Source: Brasenia schreberi (lineage: Eukaryota > Streptophyta > Magnoliopsida > Nymphaeales > Cabombaceae). From it: a DNA stretch of 64,000 bases. Below are positions 1 to 64,000 of the stretch, in pieces (position 1 is the first letter of the stretch; the number at the start of each line of letters is the position of its first letter). The stretch covers positions 8,084,001 to 8,148,000 of the forward strand of contig JAYKKT010000041.1 of NCBI GenBank assembly GCA_036023115.1, given 5' to 3'. The position numbers and the translations under genes are program-made. Below the pieces are notes generated by a model. It saw nothing but the letters and a program-made list of their open reading frames with translations, did no database searches and was not told the DNA's origin.

Positions 1-550
1 GTCTCCCTTTGAGAGTATTTTTTCATTAATCCCTCTTTTCTTTAAAGAAGAGCAGCTCTTTGGAGGAGTTTTTGTATTCCCTATTTTATGAAGGGAAGAC
101 CTCTTTGGGAAGAGTGTCTTTATATCTCCTTTTTGAACGAGAAGACCTCTTTCGGAGGAGTTTTTGTATTCCCTATTTATGAAGGGAAGACCACTTTCGG
201 AGGAGTTTTTGTATTCTCGTTTTTTTTTTCTTTTGAATACAACCAATTTTCCTTTTAAGAGAGAAAGTAGGATGGGGGAGGGCTTATCTCTTTGGTTACT
301 CGATTCAAACGAGATCGTCCTATTTCTTAATAGCATCTGCTATTCGAAAATATTTTGATATTTTGAACAAGGCTTAATCTTGTAAGCCAAGGTTCTTTGA
401 AATATCGCCAATTCATTTTTGGAAGTCTCTACTTTTCGAAAAGTATAAATTCCTCCATTCAGGGTTATACAATCTACTTCGATCCTTCTTTCAAGTTTCA
501 AAGGAGTTCGATTTTTCAAAATCTTTTTGAAAAAGAATTCAACATAAACC
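1..550 (-). other. 3' untranslated region of element A
   Basis: This region aligns with the sequence downstream of pol in elements B (16952-17500), C (53295-53900) and K (59100-59927). Shared landmarks are the phrase giving TTCAGGGTxxxACAATC near 457 and the short block GCCCTTTxGGGAGG, here expanded into tandem repeats near the left edge. No protein-coding content is visible. Confidence 0.6.
47..220. repeat. Tandem repeat, about 46 bp x 3.8
   Basis: Successive units read GAAGACCTCTTTcGGAGGAG followed by TTTTTGTATTCCCTATTT and begin near 47, 93, 139 and 185. Elements B, C and K carry roughly one such unit at the same place, so the array is an expansion specific to element A. Confidence 0.7.
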
Positions 551-2305
551 CTTTTGAATATTCGGGCATTTTCGGGGTTTTGCTAATTTCTACCCATAAT
601 ATCAACAAATTTCTAATTTTTGTTGCCCTTTTGAAGACAGGGGGACATTCCTACTCGAGTTTGCCACCCTTTTCGGCTTTCTTCGGGGTGATATGATGCA
701 TGCTATGCACTCCATGTGATTTAAAATGGAAATACATGTTTTTATGCAACGATGAACATATGAAATGTATCTCACAAATCATGAAGGAGATGCATTCGCT
801 TATCCATGGAAAGTGTCTAGGGGTTGTGTTTAAAAATGCCCCTAGCTTGATGGGAATTTCGCATGGTCATATGGTGATGGGCCATGACTTTTCAAAAGGA
901 TTTTAGATGGACATTGGTATGTTCATGTCCATGCACTTCCACGGTTTTTCTAACATGATCATGATACTTTTTGCTCAAGGATGAAGACATAACCAGCCCT
1001 AAGTGATCGTCATGGCCATCATGTTTGATTTCGACATGGTCTCCATATTTCATCGTGAGACTCATGTATTTTATCCTAACACAATCAAGGTTTTCATATA
1101 AAACCAGAAGTTGAGAAATCCTTTTTTTCAAAGCTATATGTAGGGTTAAAATTTTTCGAAATTTTGATCTCTTTTGAGAAAGCAGTTTTGGGAAATCCTC
1201 CCTTTCTATATGAAGATGGTTTTATACCAGCCCCTTTGATCTAAATATGTTTTCCATACTTGGTTTTGGTTAAGCATGGATTTTGGAATTCATTTTGAAG
1301 ATTCATGCCTTCATGGGGCATTTGATCAAGTATGGGGAATGTGTCTCAAAGAGGCACCTTAGCCACACGACATAGGGCTTGTTCCTTCATGGAGTCTTGA
1401 GTTTTTGAAACTCATACTCTGTTGAAAAGGGTTGCCATTTACTTTGCCTATCTATTTGAGATAGGTTTTTCAAATGGTTGCTTTAATGAACATCATTCCT
1501 TTTTCATGACATGGGAGATGATGTCTCAAATTTGGAAGGCCTACAGCAAGGCCAAGCACGATTTTTCTTTTGGCTTAGTGATTCCTGTCACATGCCAATA
1601 GAGTTTTCGAAATGTATGGCACATTTAGTATGAATAACATCTTCATTTGATTAAGTCAAGCAGACAATGCATGAATTGCAATGCTTGGGAGGTTTTTATC
1701 AAAAGAATTTTGAAAAGTTTTTGTGAAATGCTAACCCTTTTTCGAGATTCTCATTTCTTTTTGAAGTTTGCCTTGAAGGTGTCGGATTTGATTCGTATGG
1801 AGACATGCCTATGATGGCCCGATTACTTAGGGGGTCGACTCTTATTGCCCCTTTGGTTTTTCAAAACCCTAAATTCAAGTTCTAGGGTGATGTCTAGACT
1901 CGATGCATATGAATGATTTCAATGTGTAATGCATGATGCTTATGCACACACTATGGGTTAAACTTATTTCTAAAAATCCCCAATTTTCCATAAGTCAAGG
2001 ATTTTGTGAAGTTCAGGAAGTTTGGAGGTGTTTATTCCTCCTTGCTTTGGTGATTCTGGAGCTTTTCAGTTTTGAAAAAGCTCTAGGCAAAAAGGTGGAC
2101 AGGATCAGCTTTTGGATACTTGGGTTCAGGGAGTATATACAATTTTCGAAAGCATTTTTACAATTTTTTTCGAAAATGGGCTTTGTACATGGCCAAAGGC
2201 TTTTGAAACAAAATTTCTTTTTGGAATTATTGTTTTTCCAAATGTTTTTGAGATTTTGAGGGTTTTCAATTTTTTTGGTCTTTTTCAAAAGTAGGGATCT
2301 TCCAT
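551..2305 (-). pseudogene. Element A pol remnant (RT, RNase H and integrase pieces)
   Basis: The minus strand starts at an ATG at 2305 that matches the pol start of element E. It then jumps to the end of the RT (about 1835-1780, the region that reads SQRGIEVDPSKCRAIIDM in E), the RNase H and linker (about 1650-1290) and the integrase zinc-finger region (about 1190-850). It ends with the terminal residues near 551. Most of RT, including YVDD, is deleted, and frameshifts and stops are frequent. It corresponds to a full pol of about 1240 residues and is non-functional. Confidence 0.75.
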
Positions 2306-2884
2306 TGAACCTTCAAAGAAAACATTCATGAATTAGACTCTAATCAGATAGGTCTAAAACATGGGTTTCGGTTTTAGAGGTTCTACAGGGCATCCTTGAC
2401 CCAGATGGTCTTAGGTGGCGGCTCTGGGGATATGGGTGGGCTGTAGCCTAGTTCATATCGTTCCCTATTGGTTTTAGGTAGGACAGGTTCTAGACTACCT
2501 TGGTTTCGGGTTCCCAGGCCCACGTAGGGTTTATATCCCATATTCAGAATCATGTTCCAAGACTTTGCTTTTCAAAAAGTTTTGGTATAAATCATGGTCT
2601 TGAAACATGGAATCGTCCATGTCGGGGATATACACCCTTTTGGATATCGGGAGTTTGGATTCAAGGGTGATGGAAGACTTGGGCTTCCATACATCTCTGT
2701 TTTGGGAGATATATCTTTCAAGGGAAACCATGCTTGGCCCCTCGAGAGATTTTGGATTTTTCAGGATGGTGGAGAACTCGGGTTTCCACACAACCTGGGT
2801 TTGGGAGACATATTCTTCAAGGGAAGCAAAGCTAGCTCCCTTGAAGGATTCTGAACATTTCGGGGTTTTGGAAAACTTATGGTT
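2306..2884 (-). pseudogene. Element A gag-protease tail and G-patch remnant
   Basis: A minus-strand frame at 2791-2531 ends with a segment matching the last residues of element E gag-pro (E has TIDDSSFQNHHLYQIF, A has DMDDSMFQDHDLYQNF). It is followed by a G-patch remnant near 2525-2400 that aligns with E 30119-30337 but is frameshifted. At the place where E has an in-frame TAG between gag-pro and the G-patch, A has TTG. The sequence just before the pol ATG (about 2335-2306) also aligns with E, but the splice-acceptor-like TTTGCAG of E reads TTTGAAG here. Confidence 0.7.
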
Positions 2885-3060
2885 CTAGATAACCCCATTT
2901 TGGAAGTTTTTGTCCTCAAGGGAAGCCGTGCTTGGTCCCTTGAGAGACTTTGGATTTTTCAGGTTTATGGAAGACTTATAGTTCCATACAACCTGATTTT
3001 GGGAGAAATTTGCTTCAAGGGAAGCCCAGATTGCTCCCTCGAGGTCTTTGACTTGCTTCC
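2680..3060. repeat. Coding tandem repeat, about 103 bp x 4
   Basis: Four imperfect units begin near 2697, 2798, 2897 and 2998. Each contains the plus-strand core TTxTTGGGAGAxATxT followed by TCAAGGGAAGC and a CCCTxGAG segment. On the minus strand they encode a unit of about 34 residues with the core KNPKSLxGPSxxSLE, followed by a variant of SQNQVVWxxKSSI. The array straddles the stop of the 365-residue ORF and continues downstream. Confidence 0.75.
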
Positions 3061-3982
3061 TAGGTTCAACTCGTGGTGCCCTTAGGGATGGATTTTTTTG
3101 TTTCAAAGCCATAGACTTGGTTCCAGGGCACAAGACTAGGCTCGAAGAAGTGGGTTTTTCTATGGTAGGGTTATGAGCTCCTAAGATGTCGATGCATGCA
3201 TTAGGGGTCTCCATGTCTACCTTTTTTTGAACTTCTTTTTGTTTTTGAAATTCATTTGGGTGGTGCGGGATATTTGGCGCACCTTGAAAATCCTCAAATT
3301 TTGGCACAATTTGTGAGTTTGTGTGTGCATAGAGGTTATCCAATGCATCTGATGACCCTATATGAAGAAGAGAGTCTTGAGAAGGATGGGTTTCAGGCAT
3401 ACCTCTTTGTGGCTTGTTTACCTTTTCATGGTGAGAGCAGGCCGATTTCCCAGGTAACTCTATTTTGAGCCCCCGAGGTATTACGAGGCGTTTCCTTTCG
3501 AAACCTTCCTGTTTTTCACTCTCGTTCCTTTGTAGGGTGTGGGTTTCATGTCCCACAGTGTGTGTGTGCCTAGACTTAGGACTTTCACTTGAATTTTTTG
3601 AAATTTCAAAGTTTGATTTTTCAATTTTTTTGTTTTTTTGAAAGTTTTCAAGATTTTTTTGATTTTTTGAAACAGAATAGTCTGTTTTCGAATTTCCCTT
3701 GGATTTTGAAAAGCTTGAAGATGTAGGAATGGATGACTCATCCCTTTTTCGGGATTCGTCTCTAATCTCCAATCCTTCGTTGAGTTTGAGATCGGTTTTC
3801 AATTCACGATCTTTATATGCCCTAGAAGAGCTGCTATGTGATCGATGGGCATTAAGCTCCTTGCTTAAAGCATCCATCTTTTGAAATATTTTTGAAATGT
3901 CATCGAGCTCTTTTTGGGCTTTATCTGTTTTGAAAGCCTCTCTCAGTTTACTGAATGAGGATTTTTGTAGCTTTTTATCCAT
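2885..3982 (-). CDS. Element A gag-position ORF, 365 residues, without capsid or protease
   Basis: This is the first ORF after the PBS of element A, with its ATG 104 bases inside the LTR boundary. The N-terminus (about residues 1-60) is lysine-rich and probably coiled. It weakly resembles the gag N-terminus of element E: A has KMDALSKELNAHRSHSSSS where E has EEIDALSQEAEAVESCSS. The rest is hydrophilic and low in complexity, and it ends in repeats of about 34 residues that continue past the stop. I see no retrotransposon gag capsid segment, no CX2H/GHDTxxC knuckle and no DGG protease motif, all present in E. It is open despite the ruined pol. It may be a non-autonomous derivative or a deletion product; function unknown. 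Confidence 0.45.
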   Translation of the reverse strand: MDKKLQKSSFSKLREAFKTDKAQKELDDISKIFQKMDALSKELNAHRSHSSSSRAYKDRELKTDLKLNEGLEIRDESRKRDESSIPTSSSFSKSKGNSKTDYSVSKNQKNLENFQKNKKIEKSNFEISKNSSESPKSRHTHTVGHETHTLQRNESEKQEGFERKRLVIPRGLKIELPGKSACSHHEKVNKPQRGMPETHPSQDSLLHIGSSDALDNLYAHTNSQIVPKFEDFQGAPNIPHHPNEFQKQKEVQKKVDMETPNACIDILGAHNPTIEKPTSSSLVLCPGTKSMALKQKNPSLRAPRVEPRKQVKDLEGAIWASLEANFSQNQVVWNYKSSINLKNPKSLKGPSTASLEDKNFQNGVI

Positions 3983-4085
3983 TTTTATGCAATTCTCCTA
4001 AGTATGCACGATTTTTTGGAAAAACACTCTTTTTTTAGAAAATTTTGAGTGTAACTTGTTTGTTTGAGGTCTACTTAAGTCCCGG

Positions 4086-4103
4086 GTCCCACCGGGCGTG
4101 CGA
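4086..4103 (-). other. Primer-binding site of element A (mutated)
   Basis: The minus strand reads TCGCACGCCCGGTGGGAC, matching 17 of 18 bases of the PBS in elements C and E. It lies 4 bases inside the LTR end at 4108. The leading TGG has become TCG. I do not assign the tRNA primer. Confidence 0.75.
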
Positions 4104-4819
4104 AGTCTGTTGACACCGAAAATTTTCACTTACGGGTTCTTAGGCCTGAAGTGAACCTTTTCGCAATCTACTTCGCTTTATGGGCGTGCTAGCTAGTTTA
4201 CTTTAACTAGCAAAGTATGTTTTGAAATAATCTGACTTTTTAAAGGCGATTGTAGGCAAGCGGGATTTTTACGTCGCAGACCTTCTTGCACCGATGCGCA
4301 AGGGTCAGTCTGTACGCTTAGAGACTTTGTTTTAAAATAAGTTTAACTCAAAATATATTTTAAATGAAGAAGTATTTTAAAACTTTTTAAAAACCATGCA
4401 CTTGGGCGATTTTGATTTTATAAGGGTTGGACGACCCTAAGTCTTTCAAATTTTAATCTACTTAGGCACGATGTGCGTGCATCGAAATAGCCTAAGTCTT
4501 GGCGTGTTTGCACGATTGATTCGGGGTTTTGCTTTGATGCAGGTATGCACTCTAGCTCGAGTATGGCGAGTATGCAATGCAACTCACACAACTCCAAAGG
4601 GAAAACCCGAAATTGAAAGACAATGCTTAAGGGAAATTGTGTAATGTAAATTGCAAAAGGGAAATATGGCTATATCTTAAGAGCGAAAAGGTTCAATTGT
4701 ATAAGTGTGTGTCGTGTATATATGTAAAGACTATGCACACAGCTGAACCTTAAAACCCAAATCTAAAAGACATAGCTGAAGGGAAATACTTATAATATAT
4801 ATGGGCCCGAAGGTCGCCA

Positions 4820-5200
4820 ACGTGTGCATGGGTGTTGTGTGTATAATGAAAGACAACTCACACGACTTATAATGAAACCCAAATATAATTGCAATAGGCC
4901 TTGACTAAGGTCTTGGGAGTAAGAGTGAAAGCTCAATGTGTGAGAGTGTAGAATTGAAATACTACGCACACGACATGAATTTAAACCCAAATATAATTGC
5001 AATAGGCCTTGACTAAGGTCTTGGGAGTAAGAGCGAAAGCTCAATGTGTGTGAGTGTAGAATTGAAATACTATGCACACGACATGAATTTAAACACCCCA
5101 AAACGAAATTGCAATATGGCCCTTACTAGGGTCTTGGGAGTAAGAGCGAAAGCTCAATGTGTGTGAGTGTGGAAATTGAAAGACAACGCACACAACTTGA
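4820..5200 (-). repeat. LTR tandem modules of about 110 bp (three copies)
   Basis: Each unit contains TAAGAGyGAAAGCTCAATGTG, followed by GAATTGAAAxACxACGCACACGAC and AAACCCAAATATAATTGCAAT. The GAGC-GAAA-GCTC core can form a short hairpin. The same module is repeated in the other LTRs of the window. Confidence 0.75.
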
Positions 5201-6218
5201 ATATAAACCCACGCAGCTGAATATATATAAATATAACTATATCTTAGGGGCTGTGAAGGCCCGTGTGTGTGCAAAAAGTGTGCAACTAAGAGCGGGAAGG
5301 CTCGAGTGCACGTGTGTGTGGGTGTGTCAAACCACATTATTACAATCGGGGGGAGACAAAGCTCCTTTATTACAACCCCGTATCAAAATTTAATTGAATA
5401 TAAAGCAAGTTAATGTAATAGACAAAGTTTAGACACTTACAAATAGCTGGTCCATGTTCAACTTGCTTGCACTTGGGCTCACGGTTCACCTTGGGCAGCC
5501 AAGAGGGGTTATCCTTAGTAGCTTTGAGGTAGGTTCTATGGGGCACGGTTAGGGTCTTAGGGGAACTAAGGTTCGGCCAAAACGGGGCTGTTTAGGGTCT
5601 GTCCTAGGGTCTGTCCTAGGGTGCAGGTCACGGCCAGGGTACAGGTCAGGTCGGTAGGGAGGTGGTCAAGTCGGCAGGGAGGTGTCGGGCGCTTGGCGCG
5701 GCCATCGGGTCGCCTGGTGGGCTGCAGTGGCGCGGGGCGTGCAGTGTCTGAGGGGCGCAGCAGCGTCAGGGGGGGCAGTCGGTAGGACGTAGGGCGCGCG
5801 GCAGGATGCAGGGCACGCAACAGGCGCCCGTGGGTTTCGGTTCATGGTTTGCGGGATATTTTGAGGCGGTTGGGGTTAGGTTAGGTCTAGTTAGGGTTAA
5901 GTTAGGGTTAGGTTGGTTTAGTTAGGGTTAGATTCAGTTGGGGTTTAGGTTCAGTTGGGGGTTAGGTAGGTTCGAACCTAGGCTAGGTTGGGTGTTAGGT
6001 TTACCTCTTGGAGCCGGTCCTTCTTGGCTTGAGCCCACGTCTCTATGGTTGTAGCCTCTTGGTCCAGCCCACCTTGGTTGCAACCCTTTGGTCTAGACCC
6101 ACTTAGCCCACATGGCTTGAACCCACCTCACCCAATGAGCCCACATGGCTAGGTCTATCACTCCCTCTCTCTCCTCCCAAATATTTGCATGAACCCTTTA
6201 CATGGACCCCCTCACCTC

Positions 6219-6227
6219 TATTTATAG
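6219..6227 (-). promoter_or_regulatory. TATA box of the element A LTR
   Basis: The minus strand reads TATAAATAG downstream of the GGATTTGGAT-rich block, at the same relative position as the TATA boxes of LTRs F, G and J. Confidence 0.6.
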
Positions 6228-6864
6228 ACATTTGAGGTGGGTCTTGGATTTGGGTTTGGGTTTGGGATTTGGATCCAGACCAAATCCAAACACTATTTGG
6301 ATTTGGATATTGGATATTGGATCTAGGATATTTTGAGATCTGTATCCGATCCAAACCCAATATTTTTATGGATACAGATCTCGATATTTTGGTCCAGATC
6401 CGATCCAATCCAAACAATATTTGGATCCAATCCAAATCCAAACACTATTCATTACATGGATTTGGATCTGGATATTTATGGTCCAGATCCAAATCAAAAT
6501 TTCTTCGGACAGTCCTTCTTGGCTTCTCGAGGCGAACGATCAGTGCAGGCACTAGCTTCATTAGCGCTCTGTCTGGTGTTGGGTTTTCTCCAACTTTGTC
6601 GTTCGGACTCTGTCTCGCCGTTCTGGACTCCGTTTTTCTTGATTTTCACCGTTTTTGGCTTTTCTTCAAACGGGCTCTGCTTTCTCTTGTTTTTATCAAG
6701 GAGTGGCTTTTGAAGCTCTAGGCTGGAATCTTCTTCTAGCCTAGGGTCTCCTTTTGCCTTCTATACCTGTTTTTGCATTTTAAAATAGGTTGTTGTTTTG
6801 GCTTAAACGAGCTTTTTGGTGTTTTTGAGATTTTTTGAAATATAGAAGATTTGGGGTGTGTACA

Positions 6865-7024
6865 GTCGTGACTCAGCCCCATCCTACCTAACTCACCTAA
6901 GACCTCACCTACCTAGGACCACACTCATTTCACCCTAACCTAAGACCTTGGCCGAACCAAGCCCATCCTAAACCATCAAGCACTTGATTGCTCCCAAGTA
7001 AGCCTAAGCCTAAAATCGAAAAAA
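6865..7024. other. Unassigned C/T-rich spacer between elements A and B
   Basis: The sequence is rich in CCTAAC/CCTAAG words like the leader regions of the LTRs in this window. It may be a fragment of an LTR or of element B cut by the insertion of A. I could not align it convincingly to one position. Confidence 0.3.
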
Positions 7025-8156
7025 ATGCAAAAACCAAAAACATTGGAAAATCAAAAACCCAAAAATAGGGTAGTTTGTACAGTTCCTAAAGTTTTTGTTT
7101 TGCAAAAACCCAAAAAAATCGAAAATCTACAAAATACCAAAAAGATTTTGTACATAACTGCTCCTGGTAGGACTTTGGAAAAGGAAAAGGATTTCAAAAG
7201 GAACGTCGTCTGCATAGCCAGACCAAAAATTTCGAAATCAATTGAAAATCCAAGTACAAAACCAGGTCTTTTGAAAACTCACGCATCAAATTCCCTCGAG
7301 TCTATAACCCACGAGAATGATCGAAGCCCAGAAGTGGATCCCCTTGAGGAAGATCCCACTTCTGAGCTCCCAGAATTTCATAAAATTCTCGATCTTGAAA
7401 GACCTTCCAATTCAGTAGGAGGAGATTTCATAGAGGTGAACCTAGGGAGTGATTCCAATCCCAAAACCATCAAAATAGGCGCATGTTTGCATGAACATGA
7501 AAGATCAACATTCCTTGCATTTCTACGAACCTATTTAGATGTGTTTGCATGGATGTATGAAGACATGTCGGGCATAGACCCCGGCATTGTTGAACATCGT
7601 CTTCCCTTAGATGCGGATGTAAAACCCATAAAGTAGAAGCTTAGGAAAATACACCCGAATGTACACACGCAAGTCAAAGAGGGATTAGAAGGTCTGTTAA
7701 AAGCCGGATTTATAAAACCCATTGCGTATTCTGATTGGTTGTCAAACATCGTTGTAGTTCGAAAAACCAATGGGAAAATTCAAATATGCATCGATTTCAA
7801 AAACCTGAATAAAGCCACTCCAAAGGATAATTATCCTTTACCAAACATAGATTTGATAGTCGATAGTACTGCAAATCACGAAATGTTTTCGTTTATGGAT
7901 GGCTATTCAGGCTATAATCAAATTAAATTAAGTCCACGAGATCAGGGTAAGACCGCCTTCACAACCCCGTGGGGCACGTACTGCTATACAGTCATGCCCT
8001 TTGGTTTGAAAAATGCCGGTGCGACATACCAGAGAGCCATGACCACGATCTTTCATGATCAGATTTATGAGCTCGTAGAAGTGTATGTAGATGATATCTT
8101 GGCAAAATCCAAAACCCGATGCACTCATATCGAATATTTGTGAAAGATTTTCGAAA

Positions 8157-8222
8157 GGCTTAGGCTTTACAAAGTAAAGCTAAACCCTCTTAGGCTTTAC
8201 AAGAAGTCTGAGCTAAACCCTG
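8157..8222 (+). repeat. Short tandem duplication inside element B RT
   Basis: Two imperfect copies of about 32 bp begin with CTTAGGCTTTACAA and end with GCTAAACCCT, where other elements have a single copy encoding RxYKVKLNP. It is a local duplication after loss of function. Confidence 0.7.
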
Positions 8223-10691
8223 CCTAAAAATGTGTATTCGGGGTAGAGTCTGGAAAGCTTCTAGGCTTTATGGTAAGTCAAAGGGATATAGAAGTCGACC
8301 CCTCTAAGTGTCGAGCCATCATAGACATGGCTCCACCCTCCAATCTCACCCAAATTCGTAGCCTCCAAGGTCGATTACAGTCCGTTTGCCGATTTATATC
8401 AAATCTGGCGACTAGATGCGAACCCTTCAACAAGCTATTGAGGAAGGGCACGAAATTCTTATGGGATGACAACTGCCACAAGTCCTTCGAGAGACTAAAG
8501 GCATACCTAGTTAATCCCCCTGTTTTGAATCCTCCAAAACAAGGAAAACCACTTTTACTTTACATTTCCGTGCATGCGAATGTTTTGAGAGCCCTATTGG
8601 CTCAATACGAGGATGACACCCATAAGGAGTATGCCATCTACTACATTTCGAAAACTCTCTTGGCTTACGAAAGTAATTATCAAGCCACGGAGAAGACGTG
8701 CTTGGCCCTAGTCTGGGCCTGCCAGAAATTCAGACACTATTTCCTAGATCATGAGATCTGGATAGTGTCCAAGCTTGATCCAATCAAGCACTTGTTCGAA
8801 AAACCCATTCTTACAGGTAGATTGGGCAAATGGCAACTCCTTCTAATGGAGTATGACCTAAAATACCACCACCAAATCTCCAATAAGGGGCAAGCCCTAG
8901 CAGACTACGTAGCTGAGTTCCCCCTGGAGGACGCATACCCCACACTTGATGAAATGCCCGACGAAGGCATATTGCAAAACCATTTTCAAAACCACATTTT
9001 GGCAAACTCTTTCGAAAACCAAGTATGGAAGATGCACTTCGATGGGCACGAAACCAACGAGGAGCTGGTGCTGGGGTCATCCTCATCTCCCTTGAAAAGG
9101 GCGAGATTCCCATAGCAATCCGCCTAGATTTCGAATGTTCCAACAACATAGCTGAGTATGAAGCACTCATACAAGGCTTAAGGATTTCGAAAACTCTAGG
9201 GGCATCATGCATTGAGGTCTTTGGAGATTCGCTCCTTGTTATAAACCAGGTTTTGAAAATTTGGCAAGTACGTAACGAAAAACTACTTCCATATCACGAG
9301 TTGGCCACTCGATTGGTGGAGTCATTCCAATCGTGTAAACTCACACACGTGGGAAGAGAGGATAATGGCATTGCCGATGCCCTCTCCTCCTTGGGTTCAG
9401 CCCTAAAGGTCGATCCCATTTGAGGGACCCGGTCTTTAGAAATATCGCATGCATCCAACCCATCCACACACGATTTGGATATTTGCCAAAGTAGCCCAGA
9501 TTCTGTTGAAAAACCTTGGTTTTACGACATTAAGCATTTTCTAGAAAATGGGGGATTCGCCGAGGATGCCACATCCAAAGATAAGGCATTCATCCATAAA
9601 ATTTTGACCCGATACACCATTCTGGGTGGGGTTCTATATAAGAAAAGTTTTACCGGTATCCTACTTAGGTGTATCGATCTAGAGGAGGCTAGGATAGTGA
9701 TGCATGAGTTCCACGATGGAGAGTGTGGAGGCCATGTCAATGCCAACATGATGACAATGAAAATACTTAGAGCGGGCTATTTTTGGTCCACCCTGAAAAA
9801 GGATTGTCACGATCATGTTAGGAAGTGTCATCCATGTCAAGTGCATGGGCACACCATTCATATCCCCTCATCTGCATTGCATTCCGTGGTCAGCCCCTGA
9901 CCATTCACCATGTGGGCGTTTGACATTGTAGGCCCAATCTTTCCAAAAGCCTCGAATGGGCATCGATTCATTTTAGGAGCCACTGAGTATTTCTCCAAGT
10001 GGGTGGAAGCCATTTTCCTGACCAACGTACTGGGGCAGCATATGGTGGCTTTCATTAGGAGAAATATCTTGGCTCGATTTGAGGTTTCACGAGACCCTGT
10101 GTCTGATAATGGCACCCTATTCAAGAACGAGCGGATGGTTAAGTTGTGCAACACGTATGGCATAACTCACCACTTCTCCTCGCCCTACTACCCTCAAGGC
10201 AACGGACAAGCCGAAGCCACGAATAAGACTCTCATTAGCATAATTGAGAAGACTTTAGAGAAGAGTAGGACGTGGCACGAGAAGCTGGATGAAGCCTTAT
10301 GGGCTTATAGGACTTCCATCCGGACTCCCACGAATGCCACACCGTTCGAATTGGTCTATGGCACAAACGCCATTCTTCCCATTCATACTCAATTGCATTC
10401 ATTCCATACATCCATAGCACTCGACCTCCCCCTAGAGACGCTTCAGCATGCTAGGATGGCCGAACTTGATTTACTAGATGAGAGGTGACTCCTTGCTATG
10501 GATCATGCTCGTGCATACCGGCAAAGGATAGTCCGACATTATGGCAAACACATGAGATCTCACCACTTTGAAGTGAGAGATCTGGTTTTGAAAATCATCC
10601 AGTATTGTGGCCCACATCCCCTTGGAAAGTGGCGCCCCAAGTGGGATGGACCCTATGTTGTACGTGCAACCACCACGAATAACTCGTATTG

Positions 10692-10696
10692 GTTGA
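10692..10696. repeat. Target-site duplication GTTGA (left) of the solo LTR
   Basis: GTTGA directly precedes the LTR start TGTAAACACC and recurs at 16879-16883 directly after the LTR end TCTACA. Removing the LTR and one copy restores the alignment with element E pol. Confidence 0.95.
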
Positions 10697-11438
10697 TGTA
10701 AACACCCCGAAATCCCATGAATTTCTCAAATCAACCTGGTTTTGTAAAAGCAGCCCCAAAGGGCTATTTTGAGTCTGGAAACCCAGGAGCCTTCTAGGCA
10801 ACCTTGTACATATGCTTTGAATTTTATATTTCAAAAATGTATAATATGGCTTTTAAAAACCTTTTAAAACACATTTTGAAACCCCGAAGCAGCTTGGCCT
10901 AATCCAAACAGGACCAGGAAAGTTAAAGAAAGCCCAGAACCAGAGCTCATGTCGAGCCCGGCACAACAACTCTTATATTGAATCCACCCCCAAGATCTCG
11001 AACGTCCAAGACCCTGTTATCATCAAAACATCACTTGAAGTCATCTCCGGAAGGCGAAAACAGAAGCGGACGATCATGTTGGCGAAGACCCAACGCAGAC
11101 GAAGTACTGATGCTGTCAGACCCCGCACAAACCATTCGTTTCGAACACAGCCTGAAGGAGTCAGAATTCAGTTTGGATTGGATCTAGACCATATATATCC
11201 AGATCCCAATCCAAACCCATGTGTGGACTTGGATTTGGATTTGGATCCAGAGATCCAATTCAATATCCACATCCATGGCCCACATTCTGATCCGTTCCCT
11301 TCGTATCTCTTCTTGCTAATTAGAAGGCTTTTCCAGATTTATGATTGTTTTAGAGTTGTCTATCCTCTGATCCATTTGCAAATTTTCTCTCTAGTTTGAT
11401 TTGTTTCTAAGCGGATTTGGTTTCTTTGCATCTCACAG

Positions 11439-11801
11439 TTGGCGCTGACGCTGATGATGAGAAAATAGAGTTCCTTTTGAGCGAGGTCAAGGGAAAGGAC
11501 ATCACTGAACTCATTGCATCTGGTCGGGAGAAGTTCGCGTCCGTGCCATGTGGCGGAGGTACAGCAATCGCCGTAGCTCCTGCTGCTGGCGGCGGTGGCG
11601 GAGCAGCGCTTTCTGCGGCTGCCGAGCCGAAGAAGGAAGAGAAGGTCGAAGAGAAGGAGGAGTCCGATGAGGTACTTATGAAGGCCTTCTTATCGGCTTT
11701 GATTTTTTGTGTGGTTGGTTTAAGTGGAAAGATAATCGCTTTTTTCGTTTTTCCTTTGCGACTCGTGTTTCCAGGACATGGGCTTCAGTTTGTTCGATTG
11801 A
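11439..11801 (+). pseudogene. 60S acidic ribosomal protein P2 gene fragment (exons 2 and 3)
   Basis: Exon 2 (11439-11671) follows a TCTCACAG acceptor and encodes the P2 body: DITELIASGREKFASVP, a Gly/Ala-rich hinge, then the acidic KKEEKVEEKEESDE. A GT donor (11672) and a TTTCCAG acceptor (11773-11774) flank a 103-bp intron. Exon 3 (11775-11801) encodes DMGFSLFD and a stop, the hallmark C-terminus of the ribosomal stalk P-proteins that binds elongation factors. Upstream, 11286-11438 looks like the end of intron 1. The first exon (about the first 30 residues, the dimerisation part) is absent and LTR sequence takes its place. Both exons are open and correctly phased, so the fragment looks young or well preserved, but it lacks a start. 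Confidence 0.9.
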
Positions 11802-14080
11802 GAGGCCTATTCACGTTTTTTGGTATGTAAACGAACTTTTATACTTCCATTTCTTCGTGCTCTTCATCGAAATTTTGGTGGTTATAATTGGTTAGTTTAG
11901 AGTCTGTACATTTTCTGTTGCCCAAAAATGTTATATTTTCTCTCCAGAATAGTCTGGTTAAAAGACGAACCAATGTTCTATCCCATGCGTTCGTCTTTTT
12001 GTTGTCTGTTTTTGATCTACCCTTTTGTGTTCGAGTAGCGATGTATGCTGCTCTCGATCCCTATAAGATAAATGGTGTTCCGTTCGTAATTCTTCATGTT
12101 TGAACCTTCATGACATAGTTAGCATGAAATCTTTTAATTCATGCTATTGCAAGCGTGTTATGTAAATTTTAATTATTAGGTAGGATTCATTCTCACAAAG
12201 GTTTCGTACTTCTGAGAGTTTCATGTTGTCTTTCCTTCTGTCGTTGAAAGAAAGCATCAGCTTGTCCATAGCTGATGATATAACCAAGAAGCAAACAAGA
12301 TATAATGTGGAAATGTACTTTCTAGTTTCTACCGATGCTGTCACTGTCACCTTTAAGATTTGAAGATTGTTAGCGGATTACTAGCAATTAGGTAACATCC
12401 ATCCACTTCTATTTGTTCCCTTCGATTTTCCTATGATTAACAGGAAGTTGGTGCTCTAATTTTTGTTTGTTTGACTGAGTGCTTTGGAAAGAATTTACAT
12501 GTTGATGCTGTAGGGGGCGATATATCGCTAGCAATTCATTATTTGGCTGTGTGCTTAACTCCCTTGGTGCTTGAGCTCTTTAATCTTGATTTCCAGCATG
12601 CCATGTTTAGCTCTTTGTTCTATTAGTTTAGTTTCTTTCTTTGAATACTGCATAGCAAGTTGCATAATTTTCATGTTTCATTCTTGAAATCTTTTGAAGA
12701 TCTGTTATGGGAATGTCATGGCGGGAGTGCTTCAGTACACATTGCCTTTGGGGAGGTTTTGCCAAGGTGGATTTTGTTAGAAAAGTTATGTTGACATTCT
12801 AGCATCTTACAATTATTCTAGCTTGGATTCTTGTTTAAAAGGACCTTTAGATGAATAGCCCTGCTGGGTAAAAAGTCTCTTCTAGTGTTATTTCATTCTA
12901 TTTACTTTGGCGTGTGAATTTTCTATGCAAGGTTACCTTGTTTTGAATAAAAAGTGTAGAGGTGTCGTTTGGCAATGCTTTGCTTGTTCTCCAACGATAG
13001 ATGTCAATCTGCTTTCGAGTTTCGAATTTCGAGGATAGTTATGCGAAGTACTCACAAAACAATGCTTTGCTTGTTCATTTTAGCGTAAACCAAAGCACTT
13101 CTATCTTGTAACCATCACTTTGTGAGTGCTTTGTTGCTTCGCACTGTGCGAGTCTTTGACGTCCAAATTGTAAGAGCTAGTGCTTTCCCCGAGCCTAGGA
13201 GAAAGCAAGGTAGAGGTCAATGACAGGACACAGATAAGTTGTAACGGGGTTACTGTTCTGGTTCGCTACGGTGAGAGCATGGTTCCAACATTCCCGGCTT
13301 CATCAGGTGTCAACTGTTGGATCCATCGGGATGAAATGGACTCCACCCATCCTGTGGTTGCATCTGTTTCACATGGGTCTCGTGTAGAGCTCTTAAGTTC
13401 TCTCCACTTCTGCGTTGTTTTGCTTCAACTCATTCATTAACCTGTCAGCGTACTACCTAATGAAATTGTCAAGAACGTTTCTGGAATATTATACCGAACT
13501 CTGCATCATAAAACGACCTACTATGCATATATATTGTATTGTATTGTATTGTATTTGCTCATTGGATTATGAAGATACAATTTAAGAAATAAGAACCATG
13601 AAAGTTATATACAAGGGAGGGCCTTATATACGATGTGATGCAAGATCTAATATGATTGTATTGCCAAATTGGGATATGCCTCTGATAAATGGGACTAATG
13701 GCCCTTGGATCATAATTGTAGTTCAACCGGTTTGACCTAAGGCTTCATGCAGATGGAATTGATCGATCCCTAGATATATCACACAGGATTAAAGAGTAAA
13801 GTTCGCCTCCTCAAGTCTATGAAGATCGAGAGCTTTGTCTTCCAAGAGTATGTAAAAGCAATACCGTAGTGACAACTCTTTGTTTTGCGTGAAGAAAGGT
13901 CAAATGACATTGCTTCACAAGCCATCAGCTGAGTAGCAAAGGCCTCTTGCAGCTAAACGTTCTGTTCTCATGGGTTACCACAAGCCGACTCCCAGCATAA
14001 ACCCCCAAGGGAAACGACCTATCTTGGCCTGAGTCGTATACACAGATTTTCATTTATGTACACGAATGGTAGATTAAGAA
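11802..14080. other. Non-coding remainder of the P2-bearing insert
   Basis: This is AT-rich, intron- or flank-like sequence with many stops in all frames. A TATTG pentanucleotide microsatellite lies at about 13529-13552. A frame at 13180-13440 is open but I do not recognise it. I see no further gene. Confidence 0.5.
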
Positions 14081-14726
14081 CCTTCTCATAAATGGAGGTG
14101 GGGCCCACTTGAATTTCACGTGGGATTATGGGCATGAGAGAGAGTGGGGGAGGATAAGATTAAAGTGTGTTGTAATTAAGCTTGACTTGTGTGTCAAGTT
14201 TGGGGTTAATCATGTGGGTTAGCCTAATTAAAGTGGGTTTAAGCTTGTCATTAGCCAAAACCTAACCTAGGGCTGCACCAACATGATGTGATCAAGGTCT
14301 ATGGGTCATGCAAAGGGAGCTCCTTAATCCAATCTTAACCAAAAAACACCTAATCCTAGACCTTTTACCCTAATCCTGTCCTAATCCTAGCCTAATCACC
14401 TAACTCACTTCCCTAATCCCGGCCTAATCCCAACCTAATCACCTAACCCACTTCCCTAAACCTAGTTTAATTTCCCTAAACCTATCCTAATCCTAGCCTA
14501 ATCACTGAACCCACCTCACTAAACCTCACCCCAAAACCAACCCACCTAGCTAAACCCTAAACCTCTTAACCACCCCACCTAAACCTAGCACACCATCTAC
14601 CCAAAACCCCTTGTATGAAAATATCTGGCCCCTCCCCAAAACCAGCCCACCTTATCACCACACCACCCCTACCTAAACCACCTAACCACCCTCCTAATAC
14701 CAGCCCCAACCGCCCTTCAAAAAAAA

Positions 14727-14735
14727 CTATAAACT
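14727..14735 (+). promoter_or_regulatory. TATA box of the solo LTR in B
   Basis: CTATAAACT is followed by CCCCCCCCTAGTGGGCGGG. The same TATA plus C-run plus GGGCGGGTTTTC arrangement appears in LTRs B, D and H. Confidence 0.6.
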
Positions 14736-15623
14736 CCCCCCCCTAGTGGGCGGGTTTTCAAGTTCTCCACCTTGGCCTTCCAGCCCAGCCGACTCCAACC
14801 ACTTCCAGCCGACTCCAACCTTGCTCCACTTGCCCCACAGCCAGCCACCACCTCGCTTCACCTGCTCCACCACACCTCGGCCGGCCAACCACTTGTCTCC
14901 ACCACTTCCTTCGGCCGAACCATCCACCTCACCTGCCCGGCTACTCTTCCATCCGCCGCCTTCCATCACCATCGGTTAGTACCCCATCCTTCACTCCACC
15001 TCTTCTTCACTCCCCCTCCACTCTCAGCCACCTACACCATCACCACCTCACCTCAACACCACCTGCCCGCCATCCAACCCATTCGGCTAAACCTCAACCA
15101 CTTCAAACACCCGCCATTACCTAGCCACCCTAGCTACACCCGGCCACTCTACTTAACTCCCTAAGACCTACCCATATCACCTCACCACAGTCGACCACCA
15201 CCTTACCCCATACCTTAGCTAGCTCCCTTCCCATCTACAACAGCCCTAGCTACCTTAGCAACCACCACCACCGAGTCTCCCTTAGTCGGCCACTCCAACC
15301 GATTGTCACATACCCATTCGGCCAGCCACCCGCTAGCCACATACCTCCCCTAGGCACTCCCTTAGACACTCCCTTAGGCTCCCACTTAGTGCCATACTTC
15401 CTAACACTACACCCTCTCCTAGTGACCCTACTTAGTCACTTTAGCCCAACACACAAAGCCAGCCCATTCATAGCAGCCGGCCATCTTCAAGGCGCCCCTC
15501 CCACGCACCATTTCCATCCGGCCAGCAGCCCCTCTTGCCGTTCAACTCCGCGGAGCTCCCTCTTGCAGCCCAAGGCGAAGGCCAAGCCCACGCTCAAGCA
15601 AAGCATCTTCGGACCAGCTATTA

Positions 15624-15629
15624 GTAAGT
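15624..15629 (+). promoter_or_regulatory. Conserved splice-donor-like GTAAGT in the LTR leader
   Basis: GTAAGTGCCTAACTCGG lies after the conserved CAAGCAAxxxxxCGGACCAGCTA stretch. An equivalent GTAAGT is present in all nine non-E LTRs that contain this region. Confidence 0.45.
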
Positions 15630-15680
15630 GCCTAACTCGGTCCTTAGTTGTAGACTTTCTTGAATTCAATTCGATACGGG

Positions 15681-15722
15681 GTTGTAATAACGGAGCATAG
15701 TCTCCCCCTGCTTGTAATAACA
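15681..15722 (+). repeat. Paired TTGTAATAAC boxes around a GGAG/CTCC inverted repeat
   Basis: GGGGTTGTAATAACGGAG is followed within a few bases by TCTCCCCC and a second TTGTAATAAC. The block is repeated in every non-E LTR at the same distance after GTAAGT. It may mark the 3'-end-forming region, but that is inference. Confidence 0.5.
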
Positions 15723-15825
15723 TGGCTTGGCACACCCACACACACGTGTACTCTCTTAGTTGTGCACGATTTTGAACACACACGGGCCTAATGAGCCCCT
15801 AATACATAAACACATATATATACTT

Positions 15826-16310
15826 GCCTTCGCTCTTATTTGTAAGACCCAAGTAAGGGCCATGCTATACTATTTGGGTTTAATTTCATGTCGTGTGTAT
15901 AAGTCTTTTAATTCAAACACTCACACACATTGAGCCTTCGTTCTTATTTGTAACACCCAAGTAAGGGCCGTGCTATACTATTTGGGTTTAATTTCATGTC
16001 GTGTGTGTAAGTCTTTCAATTCAAGCACTCACACACATTGAGCCTTCGCTCTTATTTGTAAGACCCAAGTAAGGGCCGTGTTATACTATTTGGGTTTAAT
16101 TTCATGTTGTGTGCGTAGTACTTCAATTCAAGCACTCACACACATTGAGCTTTGGCTCTTATTCCCAAAGACCTTAATCAAGGCCATATTGCAAGTTATA
16201 TTTGGGTTTTATTTCATGTCGAGTGTGTAGTCTTTCAATTCAAGCACGCACCCACATTGAGCCTTCGCTCTTATTGGCAAGACCCGAGTAAGGGCCCATA
16301 TATACCTTAT
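15826..16310 (+). repeat. LTR tandem modules of about 115 bp (five copies)
   Basis: Units repeat the series CACACATTGAGCCTTCGCTC, TTATTTGTAAGACCCAAGTA, AGGGCC, TATTTGGGTTTAATTTCATG, then TCGTGTGTGTAAGTCTTTCA. Each contains a GAGC-4 nt-GCTC hairpin core. Copy number varies between LTRs. Confidence 0.8.
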
Positions 16311-16672
16311 ATACATATCTCCCTTCGGCATTTACATTACAAGTCATTTCCCTTCGGCATTGTCTTTACATTCGGGTTTTCCCTTTGGAGTAGCGTGAGT
16401 TTGCATTGCATCTACGCCATACCACGAGGTAGGATGCATATTGCATCAAAGCAAACCCCGTACTCCCGCTCAAATTCGCCCCATGTAGTGGAGTGTTCAT
16501 AACACACACATAGGTGGCCCATAAAGGGATAAAAAGAAAGACTTAGGCACGTGCAAATCCACGTGATCTAAAATCTGTAATTGCATTAAAAAGGCCCGAA
16601 TCAAACACCTCGAACCGCTTTCGGAGGCTTTTTCTACCCTAAACTCGATTTTTAAAAGCGTACAGACTGACC

Positions 16673-16690
16673 CTTGCGCATCGGTGCAAG
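16673..16690 (+). other. Conserved U5 stem-loop (solo LTR in B)
   Basis: CTTGCGCATCGGTGCAAG forms a 5-bp stem CTTGC/GCAAG with loop GCATCGGT. It is one of about a dozen copies in the window; LTRs E and J have CTTGA/TCAAG, a paired substitution. Confidence 0.6.
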
Positions 16691-16878
16691 AAGGTATGCG
16701 ACGACAAGAGCTCACTTGCTCACAGTCGCCACGTTAGAAGTCAGGTTAAAATATATCTTCGCTAGCTTAGGTAAGCTAGCTGGCACGCCCTGTTTATACA
16801 AATAGGCCTTAGACACACGAGAGGATCCACTCCAGGCCTTGAGAAGCCAGGGGAGGCGGGGATTTTCCTGTATCTACA

Positions 16879-16951
16879 GTTGATCGATGTAGAAGGTAGG
16901 AATTTAGCAGATCCTATCAATATTCAATACATAAAGAAGTATCATGTGTAG
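16879..16951 (+). pseudogene. Element B pol, last 20-odd codons
   Basis: After the GTTGA TSD the frame continues with LIDVEGRNLADPIN and ends KKYHV plus a TAG stop at 16949-16951. It matches the C-terminus of the intact pol at 34030-34095 and rejoins the fragment ending at 10696. Confidence 0.9.
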
Positions 16952-18129
16952 GATTTGGATTAAATTCCCCATTTTCGAAAACCTTTAGGGCTGCCTGCCC
17001 TGAGACCTAAAAATAAGGTGCAAAGGCAAAATCGTGTGACCCTGAGTGAGAAAATTCGCACTTGTGAATGAGTGAAGTCTTCCAAAATCATGGTTACATT
17101 TCAAAATCCTTCTTCTTACAAAGAAAGGCCTAGTTCAATATAGCAAGATACTTGCAAGTAGTACGTGCTATTTCTAAATAGGCTGATCTGGAATGGGTCG
17201 CGTATGACCTTGGGATAAGTCCTCCCCTCTTCTCTTCTCCTTCCAAAAGGAAAACGTGGCCCAAATAAAGGGAATTTTCCCATCCAAAGTCTCTTTCCAA
17301 AAGAAAGAAACCAGAATCCAAAAGAAAAATCGATTCTCTTATGAAAGAGAGGGATTAAAGAAAGAATACTCCCAAAGGGAGACCCTCTACGAAAAAAGGA
17401 AAAAGAGGTCAAAAAGGTCAAAAAGAGCAGTTTTCCACCTTCTATGCCTTAAACCACGGGATGCTTCAGAAGGGACCGTGGTATCTCTTTCCCATCCCTG
17501 GCTTATCCCAAGCTAAAACATGGTTCATTTCGAGGAATCCTAAAGTAAAAATAGGATTTACTTACTTGAATTTCATATTGTTTGAGAATTCGACGTTTCG
17601 AATAAGACGTAGGAATTTGAAATATAGCTTGTTTTCTTATAAAACCTTCGCTAGATAAGCGAGTGTCAAGACTCAAGCAAAGGCAAACACGAAGAGCTCG
17701 AGATCCTTAGGATTGAGACTCAAGACAGTTGTCCCTTTTTGTAAATAGCTTTTGTTAATAAATTTTAAAAAATCGAACATCGAACAGCATAGGACCTACT
17801 CACTTGGAGCAGCAGGCCTTGTAAGTCTCAAGAGTTCGACCATATCTGGTCTCTGGGAGGTCGCCATTCTTGGCACCCCACCCATGTCATGCATCTGCAT
17901 TTTCACGCATAGACACTTGCATAACATGATCCCATTTTAGGACCAGAAACCGTTCTGTATATCCCTTTGGCGTGATATCTCCTCCTACCAGGGTTTTAAA
18001 AGTGAGATTTTGCTAAAGATTGGGACGATCCCATATTTTCGTGGATTAGGTCTAGGGAGACATTGAAAGGGGTGTTTGTCGTCTTTGCCATTATCCAAAT
18101 CAATTTGGACAATGCCAAAGAGGGGCATC
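16952..18129 (+). other. 3' untranslated region of element B
   Basis: The sequence is AT- and purine-rich with many short frames and no recognisable protein. It aligns in order with 53295-54473 (C), 59927-58738 (K, minus) and 550-1 (A, minus). It ends in the inverted repeat 18091-18112 and the PPT. Confidence 0.7.
18091..18125 (+). other. Inverted repeat plus polypurine tract of element B
   Basis: TTATCCAAATCAATTTGGAC (then AA) is followed by the PPT AAAGAGGGG (18117-18125), four bases before the LTR start TGTAAACACC. The PPT primes plus-strand DNA synthesis. The inverted repeat recurs in elements E and K. Confidence 0.8.
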
Positions 18130-19371
18130 TGTAAACACCCCGAAATCCCACGAACTTCTCAAATAACCTGATTTTGTAAAAGCAGCCCCAAAGGGCTATT
18201 TTGAGTCTGGAAACCCAGGAGCCTTCCAAACAAACCCTGTACATATGTTTAAACTGTATATGTTTTAAAATATGTATAATATTATTTTAAAACCTTTTAA
18301 AATACATTTTGAAACCCCACAAAGCGGCTTGGCCTGATAAAAGCAGGACCAGAAGAGCCAAAGAGAGCCCGAAACCGGAGCACATGTCGAGCCCGGCACA
18401 ACAACTCTCGTGTTAGATTTATCCCCAGGATCTCGAACGTCTAAGTCCCTGTTATCAACAAAAGTCATGTGAAATCATCTCCGGAAGGTGAAAACAGAAG
18501 CGAACGACCATGTTGGCGAAGACCCAATGCAAGACGGAGTACTGATGCTGTCAGACCCCGCACAAACCGTTCGTTTCGAACATACCCTGAAGGAGTTAGA
18601 ATTCGGTTTGAATTGGATCTGGACCATATATATCCAGATCCCAATCCAAACGTATGTGTGGATTTGGATTTGGATTTGGATCCAAAGATCCAATCCAATA
18701 TCCACATCCATGGCCCACATCACCTTCTCATAAATGGAGGTTGGGCCCACTTGAAATTCACGTGGGATTATGGGCATGAGAGAGAATGGGGAGGATTACA
18801 TGTGAGAGAAATGTATTAAGCTTGACTTGTGTGTCAAGTTTCGGGTTAATCATGTGGGTTAGCCTAATTAGTGTGGGTTTAAACTTGTATGAACCTACAC
18901 CTAACCTAGGGCTGCACCAACATGATGCAATGAAGTCCATGGGTTATGCAAAGGGAGACTCCTAACCCAATCCTAAGCCAAAACCCCTAATCCTAGCCAT
19001 TTACCCTAATCCCGGCCTAATCCTAGCCTAATCACCTAACCCGCTTCCCTAATTCTGGCCTAATCCCAACCTAATCACCTAACCCACCTCCCTAATCCTT
19101 CCCTAAACCTAGCCTAATTCCTTTAATCTTAACCTAATCCTAGCCTAAACACCTAACCCACCTCACTAAACCTCACCCCAAAACCAACCCACCTAGCTAA
19201 GCCCTAAACCACTAAACCACCCCACCTAAACCCTAGCACACCATATCCCTAAAACCACCTAAACTAAAAATCTGGTCCCCCTAAATATCTAGCCCACCTT
19301 ATCACCACACCTCCACCACCTAACCACTAAACCACCCCTTCAAAACCAGCCCAACCGACCTCTTAAAAATT

Positions 19372-19378
19372 CTATAAA
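19372..19378 (+). promoter_or_regulatory. TATA box of the element B 3' LTR
   Basis: CTATAAACCCCCCCTAGTG is followed by the GGGTTTTTC start of the leader, as in the solo LTR at 14727. Confidence 0.6.
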
Positions 19379-20479
19379 CCCCCCCTAGTGAGTGGGTTTT
19401 TCAGGGTTCTTCCCAGCACCAGCCCAACCGAGCCCTCTCTCACCCCTTTGCTCTATTCTCTCACCTGCTCCACCGCCACCTCCCGGCCTGCACCACTCCA
19501 TGCCATTGCCACCTCCCGACCTACCCCGTTCCACAGCATCCACTCCTTTCACCCGACTGCATCCACTCCTTCCACCCGCCAACCTCCCTTTCCTCTCCGG
19601 TTAGTACCTTATCCTAACTCCACCCTATCTTCACTCCCCCTCCACTCTCAGCCACCCCATAGCACCCTACCTTAGCCTAGTCCCCACCCCATTCAGTCGG
19701 CCACCACCTAGCTACCCGCCACCCTTCAACCATACCCAACCGCACCACCCGCTGCCCTACCTTCCCATTCGTGACACCCCCTAGCTACCCCAGCCACCTT
19801 ACCTTGTTCCCTAGGACCTGCCCTTCCTCCCCTTTAACCATCCCTTAGACAACACCCTAGCTAGCTCCCCCTCGCCATTCCTAAACACCCCTAGTTACCC
19901 CAGCCAGCCACCACCTAACCTGCCACCAGTCGGCCAGTCATAGTCGAGTGCATCTAACCACCCGCAGCCTTCCATCTTCTTACTTAGATATCCCCCCTAG
20001 TCACCCCTTAGCTCCACCTTTCCTAGGACCTGCCCTACGTCTTAGTGACACTCCCTAACTACTTCAGCCCAAGACACCACAGCAACTCCCCCTCACCTTG
20101 CTTCACCCGGCTAGCGCCAAGGCACCGCACCTTGCTTCAACCGGCCAACACTCCCTTTTCCGTGCCCATTTCGAGGAGCTCCCGCTTGCAGCCCAAGGCG
20201 ACGCTCAAGCCCAAGCTCAAGCAAGTCACCTCCGAACCAGCTATATGTAAGTGCCTAACTCGATCCTTATTTGTAGACTTGCTTAAGTTAAATTAAATTT
20301 GATACGGGGTTGTAATAACGGAGCATTGTCTCCCCCCGCTTGTAATAACGTGGCTTGGCACACCCACACACACGTGCACTTGAGCCTATTTCGCTCTTAG
20401 TCGTGCACGATTTTGAACACACACGGGCCTAATCAGCCCTTAAGATATAAACTTATTTATATAATTTAAGTTGCGTGGG

Positions 20480-20710
20480 GTTCTGGTTAAGTTGTGTGTG
20501 TTGTCTTTCAATTCTCGCACTCACATACATTGAGCTTTCGCTCTTATTTGCAAGACCCAAGTAAGGGTTGTGTTATATTTTCCCTTGGGTGTTTTACTTC
20601 ATGTCGTGTGTGTTGTCTTTCAATTCTCGCACTCACACACATTGAGCTTTCACTCTTACTCCCAAGACCTTAGTTAAGGCCATACTGCAATTTCTATTTG
20701 GGTTTCATTT
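20480..20710 (+). repeat. LTR tandem modules (two to three copies) in the element B LTR
   Basis: Units contain ACATTGAGCTTTCGCTCTTA and CCCAAGTAAGGG or the variant ACCTTAGTTAAGGCC, with the GAGC-TTTC-GCTC core. Confidence 0.7.
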
Positions 20711-21385
20711 AAGTCGTGTGAGTTGTCTTTCAATATACACACAACACCCACGCAACACGTTGGTGACCTTTCGGCCCATATATATTATAAGTATTTCCCT
20801 TTCGGCTATGTCTTTTAGATTTGGGTTTTAAGGTTCAGCAGTGTGCGTAGTCTTTACATATATACACGGCACACACTTGCACTATTGAGCCTTTCCGCTC
20901 TTAAGATATAGCCATATTTCCCTTTTGCAATTTACATTTCAAGTCATTACCCTTCCGCATTGTCTTTAAATTTCGGGTTTTCCCTTTGGAGTTGCATGAG
21001 TTTGCATTGCATATACGCCATACCATGAGTTAGGATGCATATTGCATCAAAGCAAAACCCCATACTCTCGCTCAAAGTCGCCCTACTTAGGTTATGTGTT
21101 TATAACACACACCTAGTTGGCCCGAAAAGGGATAAAAAGAAAGACATAGGCACGTGCAAATCCACGTGAAATAAAATCTAAAAAACCATACAAAAACAAC
21201 CCAAATCGAACACCTCAAAATGTTTTCATAGGTTCTCGTACTTTAAAACTCGATTTTAAAGCGTACAGACTGACCCTTGCGCATCGGTGCAAGAAGGTCT
21301 GCGACAAAAAGAGCTTGCTTGCTCACAGTCACCACGTTAGGAGTCAGATTTCAAAGTATTTCTTCGCTAGCTTAAGTAAGCTAGC

Positions 21386-21395
21386 TGGCACGCCC
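21386..21395 (+). other. PBS-like decamer inside U5
   Basis: TGGCACGCCC, identical to the first 10 bases of the PBS at 21562, follows the inverted repeat GCTAGCTTAAGTAAGCTAGC. The same arrangement is seen at 16781, 41281 and 51903. Confidence 0.6.
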
Positions 21396-21476
21396 TTTTG
21401 CTTAAATAGGACTTAGACACACGAAAAGGTTCGCTTCAGGCCTAAGAACTAGGAGCGGGAACTTTCTGGGTCTACA

Positions 21477-21556
21477 CACACCCTTAGAAACGAACTTAGG
21501 TGCAAAAGGTCCATTTCCGGTCTAAAAAACTAGGAGTGGAAATTTTTATGCCTACA
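21477..21556 (+). mobile_element. Last 80 bp of element C's 5' LTR
   Basis: The sequence matches the reverse complement of 55445-55520 (LTR J) and ends CCTACA just before the PBS spacer. The remainder of this LTR was displaced by the insertion of element B. Confidence 0.75.
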
Positions 21557-21561
21557 GCTTT

Positions 21562-21579
21562 TGGCACGCCCGGTGGGAC
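21562..21579 (+). other. Primer-binding site of element C
   Basis: TGGCACGCCCGGTGGGAC, five bases after the LTR end, is identical to the PBS of element E. It is complementary to the 3' end of a tRNA that I do not assign. Confidence 0.9.
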
Positions 21580-21688
21580 TCGGGTCTTAAAACTTTGATA
21601 AAAAAACAGAACTCTGCAAAAAAATTTCCAATAGTGTTTAAAATTTTCTCCTAATTGCATTTGTAGGATTTCAAACTTTTGTTGAGTC

Positions 21689-22343
21689 ATGTCTAGTTCA
21701 GGCTCTAATGAAGTGACTAGCCGAGCCTCGCACTCATCAAGTTTCCTTTCAAAAAAGATTTCAAAATCTCAACTCAAGTGCAAAAAGGAAGAGTTAGAAA
21801 ACTGGCATAGGGAATTCGAGGCTAAAATTGATGCAAGAATCGATGCCCTTAGCCAAGAGGCTGAGGCAGCTGACTCTTGCTCGTCACATGGCGAACCCGC
21901 TAAAGCAAAGAAAAGACCTACCAAGACCAAAAAACCCAAGGAAACCTCTGCAATGGAGGGAGACCAATACCACGATTCCTTCACACTCAAGGATCGCAAA
22001 GCCCTTCAACAACTATTGCAGGTGTATCCTAGATCCCACTTGCAACTCTTTTTGTGCAGAGCCCATAAGAAGAAAAGGGACTCTGCAAAATAGATTTATT
22101 GGTTCCCTCTTTCCCTCAAGAGGACTGCTTCAAAATGCTTGCTTCCTACGATTTAAGCCAGTTTGCTACTTTTGAAGGTTAGCAAACAACTTTATGCAAA
22201 GATTTTCGCACAACGTGAAAGTAACGCCCACCTTGAGCACCTTGGGGGACACAAAACAAGCTTCAAATGAGGATGTACATGCATTCATCGTTCGATGGAG
22301 GTCCCTTCTTGGGCAAATAAAAGAACCCATCTTCGAAGGATGC
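21689..22343 (+). pseudogene. Element C gag, first part
   Basis: The start MSSSGSNEVTSRASHSS resembles the gag start of element E. The N-terminal helix region is followed by a deletion of about 45 codons (the segment before PRSHLQLF is missing). An in-frame stop (22091-22093, TAG for a Trp codon) lies at the start of the capsid segment. Capsid residues continue in another frame to 22343, where solo LTR D interrupts. Gag would form the intracellular particle, but this copy cannot. Confidence 0.85.
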
Positions 22344-22348
22344 ACAGT
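22344..22348. repeat. Target-site duplication ACAGT (left) of solo LTR D
   Basis: ACAGT precedes TGTAAACACC and recurs at 41378-41382 after TCTACA. Joining across restores the gag sequence. Confidence 0.95.
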
Positions 22349-23504
22349 TGTAAACACCCCGAAATCCCACGAATTTCTCAAACCCATCTGGTTTTGCAAA
22401 AGCAGCCCCAAAGGGCTATTTTGAGTCTGGAAACCCAGGAGCCTTCCAGACAACCCTGTACATATGTTTTGAACTCTGTATTTCAAAAATATACAATATG
22501 GCTTTTAAAACCTTTTTAAAACATGTTTTGAAACCCCGAAGCAGCTTGGCCTAATCCAGACAGGACCAGGAGAGCTAAGAAGAGCCCGGAACAGGAGCAC
22601 CTGTCAAGCCCGGCACAACAACTCTTGTATCAAATTCACACCCCCAGGATCTCGAACGTCCAAGACCCTGTTACCATCAAAACATCCTTTGAAGTCATCT
22701 TCGGAAGGCGAAAACAGAGGCGGACGATCATGTTGGCGAAGACCCAACGCAGACGGAGCACTGATGCTGTCAGGCCCCGCACAAACGATTCGTTTCGAAT
22801 ACGGCTCGAAGGAGTCAGAGTTCAGTTTGGATTGGATCTAGACCATATATATTAAGATCCCAATCCAAACCCATGTATGGACTTGGATTTGGATTTGGAT
22901 TCAAAAATCCAATCCAATATCCATATCCATGGCCCACATCACCTTCTCATAAATGGAGGTGGGGCCCACTTGAAATTCAAGTGGGATTATGGGCATGAGA
23001 GAGAGTGGGGATGGATAAGATCAAGTGTGGTTGTAATTAAGCTTGACTTGTGTGTCAAGTTTGGGGTTAATCATGTGGGTTAGCCTAATTGAATGGGTTT
23101 AAGCTTGTAATTAGCCAAAACCTAACCTAGGGCTGCACCAACATGATGTGGTTAAGGTCTATGGGCCATGCAAAGGGAGCTCCTTCACCTAAACCTTACC
23201 CAAAATACCTAATCCTAGCCTTCCACCCTAATCTGCCCCTAATCTGAGCCTAATCACCTAACCTACTTCCCTAATCCCGGCCTAAGCCCAACCTAATCAC
23301 CTAACCCACTTCCCTAATCCTTCCATAAACCTAGGTTAATTTCCCTAAACCTAACCTAATCCTAGCCTAATCACCTAACCTAGCTCACTAAACCTCACCC
23401 TAGAACCCACCCACCTAACCAAACCCTAAACCCCTAAACCACCCCTAGCCCACAACCTACCCAAACCACTAGTATCTAAAATATTTGGCCCTACCCTTTC
23501 CAGC

Positions 23505-23509
23505 CCACC
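23505..23509. repeat. Target-site duplication CCACC (left) of element E
   Basis: CCACC lies before the LTR start at 23510 and again at 39207-39211 after the LTR end. Joining across restores the CAGCCCACCTTATCA sequence seen in other LTRs. Confidence 0.95.
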
Positions 23510-24410
23510 TATAGACACCCAAAATTTTCTTTTAAAATTCGTAACTTTTTAGGAAAGTGGCCATTTTGGCAAATTTTGGGGTTTCTGAAGGAAAAAGGCA
23601 CTAAACGAGTTTGTTTTGGTACCAAAATTTTATGGAAGCTTTAAAATGATGAAAGAATGCTTTCCGTTCTGAAAGTTTTGAGTTTTGACAAAATTTGGAA
23701 AAATGACAATTTTACCCTTAGTACTGGAAAAACAGGATTTCGTTTTCTTAAAAGATTTATGACAAAAAGTATGTTGAAAGCTTGCCTTTTGAAAAGATAC
23801 AAGTATCAAAAAGACAAGTTGACACCTGAAAAGGACGGTGGACGCCTAGAAAGGGAAAACGGGCATCAAAAAGGGAAAGTGAGCTTCCTAGAAAGAAAAG
23901 CTCACATTTGGAAAGAAATCAATTTCTAGAGGGTAAGGTCGGTATTATCAAAAGAAAGGAAAGGTGGAAGCAAGAACGAAAGCCTCCAAAAATGAAGGTT
24001 TAGTATCGAACGCCTCTCGTAACGTGTCTACGTTATGTTTGGGTATTGAGGTAATTAGTATTGATATATATCAATTTGCATTGTCATTTGTTACTGGTAT
24101 GCTATTGATATGTTATGATAAGAGCAATTTTAATATCCCAACACTCGTGGAAAGGATTGAATGAGCATGAAAGTTGATTTTCAAAAACGTAACATAGGCC
24201 TATTTGAATAAATTCATAATAGGTAAGTATGTAATATGGATTTGCATAGCCACGTTCATGGCATATACAGATAACGGAAGACTACTTGAGTACTCTTATA
24301 CATGTAAAAGATTCAATTGAGACTCATCATGTTTCCTTAGAAGTGGCTATTTGTTAATACTTTTCTGCTTATTCTGTGTTGAGCTAGACTGTTGAAATTG
24401 TTGTGGTGCA

Positions 24411-25529
24411 ATGGAGGCAGAAGACGGGGAAGGGGAAGAGGAGGAGTTTGGATTCTCTCGCAACTACTTCCTTTCCAAGGAATTGGGATCACCCAAATCC
24501 AGAAAACTCCGCAAGAAGCTTTCCGACATCGAACCCCTCGACGAAAAGGAGCCGAGAGATGCAGCATCCAGTTTGGTGACTAAGCACGAGAAGGAGACAG
24601 CATCTTTGTTGAAAAGCTATAGAAGTTTGTATTCGAGATGGAGTTTTGAGCTCAGGTGCGGGTTTGGGCTTCTAATGCATGGTTTTGGTTCGAAAAAGGC
24701 CTTGCTTGAAGACTTTGCTTCAACAATGTTAGATAATTATGGAGTTGTTGTCATCAATGGCTACCTTCAATCTATCAATATCAAACATGCTGTAGTATCC
24801 ATGGCTGAGATTCTATGGGATGACATGAAAAGCAAAGCAAGAATTTCCTCAAGGAACAAGTCTAAAGTAACTCAGACATTTAGCTCACAATCCATGGAGG
24901 AGCTTTTGCATTTCTTGGATGGGTCTCAATCAAAAGAGAATGATTGCATTGTTTGTGCAGTAATTCACAATATAGATGGGCCTGGGTTACGGGATGGTGA
25001 ATCACAACAGTATCTTGCTCGTTTGGCTGGCTGCTCTCAAGTTCGTGTCATAGAATCTGTCGACCATGTTAATAGTCTTCTTTTGTGGGACAAGAAGATG
25101 GTTAGCACCCAGTTCAATTGGTGCTGGTACCATGTCCCAACATTTGCTCCTTACAAAGTTGAAAGTACCTTCATGCCCATGATTCTTGCGAGTGGTGGCG
25201 CCACTCAGAATTCGAGGACAGCTACAATAGTCCTTCAGAGTCTGACACCGAATGCTCAAGGTGTTTTCAGGATCCTTGCAGAGCATCAACTGGGTCATCC
25301 AGATGACGAAGGATTGCCTCTTAACATGCTGTATGCAAAATGCCGGGAGAAGTTTCTAGTTAGCAGTCAAGTCACACTAAATTCCCATTTGACAGAGTTC
25401 AAGGATCATGAGCTGGTAAGAACCAGGAAGAAGTGTGTTGGTGGGGATTGCTTTGAAATGATTCCAGCAAAACTCCAGCACGTGATGATAAAAAGAACTG
25501 GCATGAAGGCTGCAAATATTAGTAGTTAA
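24411..25529 (+). CDS. ORC2: Origin recognition complex subunit 2, intronless captured copy in the 5' LTR
   Basis: A 372-residue uninterrupted ORF from ATG to TAA, close to the usual length of plant ORC2 (about 360 residues). ORC2 is a subunit of the six-protein complex that marks replication origins in the nucleus and loads the MCM helicase. The acidic N-terminus is followed by [13 protein letters not shown], the core [20 protein letters not shown] (GFGSKK at residues 91-96), [42 protein letters not shown] and the winged-helix region [18 protein letters not shown]. Plant ORC2 genes as I know them have several introns, so this is most likely a cDNA-derived copy. The element's own TATA box lies 0.5 kb downstream, so this copy needs another promoter. 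It differs from the 3' copy at P48 and E215 (L and A there). Confidence 0.93.
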
Positions 25530-26032
25530 GAACAAGCTATTCACTATTGCAGTAACACAAAAGAAACATTGGACGTGACTCTGAATCTTCTGCGGCACTC
25601 ACAGAATCCTTGATGAAATACTTACACGAAGACCAAATTTTCAGAATTGATCATCATTTGAGAAAGGAGTTCGGTTGGAAAAGATGACCCATTGTGATGA
25701 TCATTCTCGTGAACTGATCTTCAACAGACTTCAACAACTTCCAGCTGAATCTGGTCAACAACCTTCAACAGAATGTGCTAGCTGCAGAATTTCTCATCCT
25801 TATCTGTGATAGATTGAAAAAGGAGCAGAAGATTACGTTAAAGATAAAACCAAAGAAATAACAACTCACATTACAAACAACGTTCAAATAATTCAGATAA
25901 CGTTCAGCAAACCAGATGGAATCAAATACAGAGGATTATGCTTATCAAATCAGATCAGAGGAGATCAACCAAGAGATTGAGTTTATCAAAATCGAACTCA
26001 CCCAAATCCCAACCAACAGGCATCCATGAGCC

Positions 26033-26039
26033 TATAAAA
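26033..26039 (+). promoter_or_regulatory. TATA box of the element E 5' LTR
   Basis: CCTATAAAAGG is preceded by ATCCATGAG and followed by a leader containing a GA microsatellite (about 26124-26142). It is the best core promoter in the LTR and would start the genomic RNA near 26060-26070, leaving ORC2 in U3. Confidence 0.65.
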
Positions 26040-26929
26040 GGACTCTTCCATCAACGGATCAGGCACCAACCAGCGACGATCAACCAACGAGCATCAAGAG
26101 GTTCAGTCCGAAAATTCAGAGAAATAGAGAGAGAGAGAGAGAAAGGAAGAGAAGAAGGAGAAGAAGGAAGTCCGGCCTGGTTCCGACGTCCGACGATCGT
26201 CCGGCGAAGTGCTCCTACGTCTCCTCTCACTCACACAGGTTGGAATTCTTGCACAAATTGGTTTTAATTCATGAGAATCTGAAAAAGCACAGATTCTGGA
26301 AATTTGTACGTGAATCAAGGCCTTGAGCCCATGTTCTTCATTTATATCGATACAAACATGCATGATTCCTTCATGAACGGAATTAAAATCCATGTTTAGA
26401 TGATTTCCATGCATCATTAGGACTGATACAGGTTGAATTTCGTTTTAGAATCACGTTAGGAACTTTCTGAAATTTTCTGCAAACTTGGTTTCTGAAACTG
26501 TCCGTGTACACGCGTTTGATCACGGAATTTTTATAGACAAACGGATAATCCAATTGCTTCGAAATTTTGCATTAATAATCTAGACATATCAGACATTCTT
26601 AGATAAAATTTTGAGGAATTTTTATGAACTGTTGCCTAGCCAATTATATCCGTGAAGTTTATACAAAATCCAGATTGCGTTTTACAGAAACAGAACGTTC
26701 AGTAACAGACCTCTGTTCTTTTGCCCATATCTCTTTAACCACTGAATGAAATTGGATGAAATTTGATTCTTTGGAAACCTAACATCCGTATCTTTCTAAC
26801 ACAACAAATTTTATCGAAATTGGATGACTGAGTGCTGAGATATTGCTGTTTTTCTGAGCTTCTGATTCACAGAAATAGGGCTGTTCCGAATTTTATAACA
26901 GTTTCTGATTCTGTATTTAATTCTCAGAA

Positions 26930-26935
26930 AATAAA
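26930..26935 (+). promoter_or_regulatory. Candidate polyadenylation signal AATAAA in the element E LTR
   Basis: AATAAA lies in an A-rich stretch about 0.9 kb after the TATA box; the 3' LTR counterpart at 38757-38762 would act on genomic RNA. This rests on the motif and position alone. Confidence 0.35.
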
Positions 26936-27200
26936 GAACAAAATTATAAAATAAAAATATATTCTGATTCTACACACACGTGTCTCTATTCTGTAAAAGT
27001 TTTAGAATTTTTGGAGAATCAGAAGTATTTTTAAAAATTCGAAGAACAGGTCTTTGGAACTGAACAGATTCTACAACTTTCAGAATCTGAAAATTTTCAG
27101 AAATCAAGAACTTAAACACAAATCTGAAACTATTGAAAAATCTGGTTTTTCCTTTCTCGAATTAACGGATTCAAACAAATTTCAAGCGTCTAGGCTGACC

Positions 27201-27218
27201 CTTGAGCGCCGGTTCAAG
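27201..27218 (+). other. U5 stem-loop of element E 5' LTR (covaried form)
   Basis: CTTGAGCGCCGGTTCAAG forms stem CTTGA/TCAAG. The last stem pair is A-T instead of the C-G seen in LTRs A, B, D, F, H and L, while pairing is maintained. Confidence 0.6.
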
Positions 27219-27303
27219 AAGGCCTAAGTCGAAAAGATCTCACTTGTCCACAATCGTTCTTAGAAGTCAGAAAATCAGAATTTGTTAGTTTTGATAAACT
27301 AAC

Positions 27304-27313
27304 TGGCACGCTC
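27304..27313 (+). other. PBS-like site inside U5 of element E
   Basis: TGGCACGCTC matches nine of the first ten PBS bases and lies 81 bases upstream of the true PBS, after an AACTAAC-type relic of the GCTAGC inverted repeat. Confidence 0.5.
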
Positions 27314-27384
27314 GCGCAACCTGACGTAGTTCGAGGGTTTGATTTCGGATCCCACGATTTGAAATAAAATCACGTCTACAGATT

Positions 27385-27402
27385 TGGCACGCCCGGTGGG
27401 AC
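27385..27402 (+). other. Primer-binding site of element E
   Basis: TGGCACGCCCGGTGGGAC, four bases (GATT) after the LTR end. It primes minus-strand DNA synthesis from a host tRNA 3' end; the tRNA species is not assigned. Confidence 0.92.
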
Positions 27403-27484
27403 TTGAGACTTTGAAATTTTGTTTGAATCCATTATACTAATTCAATTTTCAGGTTTGTGATAAGTTGGCTTAAACAGGTTGATC

Positions 27485-30115
27485 ATGTCGAGCTCAGAAG
27501 GATCTTGTGAGGTATCCAGCCGGGTCTCCCGCTCTACCAGCCGCTGCTCGAACAAAATTTCAAAAAGCTTTTCAAAAGGAGACAGGTTCGCTGCCCTAAG
27601 GGAGGGAATAAAGGTACTAAGAGAAGAAATCGACGCTTTAAGCCAAGAAGCTGAAGCAGTCGAATCCTGCTCTTCCCATGATAGGAAAACCAAAACGAAT
27701 AGGAAATCAAACCACTGTAGGAAGCCTAGGGTCGTTTCCAAAATTGAAGAAGAACTTGAGCCCGAATCCTTCACCATGAAAGATCAAAAGGCTCTACATC
27801 AACTTTTGAAAAACCAAAAACATGAGAAAAAATCCTATGCCTTATCAGATTTCCTACCTTTCGACTACCAAACCGATAGTGATGATGAGATACCCAGCTT
27901 CCACCGTTATGATGGAAACGGAGACCCTAGGTCTCATCTCCAACTTTTCTCCCGAAGTGCCTATAAAAAGAAAAAAGACTCCTCTAAGTGGGTCTATTGG
28001 TTCCCTCATTCTTTAAAAGGGAGTGCTGCAAAATGGTTGGCCTCTTATGACTTAAGCCAGTTTGCCGATTTTGAAGAATTAGCCAACTGTTTTATGCAAA
28101 GATTTTCGCACAATGTTGAAGTTACCCCCACTTTAAATACATTGAGGGACACCAAACAAGGCCCTAACGAAGACGCCCACGCGTTTATCGTTAGATGGAG
28201 ATCAATCTTGGGGCAAGTCAAAGAACCTATCTCCGAAGGGTGCGCAGTGATGCTCATCCTAGACAATTTCAAAACTGATTTGAAAGTCCTCCTTTCCTTA
28301 CATGAGATTTCTACTTTCCAAAAATTGATCAAGAAAGCTTCCCTTTTCGAGACCAATTTGAAAAAGGGAACTTATGAAGATTTATGGAAAGGAAAAAGTT
28401 TTCCAAAAAAATTTGAAAAACCTGGGGCATATGGGCCACATGCACCAGAGGGAGGGATAAAAGTACCAAAAGTGGCTAATGTTCGAGTAGAGCAAGGTTT
28501 AGCAGGACCCCCAAAACCTTCAGGGCAAAAAGATCTCGAAAAGAACCAAAAAAATAAAAAGAGATTTGAAAGAAGGGAGTACACTAACCTAGGACAACCA
28601 CTCACGGAGGTCCTAGACATCCTATTGGCACAAGGTCTTACAACACTCCCAGAGATTCCCGAAGGGGCACCACCCCAAGGAAAGTTTTTAAACAAGTTTT
28701 GTAAATATCATAGGCTCAAGGGCCATGATACCCAACACTGCTACACCCTGAAGAATAGGATAGAGGATTTGATCGAGCAAGGTAAGCTGCACGTGTCTGA
28801 AGAGCCAGAGTCACCCCAGGCCATTTTTAAAGAACCCTTCCCTAACCACGCCAGTACGAGTGGGAAGGAAAAAGAGGTATGCTCCCTATCACACTCTAAT
28901 CATGCAGTGCATATCGTGCATCCCACACCTCACACACCACACTTTCCCGAAATAAAAAATGCCCAAGCAATAGTGATCCGAGGAGCACTTAGAAACCCGC
29001 CCCCGGCTAGAGCCTTGGTAGTGATTCGAGGTGTCCCGAGACACCAAGTTAGAGCCAAAATAGGAACGAGCCCTAGGGATAGTGTAGAGGAAGTGACTAG
29101 ATCCGGGAGGATCTACCAACCCCCACACTTAGCAAAACAAACAAGCAAGGGAGTGGTCGTTCTACCAGGCCCCCCACAAGCATGCATACCAAACTCATCC
29201 CAGGGTGTCGATAAAAAGGGTGTGGTAATAAACCCCTATGACCTAGAAATGCATCTTTCTAAACTCCCCATAAACATGTCTATCTTGGAACTGATAAAAA
29301 TTTCTCCCAAGCATAGACGAGTCCTAGAGGAGATTTTAGAGAAGACTAGAGTCGACACTACGATATCCCCTGAATCCCTATCTACCTTGGTTTCTCCCGT
29401 CTTTGCAAAAACTTCCATTGTATTCACAGAGAATGATTTGGGAAAGTATGATGTGATCCATAACCAAGCACTCCATATAGAAGTTATGTTAAACGGCTAC
29501 CCTATTAGTAAATGCCTAGTCGATGGAGGAGGAGGCCTTAATATCCTTCCCCTCCATGTGGCTTTCCAAATAGGAATCTCTACCTCTATGCTTGAACCAA
29601 GTCCCATAACCATTACAGGATATGATGGGAACCCATCCAACCCCTTAGGCTCCATAAAGTTACCCATGAAAGTCGGACAAATACCTCACGAGGGATTATT
29701 CCATGTCTTGGATATAAATCCCCATTACAACCTATTATTAGGAAGACCATGGATACACTCTCTTAGAGCCGTCCCATCCACCTTCCACAGATGCCTCAAA
29801 ATCCCATGGAAAAATCGGGTAGTGGTTGTTTTTGGAGAAGACCATCCCCAATTGAATGGAATACAAACCTTTCCTTGTATATCAGGGGAGCCAAACCAGG
29901 AAGTAAAGACCAATCAGGAAACTGCCAAAATAAACCTCCCTGAAATAGCTAAATCTTCCAAAACGAGAGTAGTTCGCATTTTAGGCGAGTCAAAACTTTC
30001 CAAATCCCTCCATCTTCCCAAAAGAACCATTAGGATAAGTAAACCTACCATAGATGATTCATCTTTCCAAAATCATCATCTATATCAAATATTTTCAAAA
30101 TTCAAGAAACCTTAG
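27485..30115 (+). CDS. Element E gag-protease polyprotein, 876 residues
   Basis: The ATG at 27485 follows the PBS by 82 bases. The N-terminal Ser-rich and coiled region (residues 1-75) precedes a retrotransposon gag capsid segment (about 165-300; WVYWFPHSLKGSAAKWL, then HAFIVRWRSILGQ). A CCHC-like knuckle follows (about 405-420, CKYHRLKGHDTQHC), which may bind RNA. The aspartic protease (about 660-790) has active-site VDGGGG with D680, in place of the usual D-S/T-G, and the flap-side motif LLLGRPWI. The ORF is intact and ends in TAG at 30113-30115. In the same frame the next ATG (30119) opens a G-patch ORF. Homologous pieces in element C (21689-22343, 41383-42202, 45474-46124) show the same domain order. 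Confidence 0.93.
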   Translation: MSSSEGSCEVSSRVSRSTSRCSNKISKSFSKGDRFAALREGIKVLREEIDALSQEAEAVESCSSHDRKTKTNRKSNHCRKPRVVSKIEEELEPESFTMKDQKALHQLLKNQKHEKKSYALSDFLPFDYQTDSDDEIPSFHRYDGNGDPRSHLQLFSRSAYKKKKDSSKWVYWFPHSLKGSAAKWLASYDLSQFADFEELANCFMQRFSHNVEVTPTLNTLRDTKQGPNEDAHAFIVRWRSILGQVKEPISEGCAVMLILDNFKTDLKVLLSLHEISTFQKLIKKASLFETNLKKGTYEDLWKGKSFPKKFEKPGAYGPHAPEGGIKVPKVANVRVEQGLAGPPKPSGQKDLEKNQKNKKRFERREYTNLGQPLTEVLDILLAQGLTTLPEIPEGAPPQGKFLNKFCKYHRLKGHDTQHCYTLKNRIEDLIEQGKLHVSEEPESPQAIFKEPFPNHASTSGKEKEVCSLSHSNHAVHIVHPTPHTPHFPEIKNAQAIVIRGALRNPPPARALVVIRGVPRHQVRAKIGTSPRDSVEEVTRSGRIYQPPHLAKQTSKGVVVLPGPPQACIPNSSQGVDKKGVVINPYDLEMHLSKLPINMSILELIKISPKHRRVLEEILEKTRVDTTISPESLSTLVSPVFAKTSIVFTENDLGKYDVIHNQALHIEVMLNGYPISKCLVDGGGGLNILPLHVAFQIGISTSMLEPSPITITGYDGNPSNPLGSIKLPMKVGQIPHEGLFHVLDINPHYNLLLGRPWIHSLRAVPSTFHRCLKIPWKNRVVVVFGEDHPQLNGIQTFPCISGEPNQEVKTNQETAKINLPEIAKSSKTRVVRILGESKLSKSLHLPKRTIRISKPTIDDSSFQNHHLYQIFSKFKKP

Positions 30116-30118
30116 AAG

Positions 30119-30337
30119 ATGTTGCTAAATATGGGATATACTCCTTACCAAGGATTAGGGGTTCAAGGCCAAGGAAAACTAGAGCCTATTACACCCATGC
30201 CAAATATAGGACGCCATGGTTTAGGGTATAGCCTATCCATACCACCCGAGCCACCACCCAAAACCAATTGGGTTAAGGGTGCCTTAGAACCCGCTAAAAC
30301 CGAGACCTATGGTTTAGACATCTTATTTGGAGTCTAA
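30119..30337 (+). CDS. G-patch ORF of element E, 72 residues
   Basis: The protein begins MLLNMGYTPYQGLGVQGQGK, a G-patch-like glycine pattern (MGY..xxGLGxxxQG) of the kind found in some retroelement and RNA-processing proteins. It is in the same frame as gag-protease and separated from it by one TAG and one sense codon, so it could be a readthrough C-terminal domain, an independent ORF or a former part of gag-pro. Element A has TTG at the TAG position, which suggests that the ancestral frame was continuous. G-patch domains at the C-terminus of proteases are known in some retroviruses. Expression mode is uncertain. Confidence 0.7.
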   Translation: MLLNMGYTPYQGLGVQGQGKLEPITPMPNIGRHGLGYSLSIPPEPPPKTNWVKGALEPAKTETYGLDILFGV

Positions 30338-30342
30338 TTCAT

Positions 30343-30358
30343 AGTGTTTTCTTTGCAG
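30343..30358 (+). promoter_or_regulatory. Splice-acceptor-like site before pol
   Basis: AGTGTTTTCTTTGCAG ends six bases before the pol ATG at 30364 and has a pyrimidine tract and CAG/GT. It fits subgenomic pol mRNA by splicing, known from Ogre-type Tat elements. Not tested. Confidence 0.45.
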
Positions 30359-30363
30359 GTTTG

Positions 30364-33300
30364 ATGGAAGATCCCTCTTTTGGGAAAAATACAAAAAAAG
30401 TATATATTTCCAAAAACCAAAAAAATCTAGAAAAACCCAAAAACCCAAAAAAATGTTTGATTTCCAAAGATTTAGTTGTTTCCCCTTTTGTTATTTATGA
30501 TGAAAATTATCAAAAATCCAAAAAAATGCTGGTTTCCCCTTCTGTTTGTTTTCAAAAATCCAAAAAAATAGAAAATTATGAAAACTCAAAAAAAATGTTT
30601 ATTTCCCAAAAACAGAAAAGTTTAAAAATGTCTTCTTTTGATATTTTCCTAGAGACAAAGATGCTTGAAAATGATCAAGGCGAAAAGGAGGATCCCCTCA
30701 TTCATGAGGAGGATGATCTCACCTCTAGCCTGCCTGAATTCCATAAAGTCCTAGACTTGGATAAACCTTCTAGTGCCGTAGGGGGAGATTTTGTGGAAGT
30801 CAACTTAGGGAGTGAGTCAAATCCAAAGAAAGTCAAGATAGGTCTTTGTTTGCATGAGCATGAGAAAACATCCTTCATTGCATTCTTAAAAGACTATATA
30901 GACGTATTTGCATGGACTTATGAGGATATGCCTGGTTTAGATCCTCGTGTGGTAGAGCATCAGTTGCCATTAGACCCCCAAGTCAAACCCGTAAAACAAA
31001 AACTTAGGAAAATTCATCCTGATATCCACTCCCAAGTAAAAGAAGGGTTAGAAGATCTTTTAAAAGCTGGATTTATAAAACCCATTGCATATTCTGATTG
31101 GCTTTCAAATATTGTTATAGTTAGAAAAAGCAATGGAAAAATTCGTATTTGCATAGATTTTCGAAATTTGAATAAAGCCACTCCGAAAGATAACTTTCCA
31201 CTTCCAAACATAGATTTGATAGTAGATAGCACTGCAAATCATGAAATGTTTTCTTTTATGGATGGCTATTCGGGTTACAATCAAATTAAACTAGCACCAA
31301 AAGACCAAGCCAAAACGGCTTTCACTACACCTTGGGGTACGTATTGCTATACTGTTATGCCTTTTGGTTTGAAAAATGCAGGGGCCACATACCAAAGAGC
31401 CATGACCACGATTTTCCATGATCAAATTCATGAGCTTTTGGAAGTATACGTAGATGATCTCTTAGTAAAATCAAAAACCCGAAATTTACATTTGGAAACT
31501 TTGCAAAAGGTTTTTGAAAGACTTAGGATTTATAAAGTGAAATTGAACCCTCAAAAATGTGTTTTTGGAGTGGAATCAGGGAAACTTCTAGGGTTTATGG
31601 TCAGCCAAAGAGGTATAGAGGTCGACCCTTCTAAATGTCGAGCCATCATAGACATGCCTCCACCTTCTAATTTGACCCAAATTCGAAGTCTCCAAGGACG
31701 ACTTCAAGCAATTCGGAGATTTATCTCCAACTTAGCCACGAGATGTGAGCCTTTCAACAAACTCCTAAGGAAAGGGGTTAAGTTTGATTGGGATAGTGAT
31801 TGTCAAAATGCTTTTGAAAGACTAAAATCATATTTGACAAACCCTCCCGTTTTGAAACCTCCAAAACCAGGAAAACCCTTGTTACTTTACATTTCCATTC
31901 ATGAGAATGCATTGGGAGCTTTGCTGGCTCAATATGAAAATGATAGTCTTAAAGAATATGCTATTTACTATATTTCAAAAACTCTGTTGGCATATGAAAG
32001 AAAATATCCAGCCATGGAGAAGACGTGTTTAGCTTTGGTATGGGCTTGCCAAAAGTTTAGGCACTATTTCCTAGATCATGAGATCTGGATAGTATCTAAA
32101 CTAGACCCTATCAAACATCTTTTCGAAAAACCTATCTTAACAGGTAGGCTCGGTAAATGGCAACTTCTTTTGATGGAATATGATTTAAAATTCCATCACC
32201 AAAGTTCTATCAAGGGGCAGGCCTTGGCCGACCATGTTGCTGACTTACCTTTGAAAGATATGTATTCCATACATGATAAAATGCCCGATGAAGGCATCTT
32301 TTCCCACGACTTTCAAAAACATGTTTTATCAAATCATTTCAATAATAACCAAGTATGGAAAATGTATTTTGATGGGTCAAGAAATCAACATGGAGCAGGT
32401 GTGGGAATCTTGCTCATATCCCCTGAAAAGGCTGAAATCCCAATGGCTTTTCGATTAGATTTCCCATGTACCAATAATGTGGCTGAATATGAAGCACTCA
32501 TACAAGGCCTAAAAGTTTTGAAAAATCTAGGGGCATCGCGAGTGGAAATTTTTGGAGATTCCATGCTTGTTATAAATCAAGTTTCAAAAATTTGGCAAGT
32601 TAAGAATGAGAAGTTGACTCCCTACTTTGAATTATCTATCCAATTGGTTAGCTCTTTCCAAGAATGCACACTCACTCACATAGGTAGGGAGGATAATAGT
32701 GTGGCAGACGCCCTGTCATCACTAGGATCTTCCATAAAAATAGACCCCTTTACGGGAGCTAGGTTTTTAGAAATCGTCCACCTGCCTAATCCATCCACAC
32801 ACAGTTTTGAAACCTGCCAAAATGACCAAAATAGCAATGAAAAACCCTGGTTTTATGATATTAGAAACTTTTTAGAAAATGGAAGTTTTCCTGATTTTGC
32901 TTCCCCTAAAGATAAGATTTTTATAAGGAAAGTTTCAACCCGATATGTTATCTTGGGAGGTGTCCTTTATAAGAAAAGCTTCACTGGGATTTTGTTGAGG
33001 TGTATAGATGACGAAGAGGCTAAGGTAATCATGCATGAATTCCACGATGGGGAATGTGGAGGTCATGTCAATGCTAATATGATGGCAATGAAAATACTTA
33101 GAGCAGGGTATTTTTGGTCCACACTAAAGCAGGATTGTCACCAACATGTTAGGAAGTGTCACCAATGTCAGGTACATGGGAACGCCATCCATATTCCATC
33201 ATCAGCATTGCATTCAGTCGTGAGTCCATGGCCCTTCACCATGTGGGCATTTGACATTATAGGACCCATTTCACCCGTCGCCTCAAATGGGCATAGATTC

Positions 33301-34095
33301 ATTTTAGGAGCAACAGAATATTTTTCTAAATGGGTTGAAGCTACTTCCTTGGCTAACGTCCAAGGGCAACATGTAGTGGCATTCATTAAGAAAAATATAC
33401 TTACTAGATTTGGAATCCCAAGGGATTTGGTTTCAGATAATGGCACTCCCTTTAAGAATGAAAAAGTCGAGAAATTATGTAGAACCTATGGGATTACCCA
33501 GCATTTTTCATCACCCTACTATCCCCAAGGTAACGGTCAAGCCGAAGCTACCAATAAGACCCTCATAAGCATAATAGAAAAGACTTTAGAGAAGGGTAGG
33601 GCATGGCATGAGAAATTAGATGAGGCTCTGTGGGCTTATAGGACATCCATTCGCACACCCACAAACACTACACCATTTGAATTAGTTTATGGTACAAGTG
33701 CCATATTACCCATCCATGCCAAACTGCATTCATACCATACTGCTTTAGCATTGGACCTACCTATAGAAACTCTACAAGAAGCCAGGTTGGCCGAGCTTGA
33801 CCTTATTGATGAAAAAAGACTTCTTGCCATGAATCATGCATATGCATATAGGCAAAGGATAGCTAGGCACTATGAAAAACACATGAAAGCTCGCGATTTC
33901 AAGGTAGGGGACCTAGTTCTGAAAATCATCCATCATAGAGGCCCACATCCACTAGGAAAATGGCGACCCAAATGGGATGGCCCTTATGTCATAAGAGGGG
34001 CAACTTCTAATAATGCCTATTGGTTGGTTGATGCGGAAGGAAAGAATCTGGCAGATCCCATAAATGCCCAGTATTTGAAAAGGTATTACATCTAA
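30364..34095 (+). CDS. Element E pol: RT, RNase H, archaeal-like RNase H, integrase (1243 residues)
   Basis: It is in a different frame from gag-pro. I chose the ATG at 30364; the TTG just before it is not a likely plant start. The Lys-rich N-terminus (1-110) precedes RT (about 200-390) with YVDD at 362-365. RNase H (about 480-600) contains YAIYYISKTLLAYE. The second RNase H (about 665-790) has D670, E in AEYEALI near 708-710, D in FGDSM and D near 782. In integrase, H891, C932 and C935 form the zinc finger and D964, D1025 and E1061 the DDE triad with 35 residues between the last two. The C-terminus has a GPY/F-like GPYVIRG and no chromodomain. Length and order fit the Tat group of Ty3/gypsy. 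There are no stops or shifts. It copies the RNA into DNA and inserts it in the nucleus. Confidence 0.96.
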   Translation: MEDPSFGKNTKKVYISKNQKNLEKPKNPKKCLISKDLVVSPFVIYDENYQKSKKMLVSPSVCFQKSKKIENYENSKKMFISQKQKSLKMSSFDIFLETKMLENDQGEKEDPLIHEEDDLTSSLPEFHKVLDLDKPSSAVGGDFVEVNLGSESNPKKVKIGLCLHEHEKTSFIAFLKDYIDVFAWTYEDMPGLDPRVVEHQLPLDPQVKPVKQKLRKIHPDIHSQVKEGLEDLLKAGFIKPIAYSDWLSNIVIVRKSNGKIRICIDFRNLNKATPKDNFPLPNIDLIVDSTANHEMFSFMDGYSGYNQIKLAPKDQAKTAFTTPWGTYCYTVMPFGLKNAGATYQRAMTTIFHDQIHELLEVYVDDLLVKSKTRNLHLETLQKVFERLRIYKVKLNPQKCVFGVESGKLLGFMVSQRGIEVDPSKCRAIIDMPPPSNLTQIRSLQGRLQAIRRFISNLATRCEPFNKLLRKGVKFDWDSDCQNAFERLKSYLTNPPVLKPPKPGKPLLLYISIHENALGALLAQYENDSLKEYAIYYISKTLLAYERKYPAMEKTCLALVWACQKFRHYFLDHEIWIVSKLDPIKHLFEKPILTGRLGKWQLLLMEYDLKFHHQSSIKGQALADHVADLPLKDMYSIHDKMPDEGIFSHDFQKHVLSNHFNNNQVWKMYFDGSRNQHGAGVGILLISPEKAEIPMAFRLDFPCTNNVAEYEALIQGLKVLKNLGASRVEIFGDSMLVINQVSKIWQVKNEKLTPYFELSIQLVSSFQECTLTHIGREDNSVADALSSLGSSIKIDPFTGARFLEIVHLPNPSTHSFETCQNDQNSNEKPWFYDIRNFLENGSFPDFASPKDKIFIRKVSTRYVILGGVLYKKSFTGILLRCIDDEEAKVIMHEFHDGECGGHVNANMMAMKILRAGYFWSTLKQDCHQHVRKCHQCQVHGNAIHIPSSALHSVVSPWPFTMWAFDIIGPISPVASNGHRFILGATEYFSKWVEATSLANVQGQHVVAFIKKNILTRFGIPRDLVSDNGTPFKNEKVEKLCRTYGITQHFSSPYYPQGNGQAEATNKTLISIIEKTLEKGRAWHEKLDEALWAYRTSIRTPTNTTPFELVYGTSAILPIHAKLHSYHTALALDLPIETLQEARLAELDLIDEKRLLAMNHAYAYRQRIARHYEKHMKARDFKVGDLVLKIIHHRGPHPLGKWRPKWDGPYVIRGATSNNAYWLVDAEGKNLADPINAQYLKRYYI

Positions 34096-34116
34096 AATCC
34101 CCCTTATTTCCATTTG

Positions 34117-34117
34117 A

Positions 34118-34201
<84 letters not shown>

Positions 34202-34204
34202 GTT

Positions 34205-34243
<39 letters not shown>

Positions 34244-34269
34244 CTTTTTTTTTTTTTTTTTTTTTTTTT

Positions 34270-34361
<92 letters not shown>

Positions 34362-34366
34362 TGAAG

Positions 34367-34454
<88 letters not shown>

Positions 34455-34455
34455 A
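34117..34455. repeat. Long A and T homopolymer block
   Basis: An A run of about 80 (to 34200), CGTTG, then T runs to about 34269 broken by ATC, then A runs to about 34455 broken by GATGAAG and G. The T block is flanked by A blocks, so a fold-back is possible. The equivalent region of elements A, B, C and K has no such tract. It may be a real microsatellite or an assembly artefact. Confidence 0.85.
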
Positions 34456-34975
34456 TTGGGGTGCGTGCGTAGGTGCGTAGGTAGTGGTAGTAGAATCAGG
34501 TACAAGTAGGTAGATAAAAAAAAAAGACCTGATGCCATGAACAGCATCCATTCAGCGTGCAACGCCCAGCCATAAGACATTATTATTTTTTTTTTTTGAA
34601 CTGGATCATCACATCACCAGAAGGGCAATTAAGGGGGCCTGCAACAAATAAACGTTGTTTAGGGGCTCTACGCAGCACAATAAGATGCAAACCTGCAACT
34701 TCTCATGCTGTTGTCATTTTTATCTTTAATTATGCAACAGCTTGAATTAAATATAACTTATTTCTTTATCACATAATCGCTAATACTAAGCAAGTTATGT
34801 TTCAAACCCTCAACAAGCAGCACATTTTCAATAGAGGAGTTAGGGGCTCCACCGACTTTGCCGACCCAAGGATTTTTCCTTTATTGTTATCACCATAAAG
34901 GACGTAAGTCCATGATTCTTTAGAACAAGTATGTGAATTTTGAGTCGCCCCCGCCATGTGCTTGAACAGCCACTA
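34456..34975. other. Element E pol-to-LTR spacer, first part
   Basis: Mixed sequence unrelated to the pol-to-LTR spacers of elements B, C and K. It contains the pentamer-like GTGCGTGCGTAGGTGCGTAG beside the poly-A block. No recognisable ORF. It could be foreign sequence acquired by this element. Confidence 0.4.
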
Positions 34976-35150
34976 TCAAGATACCCATAAACTGGTAGTC
35001 CATGGATCCCATAACATTTGGAACATGCATACATAAACTGGTAGTCCATGGATCCCATAACATTTGGAACATGCATACATAAGCTAGTAGTTCATAGATC
35101 CCATAACTTTTTGACACAGGCATACATGTACTGGTCGTCCATAGAGGCAT
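34976..35150. repeat. 48-bp tandem repeat, about 3.5 copies
   Basis: The unit ACATAAACTGGTAGTCCATG followed by GATCCCATAACATTTGGAAC and ATGCAT occurs in two nearly identical copies (from about 34983) and two diverged copies (to about 35145). Located between pol and the PPT of element E. Confidence 0.85.
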
Positions 35151-35297
35151 GAAAGTCAGTTTTGCCTCAGTCTCTCAAAAGAAAATCTCCTTATAATAGT
35201 CATTCCAAGAAAAGAGATGTCATGGAACAAAAGGGGATCACATTTTCTCAAGATGTCTCTAAGGAAGAAAAGCAAATGGGTGTTTTCTTCTTTGACA

Positions 35298-35333
35298 TTA
35301 TCCAAATAAATTTGGGATAACGCCAAAGAGGGG
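35298..35333 (+). other. Inverted repeat plus polypurine tract of element E
   Basis: TTATCCAAATAAATTTGGGA followed by TAA (35298-35320) can fold back. The PPT AAAGAGGGG (35325-35333) sits four bases before the 3' LTR. Confidence 0.85.
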
Positions 35334-36237
35334 CATCTGTAGACACCCAAAATTTTCTTTTAAAATTCTTACCTTTTTAGGAAAGTGGCCATTTTGGCAA
35401 ATTTTGGGGTTTCTGAAGGAAAAAGGCACTAAACGAGTTTGTTTTGGTACCAAAATTTTATGGAAGCTTTAAAATGATGAAAGAATGCTTTCCGTTCTGA
35501 AAGTTTTGAGTTTTGACAAAATTTGGAAAAATGACGATTTTACCCTTAGTACTGGAAAAACAGGATTTCGTTTTCTTAAAAGATTTATGACAAAAAGTAT
35601 GTTGAAAGCTTGCCTTTTGAAAAGATACAAGTATCAAAAAGACAAGTTGACACCTGAAAAGGACGGTGGACGCCCAAAAAGGGAAAACGGGCATCAAAAA
35701 GGGAAAGTGAGCTTCCTAGAAAGAAAAGCTCACATTTGGAAAGAAATCAATTTCTAGAGGGTAAGGTCGGTATTATCAAAAGAAAGGAAAGGTGGAAGCA
35801 AGAACGAAAGCCTCCAAAAATGAAGGTTTGGTATCGAACGCCTCTCGTAACGTGTCTACGTTATGTTTGGGTATTGAGGTAATTAGTATTGATATACATC
35901 AATTTGCATTGTCATTTGTTACTGGTATGCTATTGATATGTTATGATAAGAGCAATTTTAATATCCCAACACTCGTGGAAAGGATTGAATGAGCATGAAA
36001 GTTGATTTTCAAAAACGTAACATAGGCCTATTTGAATACATTCATAATAGGTAAGTATGTAATATGGATTTGCATAGCCACGTTCATGGCATATAAGATA
36101 ACGGAAGACTACTTGAGTACTCTTATACATGTAAAAGATTCAATTGAGACTCATCATGTTTCCTTAGAAGTGGCTATTTGTTAATACTTTTCTGCTTATT
36201 CTGTGTTGAGCTAGACTGTTGAAATTGTTGTGGTGCA

Positions 36238-37356
36238 ATGGAGGCAGAAGACGGGGAAGGGGAAGAGGAGGAGTTTGGATTCTCTCGCAACTACTTCCTT
36301 TCCAAGGAATTGGGATCACCCAAATCCAGAAAACTCCGCAAGAAGCTTTCCGACATCGAACCCCTCGACGAAAAGGAGCTGAGAGATGCAGCATCCAGTT
36401 TGGTGACTAAGCACGAGAAGGAGACAGCATCTTTGTTGAAAAGCTATAGAAGTTTGTATTCGAGATGGAGTTTTGAGCTCAGGTGCGGGTTTGGGCTTCT
36501 AATGCATGGTTTTGGTTCGAAAAAGGCCTTGCTTGAAGACTTTGCTTCAACAATGTTAGATAATTATGGAGTTGTTGTCATCAATGGCTACCTTCAATCT
36601 ATCAATATCAAACATGCTGTAGTATCCATGGCTGAGATTCTGTGGGATGACATGAAAAGCAAAGCAAGAATTTCCTCAAGGAACAAGTCTAAAGTAACTC
36701 AGACATTTAGCTCACAATCCATGGAGGAGCTTTTGCATTTCTTGGATGGGTCTCAATCAAAAGAGAATGATTGCATTGTTTGTGCAGTAATTCACAATAT
36801 AGATGGGCCTGGGTTACGGGATGGTGAATCACAACAGTATCTTGCTCGTTTGGCTGGCTGCTCTCAAGTTCGTGTCATAGCATCTGTCGACCATGTTAAT
36901 AGTCTTCTTTTGTGGGACAAGAAGATGGTTAGCACCCAGTTCAATTGGTGCTGGTACCATGTCCCAACATTTGCTCCTTACAAAGTTGAAAGTACCTTCA
37001 TGCCCATGATTCTTGCGAGTGGTGGCGCCACTCAGAATTCGAGGACAGCTACAATAGTCCTTCAGAGTCTGACACCGAATGCTCAAGGTGTTTTCAGGAT
37101 CCTTGCAGAGCATCAACTGGGTCATCCAGATGACGAAGGATTGCCTCTTAACATGCTGTATGCAAAATGCCGGGAGAAGTTTCTAGTTAGCAGTCAAGTC
37201 ACACTAAATTCCCATTTGACAGAGTTCAAGGATCATGAGCTGGTAAGAACCAGGAAGAAGTGTGTTGGTGGGGATTGCTTTGAAATGATTCCAGCAAAAC
37301 TCCAGCACGTGATGATAAAAAGAACTGGCATGAAGGCTGCAAATATTAGCAGTTAG
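36238..37356 (+). CDS. ORC2: Origin recognition complex subunit 2, intronless captured copy in the 3' LTR
   Basis: Intact 372-residue ORF ending in TAG, with two amino-acid differences from the 5' LTR copy (L48 and A215 here). It shows the same ORC2 landmarks: GFGSKK at 91-96, a NIDGP motif and the C-terminal winged-helix part with [14 protein letters not shown]. Because it lies in the U3 of the 3' LTR, it would be inside the genomic RNA of element E, about 2.1 kb downstream of the pol stop. It is the template from which both U3 regions are made at the next reverse transcription. Translation from such a position would need a subgenomic or spliced RNA or a promoter in U3 upstream. Whether protein is made cannot be told here. 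Confidence 0.93.
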
Positions 37357-37859
37357 GAACAAGCTATTCACTATTGCAGTAACACAAAAGAAACATTGGA
37401 CGTGACTCTGAATCTTCTGCGGCACTCACAGAATCCTTGATGAAATACTTACACGAAGACCAAATTTTCAGAATTGATCATCATTTGAGAAAGGAGTTCG
37501 GTTGGAAAAGATGACCCATTGTGATGATCATTCTCGTGAACTGATCTTCAACAGACTTCAACGACTTCCAGCTGAATCTGGTCAACAACCTTCAACAGAA
37601 CGTGCTAGCTGCAGAATTTCTCATCCTTATCTGTGATAGATTGAAAAAGGAGCAGAAGATTACGTTAAAGATAAAACCAAAGAAATAACAACTCACATTA
37701 CAAACAACGTTCAAATAATTCAGATAACGTTCAGCAAACCAGATGGAATCAAATACAGAGGATTATGCTTATCAAATCAGATCAGAGGAGATCAGCCAAG
37801 AGATTGAGTTTATCAAAATCGAACTCACCCAAATCCCAACCAACAGGCATCCATGAGCC

Positions 37860-37866
37860 TATAAAA
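37860..37866 (+). promoter_or_regulatory. TATA box of the element E 3' LTR
   Basis: TATAAAAGG in the same context as 26033. From here transcription would read out into LTR D. Confidence 0.6.
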
Positions 37867-39026
37867 GGACTCTTCCATCAACGGATCAGGCACCAACCAG
37901 CGACGATCAACCAACGAGCATCAAGAGGTTCAGTCCGAAAATTCAGAGAAATAGAGAGAGAGAGAGAGAAAGGAAGAGAAGAAGGAGAAGAAGGAAGTCC
38001 GGCCTGGTTCCGACGTCCGACGATCGTCCGGCGAAGTGCTCCTACATCTCCTCTCACTCACACAGGTTGGAATTCTTGCACAAATTGGTTTTAATTCATG
38101 AGAATCTGAAAAAGCACAGATTCTGGAAATTTGTACGTGAATCAAGGCCTTGAGCCCATGTTCTTCATTTATATCGATACAAACATGCATGATTCCTTCA
38201 TGAACGGAATTAAAATCCATGTTTAGATGATTTCCATGCATCATTAGGACTGATACAGGTTGAATTTCGTTTTAGAATCACGTTAGGAACTTTCTGAAAT
38301 TTTCTGCAAACTTGGTTTCTGAAACTGTCCGTGCACACGCGTTTGATCACGGAATTTTTATAGACAAACGGATAAGCCAATTGCTTCGAAATTTTGCATT
38401 AATAATCTAGACATATCAGACGTTCTTAGATAAAATTTTGAGGAATTTTTATGAACTGTTGCCTAGCCAATTAGATCCGTGAAGTTTATACAAAATCCAG
38501 ATTGCGTTTTACAGAAACAGAACGTTCAGTAACAGACCTCTGTTCTTTTGCCCATATCTCTTTAACCACTGAATGAAATTGGATGAAATTTGATTCTTTG
38601 GAAACCTAACATCCGTATCTTTCTAACACAACAAATTTTATCGAAATTGGATGACTGAGTGCTGAGATATTGCTGTTTTTCTGAGCTTCTGATTCACAGA
38701 AACAGGGCTGTTCCGAATTTTATAACAGTTTCTGATTCTGTATTTAATTCTCAGAAAATAAAGAACAAAATTATAAAATAAAAATATATTCGATTGTACA
38801 CACACGTGTCTCTATTCTGTAAAAGTTTTAGAATTTTTGGAGAATCAGAAGTATTTTTAAAAATTCGAAGAACAGGTCTTTGGAACTGAACAGATTCTAC
38901 AACTTTCAGAATCTGAAAATTTTCAGAAATCAAGAACTTAAACACAAATCTGAAACTATTGAAAAATCTGGTTTTTCCTTTCTCGAATTAACGGATTCAA
39001 ACAAATTTCAAGCGTCTAGGCTGACC

Positions 39027-39044
39027 CTTGAGCGCCGGTTCAAG
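39027..39044 (+). other. U5 stem-loop of element E 3' LTR
   Basis: CTTGAGCGCCGGTTCAAG, identical to the 5' copy at 27201. Confidence 0.6.
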
Positions 39045-39206
39045 AAGGCCTAAGTCGAAAAGATCTCACTTGTCCACAATCGTTCTTAGAAGTCAGAAAA
39101 TCAGAATTTGTTAGTTTTGATAAACTAACTGGCACGCTCGCGCAACCTGACGTAGTTCGAGGGTTTGATTTCGGATCCCACAATTTGAAATAAAATCACG
39201 TCTACA

Positions 39207-39211
39207 CCACC
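39207..39211. repeat. Target-site duplication CCACC (right) of element E
   Basis: Second copy of CCACC directly after the LTR end, followed by the rest of LTR D (TTATCATCATACC). Confidence 0.95.
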
Positions 39212-39285
39212 TTATCATCATACCACCCTACCTAAACCACCTAACCACTACCCCAAACCCAGCCCTAACCGACCTACCCATCCCT

Positions 39286-39292
39286 ATATAAA
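39286..39292 (+). promoter_or_regulatory. TATA box of LTR D
   Basis: CCCTATATAAACCCCCCCCC followed by TTGGGGGCGGGTT, as in the other LTRs of this type. Confidence 0.6.
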
Positions 39293-40199
39293 CCCCCCCC
39301 CTTGGGGGCGGGTTCCATCATCTAACCGCCTCACCCATCCCAACCGGGTCCTCTCCTTCCCCAAGTCCAGTCGAATCCCACCTGCTCCACCTGCTCCGCC
39401 TGCACCACCACCTGCTCTCCATCCCACCACCACCTGCACCGCCACCTACACTACCACCTCCCAGCCGAACACCACCGCCTGCCCAACTCCCTTCCAGCCG
39501 AGCGCCACCCTCTTCTTCACCCGGTAAGTCCCCTACACCATACCCTGCTATTTCTTCACTCCCTCTCCACTCTCAGCCTCCTAATCCACTCCCCTACCAC
39601 TCTAACATCATCCCTTACACTTGCTGCCACCCTTCCCACTTAGCCGAACCCACAACACCCTAAATACCCGCCACCACCGAACTCCCCTAGTCGGCCACTT
39701 CAACTGACTGTCATCCCCTTCATTCGGCCAGCCATCCGCCAGCCATCACCCTCTCCTTGCTAGCTCCTTCCCTTAGTACCATATTCCCTTAGTAACCTTA
39801 CTTAGGTCCTTTAACCCAACACACGAAAAACGGCCCATCTCTAGTGGCCGGCCACCTTCAAGGCGCCTCTTCCGCGCACCAAGGACCTCCGGCCAGCACC
39901 TCTTGCTGTTCACCCTCGCGGAGCTCCCTTTTGCAGCCCAAGGCGAAGGCCAAGCCCACGCTCAAGCAAGGCATCTACGGACCAGCTACTAGTAAGTGCC
40001 TAACTCGGTCTTTAGTTGTATACTTGCTTGAGATTTAATTCGATACGGGGTTGTAATAACGGAGCATAGTCTCCCCCCGCTTGTAATAACATGGCTTGGC
40101 ACACCCACACACGTGCACTCTCCTAGTTGTGCACGATTTTGAACACACACGGGCCTAATCAGCCCCTAATACATAAGTATATACATATACTTTCATTTT

Positions 40200-40780
40200 G
40201 TAGGGTTTTGCTTAAGTTGGGTGTGTTGTCTTTCAATTCAAGCACTCTCACACACATTGAGCCTTCGCTGTTATTTGAAAGACCCAAGTAAGGGCCGACC
40301 TATACTATTTGGGTTTCATTTCATGTCGTGTGTGTAAGTCTTTCAATTCAAGCACTCTCACACACAATGAGCCTTCGCTCTTATTTGAAAGATCTTTCAA
40401 TTCAAGCACTCTCACACACATTGAGCCTTCGCTCTTATTTGAAAGACCCAAGTAAGGGCCGACCTATACTATTTGGGTTTCATTTCATGTTGTGTGCGTA
40501 GTACTTCAATTCAAGCACTCACACACATTGAGCTTTCGCTCTTACTCCCAAGACCTTAGTCAAGGCCTACTGCAGTTATATTTGGGTTTCATTTCATGTT
40601 GTGTGTGTAGTACTTCAATTCAAGCACTCACACACATTGAGCTTTCGCTCTTACTCCCAAGACCTTAGTCAAGGCCATACTGCAATTTATATTTGGGTTT
40701 AATTTCATGTCGTGTGTGTAAGTCTTTCCATTCAAGCACGCACCCACATTGAGCCTTCGCTCTTATTTGCAAGACCCGAG
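40200..40780 (+). repeat. LTR tandem modules in LTR D (about seven copies)
   Basis: Repeats of TTCAAGCACTCTCACACACA and TTGAGCCTTCGCTCTTATTT with either GACCCAAGTAAGGGCC or GACCTTAGTCAAGGCC. Copy number is higher than in LTR B, and one copy is internally shortened near 40390. Confidence 0.8.
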
Positions 40781-41377
40781 TAAGGGCTCATATACATACT
40801 CTATATACATATCTCCCTTCGGCATTTATATTTCAAGTCATTTCCCTTCGGTTATTTCCCTTTAGTATTGTCTTTACATTCGGGTTTTCCCTTTGGAGTA
40901 GCGTGAGTTTGCATTGCATCTACACCATACCACGAGGTAGGACGCATATTGCATCAAAGCAAGCCCCGCTCGAATTCGCCCACATAGTGGAGTGTTCATA
41001 ACACACAAACTAGGTGGCCCGAAAAGGGATAAAAGGAAAGACTTAGGCACGTGCAAATCCAAGTGATCTAATATATGCAATCGCATCTAAAAGACCCGAA
41101 TTAGACACCTCGAACCGCTTCATAGACTTTCTCTCCCAAAACTCGATTTTTGCAAAGCGTACAGACTGACCCTTGCGCATCGGTGCAAGAAGGTCTGCGA
41201 CGACAAGGGCTCACTTGCTCACAGTCGCCATGATTAGAAGTCAGTTTTAAATATATCTTCGCTAGCTTAGGTAAGCTAGTTGGCACGCCCTGTTTGCATA
41301 AATAGGCCTTAGACACACGAGAGGATCCGCTCCAAGCCCTGAAAAGGTGAGAAGCGGGGATTTTTTGCGCGTCTACA

Positions 41378-41382
41378 ACAGT
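41378..41382. repeat. Target-site duplication ACAGT (right) of solo LTR D
   Basis: Second copy of ACAGT, followed by AATGCTCATCCT, which continues the gag of element C. Confidence 0.95.
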
Positions 41383-42202
41383 AATGCTCATCCTCAAAAA
41401 TTTTAAAATGGAGATCAAAACTCTTCTTTCATTGCATGAGATTTCTACCTTTCACAAGTTAATAAAGAAGGCTTCTTTGTTTGAAACCAATCTGAAAAAG
41501 GGAGTCTATGATGACTTGTAGAAGGGAAAAATACTTCCCAAAACGAAATTTGAAAAACCCGGAACTTATGGGCCACCCATAATGGACAAAGGGGCAAAAC
41601 CCCAAAAGATTGCAAATGTCCGAGTGGAGTCAAGCCCAGCGGGCACTTCAAAAAGGCTCGAACAAAAAAATGAAAAATTTCAAAAAACTTTTGAAAAACG
41701 AGAGTATAACCCACTGGGGCAACCTGTCTCGGAGGTCCTAGACCTCCTACTAGCCCAAGGTTTGGTAGTACTCCCAGAAATTCCTGAGGGGACCCCACCA
41801 AAAGGGAGGTTTTTGAATAGGTATTGCAAGTATCATCGGCTCAAAGGCCATGATACGAACAAATGCTTTTTCCTTTTAAACAAAATTGAAAACTTGATAG
41901 AGCAGGGCTGGCTACAGGTCACTAAAGAACCTGAGCCTGCCCAAGCTGTACTTAAATAACCCTTCCCCAATCACGCAAGTACCAGTGGGAAGGAAAAAGA
42001 GGTATGTGCTTTCTCGACCTTAAAAGGTTTAGTGCATGCATCATATTCTAGCTTCACTACTTGTCACACACCACCTTCTCTCATCATATACAAAAAAGCC
42101 ACCCAAGTAGTGATCCGGGGAGCGTTAGAGTCCCGCCCCCAACTAGAGCCGTCTTAGAAATTCCTGGTGCTCCAAAGCACAAAAATAGAGTCAATATAAG
42201 AG
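41383..42202 (+). pseudogene. Element C gag, second part (capsid end and knuckle)
   Basis: It continues the capsid (TLLSLHEISTF, then LIKKASLFETNLKKG), with a TAG stop at 41519-41521 in place of Trp. Then come the linker, EVLDLLLAQGLVVLPEIPEG and the knuckle CKYHRLKGHDTNKC (about 41827-41868), ending in a stop near 41957 and further stops. It parallels element E gag 28250-29060. It is interrupted at 42203-42207 by the TSD of solo LTR F. Confidence 0.88.
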
Positions 42203-42207
42203 CGAGC
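42203..42207. repeat. Target-site duplication CGAGC (left) of solo LTR F
   Basis: CGAGC before the LTR; second copy at 45469-45473. Confidence 0.93.
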
Positions 42208-42929
42208 TGTAGACACTGAAAAATCCTCACTTCTGGTTCTTAGGCCTGAAGCGAATCTTTTCGTGTGTCTAAGTCGTATTTTAGCAAAAGGGTGTGCCAG
42301 TTAGCTTGCTTAAGCTAGCGAAGAAACGTTTCAAAATCTGACTTCTATAGGGGCGACTGAGCAAGTAAGCTCTTTTCGTCGCAGACCTTCTTGCACCGAT
42401 GCGCAAGGGTCAGTCTGTACGCTTGGCAAAGTCTTTTTAAGATGTAAACCTCTTTGAAAAATAGCCTAAGTGTTTGGGCTTTGGATGTACGATTTCAAAT
42501 TTTATTACATGTGGGATTTGCACGTGCCTATGTCTTTCTTTTTATCTTTTCGGGCCAACTAGGTGTGTGTGTACAAGTGACCTAAGTTAAGCGATTTTTG
42601 AGCAGGAGTGTGGGGCTTGCTTTGATGCAATATGCATCCTAACTCGTAGTATGGCGTATATGCAATGCAAACTCATGCAACTCGAAAGGGAAAACCCAAA
42701 TTGAAAGACAAGGCGGAAGGGAAATGACTTAATGTAAATTTGCAAAAAGGAAATTGCAAAAGGGAAATATGGCTATATCTTAAGAGTGAAAAGGCTCAAT
42801 TGTGCAAGTGTGTGTCGTGTATATATGTAAAGACTATGCACACTACTGAACCTTAAAACCCAAATCTTAAAGACATAGCCGAAGGGAAATACTTATAATA
42901 TATATGGGCCTGAAGGTCGCCAACGTGTG

Positions 42930-43290
42930 CGTGGGTGTTGTGTGTATATTGAAAGACAACTCACACGACTTGTAATGAAACCCAAATATAATTGTAATAG
43001 GCCTTGACTAAGGTCTTGGGAATAAGAGTGAAAGCTCAATGTGTGTGTGTAGAATTTAAATGCTATGCACACAACTTAAATGAAACCCAAATATAATTGC
43101 AATAGGCCTTGACTAAGGTCTTTGGAGTAAGAGTGAAAGCTCAATGTGTGTGAGTGTAGAATTGAAATACTACGCACACGACATGAATTTAAACACCCCA
43201 AAATGAAATTGCAATACGGCCCTTACTAGGGTCTTGGAAATAAGAGCGAAAGCTCAATGTGTGTGAGTGTGAAAATTGAAAGACAACACA
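42930..43290 (-). repeat. LTR tandem modules in LTR F (about three copies)
   Basis: Units of AAACCCAAATATAATTGCAA, TAGGCCTTGACTAAGGTCTT and TAAGAGTGAAAGCTCAATGTG. Confidence 0.75.
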
Positions 43291-44225
43291 CACAACTTAA
43301 TAAAACCCACGCAACTTAAATAAGTATAGCTATATCTTAAGGGCTGATTAGGCCCATGTGTGTGTCAAAATCATGTGCAGCTAAGAGCAGAATAGGCTCA
43401 AGTGTACGTGTGTGTGGGTGTGCCAAACCACATTATTACAAGCGGGAGGAGACAATGCTCCATTATTACAACCCCGTATCAAATTTAATTAAGCATAAGC
43501 AAGTTCAACAAGGACCGAGTTACGCACTTACGTATAGTTGGTCCGGGTGTGACTTGCTTGCACTTGGGCCTAGTGAGTCGCCTTGGGTTGCAAGAGGGAG
43601 CTCCTTGGATGGGCGTGGCAAGTGGGAGGTGCTGGCCGAATGATGAAGGTGCAGGTCCTGGCCGAGTGGATGGAATGGTGTCTTGGCTGGGCTTGAAGTG
43701 TTTAGGGGAGGTAGGTTGAACTAGGGTATGTCACTAAGGCTTGGGGTAGGTCTTAGGGAGAGGTAAGGTGGGTGTAAGGCACGGCTAGCTAAGGGAAAAG
43801 GGGCAGGTAGTGCAAGTGCTGGTCCTGGCCGAATGGTGGAAGGTGGCAGGTAGGTAGCCGGGTGGATGGGATGTTAGCTAGGCTAAGGGAAAGAGGCGGT
43901 TGTGTGGCTGGGAATGGAGGGGAATGGAGAAGAGATGATGTTGAGACAGGGTACTAACCGGGATGGAAGGTCTTGGCCGAAGGATGGAGGTGGCGGGTGG
44001 AAGAGGGGCTGGCCGAATGGAAAGGCTGGTGGCGTGGAATGGTGTTGGCCGGATGCAGCATGTGGAAGGTGGCGTGGAGTGGTGTTGGCCGGATGCAGCA
44101 GGTGGAAGGTGGCATGGAGTAGTGCTGGCCGAGTCCCAAGTGAGTAAAGGGGCGAGTTCCAAGAGGGGGGAAAAATCCCAGATTTTTGAGAGCCCAAGCC
44201 CTTTCACCCGCATGCATGGGAGGGG

Positions 44226-44235
44226 TATTTATAGG
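44226..44235 (-). promoter_or_regulatory. TATA box of LTR F
   Basis: The minus strand reads CTATAAATAC upstream of the leader, in the same position as in the other LTRs. Confidence 0.6.
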
Positions 44236-45468
44236 CTTAATGGGGTCGGTGGCTGGGATGGTATTGGGGAGTCGGTTGGGCTGGTTTGGTGGTGGTGGTT
44301 TGGGGGTATGGTGTGCTAGATATTTAGGTGGGCCAGATATTTGTTTTGGGTGGTTTGGGGATATGGTGTGCTAGGTGTTTAGGTAGGCTGGTTTAGTGGT
44401 TTAGGGCTTAGTTAGGTGGGTTGGGCTTAGGGTGAGGTTTAGTGAAGTGGGTTAGGTGTTTAGGCTAGGATTAGGGTGAGGTTAGGGGGATTAGGATAGG
44501 TTTAGGGGAGGATTAAGGAGGTGGGTTAGGTGATTAGGCTAGGATTAGGCAATGATTAAGGAAGTGGGTTAGGTGATTAGGCTAGGATTAGGTCGGGTTT
44601 AGGGGAGAATGGCTAGGTAAGGTGGGTTAGCTTGGGGTTAGGTTTAGAAGCATCCCTTTGCCTTCGACCCATGGACCTAGTTGCAGCAAGTTGGTGCAGC
44701 CCTAGGTTAGGTGTAGGTGCATACAAGCTTAAACCCACACTCATTAGGCTAAACCCACATGATTAACCCAAAACTTGACACAAAAGTCAAGCCCACCATA
44801 TTTCTCACTCATATTTCACCCCATTCTCTCTCATACCCAAGCTTTTCACATGAATTTCTTGTGGGCCCCACCTCCATTTATGAGAAGGTGATGTGGGCCA
44901 TGGATGTGGATATTGGATTGGATCTTTGGATCCAAATCCATATACATGTTTGGATTTGGATATGGATATATATGGTCCAGATCCGATCCAAATATGATTT
45001 TCTGACTCCTTCATGGTATGTTTGAAATGGATGGTTTGTGCGGGGCCTGACAGCATCAGTACTCCATCTTGCGTTGAGTCTTCGCCAACATTGTCGTTCG
45101 CTCCTCTTTTCACCTTCTAGAGATCATTTCAAACAGTTCGTTGATAACAGGGGCTTGGATGTTCGAGATTCTGGGGATGATTCTGATATGAGAGTTGATA
45201 TGTCGGGCTTGACATATGCTCCGGTTTCGGGCTCTCTTTCGCTCCTCTGGTCCTACTTTCATCAGGCTAAGTTGCTTTTCGGGGTTTCAAAACACCTTTT
45301 TAAAGGTTTTAAAACTATATAATACATATTTTAAAACACATATAGTTTAAACATATGTACAGGGTTGCCTAGAAGGCTCTTGGGTTTCCAGACTCAAAAT
45401 AGCCCTTTGGGGCTGCTTTTGCAAAACCAAGTGTTTTAGGAAAATCGTGGGATTTTGGGGTGTTTACA

Positions 45469-45473
45469 CGAGC
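45469..45473. repeat. Target-site duplication CGAGC (right) of solo LTR F
   Basis: CGAGC follows TGTTTACA and is followed by CTTAGGCAAATTG, which continues element C gag. Confidence 0.93.
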
Positions 45474-46124
45474 CTTAGGCAAATTGTGGGGGAGGTGACC
45501 AGGTCCGGAAGGATCTATCAACCCCCACACCTAGAAAAAAATGCTAAAAAAGTGGTCAGTGTTCATGACCCTTCAAAAGCATGCATTCCTAAGGCTTTGC
45601 AAATCATGGATAAAGGTAAAAACGTTTTAACCTCATATGATTTTGAAAATCATCTTTCTAAGATCTCGATAAACATGTCCATCCTAGAGTTGATACAAAC
45701 CTCTCCTAGGCATAAACTAGTTTTAGAAAAAATCTTAGAAAGAGCCAAGGTTAACTCGAGTATAACTCCTGAGTCCTTGTTATTCCTAGTTACACCCATC
45801 TGTGCAAAAATAACAATTGTGTTTTCGGAAGACAAAATCGAAAGACCATATGAAACCCACAATCAAGCCCTGCATATCGAGGTGGTATTGAATCACCATC
45901 CTCTAGACAGGTGTTTGGTTGATGGGGGAGGAGGTCCCAACATCCTTCCGCTACACGTGGCATGTCAAATTGGAGTCACCTTGACTTCTGTCAATCCAAG
46001 CCTATCATTATCACTGGATACGTTGGGAATGCATTGAAATCTTTGGGAGCCATAGAGTTACCCATGGAAATAGGGGGCATAACCCACGCAGGGGTGTTCC
46101 ATGTCTTAGACATACACCCCCATT
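45474..46124 (+). pseudogene. Element C gag-protease, third part
   Basis: It aligns with element E from EEVTRSGRIYQPPHL (here GEVTRSGRIYQPPHLEK) through the linker NMSILELI and into the protease with LVDGGGGPNILPLHVA (about 45910-45960). A frameshift lies near 45990-46000. The protease stops in the sequence VLDIHPHF, where the LLLGRP half should follow; instead integrase sequence begins in frame at about 46125. Confidence 0.88.
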
Positions 46125-46363
46125 TCAAGAATGAGAGGATGGAAAAGTTATGTAACACCTATGGCATAACTCATCACTTCTCATCTCCCTACTACCCTCA
46201 AGGCAACAACCAAGCCAAAGCCACCAACAAGACTCTCATAAGTATCATTGAGAAAACCTTAGAGAAGGATAGGACATGGCATGAGAAGCTTGACGAAGCC
46301 TTATGGGCTTATAGGACTTCCATCCGAACTCCCACAAATGCCATGCCATTTGAGTTGGTCTAT
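46125..46363 (+). pseudogene. Element C integrase core fragment fused to the protease
   Basis: Reads FKNERMEKLCNTYGITHHFS and on to RTSIRTPTNAMPFELVYG, matching element E pol from about residue 1030 to 1095. The end of protease, the G-patch, RT, both RNase H domains and the first half of integrase are deleted. The breakpoint lies within a TTTCAA-type stretch shared by the two sides, which suggests a microhomology deletion. Solo LTR G then interrupts at YGT. Confidence 0.85.
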
Positions 46364-46368
46364 GGCAC
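46364..46368. repeat. Target-site duplication GGCAC (left) of solo LTR G
   Basis: GGCAC before TGTAAACACC; second copy at 52890-52894. Confidence 0.9.
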
Positions 46369-47010
46369 TGTAAACACCCCAAAATCAAATGATTTTCAAA
46401 AACAAACACCTGGCTTGAAAATCCATTTCAAAACCAGATTCTGGAGTTTTCAAAAACCCAAGAGTTGCAAAAGCTCTAAACTTTTGTTTCAAACCTCATT
46501 CAAAATGAAAATTCCTCAAACTCGGGCCAAGTCCCAATTTTGTAAAAGCCCAAATCTAATAGGTGGAGCCTGATCAAAAGCAGCCTCAAAAGCAGGTTCA
46601 AAAGCCCAGAAAACACCCTAGCCTGACAAAAGCAAGATCAAAAGGCAAAAGGAAAGCCCAAGCCAGAAGCAAACTTCAAGCCCAGAGCATCAAATGTCAA
46701 GCCAAGAACATCCACCAAAATAGGAGAAATCCAAGCCTGAAATGACAAAAATGAACTAAAATAGAGTCCAGAAAGGTGAGAAGGAGTTTAGACAATAAAG
46801 TTGGGGAAAACCCAGCGCAAGACGGAGCACTGATGAAGCCAGGGCCCGCACAAACCGTCCATCTCGAAATGCCAAGAAGGACTGAAGAAATGAAAATTTG
46901 GATTGGATCTGGACCCAAATATCTAGATCCAGACCCAAATAGTGTTTAGATCATATTTGGATCTCAAAATACAAATCCAAAATCCATACCCAAGACCCAC
47001 CTAATTTGCC

Positions 47011-47018
47011 TATAAATA
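47011..47018 (+). promoter_or_regulatory. TATA box of LTR G
   Basis: GCCTATAAATAGAGG downstream of the GGATCTGGAC/GGATC block. J has the same box on the minus strand at 58141-58150. Confidence 0.65.
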
Positions 47019-48695
47019 GAGGTAAGGGGGTGCCCACAAGTTCACGTGAAATCCAAGGAGGCTTGGGGAGAGCTTGCATAAAGTAAGTGAGAGAAAATTG
47101 GTGTGCTAGATATTTTCAAGTGGGCTTGATCAAGGGCATGGGTTCAAGCTTTGTATGGACCTAGGCTCAAACCAAAGGGCTACACAAGGGCGTAGATGCA
47201 TGGGAAAGGCATGGTGGACCAGCTCCAAGAGGTAGGTCTCTCAACCTCACCCTAACCTAGCCTAAACCACCTAACCCACCTCACTAAACTTAACCCTAAA
47301 CTAGCCTAGACCTAGCCCTTTTCACCTAAACCTACCCAAACTCCCCTTAACTAACCTAAACTAAAGCCCAATCGAGTGCAGTTGCACTCGGTTTGAACCC
47401 ACTACCTACCCCATCCGACACCCTATAGCCCTCTCCTCCCGGCACGCCTAGCGCCATACCACCACCCGCACCATCAACGACTCCCTCACCTTCCCAGTCA
47501 TAACCCCCTCACCGCAGCCTGCCATCTCTCGGCACCCACACCATCACCGGCTCCCATCACTCCCTGCTGTGTCCCACTGCCTAACTCCCGCACCCCACTG
47601 CCATAGCTTGCCTCACCCCAGCACCTGCCAGGTGCGCCTAGCGCCTGTCTTCTGTCGTGCGCCACTGCCGCACCCGACTAGCGACTGTCTACCTACCCCA
47701 CATCCCTTACCATCTCCAGGCCACCATCAACCCGCCTGCCACACCAGCCAGCTCCAGCCACCTGATACCTTAGCACCCCACCACTTTAGCCGTGACTTGC
47801 CTTAGCCTGCAACCTCACCTTGCCCGCAACCTAACCTAGCTCCCATCCCATTACTTAGGGCCATATCCACACCTTAGGCCGATTAGAACCAGCCCCACTT
47901 AGGCCGTGACTTGCCACCCCGCACCTAAGACCCACCACTTAGGCCATGACTTGCCTTAGCCAGCCCACACCTAAGACCCTACCAACACCAGCCCTACCTC
48001 CAACCGAACCAAAGTCCTTCCTAAGCCTAAACATCCGGCTGCCCTAAAGCATACCCCAAGCCCAAACTTACGTCAAAACCCCACCTAGGGAGACTCGTCT
48101 CTTGGCTGCCAAGGTGGACAAAAGCCCAAGAACGATTGAGAGGAAAAGCCATCCACTTGTAAGTGCTTAAATTCGGTTTTTACCTTACTCATTTCAGATT
48201 TAATTCAATTCGATAAGGGGTTGTAATAATGGAGCGTAGTCTCCCCCCGAAATGTAATATTGGTGCTTGATACACGAAGCACACACGTACACTTGAGCCA
48301 TATTGCTCTTAAATGTACACAAGACACCCACGTGCACTTGAGCCTTTCCGCTCTTAATTGCACAGTATTGCACACACATTGAGCCTTCGCTCTTAAGCTA
48401 AAGACTTTAGTGAAAGACGTGCAATTCAATTCATGTTGTTACATTCATGTCGTGTGAGTTTGTCATTTAAATTTCACACTCGCACCCAAGAAGTACTTGA
48501 GCACTTGCTCCACACTCTTATGCACCTTTTGAGCCTTCATTGCTCATAAGATATAGCATACTTCTATATTTTCCAGCTGCATGGGTTTTACATTAAAGCT
48601 GTGTGAGTTTGTCATTTAAGTTTCCATACTTACACACAAAAGTACTCGAGCGCTTGCTCTACACTTTCACGCACCTTTTTGGGCCTTTGTTGCTC

Positions 48696-48700
48696 ATAGG
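48696..48700. repeat. Target-site duplication ATAGG (left) of solo LTR H
   Basis: ATAGG before TGTAAACACC; repeated at 52001-52005 after TCTACA. Confidence 0.93.
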
Positions 48701-49935
48701 TGTAAACACCCCGAAATCCCACGAATTTCTCAAAATCCATCTGGTTTTATACAAGTAGCCCCAAAGGGCCATTTTTGAGTTTGGAAACCCAGGAGCCTTC
48801 CAAACAACCCTGTATATATGTTTTAAACTATATCTTTCAAAAACATACGATATGGCTTTTGAAAACCCTTTTAAAACATGTTTTGAAACCCCAAAGTGGC
48901 TTGGCCCGATCAAGACAGGACCAGGAGAGCCAAGAAGAGCCCGGAACCGGAGCACACGTCAAGCCCGGTGCAGCAACTCTTGTATCTGATTCACACCCCA
49001 GGATCTCGAACGTCCAAGACCCTGTTCTTATCAAAATAGCATTTGAAGTCATCTCCGGAAGGCAGAAACGGAGGCGGACGACCATGTTGGCGAAGACCCA
49101 ACGCAGACGGAGTACTGATGCTGTCAGGCCCCGCACGAATCGTCCGTTTCGAACCCAGCTCGAAGGAGTCAGAGTTCAGTTTGGATTGGATCTGGACCAC
49201 ATATATCCAGATTCCAATCCAAACCCATATGTGGACTTGGATTTGGATTTGGATCCAGAGATCCAATCCAATATCCATATCCATGGCCCACATCACCTTC
49301 TCATAAATGGAGGTGGGGCCCACTTGAGTTTCACGTGGGATATTGGGCATGAGAGAGAGTGGGGGTGAAAAATATCAAGAGTGTTGTATTAAGCTTGACT
49401 TGTGTGTCAAGTTTGGGTTTAATCTTGTGGGTTAGCCTAATTGAGTGGGTTTAAGCTTGTAAATTAGCTAAAACCTAACCTAGGGCTGCACCAACATGGG
49501 GTGATCAAGGTCTATGGGCCATGCTAAGGGAGCTCCTTCACCTAAACCTAGCCCAAAATGCCTAAACCTAGCCTAAACCCCTAATCCACCCCTAATCTGA
49601 ACCTAATCACCTAACCCACTTCCCTAATCCCGGCCTAATCCCAACCTAATCACCTAACCCACTTCCCTAATCCTTCCCTAAACCTAGATTAATTTCCCTA
49701 ATCCTAGCCTAAACCTAGCCTAATCACCTAACCTAGCTCACTAAACCTCACCCTAAAACCCAACCACCTAACCTAGCCCTAAACCCCTAAACCACCCTTA
49801 GCCCACGATTTACCCAAACCCCTAGTTTTAAAATATCTGGCCCAACCCCTTCCAGCCCACCTTATCTACATACCACCCTACCTAAACCACCTAACCACTA
49901 CCCACAGCCCAGCCCTAACCGACCTACCCATCCCC

Positions 49936-49943
49936 TATTTAAA
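49936..49943 (+). promoter_or_regulatory. TATA-like box of LTR H
   Basis: TATTTAAACCCCCC occupies the TATA position of LTRs B and D (CTATATAAACCCCC in D). Confidence 0.45.
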
Positions 49944-50889
49944 CCCCCCTCCTTGTGGACGGGTTTTCCAAGTGGGAACCACTACCTCACCCAGCCGGGC
50001 CCTCTCCTTCTCCCTTCTCTCACCCAGCCGGGACGACTCCCCACCTTGGCCTGCTCCAGCTGCTCCGCCAGCCGCCACCTGCTCCGCCACCTTCCCTCTT
50101 CCATCCACCACCACCACCCCTCAGCCGGACGCCATCATCTTCACCCAATCGAACCAGCCGACAGCCACCTGCACGCCACCTTCCCACTTCATTCGCCACC
50201 TCTCCCCATTCGGTAAGTGCCCCGAACTCCCTCAAAGCCCCTCTCTTCCACCTCCCCACTCTTAGCCACCCATCCTACCTTCATCTCAGCCCTTTTGCCG
50301 CCACCACCTAAACCTAGCCGAACCTAGTATAACCCAAGTTGCTGGCCACTACTTAGCCACCATCTCCCATTCGGCCAACCCCCCCCTAGGTGTCCTATTT
50401 GGCCTTCCCACTAGCTCACCTTTTAGGTCCAGTTTCCCTAAGTACTCAACTCCCCTAGTGATCCTAATACCCACTTATTCAGCCACTTTAAACCCCCTAC
50501 TTGGAGGCGCCATCTACTTGCCACCGGCCCCCTTCGAGGCGTCTATCCCGCGCCCCACTTGCAGCCGGCCAGCACCCTTGATCACCTACCTTCGCGGAGC
50601 TCCCACTTGCAGCCCAAGGCCAAGCCCACGCTCAAGCAAGACCTCTACGGACCAGCTACTCGTAAGTGTCTAAACTCGGTCTTTAGTCGTACACTTGCTT
50701 GAAATTCAATTTGATACGGGGTTGTAATAACGGAGCATAGTCTCCCCCCGCTTGTAATAACGTGGCTTGGCACAACCACACACGTGCACTCTCTTAGTCG
50801 TGCACAATTTTGAACACACACGGGCCTAATCAGCCCCTAATATATAAGTGTACATATATATTTCATTTTTGAAGGGTTTTGTTTAAGTT

Positions 50890-51410
50890 GGGTGCGTTGT
50901 CTTTCAACTCAAGCACTCTCACACACATTGAGCTTTCGCTCTTATTTGAAAGACCCAAGTAAGGGCCGACCTATACTATTTGGGTTTCATTTCTTGTCGT
51001 GTGAGTAAGTCTTTCAATTCAAGCACTCTCACACACATTGAGCTTTCGCTCTTATTTGAAAGACCCAAGTAAGGGCCGACCTATACTATTTGGGTTTCAT
51101 TTCATGTCGTGTGAGTAAGTCTTTCAATTCAAGCACTTTCACACACATTGAGCCTTCGCTCTTACTCCCAAGACCTTAGTAAAGGCCTTATTGCAGTTAT
51201 ATTTGGGTTTCATTTATGTTGTGTGGGTAGTCTTTCAATTCAAGCACTCTCACACACATTGAGCCTTCGCTCTTATTCCCAAGACCTTAGTCAAGGCCAT
51301 ACTGCAATTTATATTTGGGTTTAATTTCATGTCGTGTGTGTAAGTCTTTCAATTTAAGCACGCACCCACATTGAGCCTTCGCTCTTATTTGCAAGACCTG
51401 AGTAAGGGCT
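50890..51410 (+). repeat. LTR tandem modules in LTR H (about five copies)
   Basis: Units of about 110 bp with ACACATTGAGCTTTCGCTC, GACCCAAGTAAGGGCC and TATTTGGGTTTCATTTCATG. The first two or three are nearly identical, so recently amplified. Confidence 0.8.
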
Positions 51411-51793
51411 CATATACATAAGATATATACATATCTCCCTTCGGTTATTTCCCTTCGGTTATTTCCCTTCTGTTATTTCCCTTCAGTATTGTCTTTACAT
51501 TTCAGGTTTTCCCTTTGGAGTAGCGTGAGTTTGCATTGCATCTACGCCATACCACGAGGTAGGACGCATATTGCATCAAAGCAAGCCCCGCTCGAATTCG
51601 CCCATGTAGTGGAGTGTTCATAACACACAAACTAGGCGACCCAAAAAGGGATAAAAGAAAAGACTTCGGCATGTGCAAATCCACGTGATCTAAAATATGC
51701 AATCGCATCTTAAAGACCCGAAATAGACACCTCGAACCGCTTCGTAGACTTTCTCTCCAAAAACTCGATTTTTGCAAAGCGTACAGACTGACC

Positions 51794-51811
51794 CTTGCGC
51801 ATCGGTGCAAG
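51794..51811 (+). other. U5 stem-loop of LTR H
   Basis: CTTGCGCATCGGTGCAAG, identical to that of the solo LTR in B at 16673. Confidence 0.6.
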
Positions 51812-52889
51812 AAGGTCTGCGACGACAAGAGCTTACTTGCTCACAGTCGCCACGTTTAGAAGTCAGTGTTAAATATATCTTCGCTAGCTTAAGTAAGCTA
51901 GCTGGCACGCCCTATTTGTATACATAGGCCTTAGACACACGAGAAGATCCACTCCAAGCCCCGAAAGAGGCGAAGAGGCGGGGATTTTCGCGCGTCTACA
52001 ATAGGATATAGTGTATTTATATACTTTCAAGCTGCGTGAGTTTTACGTTCAAGTCATGTACGCACTTACATTTTCGGATGGTTAAATTCTAGTTGTGTGA
52101 GTTGTCTTTTCATTTACACACCAAGAGCACTCACTCACAATTGAGCCTATCCGCTCTTACTATATACTTATATTTCAATTTCGGCAAGTTCAATTCAAGA
52201 CGTGTGAGTTTGTCATTTAAATTTTACACTACACACACACGTGCATTGAGCCTTTCTGCTCTTAAATATATAAGTATATTTCAATTCTGCAATTTACATT
52301 CAAGTCGTGTGAGTTACTTTGAAGTTCGAGTATTTCCCTTAAGCTGCGTGAGTTGCACTTCCATTCGGGTATTTACATTAAGTTGTGTGTGTGAGTTGCT
52401 TTCAATTCGAGCCTAGCTCACATCATCATATCAAACCCGAAAAATATTTGTGCATCCTTGCATTTGCATTTTCAAAGAGGAAACCCCGAATCTATGCTCA
52501 AACTCGCTGAAATTAGGCCACTTGAAACACACACATCCGACCTAAATAGCTTAAAAGCTCAAAGACTTGAAATCATCAACCCCCATAATAAAAACTGCAA
52601 TTTAGGCATACAAACATCGAAACACTTACTTTTCTTTCAAAAGTATATGTTTGTTTTAAAAGATCAAAGGTTTTCTAAAGTGCTTAAACTGACCCTTAAG
52701 CACTGGTTCAAGAAGGTTTAAAGCGAAAAGATCCCGCTTGCTCACAATTGCCTTTCAAAATGTCAGATATTTCAAAAATCCTTACTAGTTTAAGTAAGCT
52801 AGCTGGTATGCCCTGTAAAAATGACGTAAACTCAAAAAGGTTCATTTTTCAGGACTCAAAAGCCAGAAGTGAGGATTTTCGTGCTTATA

Positions 52890-52894
52890 GGCAC
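52890..52894. repeat. Target-site duplication GGCAC (right) of solo LTR G
   Basis: GGCAC followed by AAACACCATTCTCCC, which continues integrase (YGTNTILPIH). Confidence 0.9.
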
Positions 52895-53294
52895 AAACAC
52901 CATTCTCCCCATTCATACCAAATTGTATTCGTTCCATACATCACTTGCACTCGACCTTCCCCTAGAGACTTTTCAGCATGCTAGAATGGCCGAGCTTGAT
53001 TTGTTAGATGAAAGAAGGCTCCTTGCTATGGATCATGCACATGCATACCAGCAAAGGATAGCCCGACATTATGAAAAGTATATGAAGCCTCGCCACTTCA
53101 AAGTGGGAAACCTTTTATTAAAAATCATCCACCATCGTAGCCCACATACACTTGGAAAGTGGCGGCCCAAGTGGGATGGTCCTTATGTTGTACGTGGAAC
53201 CCCCACGAACAATGCATATTGGTTAATCGATGTTGAGGGTAGGAATTTAGCAGACCCTATAAATGCCCAATATTTGAAAAAATACCATGTGTAG
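52895..53294 (+). pseudogene. Element C integrase C-terminus
   Basis: Continues from 46363 with TILPIHTKLYSFHTSLALDL through HYEKYMKPRHFKVGN and the GPY/F-like GPYVVRGTP, ending LADPINAQYLKKYHV and a stop at 53292-53294. The reading frame is open and colinear with element E pol residues 1095-1243, though it has no start of its own. Confidence 0.9.
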
Positions 53295-54473
53295 GGTCTA
53301 AGCTGAATACCCTTGTGAAAATGTTGTGAGGGAACCTCCTTTGAAACTTTGTAAATGAGGATCAAAGTGGATCGTGTGACCCTGAATGAGGGAATCGATT
53401 CTTGTGAAAAAGCGGAGTTTTCAAAAATCGATGGGTTACATTTCAAAAGTCTTCATCTTATAAAGGAAGGCCTTGTTCAATATAGCAAAATACTTGCAAG
53501 TAGTACATGCTATTTCAAAATAGGGTGATCTGGGATGAATCGAGTAAATCATTGGGATAAGTCTTTCCCCTCTTCGTTTCTCCTCCCCGAAAGAAAAATT
53601 TGGCAAAAAGCAAGAAAAGGAAAATCCCTCCAAAAAAAGTCTCTTTCCAAAGGAAAGCAGAATTGCAAAGAAAAATCGTTCTTCGATTGAAAAAAAGAAA
53701 AGAAAAAAAGAAAAGAGGGAAACAAAAAAGAAAATCCTCCCAAAGGGAGGCCCTTTATGAGAGAAAAAGAAAAAAGTTGTCAAAATGCTCAAAAGAGCAA
53801 AATTTTCCACCTCTTTGCCTCAAACCACGGGACGCTTCAGAAGGGACCATTGTAACTCTTTCCCCTATCCCTATGATTTATCCCAAGTGAAGAAAGATTC
53901 ATTTCAAGTTGTCCTAAAGTAAAAATAGGATCTGCTTACTTGAATCTCATTTTGTTTGAGAATTAGACGTTGTTGGGTAAGGCGTAGAAATTTTGAAATA
54001 CTTCCTGATTTCCTTATAAAACCTCCGCTAGAGTAGCGAGTGTTAAGACTCAAGTGAAGGGAAATGCAAGAAGCTGAAAATCCTTGTGATTGAAGCTAAA
54101 AGGGTTTTCCCTCTTTCAAAATCAAATTGAGAAAAACCCCAAACATCGAGCAACATAAGACCAGCCACTTGGTGCAGCCAGTCTTCATAAGCCTCCCAAG
54201 CTCGATTATTGCATAATTCGGGTCTCTAGAAAATCATTTTCTAGCATATCATCCATGTCATCCACTCATGCGTGCACACATGGTCATCAAATGCATGATC
54301 CCAATTAGGACTAGAACCGCATTAGGAGAAGTCCCCTTTGGCGAAAATCCCCTCTTACCGGGCATAAGGAAAAAGTTTTTCTTAGAAAACTGGGACAATC
54401 CATATTCTCGACGACGAATCCAGGGAGAAAGCAAAAAGGGGTGTTGTCTTCTTTGCCATTATCCAAATAAATT
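53295..54473 (+). other. 3' untranslated region of element C
   Basis: Aligns with 16952-18129 (B) and with the reverse of 58738-59927 (K). It ends inside the inverted repeat TTATCCAAATAAATT where, without PPT or LTR start, LTR sequence follows. The frames here, including the Lys-rich one at 53600-53890, are not recognisable proteins. Confidence 0.7.
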
Positions 54474-55444
54474 TTCAAACAAATACCTGGTTTTCAAAAA
54501 CCATTTTCAAACCAATTTTGAACTTTCAAAACCCCGGAGTTATAAAGTTTTAACTTTTGTAAAAAAATCCTTCAAAATAAAGGTTCTTAGACCCGGGCCA
54601 AAACCAAAATTTTGTGAAGCATGTGAAACTTGATAAAAAACCAGCTCCAAAACAGGTCAAAAAGCAAAAGTTCAGCCCAGCCGGATGAAAGTAGGGCCAA
54701 AAAGCAAAAGGAACATCCAGGCCAGAAGCAGACTTCAGCCCCAGAATGTGAAATACAAAGTCAAAGCACCGATAAAGCTATCAGAAATGAAACCCCAAGC
54801 TTGAAAAATCAGAAATTAGACAAAACAAAGTTCAGAAGGTGAGAAGATGGTCGGACAAGAAGACTGGGAAAAACCAAGCTCAAACAAGTCATTGGCGACA
54901 CTAGGGCCCGTTCAAAACCGTCCATCTCAAAACACCAAGAAAGACTGAAGAAAGAAGATTTTGGATTGGATCTGGACATAAATATCCAGATCTAGACCCA
55001 AATAGTGTTTGGATCAGATTTGGATCTCAAAACCCAAATCCAAGATCCAAACCCAAGACCCACCCCTTGGCCTATAAATAAGACTAAGGGGGGTGAAAAA
55101 GTTCATGTGAACTTGCTTGGGAGCCTTGGGAAGAGAGAGAGAGAGTGGGTGCAAAAGTCAACATTGGTGGGCTTTAGCCATGTGGGTTCAATCAAGGGTG
55201 AGGTGGGTTCAAGCCTTGTAGACCTAGACCTAGCTTGGGGCTACAACAACACGGCTACAAATGGCGTGGACATGGGCTGCAACCTTGGCTGCACAAGAGG
55301 GACTCAGCTCCAAGAGGTAAGTCCCTAAACCTAACCCAAACCTAGCCTAGACCTAGCCCACTTGACCTAACCGACCTAACCCATACACCACCTAAACCTA
55401 GCCATGAACCCACTCTGAAACCCACTTAGCTAGGCGCTGCCCGC
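54474..55444 (+). mobile_element. Partial 3' LTR of element C (U3 and leader start)
   Basis: Matches LTR G from about its 30th base: ACCTGGTTTTCAAAAACC, then the GGATCTGGAC block (54961-55040) and a TATA box CCTATAAATA near 55071. The PPT and the first bases of the LTR are deleted. Element K interrupts it at 55445. Confidence 0.8.
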
Positions 55445-55615
55445 TGTAGGCATAAAAATTTCTACTCCTGGTTTTTGAGACCAGAAATGAACCTTTTCGC
55501 ACCTAAGTCATTTTAGCGAGCATGCTAGCTAGCTTGCTCAAGCTAGCGAAGAGTTTTGAAATGTTCTGACTTTTCTAGCGATTGTGGGAAAGTGGGATCT
55601 TTTTGATTAAACCTT

Positions 55616-55633
55616 CTTGAACCGATGCTCAAG
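55616..55633 (-). other. U5 stem-loop of LTR J (covaried form)
   Basis: The minus strand reads CTTGAGCATCGGTTCAAG, with stem CTTGA/TCAAG and loop GCATCGGT. It keeps the common loop but has the A-T closing pair of element E. Confidence 0.6.
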
Positions 55634-56089
55634 GGTCAGTTTAAACGCTTAAAAACTTCATTTTTACAAAAACTTTGAAAAGACCAGTGTTCGAAGAATT
55701 CGATGTATGCCTTGTTTGCAAGTTTTATTACGACTCTTTGGACGACCTAAGTCTTTGGAGTTTTACCTATTTAAGCCTAATATGTGTGTGAACATGTGGC
55801 CTATTTTCAACGTGGTTTGAGCGTGGATTCGGGGCTTCTTTGAAAGCGAACGAATGCAAGGATGCAAAATATTTTCAGGTTTTAAAAGTGATGCTGTGAG
55901 CTAGGCTCGAATTGAAAGGGCAACTCACACAACTTTTACAAATGTAAATACCCAAAATTGAAGTGCAACTCACGCAACTTTCACAAATGTAAATACCCAA
56001 AATGTAAAGCAACTCACACGACTTAATGTAAATCCACACAAAGGGAAATGCAACTCGACGTGAAGTAAACTCACACAACTTGAAGATAT

Positions 56090-56830
56090 ATAAATATGTT
56101 GTATCCTAAGAGCGAAAAGGCTCTATGTGTGTGAGTGTAAAGAGCGGAAATGCTCGAGTGCTTGTGTGTGCTTCTCGTGTGAAATTGAAATGACAACTCA
56201 CACAACTTTCATTAAAGTAAATACCCAAATGGAAATATATACTTTAGCTTAAGAGCGGAAAGTCTCAATGCACGTGTGTTTAGGTGTGAAATTTAAATGA
56301 CAACTCACACGACTTTCACTAAAGTAAATACCCAAATTGAAATATATACTTTAGCTTAAGAGCAGAAAGGCTCAATGCACGTGTGTGTATGTGTGAAATT
56401 TAAATGACAACTCACACGACGTTCACTAAAGTAAATACCCAAATTGAAAGATATACTTTAGCTTGAGAGCGGAGAGGCTCAATGCACGTGTGTGTAAGTG
56501 TGAAATTTAAATGACAACTCACACGACTTGAATGTAAATCCACCCGAAATTAAATTGCAACTCACATAGCTTTCACTAAAGTAAATACCCAAATGGAAAT
56601 ATATACTTTAGCTTAAGAGCGGAAAGGCTCAATGTGTGTGCAATCGTGTGCAATATAAGAGCAGAAAGGCTCAAGTGCATGTGGGTGTCCTTTGTGTGCA
56701 GTTAAGAGCGAGAAGGCTCAATGTGTGTGCAATCGTGTGCAATATAAGAGCAGAAAGGCTCAAGTGCATGTGGGTGTCCTTTGTGTGCAGTTAAGAGCGA
56801 GAAGGCTCAAGTGCACGTGTGTGGTTGTGT
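56090..56830 (-). repeat. LTR tandem modules in LTR J (about seven copies)
   Basis: Units on the plus strand repeat TTAGCTTAAGAGCGGAAAGG, CTCAATGCACGTGTGTGTA and TTAAATGACAACTCACACGA. The last two or three copies, with AAGTGCATGTGGGTGTCC, form a separate shorter sub-array. Confidence 0.8.
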
Positions 56831-58140
56831 ATCAAACACAAATATTACATTTTGGGGGGAGACTTTTCTCCATTATTACAACCCCGTATCAAATTAAATT
56901 TAACTTAAGTGAGTAACGTAAACCGAATGTAAATAAACACTTACAAGTGGTCGGTTTTGCCTCTCGAGTCGCTCAGGTCTGTCCTCCTTGAAAGCCACGA
57001 GGTAGGTCCCTTTAGGTGGGCTCCGACGTGAGGCTTGGGGGTGGATTCACTTGGGCGAGGCCAAGTGTTTTAGAGCTTAGTATGGGCCTAGTTCGGCCAA
57101 GGGATTAGGTCTAGGAGATAGCGGGTATGGTCCTAGTTAGGTCTAGGTTTGATTTAGGGAAATGGATATGAGCTAGGTGCGGCCAACACTTAGCTTGATT
57201 AGGATATGAAAGGGGGTTGTCGAGGTTGGTGCTCAGCCAACCAGGTTTGGTCGAGTGCTAGGTGCACTCGGCTGGTTTAGGGTGCAGCTTTAGGTGGGTC
57301 ACGACACAGGGTGCAGCAGGCCAGCAGGGCACTTCTATGGCACTGCTGAGGTGCAGCAGGGCCGGTGAGGGGTGCGCAGCAGGTGTGCGGCAAGACGCTG
57401 CGTGGGACAAGGTGGTGCGTTGGAGTGCGGTAGGCTGTGGCGCGGGGGATTTTTATGCGGTAGGGGCACTGGCTGGGTGTACAGCAGGCGTGGGTGGCAA
57501 GGCGCCGCAGGGTGTGCGGTTGGGAGTGAGGTGAGGTGCGGCCGGGGGCACTGCGCTAGGAGTGCTGGGGTGCGGCAAGTGATAGTGGAGTCGGCTGGCA
57601 AGGGTTTTGGTTAGGTCGGTTTAGGGTGGCTAGGCTAGGTTAAGGTAGTCGGTTGGTGGGGTTGCAAGGGAACAAGCTAGGTGTGGCGAGCACCTAGCTA
57701 GGTTCAGTTCGGGGTAGGTTTAGGCATGGTTTAGGTGGGTAGGTTTAGGGTGAGGATGGTCCAACTAGGGTGCGTTTTGGGTTAGGTTTAGGTGGGATTT
57801 AAGGGAGTCAGTTTGGGCTAATTTAGGTCGGTTTAGGTGAAATGGGCTAAGTCTAGGCTAGGTTTGGGTTAGGTTTAGTGGCTAAGACAGGGTTAGGTTT
57901 AGGGACCTACCTCTTGAAGCCAAGCCCACCATGCGCAGCCCTTGTCCATGTCGTTCCATCATGTTGGTGCAACCCCATGGTTAGTCTAGGTTCACAAGGT
58001 TTGAACCCACAACCCTTGATCAAGCCCACATGGCTAACCCACTTGAAAAAGTCAAGCCCACCATTCTTTTCTCTTTTACTTTATGCACTCCCCAGGCCTC
58101 TCCCAAGTAAGTTCACGTGAACTTTCACCCCCCCTTGCTC

Positions 58141-58150
58141 CTATTTATAG
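58141..58150 (-). promoter_or_regulatory. TATA box of LTR J
   Basis: The minus strand reads CTATAAATAG, identical to that of LTR G. Confidence 0.65.
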
Positions 58151-58741
58151 GCAAAGGGGTGGGTCTTGGATTTGGTTTTTATGATCCAAATCCAATCCAA
58201 ACACTATTTGGGTTTGTATATGGATATTTATGTCCAGATCCAATCCAAATTCTTCTTTCTTCAGTTCTTCTTGGTGTTTTGAGATGGGTGGTTTTTACGA
58301 GCCCTGGCTTCATCAGTGCTCCATCTTGGGCTGGGATTTTCCCAACCTTCTTGTCCGACCGTCTTCTCACCTTCTAGACTTTGTTTTTTGTTTGATTTCT
58401 GGTATTTCAAGCGTGGGCTTGGATTTCTGACAACTTTGTTGGTACTTTGGCTTTGCATTTCACATTTCGGGACTGAAGTCTGCTTCTGACCTAGATGCTT
58501 CTGCTTTTTAGCCCTATTTTTGGAGCTACTTTTCGATCAGGCTCCACCTGCTTGATTTGGCTGCTTAACAAAATTTTGGGTTTTGGTCCAAGTTTAAGAA
58601 ACCTTTATTTTGAACGATTTCTGACAAAAGTTTAAAACTTTGCAACTCCTGGGTTTTGAAAGTTCAAAATTGGTTTTGAAAACTAGTTTTTGAAAACCAG
58701 GTGTTTGTTTTGGAAATTTGATTTTGGGGTGTTTACAGCTG

Positions 58742-58777
58742 CCCCTCTTTGGCATTATCCAAATTTATTTGGATAAT
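58742..58777 (-). other. Polypurine tract and perfect inverted repeat of element K
   Basis: The minus strand has ATTATCCAAATAAATTTGGA plus TAAT (58777-58754), then the PPT AAAGAGGGG (58750-58742), four bases before the LTR. The arms of the inverted repeat are perfect over 10 bases or more. Confidence 0.85.
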
Positions 58778-59927
58778 GGCAAAGAAGATAACACCCCTTT
58801 TTGCTTTCTCCCTGGATTCGTCTTGGAGAATACGGATCGTCCTAGTTTTTTTTTTTTTTAGAAAAACTTTGTTTCTTATGCCCGATAAGAGGGGATTTTT
58901 GCCAAAGGGGACTTTTCCTAATGCGGTTCTAGTCCTAATTGGGATCATGCATTTGACGACTATGCATGCACGTATGAGTGAATGACATGGATGATATGCT
59001 GGCAAATATGGTTTTCTAGAGACTTGAATTATGAAATGGTCGAACTTGGGAGGCTTATGAAGACCTATTGCACCAAGTGAGCTGATCTTATGTTGCTCGA
59101 TGTTCGGGGTTTTTCTTAATTCACTTTTGAGAGAGGAAAAATCCTTATAGCTTCAATCCTAAGGATTTTCAGCTTCTCGCGTTTCCCTTTACTTTGAGTC
59201 TTAACACTCGCTAATCTAGCAGAGTTTTTATAAGAAAATCAGGGAGTATTTCAAAATTTCTACGCCTTACCCAACAACGTCTAATTCTCAAACAAAATGA
59301 GATTCAAGTAAGCATATCCTATTTTTACTTTAGGATTCCTTGAAATGAATCTTTCTTCACTTGGGATAAATCACAGGGATGGGGAGAAGAGTTACCACGG
59401 TCCCTTCTGAAGCGTCCCGTGGTTTGAGGCAAAGAGGCGGAAAATTTTGCTCTTTTGAGCATTTTGGTAATTTTTCCTTTTTCTTTCATAGAGGGTCGCC
59501 CTTTGGGAGGATTTTCTTTTTGTTTCCCTCTTTTCCATAGAAGAACGATTTTTCTTTGCAATTCTGCTTTCCTTTGGAAAGAGACTTTTTGTAGGATTCC
59601 CCCTTTTTTTTTGTTTGCCAAATTTTCCTTTTTGGGGAGGAGAAAAGAAGAGGGGAAAGAATTATCCCAATGATCTTCTCGATTCATCCCAGATCAACCT
59701 ATTTAGAAATAGCATGTACTACTTGCAAGTATTTTGCTATATTGAACCAGGCCTTCCTTTGTAAGATGAAGACTTTTGAAATGTAACCGATCTATTTTTG
59801 AAAACTCCGCTTTTTCACAAGCATCGATTCCATCATTCAGGGTCACACAATCCACTTTGATCCTCACTCACGAGGCTTCAAAGGAGATCCCCTCAAAATA
59901 TTTTCACAAGGGTGTTCAACTTAGACC
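58778..59927 (-). other. 3' untranslated region of element K
   Basis: Aligns in order with the equivalent regions of elements B and C. No recognisable protein; a 10-odd base T run lies near 58849. Confidence 0.7.
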
Positions 59928-62496
59928 CTACACATGGTATTTTTTCGAATATTGGGCATTCATAGGGTCTGCTAAATTTCTACCCTCAACATTGATTAAC
60001 CAATATGCATTGTTCATGGTGGTTCCACATACAACATAAGGACCATTTCACTTGGGCTGCTACTTTCCAAGTGGATGTGGGCCACGATGGTGGATGGTTT
60101 TCAATACAAGGTCTCCCACTTTGAAGTGTCGAGGCTTCATATGCTTTTCAAAATGTCAGGCTATCCTTTGCCAGTATGCATGTGCATGATCCATAGCAAG
60201 GAGCCTTCTTTCATCTAACAAATCAAGCTCGGCCATTCTAGCATGCTGAAAAGTCTCTAGGGGGAGGTCGAGTGCAAGTGATGTATGGAATGAATGCAGT
60301 TTGATATGAATGGGGAGAATGGCGTTTGTGCCATAGACCAACTCAAATGGTGTGACATTTTTGGGAGTTCAAATGGAAGTCCTATAAGCCCATAAGGCTT
60401 CATCAAGCTTCTCATGCCATGTCCTACCCTTCTCTAAGGTTTTTTCAATGATACTTATGAGAGTCTTGTTGGTGGCTTCGACTTGGCCGTTGCCTTGAGG
60501 GTAGTAGGGTGATGAGAAGTGATGAGTTATGCCATAGGTGTTACATAATTTTACCATCCTCTCATTCTTGAAGGAGGTGCCATTATCAGACACTAGGTCT
60601 CTTGGAACTCCAAATCGAGCCAAGATATTCTTCTTAATGAATGCCACTACATGTTAACTCTGGACATTAGTCAGGGAGGTAGCTTCAACCCATTTAGAAA
60701 AATACTCGGTGGCTGCTAGGATGAACCTATATCCGTTTACTGCATTTGGAAAGATTGGTCCTACGATGTCAAACGCCCACATGGTGAATGGCCAAGGACT
60801 GACCACGGAATGTAAGGTTGATGATGTGATATGAATGGCGTGCCCATGCACTTGTCATGGGTGACATTTCCTAACATGATCATGACAATCTTGCTTTAGA
60901 GTGGACCAAAAGTAACCGGCTCTAAGTATTTTCATCGCCATCATGTTTTCATTTACATGCCCTCCACATTCTTCATCGTGGAATTCATGCATTATCATCC
61001 TAGCCTCCTCAAGGTCTACACGCCTCAATAAGATGCCAGAAAAACTCTTTTTGTAAAGAATCCCTCCCAAAACTACGTATCGGGTTGAAATCTTTCGAAT
61101 GAAAGCTTTGTCTTTAGAAGAAGCTAATTTCGAAAATCCTTCGTTTTCTAAGAAATCTTTAATGTCTTGAAACCAGGGTTTTTCAGTGGAATTTTGGTCG
61201 TTTTGGCAAATCTCTAAATCGTGGATGGATGGGGTGGGTGAGTGCCATATTTTCAAGGATTGGGTTCCCAAGGTGGGATCGACCCTTAGGGCTGATCCTA
61301 AGGATGAGAAGGCATCTGCTATACCGTTGTCCTCTCTTCCTACGTGTGTGAGTGTACATGATTTGAAAGAATCGACCAGTTTGGTGGCCAATTCATGGTA
61401 TGGAAGGAGTTTTTCATTTTTGACTTGCTAAATTTTCAACACTTGGTTTATGACAAGTAAAGAGTCTCCAAAGACATCGATGCATGATGCCCCTAGAGTT
61501 TTTGAAATTTTCAAGCCTTGTATGAGTGCTTCATACTCGGCTGTATTGTTGGAATATTCAAAATCTAGGCAAATAGCAATGGGGATCTCTCCCTTTTCAG
61601 GGGATATGAGGATGACTCTCGCACTTGCCCCTCTTTGGTTTCTTGCCCCATCGAAGTGCATTTTCCACACTAGGTTTTCGTTTAGATAGTTTGCTAAAAC
61701 ATGGTTTTGAAATTGGTTTAGAAAGATGCCCTCGTCAGGCATTTCATCAAGTATGGGATATGAATCTTCCAAGGGGAATTTGGCCACATAGTCAGCTAGG
61801 GCTTGCCCCTTAATAGAGGTTTGATGATGGAATCTTAGGTCATACTCCATTAAGAGGAGCTGCCATTTACCTAGCCTACCTGTGAGGATAGGTTTTTCAA
61901 ACAAGTGCTTGATCGGATCAAGCCTAGACACTATCCAAATCTCATGATCTAGGAAGTAGTGTCTAAATTTCTGGCAAACCCATACCAAGGCCAAGCATGT
62001 TTTCTCCATGGCCTGATAATTTCTTTCATAAGCCAATAGAGTTTTCGAAATGTAGTAAATAGCATACTCTTTATGGGTATCATCCTCATATTGAGCTAAT
62101 AAAGCACCCAATGCATTCATATGCACAGAAATGTAAAGTAAAAGTGGTTTTCCTTGCTTTGGAGGTTTTAAAACAGGAGGATTAACCAAATATGCTTTTA
62201 ATCTTTTGAAAGCTTTTTGGCAATCGTCGTCCGATACAAATTTCACTCCTTTTCTCAAAAGCTTGTTGAAAGGTTTGCATCTCATTGCGAGGTTTGAAAT
62301 AAACCTTCTAATCGATTGGAGGCGACCTTGGAGGCTTCGAATTTCAGTTAAGTTGGAGGGTGGAGACATGTCTATGATGGCTCGACACTTAGAGGGGTCG
62401 ACTTCAATGCCCCTTTGGCTTACCATAAAACCTAAAAGCTTACCAGATTCTACTCCGAAGACACACTTTTGAGGGTTTAGTTTCACTTTGTAAAGC
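59928..62496 (-). pseudogene. Element K pol, from mid-RT to the C-terminus, broken
   Basis: The minus strand opens with the RT end (KLNPQKCVFGVESGKLLGF), then RNase H (YAIYYISKTLLAYERNY), the second RNase H (AEYEALIQGLKISKTL), the integrase zinc finger and DDE core, and ends KKYHV. Stops lie near 61427 (Trp to TAG), 60852, 60651 (Gln to TAA), 60366 (Arg to TGA) and 60153 (Arg to TGA), with more beyond. Most are C-to-T or G-to-A changes. The N-terminal half of pol with YVDD is missing because LTR L starts at 62497. Confidence 0.92.
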
Positions 62497-64000
62497 TGTA
62501 GACGCAGAAAGTTTCTGCTTCTGGTTCTTAGGCCTGAAGCAAACCTTTTCGTGTGTCTAAGTTCTAATTAAGGAAAAGGGCGTGCCAGCTAGCTTACCTA
62601 AGCTAGCGAAGAGAAATTTAAATCTGACTCCTAACGTGGTGACTGTAAGCAAGCAAGCTCTTTTCATCGCAGACCTTCTTGCACCGATGAGCAAGGGTCA
62701 ATCTGTATGCTTAAAAATCGAGTTTTGAAGTATGAGAACCTACGAAAACGTTTTGAGGTGTTTGACTCGAGTTGTTTTTGTATGATTTTCAGATTTTATT
62801 TCACGTGAATTTGCACGTGCCTATGTCTTCCTTTTTATCCCTTTTCAGGCCTAACTAGGTGTGTGTTATGAACATGTAACCTAAGTGGGGCAACTTTTGA
62901 ATGGGAGTATAGGGTTTGCTTTGATGCAATATGCATCCTAACTCGTGGTATGGCGTATATGCAATGCAACTCACGCAACTCCAAAGGGAAAACCCAAATT
63001 TGAAAGACAATGCCGAAGGGAAATGACTTGTAATGTAAATTGCCAAAGGGAAATTGCGGAAGGGAAATTGCAAAAGGAAAATATGGCTATATCTTAAGAG
63101 CGAAAAGGCTCAATAGTGCAAGTGTGTGCCGTGTATATATGTAAAGACTACGCACACTGCTGAACCTTAAAACCCAAATCTAAAAGACATAGCCGAAAGG
63201 GAAATACTTATAATATATATGGGCCCGAAGGTCGCCAACGTGTTGCGTGGGTGTTGTGTATATATTGAAAGACAACTCACACGACTTAAATGAAACCCAA
63301 ATATAAATTGCAATATGGCCTTAACTAAGGTCTTGGGAGTAAGAGCGAAAGCTCAATGTGTGTGAGTGTATAATTGAAATACTACACACACGACATGAAA
63401 TTAAACCCAAATATAAATTGCAATATGGCCTTAACTAAGGTCTTGGGAGTAAGAGCGAAAGCTCAATGTGTGTGAGTGTATAATTGAAATACTACACACA
63501 CGACATGAAATTAAACCCAAGGAGAATAGAACACGGCCCTTACTTGGGTCTTGCAAATAAGAGCGAAAGCTCAATGTGTGTGAGTGCGAGAATTGAAAGA
63601 CAACACACACAACTTAAGCAAAACCCCACGCAACTTAAAGTATATAAATAAATTTATATCTTAAGGGCTGATTAGGCCCGTGTGTGTTCAAAATCGTGCA
63701 CAACTAAGAGCGAGGTAGGCTCAAGTGCACGTGTGTGTGGGTGTGCCAAGCCACGTTATTACAAGCGGGGGGAGACAATGCTCCGTTATTACAACCCTGT
63801 ATCAAATTTAATTTAACTTAAGCAAGTCTACAAATGAGGACCGAGTTAGGCACTTACGTATAGCTGGTCCGGAGGTGACTTGCTTGAGCTTGGGCTTGGG
63901 CGTAGCCTTGGGCTACAAGAGGGAGCTCCTCGAAATGGCACGGCAAGGGTGTGATTGGACGGGTGAAGCAAGGGTGACGGATGTGGCGCCTTGGGGCTTG
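62497..64000 (-). mobile_element. LTR L, minus orientation, running off the window
   Basis: Starts as TGTAGACGC (minus-strand LTR end) in K's RT. It includes the U5 stem-loop (62678-62695), a PBS-like TGGCACGCCC (62587-62578, minus), hairpin modules (63270-63620), the TTGTAATAA pair (about 63800-63760) and GTAAGT (63857-63852). It may be a solo LTR or the LTR of a whole element; the TSD cannot be checked. Confidence 0.85.
63270..63620 (-). repeat. LTR tandem modules in LTR L (about three copies)
   Basis: Two nearly identical copies of about 113 bp (63296-63408 and 63409-63521) with TAAGAGCGAAAGCTCAATGTG, then a diverged copy. Confidence 0.8.

Follow-up and report, generated by a model that had tools for sequence, protein, structure and literature searches.

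Some retroviral protein frames lie in U3 and hence in both LTRs, as do MMTV sag and the nef overlap. In plants, retrogenes and gene fragments have been described within the LTR retrotransposons of maize, rice, sorghum, pepper and others (PMC2774510, PMC3726574, PMC5664825). The annotation of intact elements described for pepper involved LTRs of at most 2000 bp (PMC5664825). The Ty3/gypsy LTR retrotransposon analysed here has longer LTRs, and each of them carries most of the coding sequence of a host gene, ORC2.

This element, of the Tat clade, spans positions 23510-39206 of the window, i.e. of the whole 64,000-nucleotide stretch of DNA that was analysed. Its 5' LTR (23510-27380, plus strand, 3871 bp) starts with TATAGACACC and its 3' LTR (35338-39206, plus strand, 3869 bp) with TGTAGACACC; both end with TCTACA, and the terminal TG of the left LTR is mutated and reads TA. 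The two LTRs differ by 25 substitutions and two one-base indels. Perfect TSDs (CCACC, no strand assigned) occupy positions 23505-23509 and 39207-39211, in agreement with the initial annotation, and CCACC is present only once where two related repeats of the window cross the joined flanks of the element. A PBS-like TGGCACGCCCGGTGGGAC is found at 27385-27402 (plus strand), and a polypurine-tract-like AAAGAGGGGCATC (35325-35337, plus strand) adjoins the 3' LTR. On the same strand, the Gag ORF (27464-30115, 883 codons stop to stop; Pfam Retrotrans_gag, E 8.3e-06) is followed by the Pol ORF (30298-34095, 1265 codons stop to stop), with RT, RNase H, RVT_3, H2C2 and integrase core domains. Thus, gag and pol are open as claimed earlier, but the protease that the same claim included was not called in a Pfam search of the gag ORF, even with E values up to 5. 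The LTR pair, the TSD and the location of RT-RH ahead of integrase are those of Ty3/gypsy elements. The Tat clade, of Ogre/Retand type, is defined by an additional RNase H domain that lies between RH and INT (PMC6317226). The Pol domain order here (RT_RNaseH 503-607, RVT_3 670-787, rve 958-1055) places RVT_3 in that position, and it is probably the second RNase H, aRH. One scan of viral_contigs gave no match.

Each LTR harbours an open, sense-oriented ORC2 frame of 372 residues, at exactly the coordinates first proposed (24411-25529 in the 5' LTR and 36238-37356 in the 3' LTR, both on the plus strand). Pfam identified RecA-like_ORC2 in both (E 1.5e-75 and 1.1e-77; 254 bits on the left and 261 on the right) as well as WHD_ORC2 (E about 4e-17; 62 bits), compared with 259-276 and 74-83.5 bits, respectively, in ten of 120 fetched ORC2 proteins. 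The two frames differ by two nonsynonymous (L48P and A215E), two synonymous and one stop-for-stop changes. P48 and E215 are found in the left copy; L and A occupy these positions in the right copy, as in the host gene.

The host ORC2 gene itself (C84, 1430323-1475438) consists of six exons, with introns that reach about 41 kb, and has an intact 365-residue frame with the native tail. It is the only intact ORC2 found in the genome, where a second ORC2 locus (C57) was read in part. Across codons 1-340 (1020 nt), the right window copy differs from the host gene at two nucleotides, and the ORC2 sequence is >98% identical to the intact host gene in all the 20 LTRs of the genome that carry it. The LTR copy is continuous, intronless as had been noticed, and its codons 1-340 derive from spliced host ORC2 mRNA, having lost the introns of the parental gene.

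The breakpoints of the capture were set from 16 ORC2-free loci out of 60 places that have the tail only. In the 3' LTR (all on the plus strand), the part common to ORC2-free LTRs (LTR 1-738, 35338-36075) is followed by 153 bp (LTR 739-891, 36076-36228) and then by the captured mRNA part (LTR 892-1922, 36229-37259), which begins 9 nt ahead of the ATG and ends 2 nt past codon 340. Together, these 1184 bp replace about 212 bp of the ORC2-free LTRs of the same family. The 153-bp segment has no convincing match in the loci compared, in the 1.6 kb upstream of host ORC2 or in the rest of the window. Beyond the captured part, the frame continues for 32 codons (341-372, 37260-37356) into old LTR sequence also found in ORC2-free LTRs. 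The predicted LTR protein is thus a chimaera devoid of the native ORC2 tail, and what had been called a complete, full-length gene is native up to codon 340 only. Its altered C-terminus was also considered as a product of decay, which we rejected since the tail is LTR sequence.

The 20 ORC2-bearing LTRs are found at 14 insertions. Six of these are elements with both LTRs and equal TSDs (CCACC, TCTTT, GTACT, CCGCC, GGCTG and TCGAC), four are solo LTRs with perfect TSDs, and there are four others. The expectation of several dispersed copies rather than one was thus borne out. It is likewise supported that the element already carried ORC2 when it last moved, and that every insertion adds two copies. 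All 20 copies share A30S and A129V relative to the host gene, and in a tree with five ORC2-free LTRs those that bear ORC2 form one clade (support 100/100). The shared joins, the shared changes and the single clade indicate that ORC2 was captured once, and the joins and changes common to the copies led us to reject separate captures. With an assumed rate of 1.3e-8, LTR-pair divergences of 0.0034-0.0139 correspond to 0.13-0.53 My.

Comparisons made at the protein level without the host gene are superseded by it and agree with a recent capture. The nearest relative among the best 120 of 511 proteins was ORC2 of N. colorata (74% identity; 77% over residues 1-350). In a tree of 118 rows, for which 4 of the 120 proteins were dropped for length, the LTR copies grouped with it (99% SH-aLRT) on a branch that was not longer (0.207 vs 0.238). 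Among 97 near-invariant sites, 4 are changed in the LTR copy and 6 in N. colorata, against a median of 1 in 116 proteins; at least 4 are changed in 5 of the 116, including N. colorata. A decay simulation and a Poisson bound allowed roughly 20-30 neutral changes with indels at 5-10% of substitutions, and more without indels.

We analysed the fate of the captured sequence. Codons 1-340 are open in seven of the 20 copies, among them both window copies and both from the C88 10.35-Mb element, and broken in the other 13. The 76 distinct changes comprise 54 nonsynonymous, 19 synonymous and three stops, and the first two classes are in neutral proportion (neutral share 0.714, P = 0.70). Changes transmitted through transposition, likewise in neutral proportion, number nine nonsynonymous to one synonymous (P = 0.0004 vs dN/dS 0.2), in a count made by hand that omits changes recurring at unrelated loci and involves small numbers on inner branches. 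In the elements on C64, C92 and C74, a 77-nt loss is common to the LTR pair, so broken ORC2 has transposed, which shows that ORC2 is not required for transposition. These proportions argue against purifying selection, and the earlier idea of a function retained with dN/dS below 1 fails. They support the other option raised initially, that ORC2 is a passenger of the element, most likely a neutral one whose copies decay freely, although the seven open copies leave room for weak or recent use.

Could ORC2 instead be useful to the element as an accessory gene, maintained by selection? Its sense orientation, the seven open copies and the retained ORC2 domains speak for this, as does a modelled winged helix that resembles solved ORC2 5c8h (TMt 0.87). 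However, the confidence of the model is modest (pLDDT 66.4, pTM 0.44) and its fit to whole ORC2 chains is poor (TMq about 0.4). Together with the neutral changes, the 13 broken copies, the absent native tail and the mobility of elements with broken ORC2, this makes an accessory role very improbable. Comparing the host gene and the 20 copies lowered its odds and raised those of the passenger. An old capture held by selection was rejected, given only two differences from the host gene in 1020 nt. Alternatively, siRNAs from silenced LTRs matching the host mRNA or gene might lower host ORC2 expression. The right window copy has the identity to the host gene that this would need, there are 20 copies, and there is a precedent in apomictic Paspalum simplex, in which an ORC3-like pseudogene is associated with silencing of its homologue (work cited in PMC8072704). 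Nevertheless, the host exons are not themselves repeats and are split by very long introns, and we consider such silencing unlikely. Equally doubtful is the broader proposal that the 20 LTRs form a trans-acting layer, via siRNAs or the chimeric protein of the seven open copies, that alters ORC dosage and ties licensing to transposon activity, with splicing at fused junctions generally breaking captured genes.

The losses themselves point to splicing. The 77-nt stretch (36483-36559, plus strand) begins where host exons 2 and 3 are joined and is missing, with exact GT and AG at its two ends, from 11 of the 20 copies. A stretch upstream is lost in five copies, four of which (L015, L016, L024 and L025) lack the same 336-nt GT...AG segment (LTR 542-877; 35879-36214, plus strand). 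The LTR tree calls for at least four and three changes, respectively. We interpret these losses as apparent scars of element RNA splicing. They might also be ordinary deletions of single origin spread by recombination between elements: recombination of packaged RNAs could yield the same numbers of changes on the tree, and the fifth upstream loss (L023) is longer, with a different, non-AG end. Nevertheless, the exact GT and AG ends of both stretches, one of which begins at a fused exon junction, make this improbable. A LINE-type processed retrogene, marked by a 3' poly(A) and by direct repeats on either side (PMC5664825), was rejected: none of 11 direct-repeat families brackets ORC2, and the copy ends within the coding sequence. 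All data come from a single assembly, but the chance of an assembly artefact is almost nil, since the ORC2/LTR joins are identical at 14 places whose TSDs differ, and the worry that the junctions were assembly errors is dispelled.

A candidate promoter of the genomic RNA, TATAAAAGGA, is found at 26033-26042 in the 5' LTR and at 37860-37869 in the 3' LTR (both on the plus strand), in the latter 504 bp after ORC2. If this is the promoter, its location after ORC2 would place ORC2 within U3. The motif TATAAAAG lies 3' of ORC2, as does a second TATAAAA at 38772. In contrast, an RNA start before ORC2, where the right LTR alone has TATAAG (36092), would place ORC2 in the leader instead. CpG depletion and a bacterial promoter scan were given no weight as evidence.

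We propose the following scenario. A Tat-clade element of a Nymphaeales-like plant acquired spliced host ORC2 mRNA once, into its LTR, and the joins probably arose when reverse transcriptase switched template from one RNA to the other, between element RNA and co-packaged ORC2 mRNA. With U3 in the 3' end of the genomic RNA, strand transfer would then put ORC2 into both LTRs at each cycle. The ORC2-bearing form spread to at least 14 insertions and persists also in solo LTRs. At times, the element RNA would be spliced, with the fused exon junction CAG/GTGCGG acting as donor, and reverse transcription of the product would leave the 77-nt and 336-nt scars and a broken frame. Capture followed by spread as a neutral passenger, template switching and splice scars included, is in our view the probable history of this family.

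ORC2 in the LTR is a variant of the known capture of genes by LTR retrotransposons, with the gene located within the LTR. A gene in this location is doubled at each insertion and outlives shrinkage to a solo LTR, which makes it a more lasting duplicator than a gene in the element body, and it can be missed by searches of the space between LTRs. In this family, the parent gene is available for comparison with each stage, from capture and its breakpoints to spread and decay. Judging from the 77-nt losses, splicing may use a fused exon junction itself as donor and thereby disrupt captured genes. MMTV sag and nef are functional viral genes, whereas ORC2 here appears to be neutral host sequence. 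As in the described plant retrogenes, an LTR element carries spliced host sequence and raises its copy number; the surveys, as described, count genes anywhere in the element, and LTR-internal cases may be among them (PMC2774510, PMC3726574, PMC5664825). Unlike the pepper retro-NLRs, about 72% of which are reported in elements without gag or pol (PMC5664825), ORC2 belongs to an element with both frames open. Cassandra, Helenus and Ajax similarly have host-derived gene sequence in each LTR, but are described as short non-autonomous elements in which small RNA genes act as Pol III promoters (PMC10886601). Finally, in the BARE-2 and Veju chimaeras, template switching imported foreign sequence, into the LTR in the case of BARE-2; the source reported there is another retrotransposon or undefined, whereas here it is a host coding gene (PMC13317346).

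The occurrence of ORC2 in LTRs is real and multicopy. We mined the genome (1.055 Gb, 92 contigs; the window is C41:8084001-8148000) with the ORC2 frame and obtained 107 matches, corresponding to 20 ORC2-bearing LTR copies, several of them matched in two or three pieces, to host exons on contigs C84, C57 and C60, and to 60 places that match its tail only. The initial annotation had called for a search for further copies; those 20 belong to 14 insertions, so the window element is not the sole one. Paired-LTR elements with equal TSDs are present on C41 (the window element), C88 (two), C64, C92 and C74, and solo LTRs with equal TSDs at loci L012, L023, L025 and L026. Locus L009 has the flanks ATATG and ATACG, one ORC2-bearing LTR was found at each of L021, L022 and L024, and the 5' LTR of one C88 element (L011) is rearranged. 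Divergence within LTR pairs is 0.0034-0.0139, i.e. 0.13-0.53 My at an assumed rate of 1.3e-8.

Because 60 places match the end of the frame only, ORC2-free LTRs appear to be the commoner form of the family. These 60 matches, L036 and the 15 other loci examined among them, are mostly open over ~50 codons. All 16 ORC2-free LTR loci examined, drawn from the 60, align to LTR 1-738 and LTR 1923 onward with ~212 bp of different sequence in between, although at L042 the second matching part alone falls within its stretch. At this place ORC2-bearing LTRs have 1184 bp, composed of 153 bp followed by ORC2, which starts 9 nt upstream of its ATG and stops 2 nt past codon 340. No convincing match to the 153 bp was found among the loci examined, the 1.6 kb upstream of host ORC2 or the rest of the window. 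From codon 341 on, the frame is old LTR sequence, and ORC2 therefore has an altered tail; described initially as complete, it is native only to codon 340.

The host ORC2 gene (C84:1430323-1475438) has six exons, which when joined code without interruption for a 365-aa protein whose tail is the one usual in plants. The comparison with an intron-bearing host gene, also proposed initially, showed that the right window copy (3' LTR) is identical to it over codons 1-340 except for two residues, A30S and A129V. A second intron-bearing locus (C57:234874-257759; L029 and L030), ~95% (93-98%) to C84 ORC2, is probably a decayed, broken paralogue, as four of its six aligned exon pieces have 1-2 bp gaps. 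C60 harbours a single exon-3 copy alone.

We scored changes relative to the host gene over codons 1-340 of the 20 copies. The 76 distinct changes comprise 54 nonsynonymous (N), 19 synonymous (S) and three stops; of the 59 confined to a single copy, 40 are N, 16 are S and three are stops, and the 17 found in more than one copy are 14 N and 3 S. The neutral expectation for ORC2, with transitions favoured, is 69% N, 28% S and 3% stop. The 54 N : 19 S fit this share (P = 0.70), and a dN/dS of 0.5 is rejected (P = 0.0009). Changes common to all copies or to both LTRs of one element must have been passed on by transposition; counted by hand, with R34C omitted since it recurs elsewhere, they amount to 9 N : 1 S, for which a dN/dS of 0.2 is rejected (P = 0.0004). 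G to A and C to T are frequent among the changes, and some changes occur more than once, a pattern that methylated DNA is expected to produce. A dN/dS below 1 along the element's branches had been put forward as support for a retained function; as N:S fits neutrality, transmitted changes included, there is no sign of constraint on ORC2 in the family. That seven ORC2 copies are still open reflects their young age. ORC2 in these LTRs very probably represents one recent capture and a neutral passenger.

Identical 77 nt are missing in 11 of the 20 copies. In the host gene, CTCAG closes exon 2 and GTGCGG opens exon 3; their fusion therefore yields CAG/GTGCGG, a look-alike of a splice donor. The lost stretch starts with GT at this junction and ends with TTAG. 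Upstream, LTR 542-877 (GAG/GTAATT...GCTAG, 336 nt) is missing in four copies, and in L023 the loss extends from the same donor to 903, ending without AG. Among copies with the upstream loss, the 77 nt are also missing in L015/L016, L023 and L024 and kept in L025. On an LTR tree of 25 rows, built with scar columns excluded, the least numbers of changes are at least four for the 77-nt state and at least three for the upstream loss. These losses are most simply read as the result of splicing of genomic RNAs ahead of reverse transcription, more than once. Multiple losses on the tree could, however, be mimicked by recombination.

In the window element, both ORC2 frames (24411-25529 and 36238-37356) were reproduced at the exact positions annotated, and so were the LTR borders (23510-27380 and 35338-39206) and TSDs (CCACC on either side). 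The two LTRs differ by 25 substitutions and two indels, and the empty site was found in related repeats. Gag-protease and pol had been reported open; gag and pol are, but protease was not called by profile search. The Pol domain order (RT, RNase H, second RNase H-like domain, integrase) is that reported for angiosperm Tat elements (PMC6317226). Among the best 120 of at least 4409 protein matches, the nearest to this Pol comes from Victoria cruziana (59% over 82%), and N. colorata has the closest ORC2 among the protein relatives listed; both suggest a host in Nymphaeales. Past the pol stop, 34119-34455 reads 82 A, CGTTG, ~64 T (93%), then ~185 A (95%); this stretch may stem from reverse-transcribed poly(A), from other insertions or from noise in the assembly. 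A 46-bp unit is repeated in tandem (34986-35142; 3.4 copies) between pol and the PPT.

Nested LTR elements make up much of the window. At 7346-10695, 59942-62494 and 52885-53280 lie pol regions with short frames, belonging to Tat-like elements related to the window element (74-76%). A ~1-1.5 kb repeat family, in both orientations and with copies 70-92% alike, occupies 4107-5507, 15826-16879, 20491-21476, 39848-41381, 42205-43622, 50524-52004 and 62497-63947; a tandem unit of 109 bp was called within it (40396-40776). Ten further ORFs, of 71 with at least 110 codons, were scanned for domains: two match RT/RNase H domains, one has weak matches in the A-rich stretch and seven have no domain match.

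Genes borne by LTR elements have been reported in the hundreds to thousands (PMC2774510, PMC3726574, PMC5664825), as have RNA genes inside LTRs (PMC10886601). Our searches of open full texts, covering passages of the main texts, brought up no host protein gene in both LTRs; surveys counting genes 'inside' elements may include such cases. The kind is already known; what sets this case apart is where ORC2 sits, in the LTR, together with its persistence in solo LTRs and the apparent splice scars.
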